A stretch of DNA of 64,000 nt from Prostheceraeus crozeri (Eukaryota; Platyhelminthes; Polycladida; Euryleptidae): the NCBI GenBank assembly GCA_907163375.1, contig CAJQUW010007076.1, positions 16,001 to 80,000 of the forward strand, given 5' to 3'. Positions 1 to 64,000 of this stretch are shown in pieces (position 1 is the first letter of the stretch; each line of letters starts with the position of its first letter). A program made the translations under genes and the position numbers. The notes under the pieces were generated by a model that was given only the letters and a program-made list of their open reading frames with translations, searched no databases and was not told the DNA's origin.

Positions 1-149
1 CATATATTTTGAAGACTGACAAAAAAACAAATTGTACATATGATAGAATATTAAGTGAATCCTCCTACGTGTTCACATTGTACAGCATGTGGCATGTTTA
101 CAATGCTCCGCCTATCAATCAAATCAATTGCAATGATTTTGTTTACCAA

Positions 150-480
150 TGCAATTTCAATATCATTATTATTGACAATTAATATCATCTAGAAAACTGG
201 CCACATATTGACGAAAATTAATTCCTTTCACAAATTCTTCCTCCAACAATATTCCTTGTTTTGACTTAATGAAAACAATATCATGATCACTAGATGCCAG
301 TGGTGGCAAAGTTTTACGTGGAAGATAGTGAGAAACATAGTTGTTTGTGACAAAATTCAAATCAAGCGTGCCGCCATTACGTGTGGGTTTATCAACAACA
401 TTAGTTATACAAAAATTTCACTCAAAAGTCTCCGTATTCAATCGATTAAAGTCTCCAATAAAAGCGGGATATCATACAAA
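150..480 (-). pseudogene. LINE endonuclease (EEP-type) fragment
   Basis: Read on the minus strand this stretch gives a GDFN motif (near 460), then a PTR-x-GG-TLDL segment and an SSDHDIV motif (near 285). These are in the order found in the apurinic/apyrimidinic-type endonuclease domain of non-LTR retrotransposons. At least one in-frame stop (just after the GDFN segment) interrupts it, so it is a dead remnant. Only about a third of the domain is visible. The family assignment rests on the three motifs, not on a search. Confidence 0.55.
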
Positions 481-536
481 TCGCAGCAGCTCTATATCAA
501 TTATTTCATTATATGCATTCCGATGCTTATCATTAT

Positions 537-1070
537 TCAAGGACCTGCCGTGAGGAAAATAAGACTACAAGACATCGAAAAGCTATGTTGGAAACCATTA
601 CTTTTAAAAATGTGTAGTATATTTTGAATCTCATCATGGAAAATGTTCCAAGTACTCGATATAATATACGCACGATTAATCATACCTAATACTAGGCCAG
701 ACTGCCATTGTTTAGGGCAATTCGCTTCAAAATTTAATAAAAGTCCAGTGTACGTATCTTTACGAAAAACACTAGTTTCTACAGTATTGGTCATATTTAT
801 GTTTACGTCTAAAAATGAAATATTTTTACCTCCAACTTCAGAGGTAAATTCTAAATTCGGGTGCTGTTGATTCAGAAATTGTTTAAAGCACTCAACTTTA
901 CTAATGTCATCAAAAATACATATGCAGTCATCAACATATCTATAGTAATATATTGGACTACACTCCTCATTATGCCAATTTCGTTCCATTTCAGAGAGGA
1001 AAAGATTAGCTAAAGTGGGTGCAAGGGGTGAACCCATGCTAACACCATCAACCTGTTTGAATATTTTATT
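537..1070 (-). pseudogene. Penelope-like reverse transcriptase, C-terminal half, split by copy A
   Basis: The minus-strand frame carries the palm of a reverse transcriptase. It has a GVSMGSPLAP block near 1040 and the catalytic YVDD box near 940, followed by a region rich in aromatic residues typical of Penelope-like elements. The reading frame starts abruptly at the junction with the Polinton TIR. Its N-terminal half lies on the far side of that element (25533-26590, minus); removing the element and one TTTATT duplication would make the frame continuous. Near 600 the frame departs from the related fragment at 26607-26764, which suggests a frameshift. No complete GIY-YIG endonuclease was seen. 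Confidence 0.85.
1065..1070. repeat. Target-site duplication of copy A, left
   Basis: TTTATT directly precedes the first base of the left TIR and is repeated exactly at 25533-25538. A 6-bp duplication is the known hallmark of Polinton integration. Confidence 0.9.
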
Positions 1071-1778
1071 AGTAGTAAGCAAAACTCCACTTCTGGACCG
1101 CGCAAGATGGCCGCCATCGCTGAGTCCCCCCCCTCTGGCACGGCAGAGTGTCGTGGTCGGCCGCCGTGGTGCTTCGTGTCTGAGTGCCCCCCCCTCTGGA
1201 ACGACAGAGGTTGTGGTCTATCGTGGTGTGCCGGCCAGGTGGGTCCACGTTCACAACATGTTCGCTGACGTCCCCCCCCCTCTGGAACGACAGAGGTTGT
1301 GGTCTGTCGTGGTGTGCCGGCCAGGTGGGTCCACGTTCACAACATGTTCGCTGACGTCCCCCCCCTCTGCAACGACAGAGTGTGAGACTCGGGTGAGTTG
1401 GTCCGACCGCCTGGTTGACGTGGGCGACCGTCTAGGTTGACGTGGGCGACCGCCAGGATTAGTCTTGAGGCTATAGTGTGTGATGTTTTTGGTGCAATCT
1501 GCTGAATGTTGGGTTGTAAAATGGGTTGTTTCGAGTGGAAGGAGTGGTCGGATGAGAAAACGGAGGTCGGATTCGTGTTCAGCGTGAAATTCTGCATCGG
1601 TAGGGTGAGTTTCCAGTCAATCGGAGAGAAAATATTTTCGGCTGACGTCCCCCCCCCTGGACAGCTTGCTTCGATTTTGGCTTCCAGTGGACGGATTTTG
1701 TCGTGCGATAGCTCGTTTGAAAGCTAAGAGTGAGACAAATTCAGTGAAAGAATCGGCTTGTTCCTATCTGTCTTCGTT
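1071..1778. repeat. Left terminal inverted repeat of copy A
   Basis: Matches the reverse complement of 24900-25532 with several indels. The TIR is modular: runs of 7-9 C followed by TCTGGAACGACAGAG recur, and an approximately 85-bp unit is tandemly duplicated at about 1187-1357 here but not in the right arm. TIRs in this family serve as replication origins for the protein-primed polymerase and as integrase substrates. Confidence 0.85.
1187..1357. repeat. Tandem 85-bp unit inside the left TIR
   Basis: Two near-identical units, each opening with a C-run and containing the GTGTGCCGGCCAGGTGGGTC block. A third C-run follows at about 1358. The duplication explains most of the length difference from the right TIR. 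Confidence 0.75.
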
Positions 1779-1920
1779 TAGATGTGAGACGCCATTTAAG
1801 ATTTTGGGACATTGGCGAAAAACGACAGAGTTAGAATTTGGGACGTTTTGGGTTGTAGCACCAAAACGAAGGCTCGGATGGGTAAACGGAGGCCAGATTT
1901 CGAATCAGCTTGATGTTATT

Positions 1921-1990
1921 GTCCAATGAGGATCATCATCCAATGAGAATCAAGCATTTCTTTATAAATAGCGAGCCTTCCACAGTGAGA
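1921..1990 (+). promoter_or_regulatory. CCAAT/TATA promoter of the left-end gene
   Basis: Two CCAATGAG boxes (about 1923 and 1950) precede TTTATAAATA at 1961-1970. A likely start site lies near 1990-1995, about 30 bp downstream, and the start codon is at 2071. The same arrangement is kept in copies B (TATA at 32916) and C (TATATAAATA at 57476). Confidence 0.75.
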
Positions 1991-2070
1991 ATCATTCCAT
2001 CGTTGAATCACACGAGTGACGGACGCACATTTTCTCTCTCTCTAGTTCCCTGTTCTATTATCCAACTAAA

Positions 2071-2846
2071 ATGGTAAGTCGCTACTTCCCTCCCTCTCCT
2101 CCCTTGAACGTAAACTTAATACAATCTTTTTTCATTTTCAGGCATCTACTCCATCTGCTGCACTAGTAGGACAAAATGGCGGTCAAACGTTACAAGGTTC
2201 GCTACGGTCAGATCATCTACAACTGAGGCCAGTGGAAGAAACAACCAAGGTACATAATCCTACACCGCTACAGCGTAAATTTAAACAAGCCTTGCGTTAT
2301 GGCGATCATAGCGTAGTACTCCAAACGGGAATGCTCCCTTCCACGGATGTCAAGATAATGCACAATCAGTATGGGGACTACATACTGATCCCCGTGAGTC
2401 CGTACATTCGCCACCAACTTGATATTATTGAGGAGTACGTGACATTAAATATGGACATTCCTACTCCTCTTGCTCAAGAGTGGAAGGCGAGAGATGACAA
2501 GGATACTCCCTATAGAAAGATTTGGGATGGTAATCACATTTGCCTACCGGTATCACATTGGTGTACTTACTATAAGAAGGAGGGAGATCATTCAACACCC
2601 ATCAGATGTGATGATCTCGGAGAAGGTACTTGGGATATCCTTTTCAAAGTGAATGGGCTATATTATGGTCGACACAAGGATAATAAAATAGCCTCTCTCT
2701 CCATGCATATGGAATCCATCCTATATATTCCGAAACCACCCAACGTGGACGACATAATTGATCAAATCCTTAACAGCAGTGGTACGAAGCGCAAGTCGGA
2801 GAAGAATGCTACATCAAAACGCAAATCAAAGAAGGAGAATTACTAG
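2071..2846 (+). CDS. Spliced 235-aa left-end protein, possibly ssDNA-binding
   Basis: Exon 1 contributes only the ATG at 2071-2073, directly followed by a GTAAGT donor. A 68-nt intron ends in TTTTCAG at 2141, and exon 2 (2142-2846) opens with GCATCTACT in frame with a long ORF. Total length is 235 aa. The centre has a WDILF-x(3)-G-x-YYGRHK pattern followed by a SLSM strand, which resembles beta-rich single-stranded-DNA-binding (OB-fold) proteins of this element class. The C-terminus is a basic KR/KS tail that could act as a nuclear signal. The position next to the TIR and behind a TATA box fits an early replication-associated role. The fold is inference; the splice structure is visible in all three copies. 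Confidence 0.7.
2074..2141 (+). other. Intron immediately after the start codon
   Basis: GTAAGT donor at 2074, pyrimidine-rich tract and TTTTCAG acceptor ending at 2141. Frame is phase 0. An equivalent intron begins directly after the ATG of the polymerase gene at the opposite end of the element. Confidence 0.75.
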
Positions 2847-2880
2847 TCCTTTCCTAACTCTACCCTATGACAATTCGCTT

Positions 2881-3006
2881 ATGTGCTTTGAGTGTCGTAG
2901 GCGTGGTCTTATTAGATACATTTTACTTCTTCGTTGCCATCATATCATTTGTGTATTTTGTCGTGAAAAGCATCGTTGTAATTCTTCATTTTGTAATATG
3001 TTATAG
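2881..3006 (+). CDS. Small zinc-binding (half-RING-like) peptide, 41 aa
   Basis: An ATG-started frame of 41 codons with eight Cys/His positions: C-x2-C, then a C-H-H-x3-C-x2-C cluster, then two further Cys. The spacing suggests one or two zinc sites, as in treble-clef or RING fragments. It is short, and it overlaps no other convincing frame. It is unchanged in copy B and kept in copy C (58391-58516), so it is probably real. It sits between the 235-aa gene and the exonuclease-like gene, 34 nt after the former's stop. Function unknown. Confidence 0.45.
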   Translation: MCFECRRRGLIRYILLLRCHHIICVFCREKHRCNSSFCNML

Positions 3007-3040
3007 AACGCTTCCTTAGATGTGTAAATTTCCGTTTTAG

Positions 3041-3589
3041 GCTTCTATCATCATTTTTATGGATTGTGAGGGTGAACCTGTACAGGAGCTCAGTGCTATT
3101 GCTATGAACAATTGGACACATCAGATTGTTAGTGTCTATCATCAACATGCCAACTGCGATCCCAATGTTGATCAATGGGCGAGAAAACACATTCATGGAC
3201 TTAATCTGAAATATTTGCAAGACTATGGCTTTTCTTGTGAAAGTGCTCTTCTTATTGACTTTAAACGATGGTTAGCTGCTTTCAATGTTATACGCATCTT
3301 TTGTAATAATCCTGGTAAGGAGAGGAAAGTATTTCCCAATCTAATCATTGATGATATTTTGCTCCCGCCTTGGGATAGTAGAGTGAATCAACATTATCAT
3401 GAAGTCACGAAACGTTTTAAGGATTTGTGTGTTCCTATTTTGTCTGTTCGTTGTAGTAGCTACGTTCATAACCAATGCTTCTTTCCTCCTTACCTCAACA
3501 CTGCCAAAGTCCTGTATGGTTATCATTGCTCGCTGTATGATAGTTATCAGCTGTATCTATTTTATCTCTTTCAAACCATTGATTTATAA
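3041..3589 (+). CDS. DEDDh exonuclease-like protein
   Basis: The first methionine is at 3059 (176 aa), and its protein begins directly with the D-x-E of an exonuclease motif I (D2, E4). Further on are an HIHG segment (44-47) and an H-x4-D motif III (H146, D151) followed by a hydrophobic helix. This is the order of DnaQ/RNase T-type 3'-5' exonucleases; the motif II aspartate is not obvious. The missing first beta strand would be supplied by six codons upstream, open back to a TTTTAG acceptor at 3040, so the true N-terminus may come from splicing to an upstream ATG. In the family such enzymes trim or proofread DNA or RNA ends. Copy B differs by one residue; copy C has a stop. Confidence 0.5.
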   Translation, partial: ASIIIFMDCEGEPVQELSAIAMNNWTHQIVSVYHQHANCDPNVDQWARKHIHGLNLKYLQDYGFSCESALLIDFKRWLAAFNVIRIFCNNPGKERKVFPNLIIDDILLPPWDSRVNQHYHEVTKRFKDLCVPILSVRCSSYVHNQCFFPPYLNTAKVLYGYHCSLYDSYQLYLFYLFQTIDL

Positions 3590-3676
3590 TGCATGCTTGT
3601 TACCGTTATTCAATAAATGTTACTATGAGAAGAGTTGTTGTTTTCATGCAATGGATGGGATAGATAAAGGGCGATC

Positions 3677-4087
3677 ATGTCTTTCTCAAACGACTGCGGA
3701 ACATTACGTTTTCATAGGCAAAGTTTAAAAGGAGCTGTTCAAGATTATGTGATAAAATTTCATAAAGATGAGACCGACATCGAAGCAGTGGTTGATGATG
3801 CTAGCACTCTATTTCTAGAGTTAATGAATACATTCTCTGATAGCATTATCATGGCGCGATTAGTTGCGAAAATTAAGTTTAGTCATTTTGGAAAGGAAGA
3901 GGTGGAAAGTCGCTCTTTCCATTTTGCTTCTTATTCAATGGAAGTGGTAGATCACCCCCAAGAATTTTTTAAAAGACATATGATAAAAATTGCTGAACGT
4001 CTTAACGCATTTAACCATCATGGTAGCAGTCTAGTGATTGAAGCGATTTCAGATATTCACATTCAACTTTCCATAAAGAAAAATTGA
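3677..4087 (+). CDS. Paralogue of the polymerase N-terminal domain, 136 aa
   Basis: Residues about 50-134 align by eye, without large gaps, with residues about 157-244 of this element's own DNA polymerase. Shared landmarks include an E-x(2)-FH strand, an EVVD turn, an amphipathic helix, and an S-L/A-x-I segment followed by alternating hydrophobic residues. The domain lies ahead of the exonuclease in animal Polinton polymerases, so a free-standing copy could compete with or recruit the polymerase; that is inference. The ORF ends 2 nt before the ATG of the next gene. Copy B has three substitutions; in copy C a deletion fuses it to the following gene. Confidence 0.5.
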   Translation: MSFSNDCGTLRFHRQSLKGAVQDYVIKFHKDETDIEAVVDDASTLFLELMNTFSDSIIMARLVAKIKFSHFGKEEVESRSFHFASYSMEVVDHPQEFFKRHMIKIAERLNAFNHHGSSLVIEAISDIHIQLSIKKN

Positions 4088-4089
4088 AA

Positions 4090-4413
4090 ATGCAGTGGTA
4101 CTTGATTGTAGCACAACTGGTTTTCGAGCTATGTCTGCTCACTCTCGAAGTATATTCCTTCTGTACATGCGTCTATTATTCAGAAAAGGCTAGCAAATTC
4201 ATATCTTCAAAAAGACTTGCTATAGACATCAGTAACGGTGAAACTATGTGTTGCGATGTATGTAAGCGAAAGGATGGAAATGAAAAGCGCATCTTCAAGA
4301 GATGTAAGCATGCTTTTTGTCAACGCTGTTTCATACGTAATTGCATTCAACTTTGCCAATGTAACCACTGTGATATTGCTCATTTCGAGTGTCACTTATG
4401 TCGCAATAGTTAG
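4090..4413 (+). CDS. Membrane-anchored RING-like zinc protein, 107 aa
   Basis: The ATG at 4090 starts a protein whose first 28 residues form a hydrophobic segment (signal anchor or transmembrane helix). The C-terminal half has a C-x2-C, then C-x-H-x2-C-x2-C, then further paired Cys, a pattern close to RING/treble-clef domains. A membrane segment plus RING is the plan of small ubiquitin ligases, some carried by large DNA viruses, but ligase activity here is inference. The gene is followed 5 nt later by an ATGCAAAT motif. Copy C has lost the start and the hydrophobic segment. Confidence 0.5.
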   Translation: MQWYLIVAQLVFELCLLTLEVYSFCTCVYYSEKASKFISSKRLAIDISNGETMCCDVCKRKDGNEKRIFKRCKHAFCQRCFIRNCIQLCQCNHCDIAHFECHLCRNS

Positions 4414-4418
4414 TACCT

Positions 4419-4426
4419 ATGCAAAT
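4419..4426 (+). promoter_or_regulatory. ATGCAAAT motif upstream of the basic 118-aa gene
   Basis: Starts 46 nt before the ATG at 4465 and directly follows the previous stop codon. Same site in copy B at 35374. Confidence 0.45.
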
Positions 4427-4464
4427 GTGGTAAAGATAGGTTTTAGCAAAGACTAACACGGAAA

Positions 4465-4821
4465 ATGGCGAAACGTAAAATGGCGAAACGTAAAAGTCAA
4501 AAGTTTTCTTCAGCCATTCAAGCTCTCCGACGAATGAAAGCAAATCAGCGATACAATGCTATACGACATGCTAACGATAAATTCATTTGTGAAATTATTT
4601 CTCATGTGAGGAAGTTGAGGACGAAGAAATTAGCGCCAAAACAACGAAAGTTACTTAAGCGATATGCTACGAAATTGCGTTTCATCTCCAATCCTAAAGT
4701 CACCCTTCAAAGAAAGAGGAAAACTCTAACACAAAAGGGCGGTTTCCTTTCAGCAATACTTCCAATGATAGCTCCTGCCGTGGGCAACCTATTGGGTAAT
4801 ATCTTTGGCTCTAAGCGTTAA
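4465..4821 (+). CDS. Basic core-type protein with hydrophobic C-terminal tail, 118 aa
   Basis: Residues 1-90 are strongly basic (Lys/Arg with helical repeats), suited to DNA condensation. The last 25 residues are hydrophobic and glycine-rich, predicted amphipathic. The junction is QKGG followed by F94, reminiscent of adenain cleavage sites (x-x-GG), and the same Q-(R/K)-GG arrangement is present in the 151-aa protein downstream. This suggests a precursor processed into a DNA-binding part and a membrane-active or capsid-bound peptide, as for small adenovirus core and cement proteins; processing is inference. Copy C keeps the architecture with a divergent tail. Confidence 0.6.
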   Translation: MAKRKMAKRKSQKFSSAIQALRRMKANQRYNAIRHANDKFICEIISHVRKLRTKKLAPKQRKLLKRYATKLRFISNPKVTLQRKRKTLTQKGGFLSAILPMIAPAVGNLLGNIFGSKR

Positions 4822-4823
4822 TT

Positions 4824-4831
4824 ATGCAAAT
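4824..4831 (+). promoter_or_regulatory. ATGCAAAT motif upstream of the ATPase
   Basis: Starts 29 nt before the ATG at 4853, 2 nt after the preceding stop. Copy B equivalent at 35779. Confidence 0.45.
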
Positions 4832-4852
4832 GTTGAATCTCAAAGTGATAAA

Positions 4853-5470
4853 ATGGATTTCAGACTTCAATGTGATAAAGTTCTGACTGTATCAGGTCCA
4901 TCTCATGCAGGTAAAACTGTTTTCACGCTGAATTTATTGGATAAAAGAAGGGAGTTGTTTAAGGAACCTATCAATCGAGTGATTTGGTGTTATGGTATTT
5001 ATCAACCGTCGCTGTTTCAGGAATTGCAAAGTCGCAACTTTATTCGACATGAAGGAATTATTCCAGTGGATAAACTTCAGTCTAATGATGTTGTTGTATT
5101 GGATGATTTATTAAAAGAAAGTAAGAATTCAAAAGATGTTACAGATATGTTCACTCGCGCAGCACACCATAAAAGGTGTTTTATCATTTATATTACACAA
5201 AATTTGTTTCCTGATGGAAAAGAAGCTCGTACACGAAACCTGAATACACACTATTATGCTATTTTCAAGAATCCGCGAGATAAAAGTCAATTTGAAATTT
5301 TAGCGCGACAAGTTGCACCCAGAGGATCAAAAGCCTTAATTGAAATTTTTCAAGCAGCTACTGAAAAACCATACGGTTACTTATTCATTGACTTTACGCA
5401 AGAGTGTCCGGAAGAATTTAGATTTCGAAGTGATATTTTGAAAACTCCCATGATTATCTACAAACTATGA
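4853..5470 (+). CDS. FtsK/A32-type packaging ATPase, 205 aa
   Basis: The start is set at the ATG at 4853. The frame is open further upstream, but only through a non-ATG start overlapping the previous gene. Walker A is SGPSHAGKT at residues 14-22, Walker B is VVVLDD at 80-85, and an arginine-rich stretch follows near 125. These features and the length fit the genome-packaging ATPases of Polintons, virophages and nucleocytoplasmic viruses, which drive DNA into preformed capsids. The stop overlaps the next ATG by 4 nt, suggesting coupled expression. Copy B differs by one residue; copy C has lost the Walker A motif. Confidence 0.88.
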   Translation: MDFRLQCDKVLTVSGPSHAGKTVFTLNLLDKRRELFKEPINRVIWCYGIYQPSLFQELQSRNFIRHEGIIPVDKLQSNDVVVLDDLLKESKNSKDVTDMFTRAAHHKRCFIIYITQNLFPDGKEARTRNLNTHYYAIFKNPRDKSQFEILARQVAPRGSKALIEIFQAATEKPYGYLFIDFTQECPEEFRFRSDILKTPMIIYKL

Positions 5471-6159
5471 GTTCTTATTCTCGCATGATTGTTATTCCTC
5501 AGGATGAATATGTACAATTGACTGCCATGCAGCAAGTAAAGCAACCTCTTGCAAATCAAATGTATAGGAAAGAAATAGATTATCAGCAAAATGTTCACAT
5601 CAAAGATCCACATCGTGCTGTATTATTACAATCGGAAACTGTTGAGCAATTGAAAAACTTGAAGAATAAGATGCGTGACTCTGTATCGACTGCTACACCT
5701 TTAGCATCTCGCGCACATGCCATATCTCTTTTCAACAGTATTGAGCCCCATCTCAATGTAAATGATAGAGGAGAAATCATTACAGATGAAAATAAAGTGA
5801 TTGATGCTTCACGTTATGAAGACTTGATTCAGTATGCGACACGTAGAAAGCGCCGTCAGGGCTATGTTCCACCTGGTTGGTCATACTTTCTTAAACTATT
5901 GAAAAAGCATAATGTGCCAAAATTTGCTTTAAATAATGAGACATTGAAAGAACTTGATTCAACAGTGGCTACTACTCCAATGCCTCAGACGATGAAAATG
6001 CCAACAAATTGGTTTAAGGCGTCACCTGCTACATCCCCTCCCACACTCACTAAGCAAACAAGAGGAAGAACTCGACGTAGATCTACATCGCCACTAAAAC
6101 TGGTAAAAGGAAAACGTAAAACAGCTCCTCCCAGGAAATACATGTTCTCAGACTATTAA
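5467..6159 (+). CDS. Conserved 230-aa protein, probable virion component
   Basis: Starts in a 4-nt overlap with the ATPase stop. The N-terminal half is helical with a predicted coiled-coil stretch. A central RKRRQGYVPPGW segment and the following helix recall a conserved protein found beside the ATPase in other animal Polintons, whose role is not established. The C-terminal 50 residues are Pro/Thr/Arg-rich with SP and RR repeats and look disordered and DNA- or RNA-binding. Copy B carries one extra residue in that tail. Structural role is inferred from its place in the virion cluster. Confidence 0.55.
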   Translation: MSSYSRMIVIPQDEYVQLTAMQQVKQPLANQMYRKEIDYQQNVHIKDPHRAVLLQSETVEQLKNLKNKMRDSVSTATPLASRAHAISLFNSIEPHLNVNDRGEIITDENKVIDASRYEDLIQYATRRKRRQGYVPPGWSYFLKLLKKHNVPKFALNNETLKELDSTVATTPMPQTMKMPTNWFKASPATSPPTLTKQTRGRTRRRSTSPLKLVKGKRKTAPPRKYMFSDY

Positions 6160-6160
6160 T

Positions 6161-6376
6161 ATGAAGCAGATGTGTTGCTTGCCATGTAATGAGCCGCCAG
6201 AGGTGAATGTCGTTGTCACTTGCACTTGCTGCGCCAGCTCTCATAATGAAACCCCTAAGCAATGTGAACACGATCGCAAAACCGCTAAAGCTAAATGCTG
6301 CAGTTGTTGTAAATGTAGAAAGGCAAGAAAACAAAAAGATGAGAAGGAGGAAAAAGAGTCAGTCGTCATCGACTGA
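6161..6376 (+). CDS. Cysteine-rich basic peptide, 71 aa
   Basis: Fourteen Cys residues arranged mostly as CC, C-x2-C and C-x-CC clusters, followed by a Lys/Glu-rich tail. The 3' end overlaps the start of the integrase frame (6339) in another frame. The Cys spacing suggests metal binding. It is open in all three copies, including the otherwise decayed copy C, which supports it as a gene, but no family was recognised. Confidence 0.5.
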   Translation: MKQMCCLPCNEPPEVNVVVTCTCCASSHNETPKQCEHDRKTAKAKCCSCCKCRKARKQKDEKEEKESVVID

Positions 6377-7427
6377 ACGTTTGAAGTCAATCTATTATGA
6401 TGTAAAACATCCGGCAGGATTTGCATCTATCAAGAAATTATCAAAAGCGAGTGGTCTTCCACAATCACAAGTGAAACGATGGTTAAAGGGTCAGGCTACC
6501 TATACACTCCACAAACAAGCGAAAAAGAAGTACCGCACCCGCCATTATATTGTTCATGACATCGATGAACAGTGGCAAGCAGATTTGTGCGATGTTGCCT
6601 CCATTTCAAAACATAACTCGGGCAATAATTTTATTTTAACCGTCATTGATATTTTCTCGCGTTATGCGTGGGCTCAACCTTTAAAAACTAAAGAAGGGAA
6701 AGGAGTAGCAAAAGCATTCCAAACAATTTTTCGAGAAGGTCGCATTCCAAAAAGAATTCAGAGTGATCAAGGAAAAGAGTTTGAAAATCAGCATGTGACA
6801 AGATTATTTGAGAGGCATGACATTGAGTTGTTTAGTGTAAAGAGCGCTTATAAAGCTGCACTCGTTGAACGTTTTAATCGCACATTAAAAAATCGCTTGT
6901 GGCGACATTTTACTGCCAACTTGACACAAAATTGGACAAAGGTTCTACAAGATACACTCCATGCCTACAATCACTCTATCCATCGTTCTATTGGACTCAG
7001 ACCAGTAGATGTAAATGCTGACAATGTAGATAAAGTGCGCGAATCATTCCAACGTAAACGCACTCATGTGAAAAGTGATGTGAAAATTGGCGATAAAGTT
7101 CGTATCTCAAAAGTGAAAAGTGTTTTTGCTAAAGGGTACCTCCCGAATTGGACAGAGGAGGTATTTACAGTATCAAGGATTAATCAAAAAGACTCTCCGA
7201 CCACCTACAAGTTGAAAGATTACGATAATGAAGAAATTGAGGGTAGCTTTTACCGCGATGAGATTGAGGTAGTCACTGAAAGTGAAACATATTTGGTAGA
7301 GAAAATCATTCGATGTAAAAAACGGCAAGGTGAAGAATGGTGTCTTGTTAAATGGACTGGTTATCCTTCAAGTATGAACTCTTGGATGCGCCGTGCCGAC
7401 ATCTTTCATCTAAGTGATCGACAGTGA
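6339..7427 (+). CDS. Polinton-type DDE integrase with chromodomain, 362 aa
   Basis: The ATG at 6339 gives a compact protein; an in-frame ATG at 6246 is an alternative but lies inside the Cys-rich gene. An N-terminal helix-turn-helix-like segment (25-52) precedes the retroviral-type rve core with catalytic D82, D143 and E177. Around residues 312-350 is a chromodomain with the VEKI and VKWTGYPSSMNSW signature. Integrase inserts the linear element and makes 6-bp duplications, matching those at the ends of copies A and B. The chromodomain may target methylated histones. Copy B differs by one residue; copy C has lost D143 and is frameshifted. Confidence 0.95.
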   Translation: MRRRKKSQSSSTERLKSIYYDVKHPAGFASIKKLSKASGLPQSQVKRWLKGQATYTLHKQAKKKYRTRHYIVHDIDEQWQADLCDVASISKHNSGNNFILTVIDIFSRYAWAQPLKTKEGKGVAKAFQTIFREGRIPKRIQSDQGKEFENQHVTRLFERHDIELFSVKSAYKAALVERFNRTLKNRLWRHFTANLTQNWTKVLQDTLHAYNHSIHRSIGLRPVDVNADNVDKVRESFQRKRTHVKSDVKIGDKVRISKVKSVFAKGYLPNWTEEVFTVSRINQKDSPTTYKLKDYDNEEIEGSFYRDEIEVVTESETYLVEKIIRCKKRQGEEWCLVKWTGYPSSMNSWMRRADIFHLSDRQ

Positions 7428-7430
7428 TTC

Positions 7431-7438
7431 ATGCAAAG
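7431..7438 (+). promoter_or_regulatory. ATGCAAAG motif upstream of the pVI-like gene
   Basis: Starts 38 nt before the ATG at 7469 and 3 nt after the integrase stop. Present at 38389 in copy B and at about 62889 in copy C. Confidence 0.4.
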
Positions 7439-7468
7439 TTGTGACTAACAATGTTTAGGGTTTGAGCT

Positions 7469-7924
7469 ATGAATCCAACTGCCTCATTTTATTCACGACC
7501 CTCCTACGTAAGTGGTGGAGGACAAATTTACATCGGTGCTCGCCGCCAACGTGGAGGTAGCATACTTGGTGCACTGAAATCTGTTGTAGCACCTCTCATA
7601 TCCAATGTCGGTAGATCTTTAAAACGAAATGTTTTAAGTAATGCCGTTGGCTTTGCTGGTGATGTTGCTAGTGATCTTTCCAGAGGTAGAAGTTTTAAGA
7701 GCAGTTTGTTGAATCGTGGGAAGGAACGCGGTTTAAAAACATTGAAGCAGACCATTGCTGGTGTTACTCAAGGAAAGAAATCACCTAAACGAATGAAAAA
7801 AGGAAGGAGGAAACATCGCGGAGCTGGTAAGGTGCGATCTTCAGTCAAAAGGCATTCACGCAAACGTCGTAGAGGCTCTAATCATTCATCAGGCGCTAAA
7901 CGACGACGCTGCTATAACTTCTAA
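7469..7924 (+). CDS. pVI/pX-like basic capsid-cement protein, 151 aa
   Basis: A glycine-rich N-terminus, then QRGG at 27-30 followed by an amphipathic helix (about 31-58), then a strongly basic C-terminal half of KR/RR repeats. This plan matches adenovirus pVI and small core proteins and their proposed relatives in adintoviruses, which are cleaved by the viral protease and may disrupt membranes. The QRGG site parallels QKGG in the 118-aa protein. It lies directly before the capsid-type gene (2-nt gap). Function is inferred from architecture and context. Confidence 0.6.
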   Translation: MNPTASFYSRPSYVSGGGQIYIGARRQRGGSILGALKSVVAPLISNVGRSLKRNVLSNAVGFAGDVASDLSRGRSFKSSLLNRGKERGLKTLKQTIAGVTQGKKSPKRMKKGRRKHRGAGKVRSSVKRHSRKRRRGSNHSSGAKRRRCYNF

Positions 7925-7926
7925 TC

Positions 7927-9204
7927 ATGGAGTGTAAAACTTCCGGTTTTTGTTTGTTTGATCAACAAGCCATACAGACAGATATTCTTAGTTCAAGTAT
8001 TGTAGATTATCATCCTCGAACAGCTGAGAATGCTGGCCCCATTGAATTTGTTATTCCTGGTGGTAGTGATGACTACATAGATTTGAGTTATGCGATGCTT
8101 GATTTGAGGTTTAGAATTCAGCAAGCAGATGGAACTGCTATTGACGATGCACATAAAGTTGGACTGAACAATTTACCATTGACTACATTACTTCGCGATG
8201 TTTCTCTAACGATTGGAGAGCAGCAGGTGGAAGGTGGTCAAAGCGATTATCCCTATAAATCATATTTCAATCATGTATCACAGTTTCATCCAGCAGCACA
8301 AAAAAGTCATATGGAAGCCATGGGATGGTACAGAGATGAAGCAGGAAAATTTGATGTTGAAACAAACAGTGGCTTTGTAAAGCGATCTGCTATGATTAAA
8401 GATAGTAGAGTATGTCAGCTATATGGTCCGCTGAATTTAGACTTCTTTAGACAGTCAAAGTTTTTACTCTGTAATACCAGCATGCGACTCAAGCTGACAT
8501 TGAATAAGCCTGAATTTGCGCTGAATGCATTTGCTAAAGTTGACAATTTTAGAATTCATGTGGAAGATATTGCACTTTACATTCGTCGAGTAGTACCGAA
8601 TCCAAGTGTCATTAGAGGGCATGCTGAAGGTCTTAACCGCCAAAATGCCATTTACCCCGTTCAGCATACAAAGCTTCTCACCTTTACAATTCCGAAAGAT
8701 CAAAAGAGTTTCATGAAAGATGGCCTCTTTCCATCGGAAGCACCGAAGCTCCTCATGGTGGCAATGGTTGAAAATGATGCATTTAATGGTAATATAAAGA
8801 AGAATCCTTTCAATTTTAAACACAATCAGTTAAGTGAAATTGCTTTACGTGTTAATGGTGTGAGTCATCCTGGTCCACCCTACAAACCAGATTTTGCTTC
8901 GGATCAATTTATGCGCAGTTATGTTGATTTTATGGATGTCTTTGGCTTTTACAATACGGATGACACCAACGGACTGACTATGAAAGAGTTTAAGAGTGGA
9001 TATACTATTTATGCATTTGATTTGACTGCTGACAGCGATATTAGTGCACCCTATCGTCAAGCGAACGTGCCTCATAATATTCGTTTGGATTTGACGTTCA
9101 AAAGAACACTACCTGAGACGATCAATGTATTAATTTATGCAGTCTTCGATTCAAATATTGAAATTACAAAGTATCGTGACGTGATTCTTCAGTATAATCG
9201 TTAA
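7927..9204 (+). CDS. Capsid-type protein, F54H12.2-like, 425 aa
   Basis: The N-terminal third has the signature of proteins annotated in many invertebrate genomes as F54H12.2-like: IEFVIPG followed by DDYIDL, a DVSLTIG strand and a YPYKSY turn. These are repeatedly linked to Polinton/adintovirus elements, and the beta-rich composition suits a jelly-roll capsid protein. No other large beta-rich protein in the cluster is a better major-capsid candidate, so that role is proposed here without structural proof. The stop shares its last base with the protease ATG (TAATG). Copy B differs by a single residue; copy C is frameshifted near 63735. Confidence 0.65.
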   Translation: MECKTSGFCLFDQQAIQTDILSSSIVDYHPRTAENAGPIEFVIPGGSDDYIDLSYAMLDLRFRIQQADGTAIDDAHKVGLNNLPLTTLLRDVSLTIGEQQVEGGQSDYPYKSYFNHVSQFHPAAQKSHMEAMGWYRDEAGKFDVETNSGFVKRSAMIKDSRVCQLYGPLNLDFFRQSKFLLCNTSMRLKLTLNKPEFALNAFAKVDNFRIHVEDIALYIRRVVPNPSVIRGHAEGLNRQNAIYPVQHTKLLTFTIPKDQKSFMKDGLFPSEAPKLLMVAMVENDAFNGNIKKNPFNFKHNQLSEIALRVNGVSHPGPPYKPDFASDQFMRSYVDFMDVFGFYNTDDTNGLTMKEFKSGYTIYAFDLTADSDISAPYRQANVPHNIRLDLTFKRTLPETINVLIYAVFDSNIEITKYRDVILQYNR

Positions 9205-9665
9205 TGAGTTGGTTGACTGCTGACGATATTAAGACTAAAGTGCAGCGTAATGCAGACGAAGCGACGTTGAAAGCTTTCGATAATGTCTATTCACTCGATA
9301 CCTTACCACCTGCAGTAAATCACTATCCCATCTTTATTGTGCTAAACACTCATTCGCAGAATTTAGGCGGTGAGCATTGGAAAGCGATCTTTATTGGAGA
9401 AGACCGACGTGGTGAACTATTTGACTCTCTTGCTCAACCTCCAAATATACCAACACAGCAGTGGTTGAGAAAACATACGCGTCAATATCAGCGAAATGAA
9501 CGCATACTACAACATCCACTTTCATCAACGTGTGGTGCTTTTGTACTGTACTTCATCTTAAGACGTTTACATGTATCTCGATTTGCATCTGTTATTCAAA
9601 ACTTTTCATGTAATCCATCCTCTAATGAAAAAATGATTTGTAAGTTCTATCATGATTTGAAATAA
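9204..9665 (+). CDS. Adenain-like cysteine protease, 153 aa
   Basis: The catalytic residues are in the order of adenovirus protease and Ulp1: GGEHW with His58, ELFDS with Asp74, Gln103, and STCGAF with Cys110. The length is close to other Polinton proteases, shorter than adenovirus protease. The enzyme is expected to cut virion precursors at Gly-Gly sites, and two candidate sites are visible in the 118-aa and 151-aa proteins. The start overlaps the capsid gene stop by one base. The stop codon lies within an AATAAA signal. Confidence 0.88.
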   Translation: MSWLTADDIKTKVQRNADEATLKAFDNVYSLDTLPPAVNHYPIFIVLNTHSQNLGGEHWKAIFIGEDRRGELFDSLAQPPNIPTQQWLRKHTRQYQRNERILQHPLSSTCGAFVLYFILRRLHVSRFASVIQNFSCNPSSNEKMICKFYHDLK

Positions 9666-9696
9666 AAACATCATGTTGGAAAAATTGTTTTTTATT
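9661..9696. terminator. Convergent poly(A) signals
   Basis: AATAAA on the plus strand at 9661-9666 contains the protease stop codon. AATAAA on the minus strand at 9696-9691 contains the stop of the TBP-like gene. The two convergent gene blocks therefore end within 36 bp. Same layout in copy B. Confidence 0.65.
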
Positions 9697-10237
9697 TTAC
9701 AATCCGCTGGGTACGTACATACTCAATGAGATAGTCTAGGATCACATTTGCTTGTACATGAGATTTTAGTCCAGTAATGATCACTTTACTATTATGAAAG
9801 ATTGCCACATGCACAGGTAACCAACAACTAATGAGAGCTGCAGGAAAAAGTTCGGGTTCATAACACAAACTGTAACTGCTGGTACGAATCTTCAAAAATG
9901 ATAGACTGTCACTCAATTGAGTAGAGATCACCATATTGTCCACAGTCAGATTCGACATCACACACCTCTCCCTCTTCCATATCCGACGTAGTAGTCTTTG
10001 TAGCTCTAAGCGCATTGACTGCGCCGATGAATGAGAAAGGGCGCCGAGAATCTGTACAGTCCCATTTGGGAAGAGTTGAAGATTCCGTGAATTGTTCATC
10101 TTCACCACTAACATTTGAGGACGGCCCGGGTAATACTTGCTGTTTGGAAGCTGTTGGTGTAATGTTGTGAGATCGATTTTGGTGTAGAGTCTGAAGCGAC
10201 GGAGAATGTTGACGATGGTGTAGCGATGGCGCTTCAT
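9692..10237 (-). CDS. TATA-binding-protein-like protein, 181 aa
   Basis: The ATG at 10237 gives a protein of the size of the TBP core. It has the two direct repeats of the TBP saddle: repeat 1 about 7-88 and repeat 2 about 93-175. Repeat 2 is clear, with YEPELFP at 126-132 and F147-x3-KVIITG-x-KS, and repeat 1 has the equivalent YYP and LFPNGTV-x-ILGA. Of the four phenylalanines that TBP inserts into DNA, three appear kept (F56, F131, F147), while the fourth position is Pro40. TBP nucleates transcription pre-initiation complexes, so the element may direct its own promoter class. The frame overlaps the preceding PC4-like ORF. Copy B differs by one residue. Confidence 0.75.
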   Translation of the reverse strand: MKRHRYTIVNILRRFRLYTKIDLTTLHQQLPNSKYYPGRPQMLVVKMNNSRNLQLFPNGTVQILGALSHSSAQSMRLELQRLLRRIWKRERCVMSNLTVDNMVISTQLSDSLSFLKIRTSSYSLCYEPELFPAALISCWLPVHVAIFHNSKVIITGLKSHVQANVILDYLIEYVRTQRIVK

Positions 10238-10559
10238 GATGAAAGAATGAGTAAATTGAGCGATGTACCTTCCTTTTATACTTTTCCCAACTACCTTGAT
10301 GAAATGTGAAGTTAGTATGAAGTTGGGAATGATAGAGTTGAATTCGCCGATTGTTGACGCGCAGCCAGATGCGATTTCCAATACGTGAATGTCTTTTCAT
10401 ATAGAAGTATTTCAAGTCCTTCATGATATGATGTAGAGATTGAAAATGACGATAAGATAAAGCAAACTCTCTTCTCACATTTCCAGTTGAATCTTTGAAA
10501 TAGACGTTTCGATCATGATCCGTTTCAATACGTTGTAGGGAATCTAATTTCCAACTCAT
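9909..10559 (-). CDS. PC4-like protein with long tail, 216 aa
   Basis: Residues 1-107 align by eye with almost the whole 118-aa neighbour: LDSLQ start, a D-x-D/N-R/G-NV-x-FK strand, an L-x-RHF/RQF helix, then IWL and the WEKYKRKVHRSI end. The strand pattern followed by an L-x-x-x-F/W helix recalls the PC4/p15 ssDNA-binding coactivator domain; this fold call is tentative. The second half (108-216) is Ser/Thr/Gln-rich and overlaps the TBP-like gene in another frame, so it may be partly a by-product of that overlap. An ATGCAAAT motif lies 35 nt upstream. Confidence 0.5.
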   Translation of the reverse strand: MSWKLDSLQRIETDHDRNVYFKDSTGNVRREFALSYRHFQSLHHIMKDLKYFYMKRHSRIGNRIWLRVNNRRIQLYHSQLHTNFTFHQGSWEKYKRKVHRSIYSFFHHEAPSLHHRQHSPSLQTLHQNRSHNITPTASKQQVLPGPSSNVSGEDEQFTESSTLPKWDCTDSRRPFSFIGAVNALRATKTTTSDMEEGEVCDVESDCGQYGDLYSIE

Positions 10560-10581
10560 GATGTGTGGTAGTCATGTCTGA

Positions 10582-10938
10582 TTAAGATTTGCATAGTAGG
10601 GCGATGAACTCACGACGAATAAATGTCATGATGGAGCGATGTATATATCTTCTATACTTCTCCCAATTGTATTTGCGAAATGAGAAACAGTTTGCGGAAT
10701 GAGAATGGTAGATTTGAATTTCATTTCTGTAATGTTGAAGCCAAACTTGATCACCCAAGGAGATGAATCTTAATGTTTCAAAATATTCCAAATCCCTCAT
10801 GATATCATTGAGGTTGACAAATTGTCGCCATGTTAATGTAATTCCTCTTGATGTATGACCATGAGAATTTTTGAAATGTACGTTTCCATCACGATCAACT
10901 CTGATATATTGTAGAGAGTCCAAAATCCAAGTCTTCAT
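10582..10938 (-). CDS. PC4-like protein, tandem paralogue, 118 aa
   Basis: The ATG at 10938 is chosen over an upstream TTG. The whole protein is one copy of the domain described for the neighbouring 216-aa protein, so a tandem duplication is evident. The helix segment RQFVNLNDIMRDL and the C-terminal IHRSIM block are the most conserved parts. PC4-like proteins bind single-stranded DNA and modulate transcription or repair; placing two beside a TBP-like gene suggests a transcription module. Its last codons contain the ATGCAAAT motif of the next gene. Identical in copy B. Confidence 0.5.
   Translation of the reverse strand: MKTWILDSLQYIRVDRDGNVHFKNSHGHTSRGITLTWRQFVNLNDIMRDLEYFETLRFISLGDQVWLQHYRNEIQIYHSHSANCFSFRKYNWEKYRRYIHRSIMTFIRREFIALLCKS
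10587..10594 (-). promoter_or_regulatory. ATGCAAAT motif upstream of the 216-aa PC4-like gene
   Basis: Minus-strand ATGCAAAT, 35 nt before the ATG at 10559, embedded in the last codons of the preceding gene. Confidence 0.4.
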
Positions 10939-10944
10939 GATGTT

Positions 10945-10952
10945 ATGCAAAG
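10945..10952 (+). promoter_or_regulatory. ATGCAAAG motif in the divergent promoter
   Basis: Lies between the diverging 118-aa (minus) and 465-aa (plus) genes, 29 nt before the ATG at 10974. Conserved at 41903 in copy B. Confidence 0.45.
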
Positions 10953-10973
10953 TTGCAGATTAGCAATATAAAA

Positions 10974-12371
10974 ATGTCGTTTTATCATATTTTGCTTAGC
11001 AATGCGGCTACAAAGAGATTTACTAGTAATCGAGCTGCACTCTTTTCTACTCCCATTGATCATGTACAACAGCTAAATGGAAATTGGGAAGTGGGTGTCA
11101 CTCAACTTGTTTATAGCAACTGTGTCTATACTTTTGATCATGAGGTGATGACTATTAATATGAGGCGTACAGCTGCTTACCAATGTGAAAAGGGGTGCCG
11201 AGTATACATTCCACAGTGGTCAAAGAAAGATCTCTTATCATGTAAAAAGTTTATATATGATTTCTTGAATAAAGCGTGTAAACATATTGTCCAATTTACT
11301 CCGCACAATGATGATTATAATTATGTACATCATGTAGTTGAGAAAGATTGGATTGTTGGTTTAAGTCCAAGTTTAAGAAATGATTTAGGCTACCTCGCTA
11401 GCGCCTTAACAAGCTATGATAATTTTAACGTTAATTACCACATAAGTGGTCATAAACAGTTAATATATCGAGAGGAAGCTTATTATGTAGATCTTATTCC
11501 AAGAAATGAGAAGACGTTGGTGAAGAAGATTGTGATTAAGCCAAGAAAGACAAACATGACTCCTGAAACATTATTGAAGAAATTTAATTATCTCCTTCGA
11601 GTTGATGGTAAACAAGTGGCAACATTGACTTATATCAAATCATCTAATCATATTGCAATAAGCAAATTAAATGATGATGATCTAGTATTAGTTTGTTCAA
11701 AAGATTTTCATCAGTTCTTACGACATCGTTCTGCAGCTGTTCATGGAAAATCTGATATGCAACATTTACCATGTGAAAGGCCAAATCAATTTGATACAGA
11801 ATGGGCCGTATCTTTATACAGAAAGTGTGTAGAGCCTTTTGGTGGTTTCTTACATGAAACAAGAGTGTTGATGCCTCGCATTATTACTTCGGTTAAATTG
11901 GTTGTAGATTATTTAAATGAAGTGATTAATGAGCAACATATTTCATTTTCTGAAAAAGAAGGTACTTTGTCTCTCACTATAAATGGAAAAGGTATTGAAC
12001 TAATTATGGATAAAACTCTAATGGACATTTTGGGTTTTGATCAAAATATCTTTAAAAGTGGTACTGTAACCAAAGCTAGCGCAGACATGTCGCTATCGCG
12101 TCGTATTAACTATTTTCAGATATATTCCAATATTGGTGAAGATGTACGTGTGGGAGATGTTGAAGCTCCATTGCTAGCAATGATACCATACCAGCCAAAA
12201 AGCTGCAGTATTTTATCTGAGCATACTTTCAAGAAAGTGCATTATACAAAGCTGAAATCAAACTACATCCCACAAATTGATATTGCCATTTATGATGATG
12301 CTGGTGCGTTGATCCCTTTTCATAAAGATGCTGTGACAAGTATTACACTCCATTTCCGAATGAAGAGTTAA
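10974..12371 (+). CDS. Large virion-type protein 1, 465 aa
   Basis: Start set at the ATG at 10974, directly after a TATAAAA string that is too close to be a TATA box for this start. The N-terminus (LSNAATKRF followed by a NWEVGV-x-QLVY block) matches a widespread, uncharacterised protein family of invertebrate Polinton-like elements, and it is paralogous to the next gene. The protein is beta-rich with two similar halves; a minor capsid or spike role is plausible but unproven. Its stop overlaps the ATGCAAA motif of the next gene. No differences from copy B were noticed. Confidence 0.55.
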   Translation: MSFYHILLSNAATKRFTSNRAALFSTPIDHVQQLNGNWEVGVTQLVYSNCVYTFDHEVMTINMRRTAAYQCEKGCRVYIPQWSKKDLLSCKKFIYDFLNKACKHIVQFTPHNDDYNYVHHVVEKDWIVGLSPSLRNDLGYLASALTSYDNFNVNYHISGHKQLIYREEAYYVDLIPRNEKTLVKKIVIKPRKTNMTPETLLKKFNYLLRVDGKQVATLTYIKSSNHIAISKLNDDDLVLVCSKDFHQFLRHRSAAVHGKSDMQHLPCERPNQFDTEWAVSLYRKCVEPFGGFLHETRVLMPRIITSVKLVVDYLNEVINEQHISFSEKEGTLSLTINGKGIELIMDKTLMDILGFDQNIFKSGTVTKASADMSLSRRINYFQIYSNIGEDVRVGDVEAPLLAMIPYQPKSCSILSEHTFKKVHYTKLKSNYIPQIDIAIYDDAGALIPFHKDAVTSITLHFRMKS

Positions 12372-12378
12372 TGCAAAA
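12371..12378 (+). promoter_or_regulatory. ATGCAAAA motif upstream of virion-type protein 2
   Basis: Formed partly by the preceding stop codon (TAATGCAAAA). It is 40 nt before the in-frame ATG at 12411, which fits the spacing at the other genes better than the ATG at 12381. Confidence 0.35.
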
Positions 12379-12380
12379 GT

Positions 12381-13931
12381 ATGCTATTATATTTTTCCAA
12401 TGTGAATAATATGGAAAGTGAAAATAAGGACTCGTTTCTAATCTACTTGCCCAGTAATGCTTCTATGAATAAATTTCCCAAAAATAAACCATCAGACTAT
12501 CGAGTAGAATTAAATCGGCCACTGCATTTAGAAGGTGAATGGGAGGTTGGCGTTTCTAGTATTTGCTATGATAGCAATATTCAGAATGTGAATGATTTGG
12601 AAGAAATGATATTGACTCCTCGCACCCATGATGGAATAACGATGAATAATGCATTCCACTTCCCATACAATTTAACATCAGATGGAAAATGGAACTATGA
12701 ATGGATTCAGATAAAATCAGATTCTTATGAGCCATTTGGGAATGAGAAAATTATTAAGGCATTCAACAGTGGTAATACTTCCATCATGAAGAATAAAAAT
12801 CAGAAAGCTTATGAGTTTACTATCTATCATTGGAGTGGGAGACAGTTCCTCCGCTTTCATTCTTTTACTAAAGGTCTTACGCTGAGGTTGGATAGTGAAT
12901 TCTATCCGCATCTTGGTTTTGGCCATGGACTACATCTAACGTCAATTGCTACTGCAAATGTTAGAAAAGTTTATTCAAATCGAATCAACAAATTTCATTA
13001 TAGATTTAAAATATTTGATGAAGATGTTGTAGAATGCGAAGAACGCATCATTTTGAAAAAGCGTGGTGTTCAACCTTTATCACTTATTGAGTTAGTAAAA
13101 CGATGGAATGAGACTGTGGGTAAGAAGTATGGAGAAAAAATTATGGCGGACAAAAATAAGTTGGTTATTCAGAAATATAATGACAAACTTACAGTTTATT
13201 TCTCTCCAACCTTGCGTCATTTTGTAAGACATTATACGCCTATTATTGGAAGCGGTGTGGTGTATGGTTCTCATGAATATCACACTAAAGCTGATTCAGT
13301 TAATGATGAATGGTGGGTGGACATCTATGGTGATCGCATCAAGAAAATTTACCAGTCTTATGAAGAATCTAAAGTTGCTATCAATATAATGCCGCGTCTA
13401 TATCATACAGTTGAAAGCTTCATTCATGTAGTAAATCCTTATATACAACAGAAGTTGAAGCATGTGATGAAAAGTAAATATGATGCAAAGACACACCACA
13501 TTTCGTTTTCAATTGAAAATCAACGCGTTGTTCTGAAACTGGGTGATGACATTCAATGTCAATTGAGTAAAAATTTGAAAAAACTCTTTGGCTTTTCAAT
13601 GCTACAAACTGTGTTTGCTGCTGCGCATACGATTGGTATAGAAACACCAATGACACTTGATAAACATGAACAGCACCTTTACATTCAAAGTGATTTGATT
13701 TTACCTATTTCTGTTGGCGAGAAAAAAGAATACATTTTACGTGATTTCATTCATGATAAAGACGCTTCATATGGAATAGTCGAGAAGATGTTTGAATCTA
13801 TTTTCTATCATCCCGTCGTCAAACAAACTATACCCTCTATTGCTATCAAAATTACCAATGGTTTACAAGAGTGTATCCATGTGAAAGATACTAAATCCCT
13901 CGTAACTTTAGTGTTTCGGAAAACAAAGTGA
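12381..13931 (+). CDS. Large virion-type protein 2, 516 aa (506 from the second ATG)
   Basis: A paralogue of the preceding protein: an IYLPSNASMNKFP start and an EWEVGVSSICYD block are shared landmarks of the family. Two in-frame starts are possible; 12411 places the conserved N-terminus right at the start and fits the upstream motif spacing, so the 10-residue extension from 12381 may be untranslated. Like its neighbour it is predicted beta-rich and may be a capsid vertex, fibre or assembly protein; no function is established from sequence. AATAAA follows at 13955. Copy B differs by three residues. Confidence 0.55.
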   Translation: MLLYFSNVNNMESENKDSFLIYLPSNASMNKFPKNKPSDYRVELNRPLHLEGEWEVGVSSICYDSNIQNVNDLEEMILTPRTHDGITMNNAFHFPYNLTSDGKWNYEWIQIKSDSYEPFGNEKIIKAFNSGNTSIMKNKNQKAYEFTIYHWSGRQFLRFHSFTKGLTLRLDSEFYPHLGFGHGLHLTSIATANVRKVYSNRINKFHYRFKIFDEDVVECEERIILKKRGVQPLSLIELVKRWNETVGKKYGEKIMADKNKLVIQKYNDKLTVYFSPTLRHFVRHYTPIIGSGVVYGSHEYHTKADSVNDEWWVDIYGDRIKKIYQSYEESKVAINIMPRLYHTVESFIHVVNPYIQQKLKHVMKSKYDAKTHHISFSIENQRVVLKLGDDIQCQLSKNLKKLFGFSMLQTVFAAAHTIGIETPMTLDKHEQHLYIQSDLILPISVGEKKEYILRDFIHDKDASYGIVEKMFESIFYHPVVKQTIPSIAIKITNGLQECIHVKDTKSLVTLVFRKTK

Positions 13932-13954
13932 AGTCATTGTGATATGTTTATTGA

Positions 13955-13960
13955 AATAAA
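13955..13960 (+). terminator. Poly(A) signal after the virion gene block
   Basis: AATAAA 24 nt after the stop of the 516-aa gene. The sequence shared with copy B ends at about this point. Confidence 0.6.
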
Positions 13961-14110
13961 AATATGTATATGAAAAAGTCTTTTCACAGATATAGGGGGA
14001 ATGGGCTGACTGTAGGCATATATTCACAAGGAAGAAACGATCTCATGCGATACATAAAACAACCATGTATATCTACAAAAAGCAACATCAAAATACTGAG
14101 TTAAAGTTGA
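13961..14110. other. Short intergenic region, no gene seen
   Basis: AT-rich convergent 3' region between the 516-aa gene and the polymerase. The homology with copy B breaks down here. Confidence 0.6.
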
Positions 14111-17100
14111 TTATGTCAATACATCTCCTGAATGTGGTAGCGTGAGTTTTATTCTTTTGGGTGGAGGTATGTTTGTGTCAGGATGTCCATGTGGAAGAGA
14201 TGTGTTATGTCCTATCCAACACCTCTTATCCTCCCATGCTGAAAGTGCTCGTTTCTTGAACGTGTACGTTTTCACAGTATGAACTTGAGATTTTAAGATT
14301 GTCATATTGACAAACGTTATAGTTTTATTTTTATAGGCCTTCTTATAGGACCGATGTTTCATTTTATGAACAATGGATTTTGATATACCTTTAGCACGCT
14401 TAATACTATCTGCACATTCTTTTAGTTTCATGGAATACATTTTAGGACGGAGGAGAATCATTTCATCTATTTCCTTTCCTGCTGTTTCATCCTTAAAACA
14501 ACCAAGTTTGGCTTTATTCTGTATGGAATAGAGTGGATGAGTGGGATTGTAGTTAGATGTGTCGAAATATTTTTCTAATGACTTACCTACTTCATTAAAA
14601 TTTAAATCTTTTTGAGTGGTAATTCCTAAAAAGAAACTATCTGTATCACCACCCAGCAAGCGAACCTCTTTTACGAGAGGGCATGGTTTTAATATTTTGT
14701 AGAAGAGTTGATACATTTCAAGCTTGGAATAATCTAAAACGGCTTGCCCAATATAGATGGGTTTGCACAACTCAACTTCTGATTTAATCATTTTAACACC
14801 TACAAGATCCTCATCGATGATGTCTCTATCAATGAAAAGAGGTGATGAGGTCAATTTGTGATATTTTTGTTCATCAACGACTAGTTTGTAATTCATACGT
14901 TTTCTAACATCCTCCATGGTCTTTCCGAATAGACTGTTATTCTTATATTTATAAAAATCCTTTTCAAAATTATTTTGGGCGAGTGCACGTTTTTGACTGT
15001 TACTATCTATGTAGGGTTTGAGGAAGGCTTTCTGTCTAAATTTGATAATGCGGTGAACTGACTTTAGAAGCATGCCCATTTCTAAATAGAATTTTAATAT
15101 GCAGAAGTGTACGAGATAATTTTTCTTATCATATTGGGTGAGTAAAAGTTTGCGGCATGGTTTGTACCTTGGCTGTCCACACTCTGTTAAGTTATTATGA
15201 AATTGTGACATGAATGGTGAAAACATATCTTCAGTCACTTCGCCAGATTCAGGTGCGAGTGGGAAATCAGCAGTTTTATTTTTAATACTATTTGGATAAA
15301 TCAAATCCACTTCAAAATAATATCCCCAATCACCTTCATCTGGAATATTCAGTATGTTTGAAGGGTTGGAGTAATACTCAAGCTCATTTTGATTTAACCA
15401 ACTAAACTCGGAATGAGGTAGTGGTTTAGACAGTGAACTGCCATATAAATTATTTTGGTCATAGTACTTTAGGTGGATATGATCATCACCTACTGTTTCA
15501 GATTTTATATGATGTTTATTTACAAATGTGAGACCACCGCGTATTCCGCGCTCAAATATATTATACATCTCCGGGTCTTGTAAGAGATGAATGGTCTCAC
15601 CAGTCATTTTAAAGGCTGATTTAAAGGACATGGCTGGTAGACTGACAAAGTGGACAGGATCTAATTTGTCTTCTTCTAATGCCACTCGTCGAAACTCCTG
15701 AAAGACATCAGCCAGCAAAATGACATCTAATTCTAAGTAAGCGATCATATAATCGCCAAACGTTTTACAATTAAATTTTAACCATGCCTCTTGAGCATGT
15801 TCATAGTCCTCTACTGGACAATCTTCACCCGTCAAATCGTTTTTGAATTTGTCAATGGAAGGAAGGGTTGTTTCATTTAGTTTAGACATTGAGCTAAAAT
15901 ACGCATAAGGAAAGACTCCTTTGCGAGTGATTATTTCATCCGTTAAGTTTGGATAGTGTTTCTTCAAAGTTTGACTATGGGGAAGAAACTTGAGATTACG
16001 AACGAGAGAAGCTAGTGACGCTGACATGAATTGAAATGAATCTAAAAATTTTATTTCGAAGAAGACTGTCTTATTTTCTTTAGTTTTATCTACTGGTACT
16101 TTTGCTGTCATTGCCATGAATTTTTCTCTCGTTTGTGCTATTACATTAAACTGCCACGATTTCATCTGGCTCAACCCTCCTTTTATGAGCATATGACTGT
16201 CATAGCCCTTAAAGTTATGAAAAATGACGGGTAGTACACGACGTCTCAACCTAAGTGAAAAGTTACATTTGGAGCAGAGTGCGTTTCTAAATTTACCAGT
16301 GATGTGATCATGATCACGCACTTTCTTAATTTTATCGTCATCAAACGTTTTATGACATTTAGGACAGGATGTGCAACTTTCAAATTTTTGTTTGTCTTCA
16401 TCTGACATATGTAGTGACTTACGCTGCAATTGGGAATCATATGATTGTTGAAATTTAGCAGCTTTATCGAGAAATTCTAGAAATTTTGAAATGCAATCTT
16501 CACCTTGCCAAGTATGCATTTTGTTTTGTCTATTCCTAAAGTGGTCATGCCATACTTCATAGCAGGATATGGCTGCTGGCTTGTGGATGATATCATCAAT
16601 GTAGCATTCTATGTCTGCGTAAATGACACGCAGGGGACTTAATTCGTCACCATTATCCCTATGTGAAAATATTTTATCTTTGGGCATGCGTTCCATTTGT
16701 AATTTACCTCGCTTGCACCATTCATAGTGAGTTTCAAATTTATCTTTACTCCAAAATGAGCGGATGCAGCGGTCGCATACAAAATGTTCACCTCTTTTAG
16801 AGTGCCCCAAGTGAGTGTACAAGCGAGAGATTTTGGGAATACCACAGTAGTGCCATTCCTCGCTATCATCTTGTTTTACTAATAAGAGGTTGACTACACG
16901 TTCATAACAAGTTGAACGTGAATTATAGCGGGCACCCTTCAACCCCTTCTCCCACACGTGAACGACAATTTTAATCTTATTATGTTTTTCGAACGTTTCT
17001 ACATCTTTGATTTTCATGTTGTTACTATCACAACCTTCAAAGTCTAGTTCATCCTCCCACTGTCTATAGCTATAGGTGCGATCTCGATGCGCGTTGATAT

Positions 17101-18085
17101 CATTATAGTGAAGGATGGATAGGACTGCATATTTGAAACACTGTGATTTACAATCAACATTGATGACAGCTTTCTTATTATACAACGTTTTTGGTAGTTT
17201 AAATGTGCCTCGAGCTGCATGACTTTCTAATAGGGAAATTTTGAATATGGCTGAGTCCACACCATCAAAAATGAGAGCGCTGTCGCGTTGATTGAATTTA
17301 TCTACATTTGATTTTAAACATTGAATGTGAAAATTTAGCCAAGACTCGCAGTCTACAACTTCGGTTGCGGAAGAGGAAGGAACATGAAACTGTATTCTCT
17401 CCGTCACTTGACCCGTTTGAAAATCTATTTTAATATATTTTAGTTTAAGGTAGATGAGCGCCTTCATTCTAAAATTGTCTAAATTATTGAAGAGCGCTTC
17501 GATAATGTTAGAATTTTGAAGGAGCCACTCAGGAAAATCTACAATTTGAGTATTGGACTCCATGCAGTAGTCGCGTACTAAATTATTATGTGAAACATTA
17601 ATGAGGGAGATGGTAGAGGTACCGTTGGTGTAGTGATCATTTGCATGCGTGTGTTGAAGTCTGTGCGAAGATCGCTGAAAGTGACTATCAAAAGAAAGAG
17701 GGCACAAATCGCAAGGAAAGGAGATGTCATCGTCAGAATCAACTTCACCTCCGGAGATTGACGCCGCTTTGCGTTGACACACACGTTGTTTGATGTGTCG
17801 AAGGAGACTGTGCTTCCTTGTAAACATATGTCCGCAGTCGGCACATTCCCACTCGTTGCCTTGCCGCGAGAGTCCTGAGCTGGAACTCACATCACCTGAA
17901 AGAGAAATCATTCTTTCATCTCTGTTCAAGCCTCAGTGTAGTGTTACAACCTACCTTGACTCAATAACTCTAAACTTTCCTCGAGAAGAGAGGGCGTTGG
18001 TGATGAAGTTGATGCCTGAAATTGAGGAAGATGCTATTAGTCACACGTTTGAGGGAGATGAGAGAGGAAATTTTCAACTTACCAT
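14111..18085 (-). CDS. polB: Protein-primed family B DNA polymerase, three exons, 1282 aa
   Basis: Exon 1 is only the ATG (18085-18083), followed by a GTAAGT donor. Exon 2 is 18015-17955 and begins GCATCAACT. Exon 3 is 17895-14111. The sum, 3849 nt, is divisible by three. The product has two C2H2 fingers (about 39-61 and 83-103) and a Polinton-specific N-terminal domain (157-244). Exonuclease motifs are D-I-E near 449, HNFKGYD near 584 and Y-x3-LD near 740; a Cys/His cluster (VRDHDH) precedes motif II. Polymerase motifs are A (YYDQNNLYG, about 835), B (NNSLFGK, about 1008) and C (GDTDS, about 1105). It replicates the linear element from the TIRs. Copy B's enzyme is clearly diverged. Confidence 0.92.
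17896..17954 (-). other. Polymerase intron 2
   Basis: Minus-strand GTAGGT donor and TTTCTCTTTCAG acceptor, 59 nt, phase 1. Splicing removes the in-exon ATG start that the unspliced frame would use. Confidence 0.7.
18016..18082 (-). other. Polymerase intron 1, directly after the start codon
   Basis: GTAAGT donor abutting the ATG, CTCAATTTCAG acceptor, 67 nt, phase 0. This mirrors the intron at the left end of the element. Confidence 0.7.
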
Positions 18086-18203
18086 TTCAACGAAATCAAG
18101 TTTAAGGTTGATACTTCTACAAGATAGAGACTTCACTCAAATTTGGAATTCACGAGATAGCAGTTCACTTGTACACCTCAAATAATAGTCAAAGAGAGAG
18201 ATC

Positions 18204-18340
18204 GTGCGTTCGTCACTTGTATGATTCACAGATTAAATGAAATGACCTGAATGTCACTTTGCTTATATACTTTCATCCTCTTCATTCATTGGATGTTCAT
18301 TCTGATTGGCTGCTTGTGTATACTTAAGAATTAGAAAAAT
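18204..18340. promoter_or_regulatory. Divergent CCAAT/TATA promoter of polymerase and the 145-aa gene
   Basis: Minus-strand TATATAAG (18262-18270) serves the polymerase. TATACTTAAG (about 18319) points to the 145-aa gene. Two ATTGG (inverted CCAAT) boxes lie between them. The minus-strand leader at 18227-18204 closely matches the left-end leader at 2005-2028 (gaatca-acgagtgacggacgcac type), so the two end promoters share ancestry. Confidence 0.65.
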
Positions 18341-18382
18341 GTTAAAGTTATCATTATTCAAAGTCAGCATTTCAAAGACAAC

Positions 18383-18820
18383 ATGACAAGTCCTCCAACA
18401 ACACCAAATACCGCATTGGAGTTCTCCTCTCCATGTACATCAGCAAAGGTGCTCGTTACACCAAATGCACCAAGAAAGGCGAAGGTGGAGAAGACATACA
18501 ATCTCGACAATATACGAAAGTTATCATTATTGGAGGACGATGAAGAGGAGTTGCCCGACCTAGCAGGCATACGGTGGAAATATTTACAATATGATGCCGA
18601 AGGGGTGATGGAGATGACCAGCAAGTCGCACTTACATCAAATATGGGAGTGGTACACCCCTAACTCCCAACCGCGAACCGTGGCGGAGTGGGCGTACATT
18701 GAGAAAGTGAGGGACGCTGCAGAAGAACGTTTAAAGCAGCTCAACTGTTTTTGTGATCTATGTGAAGCCAGACTCTGGGACGATATTGACGATGAAGACC
18801 TTTTGAAATACATGCCATAA
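18383..18820 (+). CDS. 145-aa protein of unknown function
   Basis: Thr/Pro/Ser-rich N-terminus (1-45), an acidic patch, then a compact domain with WKYLQYD, a HQIWEWYTP segment and a C-F-C-x2-C cluster ahead of an acidic LWDDIDDEDLLKYMP end. The conserved C-terminus in copy B (49441-49890) contrasts with a more variable middle. The TATA-driven position divergent from polymerase suggests early expression. AATAAA overlaps the stop codon (18819-18824). No family recognised. Confidence 0.6.
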   Translation: MTSPPTTPNTALEFSSPCTSAKVLVTPNAPRKAKVEKTYNLDNIRKLSLLEDDEEELPDLAGIRWKYLQYDAEGVMEMTSKSHLHQIWEWYTPNSQPRTVAEWAYIEKVRDAAEERLKQLNCFCDLCEARLWDDIDDEDLLKYMP

Positions 18821-18880
18821 TAAATGTTTATTTCGTATTATCTTTGCTTTCATACTGACTTACTTGAATGGGGTTTTAGT

Positions 18881-19495
18881 GAATAATTTAACCATGTATA
18901 CTTTTTCATTTGGAAATAGTAGCACGCTTAGTTTAACTTGTAAATCTTATAACATTTCATATGGGTGATAATGGTAGATGAAATAGTGTCAAATAAATTA
19001 AGATAGCTTACACTTCTGATACAGGGATAGCAATCGACTGCGATCCATGTGTAAAGAGCTTGTTAGACTACGGATGGGCTTAAGTGGATGATTTAACCAT
19101 GTATACTTTTTCATTTGGAAATAGTAGCACGCTTAGTCTAACTTGTAAATCTTAAAACATTTCATATGGGTGATAATGGTAGATGAAATAGTGTCAAATA
19201 AATTAAGATAGCTTACACTTCTGATACAGGGATAGCAATCGACTGCGATCCATGTGTAAAGAGCTTGTTAGACTACGGATGGGCTTAAGTGGATGATTTA
19301 ACCATGTATACTTTTTCATTTGGAAATAGTAGCACGCTTAGTCTAACTTGTAAATCTTAAAACATTTCATATGGACGATGATGGTAGATAAAATAGTGTC
19401 AAATAAATTAAGATAGCTTACACTTCTGATACAGGGATAGCAATCGACTGCGATCCATGTGTAAAGAGCTTGTTAGACTACGGAAGAGAGAAGTG
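18881..19495. repeat. 205-bp tandem repeat, three units
   Basis: Units start with GGATGATTTAACCATG (variant in the first) at 18881, 19086 and 19291. Each contains GATAGCAATCGACTGCGATCC. The first unit is the most diverged. Copy B has four units of 206 bp in the same place. No ORF runs through; role unknown. Confidence 0.85.
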
Positions 19496-19823
19496 TGTTA
19501 TGTTGCGTGTGGCGCGTGAGTGTCCTCCCATTTCATTCCATTCATCAATTCGTCTCATTGATAGAGACAGGTAGAACTCATGGTTCTCATAACGTATGCA
19601 ATGGAAAGTTTTAGGCAACCTTCGACAGTTGGCTAAATGTCGCCCTGACGCGAATGCATACTACGTTGAGACAGAGGCAATCACTTGCAAACATGACGCA
19701 GAGAGGTTTAACAAGATTGACCATTGCCGAATGTCCCTTGCGGTATACATAGCTACGGGTTTCACCGCCGCCCTTTACAGGAACGCCCGTCGAAAGGAAG
19801 TATTACACCGAACTGCATTTGCA
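19496..19823. other. Segment unique to copy A, no recognised gene
   Basis: A plus-strand frame from 19596 to 20009 (137 codons) crosses this segment and the following repeat block. Because its second half is repeat sequence, it is probably not a gene. Nothing else recognised. Confidence 0.4.
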
Positions 19824-19962
19824 ACGTTCAAGTTGACTGATAGCAGATTCAACTTAATGATAGTATTCGCCAGTCCGAAGACTGCCCAGGGCAAACCGCG
19901 AGGAGGTTCTATCATGTCTTGCCCCATGGTGGCCCTTAAGAGAGCCGATGGTTCGTTCTCGG
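19824..19962 (-). repeat. 139-bp repeat block, copy 1 of 3
   Basis: Near-identical blocks occur at 20358-20494 and 20832-20970. Each lies just 3' of a minus-strand gene and begins (in transcript direction) with a histone-type stem-loop. Confidence 0.8.
19931..19946 (-). terminator. Histone-type 3' stem-loop after the 84-aa gene
   Basis: Minus-strand GGCTCTCTTAAGGGCC followed by ACC: six base pairs (one U-G), four-base loop, about 40 nt after the stop codon. A CAAGA string lies about 10 nt further, where the purine-rich histone downstream element would be. Confidence 0.55.
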
Positions 19963-19986
19963 TGTCAATGGTGTCAATTAAGTTGA

Positions 19987-20241
19987 CTATTGGCTTGAAT
20001 AGTCAATAGGTATGACAGCTAGGTTGTCATAGACCCTATACCGCCGAGGTCGTACTGGTGCATCTGGCACCTTTCGGATGCGGGTGGTTTTAGGAGTCCA
20101 CACCTCATCCGTCCAAATGATCTTCTTGATCTTCCCCTTCTTCTCATCCTCTTCATCCCACTCGTCGAGGATGATGAAGTTGGGAATGCCGTTGTCTTCA
20201 TCGGTGAAGACGGGAATGTTGTCGGCAGATGTCGCTTCCAT
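19987..20241 (-). CDS. Small acidic accessory protein, 84 aa
   Basis: Acidic first half (DEDN, DEWDEEDE) and a basic Arg/Pro-rich second half. It has its own TATA box (TATATAAG, minus, 20290-20282) about 45 nt upstream of the ATG, so the 5' leader must be very short. A histone-type stem-loop follows the stop. It is absent from copy B, so it is an accessory gene of copy A. No family recognised. Confidence 0.55.
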   Translation of the reverse strand: MEATSADNIPVFTDEDNGIPNFIILDEWDEEDEKKGKIKKIIWTDEVWTPKTTRIRKVPDAPVRPRRYRVYDNLAVIPIDYSSQ

Positions 20242-20281
20242 CGTGACTTCAAATTGAATGAGAAGCGCTACAATCTTCTGG

Positions 20282-20290
20282 CTTATATAG
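20282..20290 (-). promoter_or_regulatory. TATA box of the 84-aa gene
   Basis: Minus-strand TATATAAG, start site expected near 20255. Confidence 0.65.
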
Positions 20291-20357
20291 GGTTTTCAAC
20301 AATGAATTGCTCAACAGCGAATCAGAATGCTTCAGGGATAGCAATCGACTGCATAAT

Positions 20358-20494
20358 GTTCAAGTTGACTGATAGCAGATTCAACTTAATGATAGTATTC
20401 GCCAGTCCGAAGACTGCCCAGGGCAAACCGCGAGGAGGTTCTATCATGTCTTGCCCCATGGTGGCCCTTAAGAGAGCCGATGGTTCGTTCTCGG
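20358..20494 (-). repeat. 139-bp repeat block, copy 2 of 3
   Basis: Same block as 19824-19962, 14 nt past the stop of the 88-aa gene. Confidence 0.8.
20463..20478 (-). terminator. Histone-type 3' stem-loop after the 88-aa gene
   Basis: Same 16-nt hairpin as at 19931, about 30 nt after the stop at 20508. Confidence 0.55.
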
Positions 20495-20507
20495 GAGTAA
20501 CGTCATC

Positions 20508-20774
20508 TTACACCCTACCAATTCTGCTGAGAGAGTCTTTGACTCTCTCTTTGGTAGCACTGTCGACTTCCACACTAGCTGGCACATGGCTAAAAATTGG
20601 AATGTAGCGCCATTCCGTTGGATTGACAGCAGTTGCTGTCATCGGATTGCCAATCCGAGCAAGATTATTAAAAACTCTGTCTTGCTCCTCTAGCCTGACA
20701 AACTCCTCAAATAAATTTCGCGGCCTTAACTGCGGTCCGCGAGGAGAGCTGACTTGACTGTTCGGCGTCTGCAT
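20508..20774 (-). CDS. Small accessory protein, 88 aa
   Basis: N-terminal Ser/Pro/Arg stretch, a helical EEFVRLEEQDRVFNNLARIG segment, then an EWRYIPIFSHVP strand and a charged helix. Its own TATATAAA (20813-20806, minus) lies about 32 nt before the ATG, which leaves almost no leader. A histone-type stem-loop follows. Not present in copy B. No family recognised. Confidence 0.55.
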   Translation of the reverse strand: MQTPNSQVSSPRGPQLRPRNLFEEFVRLEEQDRVFNNLARIGNPMTATAVNPTEWRYIPIFSHVPASVEVDSATKERVKDSLSRIGRV

Positions 20775-20805
20775 GATTGAAATGAAATGAAATGAGAGGC
20801 AGTGC

Positions 20806-20813
20806 TTTATATA
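20806..20813 (-). promoter_or_regulatory. TATA box of the 88-aa gene
   Basis: Minus-strand TATATAAA. Confidence 0.65.
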
Positions 20814-20831
20814 CCCCTCTAACGCGACGCA

Positions 20832-20970
20832 ACGTTCAAGTTGACTGATAGCAGATTCAACTTAATGATAGTATTCGCCAGTCCGAAGACTGCCCAGGGC
20901 AAACCGCGTGGAGGTTCTATCATGTCTTGCCCCTAGGTGGCCCTTAAGAGAGCCGATGGTTCGTTCTCGG
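20832..20970 (-). repeat. 139-bp repeat block, copy 3 of 3
   Basis: As above, with CCTAGG in place of CCATGG; it lies in the 3' exon of the coiled-coil gene. Confidence 0.8.
20939..20954 (-). terminator. Histone-type 3' stem-loop of the coiled-coil gene, copy A
   Basis: Same hairpin. With the probable intron 21067-21007 removed it lies about 56 nt after the stop codon. Confidence 0.5.
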
Positions 20971-21071
20971 GAGTAAATTGATGGGGTGGTGAAGGCAGGC
21001 AAAGATCTGCAATGAAAATGATATGTATTAGAATAGGATATACTATCTTATTTACTTTTTCACTTACCAAG

Positions 21072-22301
21072 TTAGTCATCCTTAGGCAGTCTCGCGGGCT
21101 TCCTGATTGAAAATTTGTGGAGATGGCCGCGCATTCGTAAGCTGGCATGGAGACACTTCTTGCTCGGATGACCATTGTAACATACTATGCTTTCGTCGAG
21201 ACTTTGATTGACGAGTACTTGGCCGGCCAAATGATTATCCCGAATAGGGATGTGAAACTCAAACAAACGATCCTCATTCACACGTTCCCACTCATCCCTC
21301 ATGCGCTCCAACTTCTCACACGCCTGCCTCTCATCACCCCGCCGAGCCACAGTCCTCTCCAACTCAACATTCTTCGCTCTCAACACACTCATCTCCTTCA
21401 TCATCTCCTCAAACTTCGCCTCTGCATCTCTCATTCTTCTCTCCGCAGCACTCGCCCTCTTCTCACACTCATCATTCTTCTCTTCCAACTCTCGCGTCTT
21501 TTTCTTCAAATCAGTCACACTACGCCTCATTCTAATGTTTTCATCCGCCACCTCCTTCGACTTCAGTTCCTTCTTTTTTAACTCATCCAACTCCTTCACA
21601 ACTTCATCCTTCACTTTCTTCAAACTCTCATACTTATTCACCAACAAATCATGCGCCATCTGCTGCGAAACATGCCTCTTCTCCTCATCCTTCAACCACC
21701 TCGCCGACTGCACACGAATCCCACCACTCTTCACTTTTGGGGAAGATGAGCTCTTCGGGGGGTCGGTGATGACGATGTTTGACACCTCCGACGACGAAGA
21801 GCTCAACTTCCTCACACGCTTCCTCACACGCTCCCTATCTAAATCCACATCATCCTCATCATCACTCTCAAGCACTCTCTTTCGCCCAATCTCACCCTCC
21901 AACGACGCAACCGCTCTCGCCAACTCATCATTCTCCACAGCATTCCCACTAGCATTCTCCACAGCATTCCCACTAGCATTCTCAACAACATTCCCACTAG
22001 CATTCTCAACAACATTCTTGGCCTCTTTCTCCAACATTCGCTCCTTCTCAGCATTCATCAACTCCACAAATCTCAAATCGGTCACCAACCCTCCTACACA
22101 CTCACCATGCCTCCGATAAAACTCGGCCTCCTGCCCAACAACCAACAGCACCCTGCACTTCACACAGGCAACCCTATTCAGGATAACCATGTGGTCGGCC
22201 CCTGCCTTCCTTATGTGGTCCCTGAGACCGTCTCGGCGGTTGATTCGACCGCATACGCACATTTTGATGTGAAATTTTTTGTTTTTGTCGTTATTGACCA
22301 T
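21072..22301 (-). CDS. Spliced coiled-coil protein with zinc-binding N-terminus, 409 aa
   Basis: Residues 14-37 carry a C-x-C...H...H cluster. Around 98-125 is a tandem VENASGN repeat (four near-copies). A Ser-rich stretch with an RVRKRVRK nuclear-type signal follows, then a long heptad coiled coil (about 205-345) and a conserved C-terminal domain with paired Cys. A non-coding first exon ends at 23206 (GTAAGC donor) and joins 22329 across an 876-nt intron. A further small intron (21067-21007) follows the stop. Copy B's counterpart (50907-52097) keeps the same plan but is strongly diverged, so the gene evolves fast. Function unknown. Confidence 0.6.
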   Translation of the reverse strand: MVNNDKNKKFHIKMCVCGRINRRDGLRDHIRKAGADHMVILNRVACVKCRVLLVVGQEAEFYRRHGECVGGLVTDLRFVELMNAEKERMLEKEAKNVVENASGNVVENASGNAVENASGNAVENDELARAVASLEGEIGRKRVLESDDEDDVDLDRERVRKRVRKLSSSSSEVSNIVITDPPKSSSSPKVKSGGIRVQSARWLKDEEKRHVSQQMAHDLLVNKYESLKKVKDEVVKELDELKKKELKSKEVADENIRMRRSVTDLKKKTRELEEKNDECEKRASAAERRMRDAEAKFEEMMKEMSVLRAKNVELERTVARRGDERQACEKLERMRDEWERVNEDRLFEFHIPIRDNHLAGQVLVNQSLDESIVCYNGHPSKKCLHASLRMRGHLHKFSIRKPARLPKDD

Positions 22302-22329
22302 TTTTGTCGTTACTGAGATTTCTCGTTAA

Positions 22330-23205
22330 CTGTAAGATAATGAAATTAGTATAAGTTTTGAATCATGTAGTACAGTCATATTCCTAAAGCATTACACTTA
22401 GTCAGGAATGATAGATGTGAGTGTAGTGAGTGGCACTCGATCCCGTCGACAGCCCGAAGGCCTTGTACCGATCACTAGGGAAGTGAGAGATCTTCCCCGA
22501 TACCCGCTCTTTACAGCTAAAGACATCATTGTCACTGCCCCGAAGTGGTAACAGGAACGCCGAGTCAAAGGTAGTGATCAGTAGCTGGGATCTAACCCCT
22601 CAAAGCTGCCTTAGTTAAATTTCTGATAGCAGATTTGAATGTAGTATACAGCCTAGAACATAATATCATCATTCAACATTCAACTTAGTCAACATTCAAC
22701 ATAATATCAACACTTAGTGAGGAATGATAGATGTGAGTGTAGTGAGTGGCACTCGATCCCGTCGACAGCCCGAAGGCCTTGTACTGATCACTAGGGAAGT
22801 GAGAGATCTTCCCCGATACCCGCTCTTTACAGCTGAAGACATCATTGTCACTGCCCCGAAGTGGTAACAGGAACGCCGAGTCAAAGGTAGTGATCAGTAG
22901 CTGGGATCTAACCCCTCAAAGCTGCCTTAGACTTAGTTAAATTTCAAATCTGATAGCAGATTTGAACTCAGGATACTTGAAAACCTTAGTCTATATGTTA
23001 AAACTTTGAAAAAACTGAAAATTAAGAATTTTTAAAAAATTCCGCATTTTACTACTCATACTACTTTTAAAAAATTTTATCAGTAGTAAAGACACTATCA
23101 AACTCTATCATACAAACTTTGAAGTAGCAAGATAGCTTGCCTACTTCAAAAGATAGAGTCCTTTGCACCCGATATCGGGAGCTCAGAGCGACGACCGTCG
23201 CTTAC
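22330..23205 (-). other. Large 5' UTR intron of the coiled-coil gene
   Basis: Donor GTAAGC at 23205, acceptor TTATCTTACAG at 22330. It contains a direct repeat (22404-22935) and the palindrome CCCGATATCGGG at 23168-23179. Copy B has a 623-nt intron in the same place with a related palindrome. Confidence 0.6.
22404..22935. repeat. Direct repeat, about 215 bp, spaced 318 bp
   Basis: The segment from AGGAATGATAGATGTGAG through CTCAAAGCTGCCTTAG occurs at about 22404-22615 and 22722-22930 with few changes. It is rich in short inverted pairs (for example CCCGAAGG, GGAAGTGAGAG), so it might be a structured RNA; no known RNA family recognised. Confidence 0.65.
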
Positions 23206-23245
23206 CTCGTCTTTCGATGAAGTGATCAGACTTACGTTGTCGGGG

Positions 23246-23257
23246 GTTTATATATGC
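23246..23257 (-). promoter_or_regulatory. TATA box of the coiled-coil gene, copy A
   Basis: Minus-strand CATATATAAACC; first exon runs from about 23225 to 23206. Counterpart in copy B at 52775-52782. Confidence 0.65.
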
Positions 23258-23447
23258 TCGGAAGAAAACTTAAAATGGCTCTATCTCCGAAAGTATTCAT
23301 CGTAGCGACATGCGGTTTGTTGCAAACGATTTGTCTCATCATTCTTTACAATATGACACCTGAACCATTCTCATATGACCATGGGAAGTTGGTCCGCCAG
23401 CACATGTCCATGTAACATGCCACAAGTGAAAAAATTCCTAAGTGTGA

Positions 23448-23650
23448 GAGCTCCAGTGTGGTGAAAATTTTGAAAAATTTAAAACTTCCGAATTTCGACC
23501 TGGGACCTTTACCAAAACATTTTTCATCAAATTTCACTGACCTCCCCCCCCCCTCATTCACAGAAATTTGATGAAAAATGTTTTGGTGACGGTCCCAGGT
23601 CGAAATTCCACACTTTGGAAAATTTTCAAAATTTTACCCATACAAAGTCA
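23448..23650. repeat. Large imperfect hairpin with a C-run at its centre
   Basis: About 23448-23540 is the reverse complement of about 23560-23650 (GAATTTCGACCTGGGACC versus GGTCCCAGGTCGAAATTC), with a C-run of about ten bases near the centre. It marks where the module orientation flips inside the right sub-terminal region. Confidence 0.7.
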
Positions 23651-25018
23651 CTCTGACACTTAGGATTTTTTCAGGTGAGCGAGCTCCGACCTAAAATCTT
23701 GTAACCGCTCTAACTTTTGAACGAAGACAGATAGGAACAAGCCGATTCTTTCACTGAATTTGTCTCACTCTTAGCTTTCAAACGAGCTATCGCACGACAA
23801 AATCCGTCCACTGGAAGCCAAAATCGAAGCTAGCTGTCCAGAGGGGGGGGAGGTCAGTGAAATTTGATGAAAAATGTTTTGGTGACGGTCCCAGGTCGAA
23901 ATTCCACACTTTGGAAAATTTTCAAAATTTTACCCATACAAAGTCACTCTGACACTTAGGATTTTTTCAGGTGAGCGAGCTCCGACCTAAAATCTTGTAA
24001 CCGCTCTAACTTTTGAACGAAGACAGATAGGAACAAGCCGATTCTTTCACTGAATTTGTCTCACTCTTAGCTTTCAAACGAGCTATTGCACGACCAAATC
24101 CGTCCAGTAGAAGCCAAGATCGAAGCTAGCTGTCCAGAGGGGGGGGAGGTCAGTGAAATTTGATGAAAAATGTTTTGGTGACGGTCCCAGGTCGAAATTC
24201 CACACTTTGGAAAATTTTCAAAATTTTACCCATACAAAGCCACTCTGACACTTAGGATTTTTTCAGGTGAGCGAGCTCCGACCTAAAATCTTGTAACCGC
24301 TCTAACTTGTGAACGGCTGGTCCGATTGACTCGCAACAAAAAATGTTGTCGAGCAGTTTTTTCTCCTCTTTCAAACGAGTAGCTGTAAGACAAAATCCGT
24401 CCACTAGAACCAAAGTTAGAAGATTGCTGTCGGGGGGGGGGGAGGTCAGTGAAATTTGATGAAAAATGTTTTGGTGACGGTCCCAGGTCGAAATTCCACA
24501 CTTTGGAAAATTTTCAAAATTTTACCCATACAAAGTCACTCTGACACTTAGGATTTTTTCAGGTGAGCGAGCTCCGACCTAAAATCTTGTAACCGCTATA
24601 ACTTTTGAACGGCTGGTCCGATTGACTCGCAACAAAAAATGTTGTCGTGCAGTTTTTTCTCCTCTTTCAAACGAGTAGCTGTAAGACAAAATCCGTCCAC
24701 TAGAACCAAAGTTAGAAGATTGCTGTCGGGGGGGGGGTCAGTGAAATTTGATGAAAAATGTTTTGGTGGCGGTCCCAGGTCGAAATTCCACACTTTGGAA
24801 AATTTTCAAAATTTTACCCATACAAAGTCACTCTGACACTTAGGATTTTTTCAGGTGAGCGAGCTCCGACCTAAAATCTTGTAACCGCTCTAACTTTTGA
24901 ACGAAGACAGATAGGAACAAGTCGATTCTTTCACTGAATTTGTCTCACTCTTAGCTTTCAAACGAGCTATCGCACGACAAAATCCGTCCACTGGAAGCAA
25001 GCTGTCCAGGGGGGGGGG
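23553..25018. repeat. Right sub-terminal array of ~295-bp modules separated by G-runs
   Basis: Five modules, each ending in a run of 8-11 G (about 23843, 24139, 24432, 24728, 25009). Each contains TTTGGTGACGGTCCCAGG (GGTGGCGG in the fifth) and GACACTTAGGATTTTTTCAG. Two variants of the inner part alternate. Copy B has only two such modules (52809-53424). Confidence 0.8.
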
Positions 25019-25532
25019 ACGTCAGCCGAAAATTTTTTCTCTCCGATTGACTTGAAACTCACCCTACCGATGCAGAATTTCACGCTGAATCCGAATCTGA
25101 CCTCCGTTTTCTCATCCGATGCTTCGTTTGGACGCTACACACCAAAACGTCCCAAATTCTAACTCTGTTAAAATTTTGAAGAAAAATTTTTTCTCACCGA
25201 TTGCCTTGAAACTCACCCTACCGATGCAGAATTTCACGCTGAACACGAATCCGACCTCCGTTTTCTCATCCGACCACTCCTTCCACTCGAAACAACCCAT
25301 TTTACAACCCAACATTCAGCAGATTGCACCAAAAACATCACACACTATAGCCTCAAGACTAATCCTGGCGGTCGCCCAAGTCCACCACGACACTCTATCG
25401 TTCCAGAGGGGGGGGGCACTCAGACACGAAGCACCACGGCGGCCGACCACGACACTCTGCCGTGCCAGAGGGGGGGGACTCAGCGATGGCGGCCATCTTG
25501 CGCGGTCCAGAAGTGGAGTTTTGCTTACTACT
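24900..25532. repeat. Right terminal inverted repeat of copy A
   Basis: Reverse complement of the left TIR, ending GCTTACTACT. It lacks the duplicated 85-bp unit of the left arm. Confidence 0.85.
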
Positions 25533-25538
25533 TTTATT
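25533..25538. repeat. Target-site duplication of copy A, right
   Basis: TTTATT, identical to 1065-1070. Confidence 0.9.
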
Positions 25539-26590
25539 ATCAAAAAGGAAATGTCCTTGAGTAGCAAATTTACATAGTTTTATAAAGACATCTTTACCGT
25601 ATTTAGGTTTATTGGAAGAGTTTTCTCTATAAACTAAATCCGCTGCCATCTGAATAGTTTCATCGACTGGAATATTTGTGAATAGAGAAACTACATCAAA
25701 GCTCACTAAAATATTTTTATCATTAAACAGATTCCTATGTTCATTAATATTATTGATCAAGTGCTGTGTCGACTTCAGCATATATGTATCGTCAATTTGT
25801 TTTTTAATAATGCTATCTAGATACTTTGCTAAATTATAACTAACAGAGCCAATCGTACTTATAATCGGTCGCATCGGCTTATTAACTTTGTGAACTTTAA
25901 CAGTACCATACATCCTTCCGGGCTCGCTACCCGACGGCATAATGTACTTATATGTATTATCACTCACATATCGCTTCACATATTTACATAAATATCTGTA
26001 AACTCGGCTTTCTTCGGTAACGGTTGGATGTTTGGTTATATCATCCTCAGCTGGTACCATCACAAATTTACTATTATCATTCAAGATATCATACATCTTT
26101 GAGTTATAATCTTCAGTGCTAACAATGGCCAGACCATTACCTTTGTCATACGAGCATATACGTATGTCTTTACGCTTAGCCAGTTTACTTAGAATTTCGT
26201 GTATTCTTTTATTTTTCTGTTCATTACAAACTTTTTTACCATCTTTAATAAAATTAGTGACTAAGTTCTGTATTTCTTGTCTAATAGTTGGGGTCAAATC
26301 AAATTGATCATTATTTTTCATGTTTACAGCTATTGATTTTTCCACTTCGTATTTTAGTTTATCACTATCTAGATTCTTAGGGATAATGCTGTGTTTTAAA
26401 CCATACCTTAAGAGTTCGTTCTCCTCTAAGGTTAGTTGATAGTTACTGAGGTTGACTATGGCGTCCGGTACACTCGTTCGATTCGAGAACCAAAGTCTTT
26501 TAAGTTTATCATTCTGCCTAACTTCAACAGTTTTGATTTTATTTTTTACAGATTTTACTACAAGTAGTTTCAGCAGAACAAAACGAAACC
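25533..26590 (-). pseudogene. Penelope-like reverse transcriptase, N-terminal half
   Basis: The minus-strand frame is open from about 26590 to the Polinton junction. It shows a VNLSNY-x-LT-x-EE-x-ELLRYGL region, a GMYGTVKVHK/PMRPIIS block (RT fingers) and the SFDVVSLFTNIP motif A. It ends at FDNK, where the Polinton is inserted; the frame resumes at 1070. The fusion seen beyond the junction into TIR sequence (to 25395) is accidental. Confidence 0.85.
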
Positions 26591-26606
26591 AAGGAAGAAG
26601 TCTGGC

Positions 26607-26764
26607 CTAGTATTAGGTATGATTAATCGTGCGTATATTATATCGAGTACTTGGAACATTTTCCATGATGAGATTCAAAAAATACTACACATTTTTAAAA
26701 GTAATGGTTATCCTGAGAATTTCGTTCTCAATTTGATTAAACGCTATGTTGGAAACTCAAACTA
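26607..26764 (+). pseudogene. Inverted Penelope-like fragment
   Basis: The plus-strand translation repeats the segment found on the minus strand near 600-700 (GMINRAYIISSTWNIFHDEI) and continues further than that copy before breaking. It is opposite in orientation to the main Penelope-like frame, a head-to-head arrangement seen with these elements. Confidence 0.7.
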
Positions 26765-28020
26765 ACAAAAGCTCAAAGTCATTGTTGTCGGTAACACTTT
26801 TGAGTACAATCGAATCAAATGATCTGTGGACAAGATGGCAAAGGCTACCGCCTTTCCTCGAGCCTTAGCGATCAGCTTCTCAGGGCAAAAATATGGAAAA
26901 ACCCAGGTATTGCGAAAACACAGAGGAAACGCAGAACCACGTTATCACAAAAAGATCTAAAACTTCAAGACGAATGCAATGATATCAAATGCCATGCAAA
27001 ACGAATCACTAATGGCGATACAACCATCAAAGCACAAAATTAGCGGAGCCAGAGAGACGACCGCACACGACAGTGACAATAGCGATTAGTAGCGTAAAGT
27101 GCTTTCACTTTAGAAAAAAGAACAAGTGACGAGAGTGAGACGACCTTCGGCGTCAAGTGCCTTTTCATGGTTGATCGTGAGCTGTATCGGCATGTGTATG
27201 TAATTTTGATCTTACCATGAAATAATTTGTAGAGTGCGCTTCGTGAGTGCGCCTTCCATCTCTCGGTGAACATTTACCTATTGAAGGCTATTCGTTAACT
27301 TGCATTGTATTTGAATCAAAGTAAGCTTCGAAAATGCTGACGCGTTTGTGTGTCACGCTATATGTAGTACATGCATCACCATTCCACGTCTGAAGGACCC
27401 AGCACCACCTCTTAGTCGCGCATGTCTCATGCACAAATTCACGTATTATTAACAAAATAGGGTGCACTAAGAAGTGCATCAGTTCGGTAGACAAATATGC
27501 GAGAACATTTTTAGATGTGACTGGAAGGTAAATGAAGTTAACCTCGCTCTTCTGTCTCTCCGTTCGAGTGCAATATTTTTAATGGCAATTTATGGATGTC
27601 TATTCTTACTAGAAAATAAGATACGGGCATCAGAGGTAACTAATCAGTAATCTCACCCAACAAATGAGTTGGAAAACATCGAATTTTCAAGTTTCGAAAT
27701 ATAATCAGACCCTAAGGAAATTATGTGGGCTATCAGCCAACTTCCAAGTTTGACTTCGTGTCTCTTCCTTGTGTTTCTTCATTTGTTTCAATATGAAAAT
27801 ATCGCTCACATTGACTTTGTATAGTTTTTATCATGCACACTCCTGACCATGCTTTCTCAGTGGGTAAATAGCACAGATTTCTTGTGAGGAGTGTCAACGG
27901 ACAGTGATGCATTAAGGCATTTTCTTGTTTTCTAAAACGCTTTCAAGTGTCTGTTTGGAAGATCATGTGAATGTCAACATGATTTGATGACATGCGACAT
28001 CACTTGATGTTTTAGAAGTA
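26765..28020. other. Unassigned genomic sequence
   Basis: Only short ORFs, none with recognisable motifs or clear coding character. Confidence 0.5.
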
Positions 28021-28039
28021 TTAGAAAACGCGATATACC

Positions 28040-28650
28040 ATGCTTTTAAATACCTCGGTACTGTCTTGGATGACAAAGGCACATCAGGGAGGGACATGAA
28101 GGCGAAAACACAAGAAGGTTGGCAGAACTGGAGAGCTATGTCTGGTGTCCTGTGCGACAAAAAGATGCCTCTACGACTCAAGGGCAAGGTTTTCCACACA
28201 GTGGTCCGACCCGCAATGCTGTACCATGCTGAGCTCTGGGCCCGAAGAAAGCTGACTTTATTGCGATGGAGGTATCAGAGATGAGGATGATGAGGTGATC
28301 AATGGGGAAGACAAAGAAGGATAGAATAAGAAACGATAAGATCCGTCGTATGCTTAAAGTTCCCCCAATAAGCAAAGAAATTGAGACTCGCCGTTGGAGA
28401 TGGTTCGGACATCTGCTCAGAAGACCAGAGGATAACATCTGCAAAACAGCATGGAAACAAGAACCTGTCGACAGAAGAAAGGGAAGACCGAGAACAAATT
28501 GGAGAACTGTGATAAAGAGTGGAATGAAGGTCAGATCGATAACCGAAGACATGGCCTCCGACCGAGCCATGTGGAAGCAACGGACTGAGGGGCCATCCCG
28601 TGCTACCCGATCATCCGGGAGGCTGAAACTGGATCGAGCCCGGCCAAAGT
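28040..28650 (+). pseudogene. LINE (RTE-like) C-terminal remnant
   Basis: One frame gives a GTVLDDKGTSGRD segment and VVRPAMLYHAELWA. After a frameshift near 28260 another frame gives DRIRNDKIRRML and RRWRWFGHLLRRPED. This is the typical post-reverse-transcriptase tail of RTE-type LINEs. No RT core is present. Confidence 0.75.
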
Positions 28651-30302
28651 GAGCAAGAAAACGCGATATACTGCATATTGTTTAGAGGGAAACCCACAGA
28701 TTAGATTCCACATTCTTCATGCCACCATGCATTCACTCAGTGTTTGTGACAATCTTTCTATATTAATGATTTTCTATAATCTAAAACGGCACGGAAACGA
28801 GTTTCTGGACGATGATGTCTACAACATGCAGTATGCAATGTATTATTGCTTTATTCATATTATGACTCTTCTTATAGTATCTCCCGCAGTGCCAAAGGCA
28901 GTTCTCTTGCTGTGTGAGTTTCATGACCATCAGATGGCTGCCAATAAAAGTCCGATTTGCATGTGTTGCATGTCTATGCATTGTCTAATACCTTTATTTT
29001 GTATACATCGAACAGCAAATGGCCTGTCGAAACCTTGATTTGCGAAGTGAATCATTGCTTGCGGCACCAGTTGCAACATAACATTAACATGAATTTTTGA
29101 GGGCAATAATATAGGACATTTGAGGGCATTTGAAAATATCCGACATTCTTGTCTAAAAAATCTATGTTAATACTTAATAATATTGTGCGCCATTGACATG
29201 TACTGGGCAGCAATGCTATGAATACACATGTAGATAGCTATACGCTAACCGAGACTTCTAAAATATCTTCGCATGCATGGATACAGATATCATCATTACG
29301 CTATACATTGTTGCCTTCTTTATTCCACATTGTATCATAGCCAAATTACGTACAATAAGCACTTGTGCAATTCCCTTCCTTTGGAAATGCGTGCGAGTTT
29401 GTGACGTCATACCAGAGTCATCACCGCCTTTAGTATGAGTTTCCCGATATCTAGGATACTCATGCTCCTGGTGCTGTGATCCCATTTGATTTCGTACCAT
29501 TTTCACAAAGCAAAACGTGTTATAGTACTGACGGGATGTGGGGAAACTAGAAAACAGTTTATGTTGTTGCTTCATTGAAGACAACCAGTAATGAGGAAAT
29601 TTATTTTCCTTTTTAAGGTGGATAAAATCATTTCCCTTAGCAGAGCTAGGACGAAGAGAGTAGTATAACTTTCGAATAAACCTCAATGATTCATTTCCTT
29701 TGTAAAATCGTCTATAACATTTTCATACTCGATATTTACTTCCTAGGTTGTCTGGACAGCGCGAATTTGCTATACATCGTCAATTTTCCGATACAGAAAG
29801 CTTCATTACTCAGCGGAATCACCTTTTCAATGATCCGAAAAGAGTAATTGTTTCTCTTGTGCTTTGTTATGTACATGCCATGAGACAAAACAAATTCCGT
29901 TAAAACCTTTGTCGACATCAAGTCTGGACACAGGCGGACATCATCATTATTGTTCTAACTTGAAAGCTTTACGATAGGAAAGGTATTTGCTGAAAAACAT
30001 GAAATCCAAATAGAAATTTATCTTAGATCATTGTGATTGATGTTTCATTGTCGATTTGTGACATACAGATCCGCATTGAGAGGAATGGAGTATGTTTTTA
30101 CCCGGTCGACTTTTGATCTTCATGAAAGTGAACTTATCAAAGGTCATCTCATTTTTAAATATTCTTTTCTGTCCATTTCCAAAATGCATAGTCCAATGTC
30201 AAAATACTTCACACAGGCGGAAAGGCAGTAAGCGCACTAACAAATTTGATGCAAATGATATAAAATGCAGTTCAAAGTAAAAGGAGAGTGTTTAGAGCAG
30301 TC
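28651..30302. other. Unassigned genomic sequence
   Basis: Several ORFs of 60-140 codons on both strands, without recognisable motifs. I see nothing I can support here. Confidence 0.5.
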
Positions 30303-30310
30303 ATTTACAT
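30303..30310. repeat. 8-bp target-site duplication of the host transposon, left
   Basis: ATTTACAT, repeated exactly at 55203-55210. Confidence 0.85.
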
Positions 30311-30813
30311 TAGGGTGATTAAAAAATCGAAATTTTGAAATCTCTCTGGGCGAAGGGCTTAAAGTGTTCCTTTATGCCCACAATGATAACACGTAAATTT
30401 TTTTGAAGAATATTTAGATTTAGAGGTCGCGCAACAGGGCCAAAGTTTTCATTTTTTCGTCATTTTTGGCATTTTTGCCACTTTTTCATGTATTCGATAT
30501 CTATGTCAAAATACTGAATTGGCAATGTATACCATTTCTCTCATCAAAACATAATACAAGTTTTCCTCTGATATTGTTTTTGATAGTCTGCAGCTATTCC
30601 TGTTAAAGCTATCTTATATTGAAGTACCCCTATATTCTACTTATTACGGCCCTCAATAGTAGTCTTCAAAATATTCACTAAAAACAATTCCAATGGGTGA
30701 TCAAAGTACATGTATGCATGAATGAATCGAAAATTGATCTCTATGCACAGAAGAGATGCAAGTACCAATAATCTACATCAAATCAACAGATTCAATCAAA
30801 AGCGCATTTCTTC
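30311..30813. repeat. Left TIR of the hAT-like transposon
   Basis: Near-perfect reverse complement of 54699-55202. Confidence 0.9.
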
Positions 30814-31586
30814 ATCACAGGGTTTGTATTCCTGTTTTTCTCTACAATTTGCAACAAGAACTGTCTCTGTATTTCATCCTTTGTGATGGATTTTGCAAAG
30901 TCTTCCATGAGTTTCACAGAACGCTCTGCAGGATCGTTGACAACCTGCAGCTGTCCCACAAACTTGGCCATGATTTGAAAATTGGCATCATTATGCCAAT
31001 CCCAAGCTGGTCGGGAAAGCCACAGGTGTTCTCCTTCTCTTCCCATTTTCATAAGTTGAAACAACAGCCATGATCGGCCATTGATGAAGTCAGACAATTT
31101 ATTATCCACTCCAATAACAGGTTCTTGAGGAAACTGTGGCTTCTCCGAAGAAAAGTATTTCGGAAACTGAAGTAGCTTTCCTGCAGCCTCCTCTATGTCA
31201 GTGTCAGATATTTTGTTACAAAATAGTCCGAACACTGACAGTTCCGGTGTAAGGTACCACCGATGGCGATCCATGACAGTCAGAGCGGCTGTTGAAACTT
31301 GTGAATCACTGAAGTGATATCTTTGCATGTCCGAGTACAATTGTAGATCATAGAACAATGCTTCAGGAGCTGAATTGGCTCTGAGCCATGGCAGTACGTA
31401 AAATGGACAAATGAATTTCATTGCCCGAGTAAGCTTTTCAATTTTCTCACTATCGTAATTCATTTGGCCTGAAAATATCAACATTTTCCCATAATACAAG
31501 ATGCAAGACATCCAACGGGCATGATGATGCGGCCCATGCTTCCGCAGGGGTGATGTCATTGATCCACCGAGAAGAACGATTGCCAC
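30792..31586 (-). CDS. Putative transposase, last exon
   Basis: A minus-strand frame open from a TTTCAG acceptor (31589-31587) to a stop inside the left TIR. It contains an NDPAERSVKLMEDF block followed by a KDEIQRQFLLQIVEKNR helix, which I associate with repeat-borne proteins found in many invertebrate genomes. Because it lies between the TIRs of a DNA transposon it is most likely the transposase C-terminus, but the catalytic core was not recognised. About 265 codons. Confidence 0.5.
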   Translation of the reverse strand: MAIVLLGGSMTSPLRKHGPHHHARWMSCILYYGKMLIFSGQMNYDSEKIEKLTRAMKFICPFYVLPWLRANSAPEALFYDLQLYSDMQRYHFSDSQVSTAALTVMDRHRWYLTPELSVFGLFCNKISDTDIEEAAGKLLQFPKYFSSEKPQFPQEPVIGVDNKLSDFINGRSWLLFQLMKMGREGEHLWLSRPAWDWHNDANFQIMAKFVGQLQVVNDPAERSVKLMEDFAKSITKDEIQRQFLLQIVEKNRNTNPVMKKCAFD

Positions 31587-31619
31587 CTGAAACCGAATCA
31601 GTATTTTATTTGACATCTA

Positions 31620-31925
31620 TTTTTTCGAGCATTACTATATCTACGAATATTTATCTGTCATTCACATTCATTTCGATACACAATGCAGCTTCTTTTGTGA
31701 TTTGATGGCTTCTAATGTAAATGAATGCAAATGTTTATTGTCAGTGGTTAGTGACACAGATTATTACAAAGTACATACCGGTATAGTTGCAATGATGATG
31801 TTAATGACAATGATGATGATTATCTAATATAGTGATAATTAATACATCTTTCATGTAGTTAACATTCTGGTATGTTGTTATTTTGCAAGTGTAAGCTTAG
31901 GCTTACATTCTTCGCGGGAGATGGC
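31620..31925. other. Probable intron of the transposase-like gene
   Basis: Between the acceptor at 31587 and a minus-strand GTAAGT donor at 31931. AT-rich with short GATGAT/AATGATG runs. No gene seen. Confidence 0.45.
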
Positions 31926-31931
31926 ACTTAC

Positions 31932-32036
31932 CTGAGCGACTTCAGTTCTGAGCGACTTCTGATTCTGAGCGAATCATCTCTCAAGAAACGTTCATTGCCA
32001 TAAACTTCCACCAGTTCCTGAACACATTTGCAGCCA
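31932..32036 (-). pseudogene. Exon of the transposon gene, interrupted by copy B
   Basis: The minus-strand frame reads through LMDGCKCVQELVEVYGNERF to a GTAAGT donor at 31931. Its upstream part lies beyond copy B (54013 onward), where the same frame is open for at least 20 codons. The phase relative to the last exon is not resolved. Confidence 0.5.
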
Positions 32037-32042
32037 TCCATC
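32037..32042. repeat. Target-site duplication of copy B, left
   Basis: TCCATC, repeated at 54013-54018. Confidence 0.9.
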
Positions 32043-32733
32043 AGTAGTAAGCAAGTGACAAACACTCGACCGGCGCCCCCCCCCTCTGGAACGGTAGAGT
32101 GTCGTGGTCGGCCGCCGTGGTGCTTCGGGTCTGAGTCCCCCCCCCTCTGGAACGACAGAGGTTGTGGTCTGCCGTGGTGTGCCGGCCAGGTGGGTTCCCG
32201 TTCACAACATGTTCGCTGACTCCCCCCCCTCTGCAACGACAGAGTGTGAGACTCGGGTGAGTTGGTCCGACCGCCAGGTTGACGTGGGCGACCGTCTACG
32301 TTGACGTAGGCGACCGTCCAGGTTGACGTGGGCGACCGTCTAGGTTGTCGTGGATGGTGAAATGGCTGCCAGATTCGGATTCAGCGTAAAATTCTGCATC
32401 GGTAGGGTGAGTTTCAAGGCAATCGACGAGAAAAAATTTTTCTTCAAAATTTTAACAGAGTTAGAATTTGGGACGTTTTGGCGTGTAGCGCCCAAACGAA
32501 GCATCGGATGAGAAAACGGAGGCCAGATTCGGATTCAGCGTGAAATTCTGCATCGGTATGGTGAGTTTCAAGTCAATCGGAGAGAAAAATTTTCGCTGAC
32601 GTCCCCCCCCTCTGGACAGCTTGCTTCGATTTTGGCTTCTAGTGGACGGATTTTGTCGTGCGATAGCTCGTTTGAAAGCTAAGAGTGAGACAAATTCACT
32701 GAAAGAATCGGCTTGTTCCTATCTGTCTTCGTT
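32043..32733. repeat. Left TIR of copy B
   Basis: Matches the reverse complement of 53297-54012. Its outermost 35 bp differ from copy A and resemble copy C (ACCGGCGCC). It contains a 22-bp minisatellite (GGTTGACGTGGGCGACCGTC type) at about 32275-32345. Confidence 0.85.
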
Positions 32734-32868
32734 TAGATGTGAGACGCCATTTAAGATTTTGGGACATTGGCGAAAAACGACAGAGTTAGAATTTGGGACG
32801 TTTTGGGTTGTAGCACCAAAACGAAGGCTCGGATGGGTAAACGGAGGCCAGATTTCGAATCAGCTTGA

Positions 32869-32945
32869 TGTTATTGTCCAATGAGGATCATCATCCAATG
32901 AGAATCAAGCATTTCTTTATAAATAGCGAGCCTTCCACAGTGAGA
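32869..32945 (+). promoter_or_regulatory. CCAAT/TATA promoter, left end of copy B
   Basis: TTTATAAATA at 32916-32925 behind two CCAAT boxes, as in copy A. Confidence 0.7.
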
Positions 32946-33025
32946 ATCATTCCATCGTTGAATCACACGAGTGACGGACGCACATTTTCTCTCTCTCTAG
33001 TTCCCTGTTCTATTATCCAACTAAA

Positions 33026-33801
33026 ATGGTAAGTCGCTACTTCCCTCCCTCTCCTCCCTTGAACGTAAACTTAATACAATCTTTTTTCATTTTCAGGCAT
33101 CTACTCCATCTGCTGCACTAGTAGGACAAAATGGCGGTCAGAATCTACAAGGTTCGCTACGGTCAGATCATCTACAACTGAGACCAGTGGAAGAAACAAC
33201 CAAGGTACATAATCCTACACCGCTACAGCGTAAATTTAAACAAGCCTTGCGTTATGATGATCATAGCGTAGTACTCCAAACGGGAATGCTCCCTTCCACG
33301 GATGTCAAGATAATGCACAATCAGTATGGGGACTACATACTGATCCCCGTGAGTCCGTACATTCGCCACCAACTTGATATTATTGAGGAGTACGTGACAT
33401 TAAATATGGACATTCCTACTCCTCTTGCTCAAGAGTGGAAGGCGAGAGATGACAAGGATACTCCCTATAGAAAGATTTGGGATGGTAATCACATTTGCCT
33501 ACCGGTATCACATTGGTGTACTTACTATAAGAAGGATGGAGATCATTCAATACCCATCAGATGTGATGATCTCGGAGAAGGTACTTGGGATATCCTTTTC
33601 AAAGTGAATGGGCTATATTATGGTCGACACAAGGATAATAAAATAGCCTCTCTCTCCATGCATATGGAATCCATCCTATATATTCCGAAACCACCCAACG
33701 TGGACGACATAATTGATCAAATCCTTAACAGCAGTGGTACGAAGCGCAAGTCGGAGAAGAATGCTACATCAAAACGCAACTCAAAGAAGGAGAATTACTA
33801 G
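33026..33801 (+). CDS. Spliced 235-aa left-end protein, copy B
   Basis: Exon 1 is the ATG at 33026-33028, intron 33029-33096, exon 2 33097-33801. It differs from copy A at about five residues, including one in the basic tail (K to N). Both splice sites are unchanged. Confidence 0.7.
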
Positions 33802-33835
33802 TCCTTTCCTAACTCTACCCTATGACAATTCGCTT

Positions 33836-33961
33836 ATGTGCTTTGAGTGTCGTAGGCGTGGTCTTATTAGATACATTTTACTTCTTCGTTGCCATCATAT
33901 CATTTGTGTATTTTGTCGTGAAAAGCATCGATGTAATTCTTCATTTTGTAATATGTTATAG
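33836..33961 (+). CDS. Half-RING-like peptide, copy B
   Basis: Same 41-codon frame as in copy A; all Cys/His kept. A nucleotide change near 33930 is silent, which gently favours a real coding sequence. Confidence 0.45.
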   Translation: MCFECRRRGLIRYILLLRCHHIICVFCREKHRCNSSFCNML

Positions 33962-33995
33962 AACGTTTCCTTAGATGTGTAAATTTCCGTTTTAG

Positions 33996-34544
33996 GCTTC
34001 TATCATCATTTTTATGGATTGTGAGGGTGAACCTGTACAGGAGCTCAGTGCTATTGCTATGAACAATTGGACATATCAGATTGTTAGTGTCTATCATCAA
34101 CATGCCAACTGCGATCCCAATGTTGATCAATGGGCGAGAAAACACATTCATGGACTTAATCTGAAATATTTGCAAGACTATGGCTTTTCTTGTGAAAGTG
34201 CTCTTCTTATTGACTTTAAACGATGGTTAGCTGCTTTCAATGTTATACGCATCTTTTGTAATAATCCTGGTAAGGAGAGGAAAGTATTTCCCAATCTAAT
34301 CATTGATGATATTTTGCTCCCGCCTTGGGATAGTAGAGTGAATCAACATTATCATGAAGTCACGAAACGTTTTAAGGATTTGTGTGTTCCTATTTTGTCT
34401 GTTCGTTGTAGTAGCTACGTTCATAACCAATGCTTCTTTCCTCCTTACCTCAACACTGCCAAAGTCCTGTATGGTTATCATTGCTCGCTGTATGATAGTT
34501 ATCAGCTGTATCTATTTTATCTCTTTCAAACCATTGATTTATAA
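33996..34544 (+). CDS. DEDDh exonuclease-like protein, copy B
   Basis: The acceptor at 33995 and first ATG at 34014 match copy A. One substitution (H21 to Y). Motif I and motif III residues unchanged. Confidence 0.5.
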   Translation, partial: ASIIIFMDCEGEPVQELSAIAMNNWTYQIVSVYHQHANCDPNVDQWARKHIHGLNLKYLQDYGFSCESALLIDFKRWLAAFNVIRIFCNNPGKERKVFPNLIIDDILLPPWDSRVNQHYHEVTKRFKDLCVPILSVRCSSYVHNQCFFPPYLNTAKVLYGYHCSLYDSYQLYLFYLFQTIDL

Positions 34545-34631
34545 TGCATGCTTGTTACCGTTATTCAATAAATGTTACTATGAGAAGAGTTGTTGTTTTC
34601 ATGCAATGGATGGGTTAGTTAAAGGGCGATC

Positions 34632-35042
34632 ATGTCTTTCTCAAACGACTGCGGAACATTACGTTTTCATAGGCAAAGTTTAAAAGGAGCTGTTCAAGAT
34701 TATGTGATAAATTTTCATAAAGATGAGACCGACATCGAAGCAGTGGTCGATGATGCTAGCACTCTATTTCTAGAGTTAATGAATACATTCTCTGATAGCA
34801 TTGTCATGGCGCGATTAGTTGCGAAAATTAAGTTTAGTCATTTTGGAAAGGAAGAGGTGGAAAGTCGCTCTTTCCATTTTGCTTCTTATTCAATGGAAGT
34901 GGTAGATCACCCCGAAGAATTTTTTAAAAGACATATGATAAAAATTGCTGAACGTCTTAACGCATTTAACCATCATGGTAGCAGTCTAGTGATTGAAGCG
35001 ATTTCAGATATTCACATTCAACTTTCCATAAAGAAAAATTGA
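34632..35042 (+). CDS. Polymerase N-terminal-domain paralogue, copy B
   Basis: 136 aa with three substitutions from copy A (K27N, I58V and Q92E approximately). Open and flanked as in copy A. Confidence 0.5.
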   Translation: MSFSNDCGTLRFHRQSLKGAVQDYVINFHKDETDIEAVVDDASTLFLELMNTFSDSIVMARLVAKIKFSHFGKEEVESRSFHFASYSMEVVDHPEEFFKRHMIKIAERLNAFNHHGSSLVIEAISDIHIQLSIKKN

Positions 35043-35044
35043 AA

Positions 35045-35368
35045 ATGCAGTGGTACTTGATTGTAGCACAACTGGTTTTCGAGCTATGTCTGCTCACTCT
35101 CGAAGTATATTCCTTCTGTACATGCGTCTATTATTTAGAAAAGGCTAGCAAATTCATATCTTCAAAAAGACTTGCTATAGACATCAGTAACGGTGAAACT
35201 ATGTGTTGCGATGTATGTAAGCGAAAGGATGGAAATGAAAAGCGCATCTTCAAGAGATGTAAGCATGCTTTTTGTCAACGCTGTTTCATACGTAATTGCA
35301 TTCAACTTTGCCAATGTAACCACTGTGACATTGCTCATTTCGAGTGTCACTTATGTCGCAATAGTTAG
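35045..35368 (+). CDS. Membrane RING-like protein, copy B
   Basis: 107 aa, one substitution (S to L) at the end of the hydrophobic segment. All zinc ligands kept. Confidence 0.5.
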   Translation: MQWYLIVAQLVFELCLLTLEVYSFCTCVYYLEKASKFISSKRLAIDISNGETMCCDVCKRKDGNEKRIFKRCKHAFCQRCFIRNCIQLCQCNHCDIAHFECHLCRNS

Positions 35369-35419
35369 TACCTATGCAAATGTGGTAAAGATAGGCTTTA
35401 GCAAAGACTAACACGGAAA

Positions 35420-35776
35420 ATGGCGAAACGTAAAATGACGAAACGTAAAAGTCAAAAGTTTTCTTCAGCCATTCAAGCTCTCCGACGAATGAAAGCAAAT
35501 CAGCGATACAATGCTATACGACATGCTAACGATAAATTCATTTGTGAAATTATTTCTCATGTGAGGAAGTTGAGGACGAAGAAATTAGCGCCAAAACAAC
35601 GAAAGTTACTTAAGCGATATGCTACGAAATTGCGTTTCATCTCCAATCCTAAAGTCGCCCTTCAAAGAAAGAGGAAAACTCTAACACAAAAGGGCGGTTT
35701 CCTTTCAGCAATACTTCCAATGATAGCTCCTGCCGTGGGCAACCTATTGGGAAATATCTTTGGCTCTAAGCGTTAA
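35420..35776 (+). CDS. Basic core-type protein with hydrophobic tail, copy B
   Basis: 118 aa, two substitutions. QKGG junction and tail identical to copy A. ATGCAAAT lies at 35374. Confidence 0.6.
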   Translation: MAKRKMTKRKSQKFSSAIQALRRMKANQRYNAIRHANDKFICEIISHVRKLRTKKLAPKQRKLLKRYATKLRFISNPKVALQRKRKTLTQKGGFLSAILPMIAPAVGNLLGNIFGSKR

Positions 35777-35807
35777 TTATGCAAATGTTGAATCTCAAAG
35801 TAATAAA

Positions 35808-36425
35808 ATGGATTTCAGACTTCAATGTGATAAAGTTCTGACTGTATCAGGTCCATCTCATGCAGGTAAAACTGTTTTCACGCTGAATTTATTGGATAAA
35901 AGAAAGGAGTTGTTTAAGGAACCTATCAATCGAGTGATTTGGTGTTATGGTATTTATCAACCGTCGCTGTTTCAGGAATTGCAAAGTCGCAACTTTATTC
36001 GACATGAAGGAATTATTCCAGTGGATAAACTTCAGTCTAATGATGTTGTTGTATTGGATGATTTATTAAAAGAAAGTAAGAATTCAAAAGATGTTACAGA
36101 TATGTTCACTCGCGCAGCACACCATAAAAGGTGTTTTATCATTTATATTACACAAAATTTGTTTCCTGATGGAAAAGAAGCTCGTACACGAAACCTGAAT
36201 ACACACTATTATGCTATTTTCAAGAATCCGCGAGATAAAAGTCAATTTGAAATTTTAGCGCGACAAGTTGCACCCAGAGGATCAAAAGCCTTAATTGAAA
36301 TTTTTCAAGCAGCTACTGAAAAACCATACGGTTACTTATTCATTGACTTTACGCAAGAGTGTCCGGAAGAATTTAGATTTCGAAGTGATATTTTGAAAAC
36401 TCCCATGATTATCTACAAACTATGA
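35808..36425 (+). CDS. Packaging ATPase, copy B
   Basis: 205 aa, one substitution (R to K) after Walker A. Walker A and B intact. ATGCAAAT at 35779. The stop overlaps the next ATG by 4 nt. Confidence 0.88.
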   Translation: MDFRLQCDKVLTVSGPSHAGKTVFTLNLLDKRKELFKEPINRVIWCYGIYQPSLFQELQSRNFIRHEGIIPVDKLQSNDVVVLDDLLKESKNSKDVTDMFTRAAHHKRCFIIYITQNLFPDGKEARTRNLNTHYYAIFKNPRDKSQFEILARQVAPRGSKALIEIFQAATEKPYGYLFIDFTQECPEEFRFRSDILKTPMIIYKL

Positions 36426-37117
36426 GTTCTTATTCTCGCATGATTGTTATTCCTCAGGATGAATATGTACAATTGACTGCCATGCAGCAAGTAAAGCAAC
36501 CTCTTGCAAATCAAATGTATAGGAAAGAAATAGATTATCAGCAAAATGTTCACATCAAAGATCCACATCGTGCTGTATTATTACAATCGGAAACTGTTGA
36601 GCAATTGAAAAACTTGAAGAATAAGATGCGTGACTCTGTATCGACTGCTACACCTTTAGCATCTCGCGCACATGCCATATCTCTTTTCAACAGTATTGAA
36701 CCCCATCTCAATGTAAATGATAGAGGAGAAATCATTACAGATGAAAATAAAGTGATTGATGCTTCACGTTATGAAGACTTGATTCAGTATGCGACACGTA
36801 GAAAGCGCCGTCAGGGCTATGTTCCACCTGGTTGGTCATACTTTCTTAAACTATTGAAAAAGCATAATGTGCCAAAATTTGCTTTAAATAATGAGACATT
36901 GAAAGAACTTGATTCAACAGTGGCTACTACTCCAATGCTTCAGGCGATGAAAATGCCAACAAATTGGTTTAAGACGTCACCTGCTACATCCCCTCCCACA
37001 CTCACTAAGCAAACAAGAGGAAGAACTCGACGTAGATCTACATCGCCACTAAAACTGGTAAAAGGAAAACGTTTTAAAACAGCTCCTCCTAGGAAATACA
37101 TGTTCTCAGACTATTAA
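36422..37117 (+). CDS. Conserved virion-type protein, 231 aa, copy B
   Basis: One codon longer than copy A through a 3-nt insertion in the Arg/Lys tail, plus three substitutions in the Pro/Thr-rich segment. The core is identical, so changes gather in the presumed disordered tail. Confidence 0.55.
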   Translation: MSSYSRMIVIPQDEYVQLTAMQQVKQPLANQMYRKEIDYQQNVHIKDPHRAVLLQSETVEQLKNLKNKMRDSVSTATPLASRAHAISLFNSIEPHLNVNDRGEIITDENKVIDASRYEDLIQYATRRKRRQGYVPPGWSYFLKLLKKHNVPKFALNNETLKELDSTVATTPMLQAMKMPTNWFKTSPATSPPTLTKQTRGRTRRRSTSPLKLVKGKRFKTAPPRKYMFSDY

Positions 37118-37118
37118 T

Positions 37119-37334
37119 ATGAAGCAGATGTGTTGCTTGCCATGTAATGAGCCGCCAGAGGTGAATGTCGTTGTCACTTGCACTTGCTGCGCCAGCTCTC
37201 ATAATGAAACCCCTAAGCAATGTGAACACGATCGCAAAACCGCTAAAGCTAAATGCTGCAGTTGTTGTAAATGTAGAAAGGCAAGAAAACAAAAAGATGA
37301 GAAGGAGGAAAAAGAGTCAGCCGTCATCGACTGA
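37119..37334 (+). CDS. Cysteine-rich basic peptide, copy B
   Basis: 71 aa, one V to A change near the C-terminus, all Cys kept. The same nucleotide change alters the overlapping integrase frame (S to P). Confidence 0.5.
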   Translation: MKQMCCLPCNEPPEVNVVVTCTCCASSHNETPKQCEHDRKTAKAKCCSCCKCRKARKQKDEKEEKESAVID

Positions 37335-38385
37335 ACGTTTGAAGTCAATCTATTATGATGTAAAACATCCGGCAGGATTTGCATCTATCAAGAAATTATC
37401 AAAAGCGAGTGGTCTTCCACAATCACAAGTGAAACGATGGTTAAAGGGTCAGGCTACCTATACACTCCACAAACAAGCGAAAAAGAAGTACCGCACCCGC
37501 CATTATATTGTTCATGACATCGATGAACAGTGGCAAGCAGATTTGTGCGATGTTGCCTCCATTTCAAAACATAACTCGGGCAATAATTTTATTTTAACCG
37601 TCATTGATATTTTCTCGCGTTACGCGTGGGCTCAACCTTTAAAAACTAAAGAAGGGAAAGGAGTAGCAAAAGCATTCCAAACAATTTTTCGAGAAGGTCG
37701 CATTCCAAAAAGAATTCAGAGTGATCAAGGAAAAGAGTTTGAAAATCAGCATGTGACAAGATTATTTGAGAGGCATGACATTGAGTTGTTTAGTGTAAAG
37801 AGCGCTTATAAAGCTGCACTCGTTGAACGTTTTAATCGCACATTAAAAAATCGCTTGTGGCGACATTTTACTGCCAACTTGACACAAAATTGGACAAAGG
37901 TTCTACAAGATACACTCCATGCCTACAATCACTCTATCCATCGTTCTATTGGACTCAGACCAGTAGATGTAAATGCTGACAATGTAGATAAAGTGCGCGA
38001 ATCATTCCAACGTAAACGCACTCATGTGAAAAGTGATGTGAAAATTGGCGATAAAGTTCGTATCTCAAAAGTGAAAAGTGTTTTTGCTAAAGGGTACCTT
38101 CCGAATTGGACAGAGGAGGTATTTACAGTATCAAGGATTAATCAAAAAGACTCTCCGACCACCTACAAGTTGAAAGATTACGATAATGAAGAAATTGAGG
38201 GTAGCTTTTACCGCGATGAGATTGAGGTAGTCACTGAAAGTGAAACATATTTGGTAGAGAAAATCATTCGATGTAAAAAACGGCAAGGTGAAGAATGGTG
38301 TCTTGTTAAATGGACTGGTTATCCTTCAAGTATGAACTCTTGGATGCGTCGTGCCGACATCTTTCATCTAAGTGATCGACAGTGA
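37297..38385 (+). CDS. DDE integrase with chromodomain, copy B
   Basis: 362 aa, identical to copy A except one residue near the N-terminus. Catalytic triad and chromodomain intact. Confidence 0.95.
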   Translation: MRRRKKSQPSSTERLKSIYYDVKHPAGFASIKKLSKASGLPQSQVKRWLKGQATYTLHKQAKKKYRTRHYIVHDIDEQWQADLCDVASISKHNSGNNFILTVIDIFSRYAWAQPLKTKEGKGVAKAFQTIFREGRIPKRIQSDQGKEFENQHVTRLFERHDIELFSVKSAYKAALVERFNRTLKNRLWRHFTANLTQNWTKVLQDTLHAYNHSIHRSIGLRPVDVNADNVDKVRESFQRKRTHVKSDVKIGDKVRISKVKSVFAKGYLPNWTEEVFTVSRINQKDSPTTYKLKDYDNEEIEGSFYRDEIEVVTESETYLVEKIIRCKKRQGEEWCLVKWTGYPSSMNSWMRRADIFHLSDRQ

Positions 38386-38426
38386 TTCATGCAAAGTTGT
38401 AACTAACAATGTTTAGGGTTTGAGCT

Positions 38427-38882
38427 ATGAATCCAACTGCCTCATTTTATTCACGACCCTCCTATGTAAGTGGCGGAGGACAAATTTACATCGGTGCTCG
38501 CCGCCAACGTGGAGGTAGCATACTTGGTGCACTGAAATCTGTTGTAGCACCTCTCATATCCAATGTCGGTAGATCTTTAAAACGAAATGTTTTAAGTAAT
38601 GCCGTTGGCTTTGCTGGTGATGTTGCTAGTGATCTTTCCAGAGGTAGAAGTTTTAAGAGCAGTTTGTTGAATCGTGGGAAGGAACGCGGTTTAAAAACAT
38701 TGAAGCAGACCATTGCTGGTGTTACTCAAGGAAAGAAATCACCTAAACGAATGAATAAAGGAAGGAGGAAACATCGCGGAGCTGGTAAGGTGCGATCTTC
38801 AGTCAAAAGGCATTCACGCAAACGTCGCAGAGGCTCTAATCATTCATCAGGCGCTAAACGACGACGCTGCTATAACTTCTAA
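38427..38882 (+). CDS. pVI/pX-like basic protein, copy B
   Basis: 151 aa, one K to N change in the basic region. QRGG site kept. ATGCAAAG at 38389. Confidence 0.6.
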   Translation: MNPTASFYSRPSYVSGGGQIYIGARRQRGGSILGALKSVVAPLISNVGRSLKRNVLSNAVGFAGDVASDLSRGRSFKSSLLNRGKERGLKTLKQTIAGVTQGKKSPKRMNKGRRKHRGAGKVRSSVKRHSRKRRRGSNHSSGAKRRRCYNF

Positions 38883-38884
38883 TC

Positions 38885-40162
38885 ATGGAGTGTAAAACTT
38901 CCGGTTTTTGTTTGTTCGATCAACAAGCCATACAGACAGATATTCTTAGTTCAAGTATTGTAGATTATCATCCTCGAACAGCTGAGAATGCTGGCCCCAT
39001 TGAATTTGTTATTCCTGGTGGTAGTGATGACTACATAGATTTGAGTTATGCGATGCTTGATTTGAGGTTTAGAATTCAGCAAGCAGATGGAACTGCTATT
39101 GACGATGCACATAAAGTTGGACTGAACAATTTACCATTGACTACATTACTTCGTGATGTTTCTCTAACGATTGGAGAGCAGCAAGTGGAAGGTGGTCAAA
39201 GCGATTATCCCTATAAATCATATTTCAATCATGTATCACAGTTTCATCCAGCAGCACAAAAAAGTCATATGGAAGCCATGGGATGGTACAGAGATGAAGC
39301 AGGAAAATTTGATGTTGAAACAAACAGTGGCTTTGTAAAGCGATCTGCTATGATTAAAGATAGTAGAGTATGTCAGCTATATGGTCCGCTGAATTTAGAC
39401 TTCTTTAGACAGTCAAAGTTTTTACTGTGTAATACCAGCATGCGACTCAAGCTGACATTGAATAAGCCTGAATTTGCGCTGAATGCATTTGCTAAAGTTG
39501 ACAATTTTAGAATTCATGTGGAAGATATTGCACTTTACATTCGTCGAGTAGTACCGAATCCAAGTGTCATTAGAGGGCATGCTGAAGGCCTTAACCGCCA
39601 AAATGCCATTTACCCCATTCAGCATACAAAGCTTCTCACCTTTACAATTCCGAAAGATCAAAAGAGTTTCATGAAAGATGGCCTCTTTCCATCGGAAGCA
39701 CCGAAGCTCCTCATGGTGGCAATGGTTGAAAATGATGCATTTAATGGTAATATAAAGAAGAATCCTTTCAATTTTAAACACAATCAGTTAAGTGAAATTG
39801 CTTTACGTGTAAATGGTGTGAGTCATCCTGGTCCACCCTACAAACCAGATTTTGCTTCGGATCAATTTATGCGCAGTTATGTTGATTTTATGGATGTTTT
39901 TGGCTTTTACAATACGGATGACACCAACGGACTGACTATGAAAGAGTTTAAGAGTGGATATACTATTTATGCATTTGATTTGACTGCTGACAGCGATATT
40001 AGTGCACCCTATCGTCAAGCGAACGTGCCTCATAATATTCGTTTGGATTTGACGTTCAAAAGAACACTACCTGAGACGATCAATGTATTAATTTATGCAG
40101 TCTTCGATTCAAATATTGAAATTACAAAGTATCGTGACGTGATTCTTCAGTATAATCGTTAA
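38885..40162 (+). CDS. Capsid-type protein, F54H12.2-like, copy B
   Basis: 425 aa with a single V to I change from copy A, although several silent changes are visible. This indicates purifying selection or very recent common origin. Confidence 0.65.
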   Translation: MECKTSGFCLFDQQAIQTDILSSSIVDYHPRTAENAGPIEFVIPGGSDDYIDLSYAMLDLRFRIQQADGTAIDDAHKVGLNNLPLTTLLRDVSLTIGEQQVEGGQSDYPYKSYFNHVSQFHPAAQKSHMEAMGWYRDEAGKFDVETNSGFVKRSAMIKDSRVCQLYGPLNLDFFRQSKFLLCNTSMRLKLTLNKPEFALNAFAKVDNFRIHVEDIALYIRRVVPNPSVIRGHAEGLNRQNAIYPIQHTKLLTFTIPKDQKSFMKDGLFPSEAPKLLMVAMVENDAFNGNIKKNPFNFKHNQLSEIALRVNGVSHPGPPYKPDFASDQFMRSYVDFMDVFGFYNTDDTNGLTMKEFKSGYTIYAFDLTADSDISAPYRQANVPHNIRLDLTFKRTLPETINVLIYAVFDSNIEITKYRDVILQYNR

Positions 40163-40623
40163 TGAGTTGGTTGACTGCTGACGATATTAAGACTAAAGTG
40201 CAGCGTAATGCAGACGAAGCGACGTTGAAAGCTTTCGATAATGTCTATTCACTCGATACCTTACCACCTGCAGTAAATCACTATCCCATCTTTATTGTGC
40301 TAAACACTCATTCACAGAATTTAGGCGGTGAGCATTGGAAAGCGATCTTTATTGGAGAAGACCGACGTGGTGAACTATTTGACTCTCTTGCTCAACCTCC
40401 AAATATACCAACACAGCAGTGGTTGAGAAAACATACGCGTCAATATCAGCGAAATGAACGCATACTACAACATCCACTTTCATCAACGTGTGGTGCTTTT
40501 GTACTGTACTTCATCTTAAAACGTTTACATGTATCTCGATTTGCATCTATTATTCAAAACTTTTCATGTAATCCATCCTCTAATGAAAAAATGATTTGTA
40601 AGTTCTATCATGATTTGAAATAA
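40162..40623 (+). CDS. Adenain-like protease, copy B
   Basis: 153 aa, two conservative changes (R to K, V to I) after the catalytic Cys. His58, Asp74, Gln103 and Cys110 intact. Confidence 0.88.
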   Translation: MSWLTADDIKTKVQRNADEATLKAFDNVYSLDTLPPAVNHYPIFIVLNTHSQNLGGEHWKAIFIGEDRRGELFDSLAQPPNIPTQQWLRKHTRQYQRNERILQHPLSSTCGAFVLYFILKRLHVSRFASIIQNFSCNPSSNEKMICKFYHDLK

Positions 40624-40649
40624 AAACATCATGTTGGAAAAATTGTTTT

Positions 40650-41195
40650 TTATTTTACAATCCGCTGGGTACGTACATACTCAATGAGATAGTCTAGGAT
40701 CATATTTGCTTGTACATGAGATTTTAGTCCAGTAATGATCACTTTACTATTATGAAAGATTGCCACATGCACAGGTAACCAACAACTAATGAGAGCTGCA
40801 GGAAAAAGTTCGGGTTCATAACACAAACTGTAACTGCTGGTACGAATCTTCAAAAATGATAGACTGTCACTCAATTGAGTAGAGATCACCATATTGTCCA
40901 CAGTCAGATTCGACATCACACACCTCTCCCTCTTCCATATCCGACGTAGTAGTCTTTGTAGCTCTAAGCGCATTGACTGCGCCGATGAATGAGAAAGGGC
41001 GCCGAGAATCTGTACAGTCCCATTTGGGAAGAGTTGAAGATTTCGTGAATTGTTCATCTTCACCACTAACATTTGAGGACGGCCCGGGTAATACTTGCTG
41101 TTTGGAAGCTGTTGGTGTAATGTTGTGAGATCGATTTTGGTGTAGAGTCTGAAGCGACGGAGAATGTTGACGATGGTGTAGCGATGGCGCTTCAT
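40650..41195 (-). CDS. TATA-binding-protein-like protein, copy B
   Basis: 181 aa, one V to M change in the last helix. Both saddle repeats and the three retained phenylalanines are unchanged. Stop and AATAAA overlap as in copy A. Confidence 0.75.
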   Translation of the reverse strand: MKRHRYTIVNILRRFRLYTKIDLTTLHQQLPNSKYYPGRPQMLVVKMNNSRNLQLFPNGTVQILGALSHSSAQSMRLELQRLLRRIWKRERCVMSNLTVDNMVISTQLSDSLSFLKIRTSSYSLCYEPELFPAALISCWLPVHVAIFHNSKVIITGLKSHVQANMILDYLIEYVRTQRIVK

Positions 41196-41517
41196 GATGA
41201 AAGAATGAGTAAATTGAGCGATGTACCTTCCTTTTATACTTTTCCCAACTACCTTGATGAAATGTGAAGTTAGTATGAAGTTGGGAATGATAGAGTTGAA
41301 TTCGCCGATTGTTGACGCGCAGCCAGATGCGATTTCCAATACGTGAATGTCTTTTCATATAGAAGTATTTCAAGTCCTTCATGATATGATGTAGAGATTG
41401 AAAATGACGATAAGATAAAGCAAACTCTCTTCTCACATTTCCAGTTGAATCTTTGAAATAGACGTTTCGATCATGATCCGTTTCAATACGTTGTAGGGAA
41501 TCTAATTTCCAACTCAT
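40867..41517 (-). CDS. PC4-like protein with long tail, copy B
   Basis: 216 aa, one E to K change in the tail, within the stretch that overlaps the TBP-like frame and where the TBP-like protein is unchanged. Confidence 0.5.
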   Translation of the reverse strand: MSWKLDSLQRIETDHDRNVYFKDSTGNVRREFALSYRHFQSLHHIMKDLKYFYMKRHSRIGNRIWLRVNNRRIQLYHSQLHTNFTFHQGSWEKYKRKVHRSIYSFFHHEAPSLHHRQHSPSLQTLHQNRSHNITPTASKQQVLPGPSSNVSGEDEQFTKSSTLPKWDCTDSRRPFSFIGAVNALRATKTTTSDMEEGEVCDVESDCGQYGDLYSIE

Positions 41518-41539
41518 GATGTGTGGTAGTCATGTCTGA

Positions 41540-41896
41540 TTAAGATTTGCATAGTAGGGCGATGAACTCACGACGAATAAATGTCATGATGGAGCGATGT
41601 ATATATCTTCTATACTTCTCCCAATTGTATTTGCGAAATGAGAAACAGTTTGCGGAATGAGAATGGTAGATTTGAATTTCATTTCTGTAATGTTGAAGCC
41701 AAACTTGATCACCCAAGGAGATGAATCTTAATGTTTCAAAATATTCCAAATCCCTCATGATATCATTGAGGTTGACAAATTGTCGCCATGTTAATGTAAT
41801 TCCTCTTGATGTATGACCATGAGAATTTTTGAAATGTACGTTTCCATCACGATCAACTCTGATATATTGTAGAGAGTCCAAAATCCAAGTCTTCAT
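41540..41896 (-). CDS. PC4-like protein, tandem paralogue, copy B
   Basis: 118 aa, identical to copy A. Confidence 0.5.
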   Translation of the reverse strand: MKTWILDSLQYIRVDRDGNVHFKNSHGHTSRGITLTWRQFVNLNDIMRDLEYFETLRFISLGDQVWLQHYRNEIQIYHSHSANCFSFRKYNWEKYRRYIHRSIMTFIRREFIALLCKS

Positions 41897-41931
41897 GATG
41901 TTATGCAAAGTTGCAGATTAGCAATATAAAA

Positions 41932-43329
41932 ATGTCGTTTTATCATATTTTGCTTAGCAATGCGGCTACAAAGAGATTTACTAGTAATCGAGCTGCACTC
42001 TTTTCTACTCCCATTGATCATGTACAACAGCTAAATGGAAATTGGGAAGTGGGTGTCACTCAACTTGTTTATAGCAACTGTGTCTATACTTTTGATCATG
42101 AGGTGATGACTATTAATATGAGGCGTACAGCTGCTTACCAATGTGAAAAGGGGTGCCGAGTATACATTCCACAGTGGTCAAAGAAAGATCTCTTATCATG
42201 TAAAAAGTTTATATATGATTTCTTGAATAAAGCGTGTAAACATATTGTCCAATTTACTCCACACAATGATGATTATAATTATGTACATCATGTAGTTGAG
42301 AAAGATTGGATTGTTGGTTTAAGTCCAAGTTTAAGAAATGATTTAGGCTACCTCGCTAGCGCCTTAACAAGCTATGATAATTTTAACGTTAATTACCACA
42401 TAAGTGGTCATAAACAGTTAATATATCGAGAGGAAGCTTATTATGTAGATCTTATTCCAAGAAATGAGAAGACGTTGGTGAAGAAGATTGTGATTAAGCC
42501 AAGAAAGACAAACATGACTCCTGAAACATTATTGAAGAAATTTAATTATCTCCTTCGAGTTGATGGTAAACAAGTGGCAACATTGACTTATATCAAATCA
42601 TCTAATCATATTGCAATAAGCAAATTAAATGATGATGATCTAGTATTAGTTTGTTCAAAAGATTTTCATCAGTTCTTACGACATCGTTCTGCAGCTGTTC
42701 ATGGAAAATCTGATATGCAACATTTACCATGTGAAAGGCCAAATCAATTTGATACAGAATGGGCCGTATCTTTATACAGAAAGTGTGTAGAGCCTTTTGG
42801 TGGTTTCTTACATGAAACAAGAGTGTTGATGCCTCGCATTATTACTTCGGTTAAATTGGTTGTAGATTATTTAAATGAAGTGATTAATGAGCAACATATT
42901 TCATTTTCTGAAAAAGAAGGTACTTTGTCTCTCACTATAAATGGAAAAGGTATTGAACTAATTATGGATAAAACTCTAATGGACATTTTGGGTTTTGATC
43001 AAAATATCTTTAAAAGTGGTACTGTAACCAAAGCTAGCGCAGACATGTCGCTATCGCGTCGTATTAACTATTTTCAGATATATTCCAATATTGGTGAAGA
43101 TGTACGTGTGGGAGATGTTGAAGCTCCATTGCTAGCAATGATACCATACCAGCCAAAAAGCTGCAGTATTTTATCTGAGCATACTTTCAAGAAAGTGCAT
43201 TATACAAAGCTGAAATCAAACTACATCCCACAAATTGATATTGCCATTTATGATGATGCTGGTGCGTTGATTCCTTTTCATAAAGATGCTGTGACAAGTA
43301 TTACACTCCATTTCCGAATGAAGAGTTAA
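41932..43329 (+). CDS. Large virion-type protein 1, copy B
   Basis: 465 aa; no amino-acid difference from copy A was noticed despite silent changes. ATGCAAAG at 41903. Confidence 0.55.
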   Translation: MSFYHILLSNAATKRFTSNRAALFSTPIDHVQQLNGNWEVGVTQLVYSNCVYTFDHEVMTINMRRTAAYQCEKGCRVYIPQWSKKDLLSCKKFIYDFLNKACKHIVQFTPHNDDYNYVHHVVEKDWIVGLSPSLRNDLGYLASALTSYDNFNVNYHISGHKQLIYREEAYYVDLIPRNEKTLVKKIVIKPRKTNMTPETLLKKFNYLLRVDGKQVATLTYIKSSNHIAISKLNDDDLVLVCSKDFHQFLRHRSAAVHGKSDMQHLPCERPNQFDTEWAVSLYRKCVEPFGGFLHETRVLMPRIITSVKLVVDYLNEVINEQHISFSEKEGTLSLTINGKGIELIMDKTLMDILGFDQNIFKSGTVTKASADMSLSRRINYFQIYSNIGEDVRVGDVEAPLLAMIPYQPKSCSILSEHTFKKVHYTKLKSNYIPQIDIAIYDDAGALIPFHKDAVTSITLHFRMKS

Positions 43330-43338
43330 TGCAAAAGT

Positions 43339-44889
43339 ATGCTATTATATTTTTCCAATGTGAATAATATGGAAAGTGAAAATAAGGACTCGTTTCTAAT
43401 CTACTTGCCCAGTAATGCTTCTATGAATAAATTTCCCAAAAATAAACCATCAGACTATCGAGTAGAATTAAATCGGCCACTGCATTTAGAAGGTGAATGG
43501 GAGGTTGGCGTTTCTAGTATTTGCTATGATAGCAATATTCAGAATGTGAATGATTTGGAAGAAATGATATTGACTCCTCGCACCCATGATGGAATAACGA
43601 TGAATAATGCATTCCACTTCCCATACAATTTAACATCAGATGGAAAATGGAACTATGAATGGATTCAGATAAAATCAGATTCTTATGAGCCATTTGGGAA
43701 TGAGAAAATTATTAAGGCATTCAACAGTGGTAATACTTCCATCATGAAGAATAAAAATCAGAAAGCTTATGAGTTTACTATCTATCATTGGAGTGGGAGA
43801 CAGTTCCTCCGCTTTCATTCTTTTACTAAAGGTCTTACGCTGAGGTTGGATAGTGAATTCTATCCGCATCTTGGTTTTGGCCATGGACTACATCTAACGT
43901 CAATTGCTACTGCAAATGTTAGAAAAGTTTATTCAAATCGAATCAACAAATTTCATTATAGATTTAAAATATTTGATGAAGATGTTGTAGAATGCGAAGA
44001 ACGCATCATTTTGAAAAAGCGTGGTGTTCAACCTTTATCACTTATTGAGTTAGTAAAACGATGGAATGAGACTGTGGGTAAGAAGTATGGAGAAAAAATT
44101 ATGGCGGACAAAAATAAGTTGGTTATTCAGAAATATAATGACAAACTTACAGTTTATTTCTCTCCAACCTTGCGTCATTTTGTAAGACATTATACACCTA
44201 TTATTGGAAGCGGTGTGGTGTATGCTTCTCATGAATATCACACTAAAGCTGATTCAGTTAATGATGAATGGTGGGTGGACATCTATGGCGATCGCATCAA
44301 GAAAATTTACCAGTCTTATGAAGAATCTAAAGTTGCTATCAATATAATGCCGCGTCTATATCATACAGTTGAAAGCTTCATTCATGTAGTAAATCCTTAT
44401 ATACAACAGAAGTTGAAGCATGTGATGAAAAGTAAATATGATGTAAAGACACACCACATTTCGTTTTCAATTGAAAATCAACGCGTTGTTCTGAAACTGG
44501 GTGATGACATTCAATGTCAATTGAGTAAAAATTTGAAAAAACTCTTTGGTTTTTCAATGCTACAAACAGTGTTTGCTGCTGCGCATACGATTGGTATAGA
44601 AACACCAATGACACTTGATAAACATGAACAGCACCTTTACATTCAAAGTGATTTGATTCTACCTATTTCTGTTGGTGAGAAAAAAGAATACATTTTACGT
44701 GATTTCATTCATGATAAAGACGCTTCATATGGAATAGTCGAGAAGATGTTTGAATCTATTTTCTATCATCCCGTCGTCAAACAAACTATACCCTCTATTG
44801 CTATCAAAATTACCAATGGTTTACAAGAGTGCATCCATGTGAAAGATACTAAATCCCTCATAACGTTAGTGTTTCGGAAAACAAAGTGA
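43339..44889 (+). CDS. Large virion-type protein 2, copy B
   Basis: 516 aa from the first ATG, three substitutions from copy A (G to A, A to V, V to I). Near-identity to copy A ends about 30 nt after this stop codon. Confidence 0.55.
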   Translation: MLLYFSNVNNMESENKDSFLIYLPSNASMNKFPKNKPSDYRVELNRPLHLEGEWEVGVSSICYDSNIQNVNDLEEMILTPRTHDGITMNNAFHFPYNLTSDGKWNYEWIQIKSDSYEPFGNEKIIKAFNSGNTSIMKNKNQKAYEFTIYHWSGRQFLRFHSFTKGLTLRLDSEFYPHLGFGHGLHLTSIATANVRKVYSNRINKFHYRFKIFDEDVVECEERIILKKRGVQPLSLIELVKRWNETVGKKYGEKIMADKNKLVIQKYNDKLTVYFSPTLRHFVRHYTPIIGSGVVYASHEYHTKADSVNDEWWVDIYGDRIKKIYQSYEESKVAINIMPRLYHTVESFIHVVNPYIQQKLKHVMKSKYDVKTHHISFSIENQRVVLKLGDDIQCQLSKNLKKLFGFSMLQTVFAAAHTIGIETPMTLDKHEQHLYIQSDLILPISVGEKKEYILRDFIHDKDASYGIVEKMFESIFYHPVVKQTIPSIAIKITNGLQECIHVKDTKSLITLVFRKTK

Positions 44890-44915
44890 AGTCATTGTGA
44901 TATGTTTATTGAAAT

Positions 44916-45194
44916 ATGTACATGAATGTGAAGCAATAGACTTTATACAACATCCACTGAAAATATATACATGAGCGCACTTCAATAAACATTGTTATAT
45001 ACAAAAAGTCTTTTTACTTCGTGAAGGGTGGAAATATACAGGGATAGGAAAAATGTCTTTCAGTGGAAAAGTCATCACATGGGGAATGTACAGATGTGGA
45101 CACATATTCACAAGGAAAAAACAATCTCATGCGATACATAAAACAACAATGTTTATCTACAGAAATCAACATCAAAATACTAAGTTAAGGATGA
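44916..45194. other. Intergenic region 3' of polymerase, copy B
   Basis: AT-rich and longer than in copy A (about 280 versus 150 bp). It contains no gene and only patchy similarity to copy A. Confidence 0.55.
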
Positions 45195-48100
45195 TTATGC
45201 TAAGACGTCTCCTGAATGTGGTAGTGTGAGTTTAATTCTTTTGGGTGGTGGTATGTTTGTGTCAGGATGTCCATGTGGAAGAGATATGTTGTGTTCTAAC
45301 CAGCACCTCTTATCCTCCCATGCTGAAAGCGCCCGTTTCCTAAAAGTATGAGTTTTGATCTCATGCGACTTAGATTTTAAGATTGTCATATTGACAAACG
45401 TTATATTTTTATTTCTATAGGCTTTCCTGAAATTCTTATGTTTCATATTTTGCACAATGGATTTTGATATGCCTTTAGCGCGCTTAATGCTATCATCACT
45501 ATCCTTTAATTTCATAGAATACATTTTTGGACGGAGGAGAATCATTTCATCTATTTCCTTCCCTGCTGTCTCATCCTTAAAGCAGCCAAGTTTTGCCTTA
45601 TTTTTGATGGAGTAGAGTGGATGATCAGCAGGATAATTTGATGTATCAAAATATCTTTCTAAAGATTTTCCTACTTCATTGAAATTTAAATCTTTTTGAG
45701 TGGTAATACCTAAGAAGAAACTATCTGTATCACCACCCAACAAACGAACCTCTTTTACGAGAGGACATGGTTTTAGTATTTTATAAAAGAGTTGGTACAT
45801 TTCAAGCTTAGAATAATCTAGTACAGCTTGACCAATATAGATGGGTTTGCACAACTCAACTTCAGATTTTATCATTTTAACACCTATAAGGTCCTCATCG
45901 ATAATGTCTCTATCGATGAATAGAGGTGATGAGGTCAATTTGTGATACTTTTGATCATCATTAACTAGTTTGTAGTTTACGCGCTTTCTAACATCCTCCA
46001 TCGTCTTACCAAATAGACTGTTGTTCTTATATTTATAAAAATCTTTTTCAAAGTTATTTTGGGCTAGTGCACGTTTCTGGCTGTTGCTATCAATATATGG
46101 CTTGAGGAAGGCTTTCTGTCTAAATTTAATAATGCGGTGAACTCTTTTTAAAATCATACCCATTTCTAAATAAAATTTTAAGATGCTAAAGTGGACTAGA
46201 TAGTTTTCTTTATCATACTGGGTGAGTAAAAGTTTGCGACAAGGCTTATAGTCGGGTTGTCCACATGATTCTAAATCTTTATGAAATTGTTTCATAAAGT
46301 CGGAAAACATATCTTTACTCACTTCACCTGATTCGGGTGCGAGTGGAAAATCTACGGTTTTATGTTTAATATTATTTGGATAGATTAGATCTATCTCAAA
46401 ATAATATCCCCAATCACCTTCATCTGGAATTGCTAGTATGTTAGAAGGGTTGGAGAAATGTTGAATATCACTATCATCTAACCAGCTAAACTCAGAGTGA
46501 GGTAGCGGTTTGGATAATGAACTACCATACAAATTATTTTGGTCATAATACTTCAGATGAGTCTGGTCATTGCCTACTGTTTCAGATTTTAACCTATGTT
46601 TATTTACAAATGTGAGACCACCGCGAATTCCTCGCTCAAATAAATTATACATCTCTGGATCTTGTAAGAGATGAATGGTCTCACCAGTCATTTTAAAAGC
46701 AGACTTAAATGACATGGCTGGCAGACTGACAAAGTGGACGGGATCTAACTTATCTTCTTCTAATGCCACTCGTCGAAACTCCTGAAATACATCAGCCAGC
46801 AAAAATACATCTAACTTAAGGTAGGCAATCATATATTCACCAAATGTATGGCAGTCAAATTTTATCCATGCATCTTGTGCATGATCATAATCTTCGGTCT
46901 TACATTCTGCGCCGGTCAAATCATTTTTAAATTTATCTATGGGCGGAAGAGAAGTCTCGCCGAGTTTACTAATCGCATCAAAATATGCATATGGAAAGAC
47001 TCCTTTCCGTGTGATGACTTCATCGGTTAGATTTGGGTATTGTTTCTTAAGATTTTGTGTTAGTGGAAGAGACTTTAGATTTTGCACGAGAGAGGCCAGT
47101 GATGCAGTCATAAATTGGTAGGAATCTAAAAATTTTATATCAAAATAGACCGTCTTATTTTCTTTAGTTTTATCGACAGGCACTTTTGCTGTCATGGCCA
47201 TAAACTTCTCTCTCGTTTGTGCTATTACATCAAGCTTCCACTCTTTCATTTGACCTAAACCTCCTTTTATTATCATATGGCTGTCGTAGCCCTTGAAATT
47301 ATGGAAAATGACGGGTAATGTACGCCGTTTCATCCTAAGTGAAAAATTGCATTTTGAACAGAGTGCGTTTCTAAATTTACCATTGATGTGATCATGGTCG
47401 CGCACTTTCTTAATCTTATCATCGTCAAATGTTTTCCTACATTTGGAGCAAATGTTGCAACTATCAAATTTTGCTTGATCATCTGCTGTCATATGCAATG
47501 ATCTGCGATAGAGTTCACCATCATGTTTTTGTTGAAATTTTACAGCCTGTTCGAGGAATTGTAGGAATTGGTAAATACAATCCTCACCTTGCCAGACGCG
47601 CATTTTATTTTGCCTACTCCTAAAGTGATCATGCCATACTTCATAGCAGGAAATGGCTGCTGGTCGATGGATGTTATCATCGATATAACATTCGATGTCA
47701 GCATAGATGACACGAAGAGGACTTAGTTCATCACCATTCTCTCTATATGAAAACTCCTTATCTTTGGGCATGCGCTCCATTTGCAGTTTACCTCGCTTAC
47801 ACCATTCGTAATGAGTTTCAAATTTAGTTTTCCTCCTAAAGTGGCGAATACATCTGTCGCAGTAATATAACTCTCTACTAGAGTTTTCTAAGTGGTGGTA
47901 TAAGCGAGAGATTTTGGGAATACCGCAGTAGTGCCATTCCTCACTATCATCCTGTTTTACTAATAACAGGTTTACTGTACGTTCATAACAACTCGAACGC
48001 GAGTTGTAGCGCACACCCTTCAATCCCTTTTCCCAAACATGGAGAACTATTTTGATGTTGTTCAATTTTTCAAATTTTTCTATATCTTTAATTTTCATAT

Positions 48101-49166
48101 CGTCACTATTACAGTCATCGAAGTTTAATTCATTCTCCCACTGTTGATACTTACTCTTGCGGTATCGACTATTCTGCACATCATTATAGTGGAGAATGGA
48201 GAGGACGGCATACTTAAAACATTGCGATTCGCAATCTACAGAAATGACTGCTGCTTTATTTCTTAAATTTTTCGGAAGTTTAAAGGAGCCTCGACCACTA
48301 TGATTTCCTAATAAACTGATTTTAATCATGGCGGTCTCAATACCATCAAAAACGAGTCCACTATCACGCTCGTTAAATTTATCTATATTTAATTTTAACC
48401 CTTGGATATGAAAATTTATCCAAGACTCACAGTCTACAACTTCGGTTGCAGGAGAGGAGGGTATGTGAAACTCCAACCTCTCTATTATTTGTCCAGTATG
48501 GTGGTCGATTTTTACATATTTTATTTTAAGATAGATGAGCGCCTTCATTCTAAAATTGTCTAAATTGTTGAAGAGCGCTTCTATCAATGATGAATTTTGA
48601 TGAAACCATTCCTCAAAGTTAGCAATGGTTTCTGAGGAGTCCATCTGGTAGTTCCTCACTAAATTATTTATGGACACTTCAGTGAGTCGGATAGAGGAGG
48701 TACCGTTGGTGTAGGTATCGTTCGTGTGTGTATGTTGAAGTCTGTGCGAAGATAGTTCAAAACGTGTCTCGAAAGACTGAATGCATAAATCGCAAGAAAA
48801 GGAGACATCGTTAACAGAATCATCCCTACCTTCGGAGATTGATGCCGGCTTAGGTCTACAAACACCTCGCTTGATGTGTCGGATGAGATCACGCTTCCTC
48901 GTGAAGATGTGTCCACAGTCAGCACATTGCCGATCGTCGCATTCCCGTGACAATGTTGACATGGAACTGGTATCACCTGAAAGAGAAATCATTCTTTCAT
49001 CTCTGTTCAAGTCTCAGTGTATTGTTACAACCTACCTTGACTCAACAACTCTAAACTTTCCTCGAGAAGGGAGGGTGTTGGTGATGAAGTTGATGCCTGA
49101 AATTGAGGAAGATGCTATTAGCCACACGTTTGAGGGAGATGAGAGAGGAAATTTTCAACTTACCAT
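45195..49166 (-). CDS. polB: Protein-primed family B DNA polymerase, copy B, 1281 aa
   Basis: Exons: ATG 49166-49164, 49096-49036, and 48976-45195; the sum is 3846 nt, in frame. All exonuclease and polymerase motifs of copy A are kept (DIECYI, HNFKGYDSH, DQNNLYG, NNSLFGK, GDTDS). The two N-terminal C2H2 fingers and the linker differ widely from copy A, whereas the palm and C-terminal half are highly similar. The divergence is far greater than in any gene to the left. Confidence 0.92.
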
Positions 49167-49335
49167 TTGAACGAAATTATGTTTAAGCTTGATACTTCAA
49201 CAAGATAGAGACTTCACTCAAATTTGGAATTCACTAAAGAGCAGTTCACTTGTACGCCTCAAATACAGAATTCGTCAGAGAACAGTTCACTTATGCGTCT
49301 CAAAGACAGAGTGAAATGATACGGATGTCACTTTG

Positions 49336-49402
49336 CTTATATACTTTCATTCTCTTCATTCATTGGATGTTCATTCTGATTGGCTGCTTGTGTATACTTA
49401 AG
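49336..49402. promoter_or_regulatory. Divergent promoter of polymerase and the 149-aa gene, copy B
   Basis: Minus-strand TATATAAG (49344-49336), two ATTGG boxes, and TATACTTAAG at about 49393 on the plus strand. Confidence 0.65.
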
Positions 49403-49440
49403 AATTAGAAAACATTTCAAAGTCATTATTCACAGTCAAC

Positions 49441-49890
49441 ATGACAAGCCCTCCAACAACATCAAACACAAAATTCTCTTCTCCATGCTCAACACCAAAG
49501 GCGCTCGTTACACCAAATGCACCAAGAAAGGCGAAGGTGGAGAAGGTGTACCGACTGGACAATATACGAAAGTTATCATTACCAGCGGACGAGGAAGAGG
49601 AGAGTGTATGTGAGAAGGAGTGTCCCGACTTAACAGGCGTGAGGTGGAAGTATCTCCAGTACGATACTGACGATGTGATGGAGATCACCAGCACGAAATT
49701 CCTCCACCAATTATGGGAGTGGTACACCCCTAACTCCCAGCCACGAACTATGGCAGAGTGGGAGTATATTGATAAAGTGAGGCTCGCAGTGGAAGAACGA
49801 TTAAAGCAACTGAACTGTTTTTGTTATCTATGTGAAGCCAGACTCTGGGACGATATTGACGATGAAGACCTTTTGAAATACATGCCATAA
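49441..49890 (+). CDS. 149-aa protein of unknown function, copy B
   Basis: Counterpart of the 145-aa protein of copy A. The VTPNAPRKAKVEK segment, the WEWYTPNSQPRT block and the last 30 residues are shared; the middle has an insertion and many substitutions. The C-x-C-x2-C cluster is kept (one position near it changes D to Y). AATAAA overlaps the stop. Confidence 0.6.
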   Translation: MTSPPTTSNTKFSSPCSTPKALVTPNAPRKAKVEKVYRLDNIRKLSLPADEEEESVCEKECPDLTGVRWKYLQYDTDDVMEITSTKFLHQLWEWYTPNSQPRTMAEWEYIDKVRLAVEERLKQLNCFCYLCEARLWDDIDDEDLLKYMP

Positions 49891-49950
49891 TAAATTTTTA
49901 TTTCGTATTATCTTTGCTTTCATACTGACGTACTTGAATGGGGCTTCAGT

Positions 49951-50774
49951 GGATGATTTAACCATGTATACATTTTCATTTGGAAATAGTAGCACGCTTA
50001 GTCTAACTTGTAAATCTTAAAACATTTCATATGGACGATGATGATAGATGAAATAGTGTCAAATAAAATTAAGATAGCTTACACTTCTGATACAGGGATA
50101 GCAATCGACTGCGATCCATGTGTAAAGAGCTTGTTAGACTACGGATGGGGTTAAGTGGATGATTTAACCATGTATACATTTTCATTTGGAAATAGTAGCA
50201 CGCTTAGTCTAACTTGTAAATCTTAAAACATTTCATATGGACGATGATGATAGATGAAATAGTGTCAAATAAAATTAAGATAGCTTACACTTCTGATACA
50301 GGGATAGCAATCGACTGCGATCCATGTGTAAAGAGCTTGTTAGACTACGGATGGGGTTAAGTGGATGATTTAACCATGTATACATTTTCATTTGGAAATA
50401 GTAGCACGCTTAGTCTAACTTGTAAATCTTAAAACATTTCATATGGACGATGATGATAGATGAAATAGTGTCAAATAAAATTAAGATAGCTTACACTTCT
50501 GATACAGGGATAGCAATCGACTGCGATCCATGTGTAAAGAGCTTGTTAGACTACGGATGGGGTTAAGTGGATGATTTAACCATGTATACATTTTCATTTG
50601 GAAATAGTAGCACGCTTAGTCTAACTTGTAAATCTTAAAACATTTCATATGGACGATGATGATAGATGAAATAGTGTCAAATAAAATTAAGATAGCTTAC
50701 ACTTCTGATACAGGGATAGCAATCGACTGCGATCCATGTGTAAAGAGCTTGTTAGACTACGGAAGAGAGAAGTG
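49951..50774. repeat. 206-bp tandem repeat, four units
   Basis: Units start at 49951, 50157, 50363 and 50569 and are nearly identical to each other, which indicates recent homogenisation or expansion. Same repeat as in copy A. Confidence 0.88.
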
Positions 50775-50901
50775 TGTTATGTTGCGTGTGGCGCGTGAGT
50801 GTCCTCCCATTTCATTCCATTCATTATTTTTCTTCCCCTCTGCATTCCATATCCGAGGATATGTGGCGGGCTTGGGACCGCTTTAGCTGCATTAGAAGGT
50901 T

Positions 50902-50917
50902 GGCCCTTAAAAGAGCC
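50902..50917 (-). terminator. Histone-type 3' stem-loop of the coiled-coil gene, copy B
   Basis: Minus-strand GGCTCTTTTAAGGGCC: six base pairs, UUUA loop, a full match to the GGYYCUUUUAAGRRCC form of the histone hairpin. It is about 33 nt after the stop codon of the spliced frame (50950). Confidence 0.6.
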
Positions 50918-50949
50918 CATGGGTCGTTCTCCGTCCACCGACACTCCTC

Positions 50950-52097
50950 TCACTTCTGCAAAAACTCTGAAAGAAAAAGAATAGGAGATTAGATGAGCTA
51001 CAAAAATGATCATGTTGAGGAAGCTTACTGGGAACTTTCTTCCGAACTTTTCGGACGACGAAGTCTTCAAGCTGACCGGTAACGTCCATACTCATGTGGA
51101 GACATCGGACTCCGTCGCCCTCATAACACTGCTGGGTCACGTTGGGGTCATCCGTGATGGTTGGGGCGTCGCATACATTATTCTCAAAGAGGGGAAGATG
51201 GACTTCATACACTCTCCTTTTTCGACACTTCAAACGCTCATGCAGTCGCTCCACTTCACCCGTCAACCTCTTATTAATAACCTTCACCTCCTCCGTCTCC
51301 TTCACCACGCTTCGCATCCGCTCTATCTCTTCATCCTTCCTCGACACACTCGCCTGCAAACTCTCCACCAAACCTGCCTTCCTCATCAACTCGCTCCTTT
51401 CCGCCATCCATTCCTTCTCCTTCTTTCTCAAGCTCTCCAACTCTTCCCTCGTTGCCCTATACCCCTCAACCTTCACCTTCAGCTCTTCATTCTCCTTCAA
51501 AACTTTTCTATTATTACTTTCCAAAGCCATCACACGATCCTTCATTCTCACAAATACCTCCGTATCATACGCCTCTTGCTGCCGTGGCGATGACGCTGCC
51601 ATCGGCTTAGCCACTTCCTCCCCCTCCCACTCTTCCTTCAAATCCGCTATGTCCCCAAACAAATCTTCCATCACCGCATCCAAATCAACATCATCCTTCT
51701 TCTTCATATTCGCTCTCAACTCAACTTCCTCATTCGAACTCCCATCACTCGAAATCACATCACTCGCATTCCTCACCACTTTCTCCCCAATCACGTCCTG
51801 AATCGTTGCCACCGCCTTTCTCACCTCTTCCCTTTCCAACAACTCTCCCTCAAACCATGCCTTGAACCCCTTCTCTCCGATGTTCCCACTCTCACACTGC
51901 AAATGCGCCTTCATAAATTCCTTCTCATCCCCCATCACACATTTCCGACAAGACACACACAACCTCAACATCACTTTCCTCTCATGGCCCATCGTCCCCT
52001 CTTTTTCTTTTAAATGTTTCTTCAGTTCGCTACCTCTGGCAATCTTGCCACAACTACACTTGCCCACCAACATCTTGGCATTACTCGATTTTGTCAT
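50950..52097 (-). CDS. Spliced coiled-coil protein with zinc-binding N-terminus, copy B
   Basis: The main exon starts at the ATG at 52097. A donor (GTAAGC) at 51028 and acceptor CTTTCAG at 50967 define a 62-nt intron, after which a few codons lead to a TGA at 50952-50950. The unspliced frame would instead run to 50907. The N-terminus has C-x-C, H and C-x2-C positions, the middle is acidic, then a heptad coiled coil and the conserved C-terminal domain. It lacks the VENASGN repeats of copy A. A non-coding first exon lies upstream of a 623-nt intron (52727-52105). Confidence 0.58.
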
Positions 52098-52104
52098 GAT
52101 AATT

Positions 52105-52727
52105 CTGTAAAGATAGAGTAAAATTTGATAGCAAGTGTTTATAGGATACTACTTGCTGATATGCATTGAAAGACTAAGTCACCAAACATTTGATAGCAAG
52201 TCAGCAACCGTTTGGGTGTTAAGCTCTTGAATCCGTTACAGGCATTACTCAGAGGGGATCTTATCCCAGCTCCAAGGCCTCGACCCACAAATCCAACCTC
52301 GATCGGACAGAGCGTGCGTCATATCACTGTGTTGGTATCCGGGCCCCAGTTTTGACATGAAAACCGGTGGAGTTATTTACAAGAGGAAACGACCCAAGTC
52401 ACAGAGACTCATAAACGACTGCTTTTTATTCAAAAACTTTAATTATTATCATTAAATATGAATTTAAATTTTTCAGTATTTTAGTACTACTCATAAAACG
52501 TTTATAAGTAGTCTGTCACCTTCAGCATAGCAAACGCTGTCGAATGTTTTTTGAATCAAGTCTAAAGGACTTGTAGAAGCAAAGTTATAGCCGTTTGAAG
52601 ATTTCGGCCTACTATCTTCAAATGGTCAGTCATGCTATACTGACTAACCTATAAGTCTGACACCTTAGCTGATATCAGCAATGTAAAGTCAGAAGTCCGA
52701 TATCGGACCTCAAGAGAAACGACTTAC
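52105..52727 (-). other. 5' UTR intron of the coiled-coil gene, copy B
   Basis: GTAAGT donor at 52727, TCTTTACAG acceptor at 52105. Contains the 14-bp palindrome GTCCGATATCGGAC (52695-52708), a relative of the one in copy A. No ORF of note. Confidence 0.6.
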
Positions 52728-52774
52728 CTGTAGTCAGTTTCTCAACTTAGTGAAATTCCTCTCCCGATCCCGTT

Positions 52775-52782
52775 CTTATATA
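52775..52782 (-). promoter_or_regulatory. TATA box of the coiled-coil gene, copy B
   Basis: Minus-strand TATATAAG; first exon ends in GACTACAG at 52728. Confidence 0.65.
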
Positions 52783-52808
52783 CCCTGTGAATATGCAATC
52801 GATAAGAG

Positions 52809-53424
52809 GGGGGGGGACGTCAGTGAAATTTCAAAATTTGATGAAAAATGTTTTGGTGACGGTCCCAGGTCGAAATTCCACACTTTGGAAAATTTTCAAA
52901 ATTTTACCCATACAAAGTCACTCTGACACTTAGGATTTTTTCAGGAAACCGAGCTCCGACCTAAAATCTTGTAACCGCTCTAACTTTTGAACGAAGACAG
53001 ATAGGAACAAGCCGATTCTTTCACTGAATTTGTCTCACTCTTAGCTTTCAAACGAGCTATCGCACGACAAAATCCGTCCACTGGAAGCCAAAATCGAAGC
53101 AAGCTGTCCAGAGGGGGGGGGGGACGTCAGTGAAATTTCAGAATTTGATGAAAAATGTTTTGGTGACGGTCCCAGGTCGAAATTCCACACTTTGGAAAAT
53201 TTTCAAAATTTTACCCATACAAAGTCACTCTGACACTTAGGATTTTTTCAGGTGAGCGAGCTCCGACCTAAAATCTTGTAACCGCTCTAACTTTTGAACG
53301 AAGACAGATAGGAACAAGCCGATTCTTTCACTGAATTTGTCTCACTCTTAGCTTTCAAACGAGCTATCGCACGACAAAATCCGTCCACTGGAAGCCAAAA
53401 TCGAAGCAAGCTGTCCAGGGGGGG
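52809..53424. repeat. Right sub-terminal G-run modules, copy B
   Basis: Two ~300-bp modules of the kind described for copy A, bounded by G-runs at about 52809, 53113 and 53418. Confidence 0.8.
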
Positions 53425-54012
53425 GGACGTCAGCGAAAATTTTTTTCTCTCCGATTGACTTGAAACTCACCCTACCGATGCAGAATTTCACGCTGAATCC
53501 GAATCTGGCCTCCGTTTTCTCATCCGATGCTTCGTTTGGGCGCTACACACCAAAACGTCCCAAATTCTAACTCTGTTAAAATTTTGAAGAAAAATTTTTT
53601 CTCGTCGATTGCCTTGAAACTCACCCTACCGATGCAGAATTTTACGCTGAATCCGAATCTGGCAGCCATTTCACCATCCACGACAACCTAGACGGTAGCC
53701 CACGTCAACCTAGACGGTCGCCCACGTCAACCTAGACGGTCGCCCACGTCAACCTGGACGGTCGCCCACGTCAACCAGGAGGTCGGACCAACTCACCCGA
53801 GTCTCACACTCTGTCGTTTTCGAGGGGGGGGGGAGTCAGCGAACATGTTGTGAACGGGAACCCACCTGGCCGGCACACCACGACAGACCACAACCTCTGT
53901 CGTTCCAGAGGGGGGGGGACTCAGACCCGAAGCACCACGGCGGCCGACCACGACACTCTACCGTTCCAGAGGGGGGGGGCGCCGGTCGAGTGTTTGTCAC
54001 TTGCTTACTACT
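53297..54012. repeat. Right TIR of copy B
   Basis: Reverse complement of the left TIR. Contains four units of the 22-bp minisatellite at about 53686-53778 (CCCACGTCAACCTAGACGGT type). Confidence 0.85.
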
Positions 54013-54018
54013 TCCATC
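54013..54018. repeat. Target-site duplication of copy B, right
   Basis: TCCATC, identical to 32037-32042. Confidence 0.9.
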
Positions 54019-54160
54019 AAGTTCCAATATCTTCCGCCTTCCCTGATCGATGTTCTCCCAAGTCTGCTAGAATGCTCTGAAATCCGAATTTTCAGGTCCC
54101 GTTGATGTTCCAAACAGAGACGTGCATATGCTTTTCAAAATAAGTTCCAACACGACATCC
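54013..54160 (-). pseudogene. Upstream part of the interrupted transposon exon
   Basis: The minus-strand frame that continues across the insertion site into 32036-31932 is open here and rich in Arg/Gly. The exon's 5' limit is not clear. Confidence 0.4.
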
Positions 54161-54209
54161 CTGCATGCCAGCCACAATACTTTGTTTTTCAACAACCTTT
54201 GCAATATGG

Positions 54210-54247
54210 TGGCGAGATGGTAGTCAAAAGGTCAAAAGTTCGAATCC
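54210..54247 (+). repeat. Possible tRNA-derived SINE head
   Basis: A TGGCGAGATGG string resembling box A and GTTCGAATCC, a good box B, 28 nt apart. The spacing is short, and no cloverleaf was found, so this is at most a degenerate pol III promoter. Confidence 0.3.
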
Positions 54248-54698
54248 GACCCGTCGACAGTTTTGCTGAGAAAATGATAGTAGTTTATAAGAATTGTTTA
54301 TGATTTTTATGATTCGCGGTATACCATATCATTAGTACGGTATATTTCTAGGCTATTTTCCGACAACCTACCTACATCGGCCTGCAACATTCTCTATGGC
54401 TTACGACGCAGAGAGAGATGCCTAGACCTACTGTGTGGATAGTTGTAATTAAAACATCGTTTTTTATTTACCTACTCTATTAAAAGCTGGCTTACAAAGT
54501 TCGGAAAAGTCCATTCGTGTAATATACTGATCAGTAATCAGACCAACACTTACCTCATAAAAAACAAGAATGATACCAAGCAATCCGAGCAATCCGATAA
54601 TGCAAGAAACGGGCAGCTGTCTAGAAAATAAATTGTTAAGAGTGGATTAATTCAATATTTCAAATCATTACAGATTTCAACAAAATCCAAGCTGTAAC

Positions 54699-55202
54699 GA
54701 AGAAATGCGCTTTTGATTGAATCTGTTGATTTGATGTAGATTATTGGTACTTGCATCTCTTCTGTGCATAGAGATCAATTTTCGATTCATTCATGCATAC
54801 ATGTACTTTGATCTACCATTGGAATTGTTTTTAGTGAATATTTTGAAGACTACTATTGAGGGCCGTAATAAGTAGAATATAGGGGTACTTCAATATAAGA
54901 TAGCTTTAACAGGAATAGCTGCAGACTATCAAAAACAATATCAGAGGAAAACTTGTATTATGTTTTGATGAGAGAAATGGTATACATTGCCAATTCAGTA
55001 TTTTGACATAGATATCGAATACATGAAAAAGTGGCAAAAATGCCAAAAATGACGAAAAAATGAAAACTTTGGCCCTGTTGCGCGACCTCTAAATCTAAAT
55101 ATTCTTCAAAAAAATTTACGTGTTATCATTGTGGGCATAAAGGAACACTGTAAGCCCTTCGCCCAGAGAGATTTCAAAATTTCGATTTTTTTAATCACCC
55201 TA
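54699..55202. repeat. Right TIR of the hAT-like transposon
   Basis: Partner of 30311-30813. Confidence 0.9.
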
Positions 55203-55210
55203 ATTTACAT
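55203..55210. repeat. 8-bp target-site duplication of the host transposon, right
   Basis: ATTTACAT, identical to 30303-30310. Confidence 0.85.
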
Positions 55211-56499
55211 ATACAACATTACATTATTTACATATACAAAATGCGCTTGATCTTTGGTCAGCAGATGGAATACTACACCACTGTAATGTGCTTCTTTGAA
55301 TGGCATGAAAGTACCACTTATTTATTGCCAATTTGATTTTTAGAAAATTACATTCGATAGAAGACAATGTACACATAAAATGGGTTTCCACCCAGCTATG
55401 TACAGTGATTCCAATACTTCCAAAGTGTGCAGATTATAGGCGGTATTGAAAGAGTCACAATCTAATCACAATTGAACATTTGCTGAGCGATAGAACTTTG
55501 TGCGCTGTTCCAGAAAATGGTCTCATCTTTTTATCATCAAGCCAATACATTATATTACAATGTTAGACAATGAGGTTGTTATTTGGTTATACTCCATTGT
55601 CATCCTCTTTCTTCATTCTTCGATTTTCTGCTTCTTTCCTTTATTCATCCAGTGAAATAAGTAAATCTGCTGAATCTATTGGCTGGTCCTCTTCCCTCAA
55701 CTTTTGATTTAAAAAGCCACCATACTCTCTCGTTCGGACACTCGAATTCCTCTCCGTGTATCTGACGTGCCAGTGTCCACAGTCCCATAGAAAACGGTAA
55801 ATGAGAGAGTAGCGACTTTGAGGACCAAGTGGATCCTTGAGAGGGTGAACACAAAGAGGTCTAGGTCGGAGGCGCTCCCTACAAGCCACAAGCTATATAT
55901 AAGCCACAAATTGTGAACAACATTCCAAAACAAATTATAATGAGAGCTGGCATACAGGATAATGCACAAGCCATTAGCCATAAGCCGATAGCCGCAACCT
56001 GTTTGGAAGTCTTTGGGCGATGATCTTCAAGAATGGACGTTTATAAAGATTATGCACTTTCATTATCACATTGCTTGTAGTACATGTCCTTTATTTGTGA
56101 TAAAACACGTCATTCATGTTTCTGTTTTCACAATAATAAAAAAATTGCTTCTTCGACCCGCTTGCATGATCTATAATGAGAAACATACATATTGCCAAAT
56201 GACAACATGGTTTACGGCTTCTGGCTTCTGGTTTACGGGTTACGGCTCCCGGTTTGCGACTTATGGTTTATGGCTTATGAAGGCTTGTCACGAGACTTGG
56301 CGTTTGAATTGTGTCCAGTTCTCTATGTGCCTCCAGTCTTAGTGGGGCATGATACAATAGGTTCAGCCAAAGAGTAAGTATATTAGGTAGAATAGCAACT
56401 CAGCAATAATTAAATCCCTCTTGTGTATACAGTTTCGATATGATTAAATGAACTCAATGAGACCCAGCATCACATGTGAGATATGCAAAGATTTACGCT
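55211..56499. other. Unassigned genomic sequence with a degenerate microsatellite
   Basis: No supportable gene. At about 56206-56285 short variants of GGTTTACGGCTT/GGCTTATG are repeated; complementary variants occur at about 55880-55990. Confidence 0.5.
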
Positions 56500-57340
56500 A
56501 GTAGTAAGAAAACGGCGAACACCCGACCGGCGCCCCCCCCTCTGGAACGACAGAGGTCTGTCGTGGTGCGCCGGCCAGGTTGGTCCAGGTTCACTGACGT
56601 CCCCCCTCCCTTCGATAAACGACAGAGTGTCGTGGTGGACTTGGGCGACCACCAGGTTTTGTCTTGAGGCTATAGTGTGTGATGATTTTCGTGAAATCTG
56701 ATGAATGTTGTGTTGAAAATGGGATGTTTCGAGTGGAAGCAGTGCTCGGATGTGAAAACGGAGGCCAAATTTGGATTCAGCGTGAAATTCTGCATCTGTA
56801 TGGTGAATTTGAAAGCAATCGGAGAAAAATTTTCGCTGACGTCCCCCCCCCCCGGCACCGACCTTCCAACTTTGCTTCTAGTGGACGGATTTTGTCGTGC
56901 AATGGCTCGTTTGAAAGCTAAGAGTGAGACAAATTCACTGAAACAAACGGCTTGTTCATATCTGTCTTCGTTTAGATGTGAGACGCCATTTAAGATTTTG
57001 GGAGAGTGGCGAAAAACGACAGAGTTAGAATTTTGGACGTTTTGGGCTGTAGCTTCAAAACGAAGCATCGGATGTGAAAACGGATTTCAGATTTGGAATC
57101 AGCGTGAAATTCTGCATCTGTATGGTGAATTTGAAAGCAATCGCAGAGAAAAATTTTCGCTGACGTCCCCCCCCCGGCACCGACCTTCCAACTTTGCTTC
57201 TAGTGAACGGATTTTGTCGTGCAATAGCTCGTTTAAAAGCTAAGAGTAAGACAAATTCACGGAAAGAAACGGCTTGTTCATATCTGTCTTCGTTTAGATG
57301 TGAGACGCCATTTAAGATTTTGGGAGATTGGCGAAAAACG
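56500..57340. repeat. Left TIR/sub-terminal region of copy C
   Basis: Two C-run modules at about 56846 and 57167, each followed by the GGACGGATTTTGTCGTGC-type block (AACGG in the second), where copies A and B have one. Confidence 0.7.
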
Positions 57341-57581
57341 ACAGAGTTAGAGTTTCCCAAGAAACAGCTCCAGCGGGCGAACGAAGGCTCGGATTCGTAA
57401 ACGGAGGCCAGATTTGGAATCAGCTTGATGTTATTGTCCAATGAGGATCATCATCCAATGAGAATCAAGCATTTCTATATAAATAGCGAGCCTTTCACAG
57501 TGAGAATCATTCCATCGTTGAATCACACGAGTGACGGACGCATATTTTTTCTCTCTCTCTCTATTCTATTATCCAACTAAA

Positions 57582-58356
57582 ATGGTAAGTCGCTACTTCC
57601 CTCCCTCTCCTCCCTTGAACGTAAACTTGATACAATAGTTATCATTTTCAGGCATCTACTCTATCTGCTGCACTAGTAGGACAAAATGGCGGTCAAACGT
57701 TACAAGGTTCACTACGATCAGATCATCTACAACTGAGGCCAGTGGAAGAAACAACCAAGGTACATAATCCTACACCGCTACAGCGTAAATTTAAACAAGT
57801 CTTGCGTTATGACGATCATAGCGTAGTACTCCAAACGGGAATGCTCCCTTCCACGGATGTCAAGATAATGCGCAATCAGTATGGGGACTACATACTGATC
57901 CCCGTGAGTCCGTACATTCGCCGCCAACTTGATATTATTGAGGAGTACGTGACATTAAATATGGACATTCCTACTCCTCTTGCTCAAGAGTGGAAGGCAA
58001 GAGATGACAAGGATACTCCCTATAGAAAGATTTGGGATGGTAATCACATTTGCCTACCGGTATCACATTGGTGTACTTACTATAAGAAGGAGGGAGATCA
58101 ATCAATACCCATCACATGCGACGAGCTCGGAGAAGGTACTTGGGATATCCTTTTCAAAGTGAATGGGCTATATTATGGTCGACACAAGGATAATAAAATA
58201 GCCTCTCTCTCCATGCATATGGAATCCATCCTGTATATTCCAAAACCACCCAACGTGGACGACATAATTGATAAAATCCTTAACAGCAGTGGTACGAAGC
58301 GCAAGTCGGAGAAGAATGCTACCTCCAAACGCAAATCAAAGAAGGAGAATTACTAG
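57582..58356 (+). CDS. Spliced 235-aa left-end protein, copy C
   Basis: ATG at 57582-57584 with GTAAGT donor, acceptor at 57651, exon 2 57652-58356. The frame is intact with about ten substitutions from copies A and B. It is one of the few intact genes of this copy. Confidence 0.65.
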
Positions 58357-58390
58357 TCCTTTCCTAACTCTACCCTATGACAATTCGCTT

Positions 58391-58516
58391 ATGTGCTTTG
58401 AGTGTCGTAGACGTGGTCTTATTAGATACATTTTACTTCTTCGTTGCCATCATATCATTTGTGTATTTTGTCGTGAAAAGCATCGTTGTAATTCTTCATT
58501 TTGTAATATGTTATAG
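58391..58516 (+). CDS. Half-RING-like peptide, copy C
   Basis: 41-codon frame intact, all Cys/His kept. Confidence 0.4.
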   Translation: MCFECRRRGLIRYILLLRCHHIICVFCREKHRCNSSFCNML

Positions 58517-58550
58517 AACGCTTCCTTAGATGTGTAAATTTCCGTTTTAG

Positions 58551-59099
58551 GCTTCTATCATCATTTTTATGGATTGTGAGGGTGAACCTGTACAGGAGCT
58601 CAGTGCTATTGCTATGAACAATTGGACACATCAGATTGTTAGTGTCTATCATCAACATGCCAACTGCGATCCCAATGTTGATCAATGGGCGAGAAAACAC
58701 ATTCATGGACTTAATCTGAAATATTTGCAAGACTATGGCTTTTCTTGTGAGAGTGCTCTTCTTATTGACTTTAAACGATGATTAGCTGCTATCAATGTTA
58801 CACGCATCTTCTGTAATAATCCTGGTAAGGAGAGGAAAGTATTTCCCAATCTAATCATTGATGACATTTTGCTCCCGCCTTGGGATAGTAGAGTGAATCA
58901 ACATTACCATGAAGTCACGAAACGTTTTAAGGATTTGTGTGTTCCTATTTTGTCTGTTCGTTGTAGTAGCTACGTTCATAGCCAATGCTTCTTTCCTCCT
59001 TACCTCAACACTGCCAAAGTCCTGTATGGTTATCATTGCTCGCTGTATGATAGTTATCAGCTGTATCTATTTTATCTCTTTCAAACCATTGATTTATAA
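58551..59099 (+). pseudogene. DEDDh exonuclease-like gene, copy C, nonsense
   Basis: A TGG to TGA change at 58779-58781 stops the protein at residue 70, before motif III. Confidence 0.7.
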
Positions 59100-59183
59100 T
59101 GCATGCTTGTTACCGTTATTCAATAAATGTTACTATGAGAAGAGTTGTTTTCATGCAATGGATGGGTTAGATAAAGGGCGATC

Positions 59184-59657
59184 ATGTCTTTCTCAAACGA
59201 CTGCGGAACATTACATTTTCATTGGCAAAGTTTAAAAAGAGCTGTTCAAGATTATGTGATAAATTTTCATAAAGATGAGACCGACATCGAAGCAGTGGTC
59301 GATGATGCTAGCACTCAATTTCTAGAGTTAATGAATACATTCTCTGATAGCATTGTCATGGCGCGATTAGTTGCGAAAATTAAGTTTAGTCATTTTGGAA
59401 AGGAAGAGGTGGAAAGTCGCTCTTTCCATTTTGCTTCTTATTCAATGGAAGTGGTAGATCACCCCGAAGAATTTTTTAAAAGACGCATGATAAAAATTGC
59501 TGAACGTCTTAACCCATTTAACCATCATGGCAGCAGTCTAGTGATTGAAGCGATTTCAGATATTCACATTCAACTTTCTATAAAGAAAAACTGGTTTTCG
59601 AGCTATGCCTGCTCACTCTTGAAGTATATTCCTTCTGTACATGCGTCTATTATTTAG
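59184..59657 (+). pseudogene. Polymerase-domain paralogue fused to RING gene remnant, copy C
   Basis: A deletion of about 40 bp after AAAGAAAAA removes the stop codon, the next ATG and most of the hydrophobic segment, so the frame runs on for about 21 codons in a wrong frame. The paralogue domain itself is intact. Confidence 0.65.
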
Positions 59658-59887
59658 AAAAGGCTGGCAAATTCATATCTTCAAAAAGACTTCGTATAGA
59701 CATCAGTAACGGTGAAACTATGTGTTGTGATGTATGTAAGCGAAAGGATGGAAATGAAAAGCGCATCTTCAAGAGATGCAAGCATGCTTTTTGTCAACGC
59801 TGTTTCATACGTAATTGCATTCAACTTTGCCAATGTAACCACTGTGATATTGCTCATTTCGAGTGTCACTTATGTCGCAATAGTTAG
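59640..59887 (+). pseudogene. RING-like gene remnant, copy C
   Basis: The zinc-ligand half is preserved in sequence but has no start codon or membrane segment. Confidence 0.6.
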
Positions 59888-59938
59888 TACCTATGCAAAT
59901 GTGGTAAAGACAGGTTTTAGCAAAGACTAACACGGAAA

Positions 59939-60304
59939 ATGGTGAAACGTAAAATGACGAAACGTAAAAGTCAAAAGTCTTCAAAGTTTTCTTCAGCCAT
60001 TCAAGCTCTCCGACGAATGAAAGCAAATCAGCGATACAATGCTATACGACATGCTAACGATAAATTCATTCGTGAAATTATTTCTCATGTGAGGAAGTTG
60101 AGGACGAAGAAATTAGCACCAAAACAACGAAAGTTACTTAAGCGATATGCTACGAAATTGCGTTTCATCTCCAATCCTAAAGTCGCCCTTCAAAGAAAGA
60201 GGGAAACTCTAACACAAAAGGGTGGTCTCCTTCCAACGTTACTACCGATGCTAGTTCCTATCGTGGGCAACGTATTGGGTAATATCTTTGGCTCTAGACG
60301 TTAA
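59939..60304 (+). CDS. Basic core-type protein with hydrophobic tail, copy C, 121 aa
   Basis: Intact, with a three-residue insertion (SSK) near residue 14. The QKGG junction is kept, while the tail after it is changed at many positions, always to other hydrophobic residues. Confidence 0.55.
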   Translation: MVKRKMTKRKSQKSSKFSSAIQALRRMKANQRYNAIRHANDKFIREIISHVRKLRTKKLAPKQRKLLKRYATKLRFISNPKVALQRKRETLTQKGGLLPTLLPMLVPIVGNVLGNIFGSRR

Positions 60305-60335
60305 TTATGCAAATGTTGAATCTCAAAGTATTATA

Positions 60336-60931
60336 ATGGATTTCAGACTTCAATGTGATAAAGTTCTGACTGTAAAACTGTTTTCACGCTGAATTTATTG
60401 GATAAAAGAAGGGAGTTGTTTAAGGAACCTATCAATCGAGTGATTTGGTGTTATGGTATTTATCAACCGTCGCTGTTTCAGGAATTGCAAAGTCGCAACT
60501 TTATTCGACATGAAGGAATTATTCCAGTGGATAAACTTCAGTCTAATGATGTTGTTGTATTGGATGATTTATTAAAAGAAAGTAAGAATTCAAAAGATGT
60601 TACAGATATGTTCACTCGCGCAGCACATCAAAAAAGGTGCTTTATCATCTATATCACACAAAATTTGTTTCCTGATGGAAAAGAAGCTCGTACACGAAAC
60701 CTGAATACACACTATTATGCTATTTTCAAGAATCCGCGAGATAAAAGTCAATTTGAAATTTTAGCGCGACAAGTTGCACCAAGAGGATCAAAAGCCTTAA
60801 TTGAAATTTTTCAAGAAGCTACTGAAAAACCACACGGTTACTTATTCATTGACTTTACGCAAGAGTGTCCGGAAGAATTTAGATTTCGAAGTGATATTTT
60901 GAAAACTCCCATGATTATCTACAAACTATGA
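60336..60931 (+). pseudogene. Packaging ATPase, copy C, P-loop deleted
   Basis: A 22-bp deletion near 60373 (between repeated GTA/TAAAAC bases) removes the Walker A motif and shifts the frame. The rest of the frame, including Walker B, is open. Confidence 0.8.
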
Positions 60932-61611
60932 GTTCTTATTCTCGCATGATTGTTATTCCTCAGGATGAATATGTACAATTTACTGTCATGCAGCAAGTAA
61001 AGCAACCTCTTGCAAATCAAATGTATAGGAAAGAAATAGATTATCAGCAAAATGTTCACATCAAAGATCCACATCGTGCTGTATTATCACAATCGGAAAC
61101 TGTTGAGCAATTGAAAAACTTGAAGAATAATATGCGTGACTCTGTATCGACTGCTACACCTTTAGCATCTAGCGCACATGCCATATCTCTTTTCAACAGT
61201 ATTGAACCCCATCTCAAAGTAAATGATAGAGGAGAAATCATTACAGATGAAAATAAAGTGATTGATGCTTCACGTTATGTAGACTTGATTCAGTATGCGA
61301 CACGTAGAAAGCGCCGTCAGGGCTATGTTCCACCTGGTTGGACATACTTTCTTAAACTATTGAAAAAGCATAATGTGCCAAAATTTGCTTTGAATAATGA
61401 GACATTGAAAGAACTTCATTAAACAGTGGCTACTGCTCCAATGCTTCAGACGATGAAAATGCCAACAAATTGGTTTAAGACGTCACCTGCTACATCCCCT
61501 CCCACACTCACTAAGCAAACAAGAGGAAGAACTCGACGTAGATCTACACCACCACTAAAACTAGTAAAAGGAAAACGTAAAACAGCTCCTTCCAAGAAAT
61601 ACATGTTCTGA
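60928..61611 (+). pseudogene. Conserved virion-type protein, copy C, nonsense
   Basis: A TAA at 61420-61422 cuts the protein to 164 aa and removes the Arg-rich tail. A second stop (TGA) lies near the old C-terminus. Confidence 0.7.
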
Positions 61612-61621
61612 GACTATTAAT

Positions 61622-61837
61622 ATGAAGCAGATGTGTTGCTTGCCATGTAATGAACCGCCAGAGGTGAATGTCGTTGTCACTTGCACTTGCTGCGCTAGCT
61701 CTCACAATGAAACCCCTAAGCAATGTGAACACGATCGCAAAACTGCTAAAGCTAAATGCTGCAGTTGTTGTAAATGTAGAAAGGCAAGAAAACAAAAAGA
61801 TGAGAAGGAGGAAAAAGAGTCAGTCGTCATCGACTGA
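61622..61837 (+). CDS. Cysteine-rich basic peptide, copy C
   Basis: 71 aa, protein identical to copy A although the nucleotide sequence has several changes. Striking in an otherwise broken element. Confidence 0.5.
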   Translation: MKQMCCLPCNEPPEVNVVVTCTCCASSHNETPKQCEHDRKTAKAKCCSCCKCRKARKQKDEKEEKESVVID

Positions 61838-62886
61838 ACGTTTGAAGTCAATCTATTATGATGTAAAACATCCGGCAGGATTTGCATCTATCAAGAAATT
61901 ATCAAAAGCGAGTGGTCTTCCACATCACAAGTGAAACGATGGTTAAAGGGTCAGGCTACCTATACACTCCACAAACAAGCGAAAAAGAAGTACCGCACCC
62001 GCCATTATATTGTTCATGACATCGATGAACAGTGGCAAGCAGATTTGTGTGATGTTGCTTCCATTTCAAAACATAGCTCGGGTAATAATTTTATTTTAAC
62101 CGTCATTGATATTTTCTCGCGTTACGCGTGGGCTCAACCTTTAAAAACTAAAGAAGGGAAAGGAGTAGCAAAAGCATTCCAAACAATTTTTCGAGAAGGT
62201 CGCATTCCAAAAAGAATTCAGAGTAATCAAGGCAAAGAGTTTGAAAATCAGCATGTGAGAAGATTATTTGAGAGGCTTGACATTGAGTTGTTTAGTGTAA
62301 AGAGTGCTTATAAAGCTGCACTAGTTGAACGTTTTAATCGCACATTAAAAAATCGCTTGTGGCGATATTTTAATGCCAACTTGACACAAAATTGGACAAA
62401 GGCTCTACAAGATACACTCCATGCCTACAATCACTCTGTTCATCGTTTTTTTGGACTCAGACCAGTAGATGTAAATGCTGACAATGTAGATAAAGTGCGC
62501 GAATCATTCCAACGTAAACGCACTCATGTGAAAAGTGATGTTAAAAATGTGATAAAGTTCGTATCTCAAAAGTGAAAAGTGTTTTTGCTAAAGGGTACCT
62601 TCCGAATTGGACAGAGGAGGTATTTACAGTATCAAGGATTGATTAAAAAGACTCTCCCACCACCTACAAGTTGAAAGATTACAATAATGAAGAAATTGAG
62701 GGTAGCTTTTACCGCGATGAGATTGAGGTAGTCACTGAAAGTGAAACATATTTGGTAGAGAAAATCATCCGATGTAAAAAACGGCAAGGTGAAGAATGGT
62801 GTCTTGTTAAATGGGCTGGTTATCCTTCAAGTATGAACTCTTGGATGCGTGTTGCCGACATCTTTCATCTAAGTGATCGACAGTGA
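61800..62886 (+). pseudogene. Integrase, copy C, frameshifted and catalytically altered
   Basis: One base is missing near 61924. The second catalytic Asp is Asn (near 62224), a frameshift occurs near 62545, and TAA stops the frame near 62644. The chromodomain part is still readable. Confidence 0.85.
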
Positions 62887-62926
62887 TTCATGCAAAGTTG
62901 TAACTAAAATGTTTAGGGTTTGAGCT

Positions 62927-63382
62927 ATGAATCCAACTGCCTCATTTTATTCACGACCCTCCTATGTAAGTGGTGGAGGACAAATTTACATCGGTGTTCG
63001 CCGCCAACGTGGAGGTAGCGTACTTGGTGCACTGAAATCTGTTGTAGCACCTCTCATATCCAATGTCGGAAGATCTTTAAAACGAAATGTTTTAAGTATT
63101 GCCGTTGGCTTTGCTGGTGATTTTGCTAGTGATCTTTCCAGAGGTAGAAGTTTTAAGAGCAGTTTGTTGAATCGTGGGAAGGAACGCGGTTTAAAAACAA
63201 TGAAGCAGACCTTTGCTGGTGTTACTCAAGGAAAGAAATCGCCTAAACGAATGAATAAAGGAAGAAGGAAACATCGCGGAGCTGGTAAGGTGCGATCTTC
63301 AGTCAAAAGGCATTCACGCAAACGTCGCAGAGGCTCTAATCATTCATCAGGCGCTAAACAACAACGCTGCCATAACTTCTAA
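62927..63382 (+). CDS. pVI/pX-like basic protein, copy C
   Basis: 151 codons open with about ten substitutions. QRGG kept. A few basic residues at the C-terminus are lost. Confidence 0.5.
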   Translation: MNPTASFYSRPSYVSGGGQIYIGVRRQRGGSVLGALKSVVAPLISNVGRSLKRNVLSIAVGFAGDFASDLSRGRSFKSSLLNRGKERGLKTMKQTFAGVTQGKKSPKRMNKGRRKHRGAGKVRSSVKRHSRKRRRGSNHSSGAKQQRCHNF

Positions 63383-63384
63383 TC

Positions 63385-64000
63385 ATGGAGTGTAAAACTT
63401 CCGGGTTTTGTTTGTTTGATCAACAAGCCATACAGACAGATATTCTTAGTTCAAGTATTGTAGATTATCATCCTCGAACAGCTGAGAATGCTGGCCCCAT
63501 TGAATTTGTTATTCCTGGTGGTAGTGATGACTACATAGATTTGAGTTATGCGATGCTTGATTTGAGGTTTAGAATTCAGCAAGCAGATGGAACTGCTATT
63601 GACGATACACATAAAGTTGGACTGAACAATTTACCATTGACTACATTACTTCGCGATGTTTCTCTAATGATTGGAGAGCAGCAGGTGGAAGGTGGCCAAA
63701 GCGATTATCCCTATAAATCATATTTCAAACATGTAACTGTAGTTTCATCCAGCAGCACAAAAAAGTCATATGGAAGCCATGGGATGGTACAGAGATGAAG
63801 CAGGAAAATTTGATGCTGAAACAAACAGTAGCTTTGTAAAGCGATCTGCTATGATTAAAGATCGTAAAGTATGTCAGCTATATGGTCCGCTGAATTTAGA
63901 CTTCTTTAGACAGTCGAAGTTTTTACTCTGTAATACCAGCATGCGACTCAAGCTGACATTGAATAAGCCTGAATTTTCGCTGAATGCATTTGCTGAAGTT
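63385..64000 (+). pseudogene. Capsid-type gene, copy C, frameshifted, cut by window edge
   Basis: The frame is shifted near 63735, where the CATGTATCACAG of the other copies has changed to CATGTAACTGTAG. The original frame is readable afterwards to the window edge. Confidence 0.7.

Follow-up and report, generated by a model that had tools for sequence, protein, structure and literature searches.

A TBP-like gene carried by Polinton elements in the genome of the flatworm Prostheceraeus crozeri

The TATA-binding protein (TBP) is usually regarded as a factor of cells and giant viruses. A minus-strand open reading frame at 9692..10237 of the window (the whole 64,000-nucleotide stretch of Prostheceraeus crozeri DNA analysed here) raises the question of whether a much smaller genome can encode one and what it would do with it. 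A Polinton with its own TBP in DNA read in two frames would mean that a basal initiation factor is carried by a small integrated element. Such an element offers a simple and testable example of how the transcription of a mobile virus may be kept apart from that of its host. It also bears on the origin of viral TBPs and supplies biochemistry with a small TBP in which one wedge residue is naturally replaced.

The TBP gene and its carrier

The reading frame opens with ATG and encodes 181 amino acids. The original prediction took the product for the TBP-like protein of a virus-like transposon on the strength of its YEPELFP and F-x3-KVIITG signatures, both of which are present, and of two TBP repeats, which the profile search bears out: PF00352 matches in two stretches, over both lobes, at 71.6 bits against a curated cut-off of 22.9 (Pfam). 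The predicted length of a TBP core agrees with the 181 residues of the human core used for alignment (identical to PDB 1nvp), to which the protein is about 22% identical (39/177 positions). Foldseek and VIA, run on the predicted structure, return only TBP entries at the top ranks, and the model has the two-lobed saddle fold, with low confidence at residues 111-140. This weak stretch speaks for an unrelated alpha-beta protein bearing the motifs by chance, an explanation that is refuted by the sequence, profile and fold searches, all of which give TBP first, and to which we assign a negligible probability.

The carrier is a Polinton/Maverick element (element A, 1071..25532) with AGTAGTAAGC ends and the 6-bp target site duplication (TSD) TTTATT on both sides. 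A second Polinton, element B (32043..54012), has AGTAGTAAGC ends and the TSD TCCATC on both sides. Both thus have the (AGT)2 termini, the inverted repeats and the 6-bp TSD of Polintons, the standards for ends, TSD length and size being those of a vertebrate Maverick set (PMC8097293, in excerpt). A third copy begins near 56500 and exits the window ahead of its TBP region. As predicted, element B has the same TBP gene (40650..41195, minus strand) with a single amino-acid change, V to M, alongside one synonymous codon change; these two differences are too few for a selection test. The PolB-type gene gives an omega of 0.12 between A and B and the 13 left-side genes, pooled, one of 0.20 (29 synonymous and 22 non-synonymous changes; gapped alignment, no codon dropped), and the element has therefore recently been under selection.

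A large gene on the minus strand at 14111..17929 encodes 1272 amino acids with DxNNLYG- and DTDS-type motifs, found by eye, of the kind seen in B-type DNA polymerases; Pfam gives no PolB match up to E 1. The protein also contains an endonuclease VII domain (7.5e-7) and, at its N-terminus, a C2H2-like finger that falls below the Pfam cut-off. The plus strand carries a retrovirus-type integrase with a chromodomain (6207..7427; Pfam rve 1.3e-10, Chromo 6.2e-7), a weakly matched adenain/Ulp1-like cysteine protease (9204..9665; Peptidase_C48 0.001, Peptidase_C5 0.048, both below curated cut-offs), a probable packaging ATPase with its first ATG at 4853 (4853..5470; AAA_14 and Pox_A32, the latter at 0.025, both weak and below cut-offs) and a basic protein that weakly matches adenovirus pX (4465..4821; Adeno_PX 0.0024, below cut-off). 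For three capsid or penton candidates (7927-9204, 10974-12371 and 12381-13931) Pfam gives no family with a useful E-value.

Conserved residues and an overlapping gene

Among 97 candidates, 61 are homologues of the TBP at E ≤ 1e-3, with 34-81% identity and PF00352 in every one (61/61); judged from these sequences, the likeness to TBP is more than chance. Together with the window's protein they form a family of 62 members, which was aligned with the human TBP core. F197, F214, F288 and F305 of human TBP are, we assume, the phenylalanines that wedge into DNA. The expectation that three of the four are retained is confirmed by this alignment, in which the window's protein has F at F214, F288 and F305 and P at F197. 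The pattern runs through the family: F214 is kept in 62/62, F288 in 61/62 and F305 in 62/62, and the F197 position, the first wedge of the N-lobe, is Pro in 58/62, Gln in one and a gap in three. The C-lobe glutamates are almost as constant (E284 61/62, E286 62/62); nearby, L287 is kept in 55/62 and P285 in 28/62 only, and G290 is replaced by Ala in all 62. These glutamates of the YEPEL motif appear to be the positions C.L3.2 and C.L3.4, which contact TFIIB and the first of which is conserved in about 40% of viral TBPs (PMC7221094, in excerpt). Pfam detects no TFIIB-type domain at E ≤ 1 in 20 element proteins, a scan that takes in neither very small nor spliced ORFs. The retained contact pair and the lack of a TFIIB domain in these 20 proteins together point to use of host TFIIB. 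Searches of a phage collection and of PHROGs yielded no match to the TBP, and scans of viral and genome contigs from short peptide patterns, which are blind to distant relatives, found no relative.

Half of the TBP gene is dual-coding. ORF2 (216 aa; 9909..10559, minus strand) has a tail, from codon 109 onwards, that overlaps TBP codons 1-110 in a different frame, and its counterpart in element B (40867..41517, minus strand) differs by one amino acid. Residues 1-107 of ORF2 are predicted to form a PUR-like (Whirly/PC4-class) domain of two repeats, the two-repeat architecture being present in the model and the likeness to PUR resting on the predicted fold only. Foldseek gives no significant match for ORF2, neither PUR nor PC4 is among the 15 Pfam families listed for the 24 members scanned, and no PDB sequence scores below E 0.099. 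Set against the single-strand nucleic-acid-binding folds of Pur-alpha, MRP, Whirly and PC4, ORF2 is 9% identical to the first-listed structural match. ORF3 (118 aa from its ATG; 10582..10938, minus strand), identical in copy B, is paralogous to the N-terminal domain of ORF2, at 44% identity over 112 residues, and has four database matches, including the window's own. Going by the model, ORF2 is a probable nucleic-acid-binding partner of TBP.

ORF2 has 19 homologues, 18 of which align over 97-100% at 44-99% identity; the last, P0085, comes from a contig of only 635 nt and is a fragment of 147 aa. A profile test shows that all 18 homologues that have a tail allow TBP residues 37-66 to be read from the alternative frame, in a single register, with scores of 85.1-99.0 against a shuffle maximum of 39.9 (40 shuffles per protein). 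P0085 was excluded from this test and P0067 shares 99% identity with the window, leaving 17 informative homologues. Such homologues are found only where ORF2 is open, a detection bias in favour of open frames, which is answered from the TBP side: with the TBP protein and the codon use of the element taken as given, the chance of an open second frame is ≤1/2000 in every one of the 15 TBPs (of 62) to which the calculation was applied. The reverse test, which looks for the tail of ORF2 in the alternative frame of the TBPs, is strong only in P0001-P0005, weaker in P0006, P0037 and some others, and finds no tail in most of the rest. The partnership of TBP and ORF2 is therefore not family-wide, and the overlap is probably a derived trait of one clade. 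An attempt to pair TBP and ORF2 contig by contig through exact co-encoding was abandoned, as it gave long runs for P0067 only (80 codons against the TBP of the window and 53 against P0002); among 1178 pairs the run that followed was of 35, and the register was about the same for most of the 32 pairs listed. The ORF2 of P0067 lies on a 10.3 kb JGI contig, and its 99% identity implies a near-identical element in a public dataset.

Promoter motifs and possible roles

The 7-mer ATGCAAA occurs within 60 nt before the first ATG in 6/19 genes vs 11/855 other ATGs, and an equally frequent top 7-mer arises in 1/2000 null draws, a figure to be read as exploratory, from one element and with start codons refined after the first look. 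The result is weaker for 6-mers (13/2000) and 8-mers (16/2000); with mechanical starts the count is 5/19, matched in 6/500 null draws. On the plus strand, TATGCAAA stands about 47 nt before the ATG at 4465 (4418..4425), about 30 nt before the ATG of the ATPase gene at 4853 (4823..4830) and about 30 nt before the ATG at 10974 (10944..10951), and CATGCAAA about 39 nt before the ATG at 7469 (7430..7437). On the minus strand, TATGCAAA at 10588..10595 precedes the ORF2 ATG by about 36 nt. The spacing is 29-46 nt except in the sixth gene, where AATGCAAA (12370..12377, plus strand) lies about 11 nt before the ATG at 12381 and about 41 nt before an in-frame ATG at 12411. The other 13/19 genes, among them PolB, integrase, ORF3 and TBP, lack the motif.

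The TBP gene has TATAAAAG 43 nt before its ATG and within the ORF2 coding sequence (10273..10280, minus strand), followed at about the usual distance, by eye, by TCATTCT, presumably an Inr-like sequence. Across the window ATGCAAA is not clearly enriched (28 vs 20.9 expected; 7/100 shuffles reach 28). The sites recur in copy B and, where it is covered, in the third copy, in DNA that is 95-99% identical. Host POU factors, too, have ATGCAAAT as their octamer site. Canonical TATA boxes are unsupported as promoters of the element: in the 120 nt upstream of the 19 gene starts TATA words are not enriched, TATA[AT]A occurring at 3/19 against a shuffled mean of 3.6.

As judged from sequence, there is a somewhat better than even chance that this divergent but complete TBP marks promoters of the element itself and brings in TFIIB, and with it RNA polymerase II, from the host. 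The presence of a TBP gene overlapped by that of a probable partner suggests that even a small mobile element can determine where the reading of its genes starts. The protein would bind the shared ATGCAAA motif, and the N-lobe change from Phe to Pro may shift its preference for DNA or partners away from that of host TBP. ORF2 and ORF3 could be PC4-like single-strand-binding cofactors that work with TBP, and the whole system might serve mainly the virion genes. A fuller version, which we put forward tentatively and hold to be possible with the odds against it, has the 22-24.5 kb element as a compact initiation kit: a TBP adapted to a TATGCAAA box of the element's own in front of its virion genes, two PUR/PC4-like cofactors (one written over the TBP gene) and the TFIIB and Pol II of the host, with no viral TFIIB. 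If that is true, the TATGCAAA box before ORF2 makes the circuit self-reinforcing.

The protein might instead be a competitor that ties up TFIIB or promoters of the host and lowers transcription there, with the element's genes using host TBP. The TFIIB-contact face is kept (E284 in 61/62, E286 in 62/62), a TATAAAAG box lies 43 nt ahead of the ATG of the TBP gene itself, and the N-lobe, on which host regulators dock (PMC7221094, in excerpt), is altered, with F197 replaced by Pro in 58/59. A pure decoy, however, has no need of three almost invariant DNA wedge residues out of four, and the motif common to six element genes also argues against it, making this alternative unlikely. Slightly less likely again is a role in DNA handling, that is replication, packaging or the choice of integration site, with ORF2 and ORF3 binding single strands beside the element's polymerase. 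The predicted fold of the ORF2 N-domain resembles single-strand-binding folds, and TBP, ORF2, ORF3 and the PolB-type gene share a strand, but DNA handling alone leaves the conserved TFIIB-contact pair unexplained. That the gene is a passenger without a role, captured from a host or a giant virus, is disfavoured and very improbable: the low identity to human TBP (about 22%, 39/177) and the lost wedge residue would fit it, yet functional residues are near-invariant across 61 homologues, the gene is intact in two copies, and it has been kept though half of it is dual-coding. Recruitment of host TFIIB to the element's own promoters is the reading we prefer.

Known systems and the structure of the elements

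The element's TBP shares with eukaryotic and archaeal TBP (PF00352) the two lobes, the fold, the length, three wedge phenylalanines and the YEPELFP stirrup. It differs in being 22% identical to the human core and in the change of the first N-lobe wedge from Phe to Pro. Giant-virus TBP-like proteins and the mirusvirus TBP (PMC10132985, in excerpt) are likewise TBPs encoded by virus-type genomes. The protein has 29 matches among the viral models of BFVD at E ≤ 0.001, with a query-normalised TM of 0.41-0.69, for example one from Heterosigma akashiwo virus 01; 18/29 are named, mostly from large DNA viruses and none labelled Polinton, and 11/29 are nameless. Almost all TBP-bearing viruses, poxviruses excepted, have a viral TFIIB-like protein, and their TFIIB-contact positions are variable (PMC7221094, in excerpt); unlike giant-virus TBPs, that of the element keeps the contact pair, with no TFIIB in the 20 proteins scanned. 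The TBP mimics of beta- and gamma-herpesviruses and the poxvirus VITF-3 are also virus-encoded TBP-like factors for a viral promoter class. These are described as mimics or as an atypical TBP/TFIIB pair, whereas the element's protein has its match, over both lobes, in Pfam's canonical TBP family.

Vertebrate Polintons/Mavericks resemble the present elements in AGTAGT ends, 6-bp TSD, size range, integrase and gene blocks on two strands, and differ in that the eight core genes named do not include TBP (PMC8097293, in excerpt). TBP has been reported in mirusviruses and in elements of putative mirusvirus origin (PMC10675990 and PMC10132985, both in excerpt). The titles and abstract openings surveyed do not describe a TBP in a Polinton/Maverick, and an earlier report may exist outside them. 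By word search, TATA and TBP are absent from the main text of PMC11071308, PMC8097293 and PMC10120064; TATA is also absent from that of PMC4028283 and occurs in PMC12220804 only within an author name.

Several structural features of the two elements deserve mention. Identity between A and B steps from 99.3% on the left to about 83% on the right of a breakpoint at 13958-13996 and 44916-45081, as if modules had been swapped between elements. Beyond the start of the PolB-type gene lie tandem 205/206-bp units (18871-19484 in A, three copies; 49938-50763 in B, four), and near the right terminal repeat tandem units of 296-307 bp (23563-24998 in A, 4.9 copies; 52808-53426 in B, two). The right-end ORFs (21072-22301 in A, 50907-52097 in B) are related to each other but have diverged (25% identity, E 6e-17). 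A 98.8% inverted repeat (30309-30820 / 54692-55204) flanks both ends of B, as if this element lay inside another inverted structure. Element A seemingly splits an ORF that by eye resembles a Penelope-type reverse transcriptase, the two parts of which lie at 537-1082 and 25395-26345.
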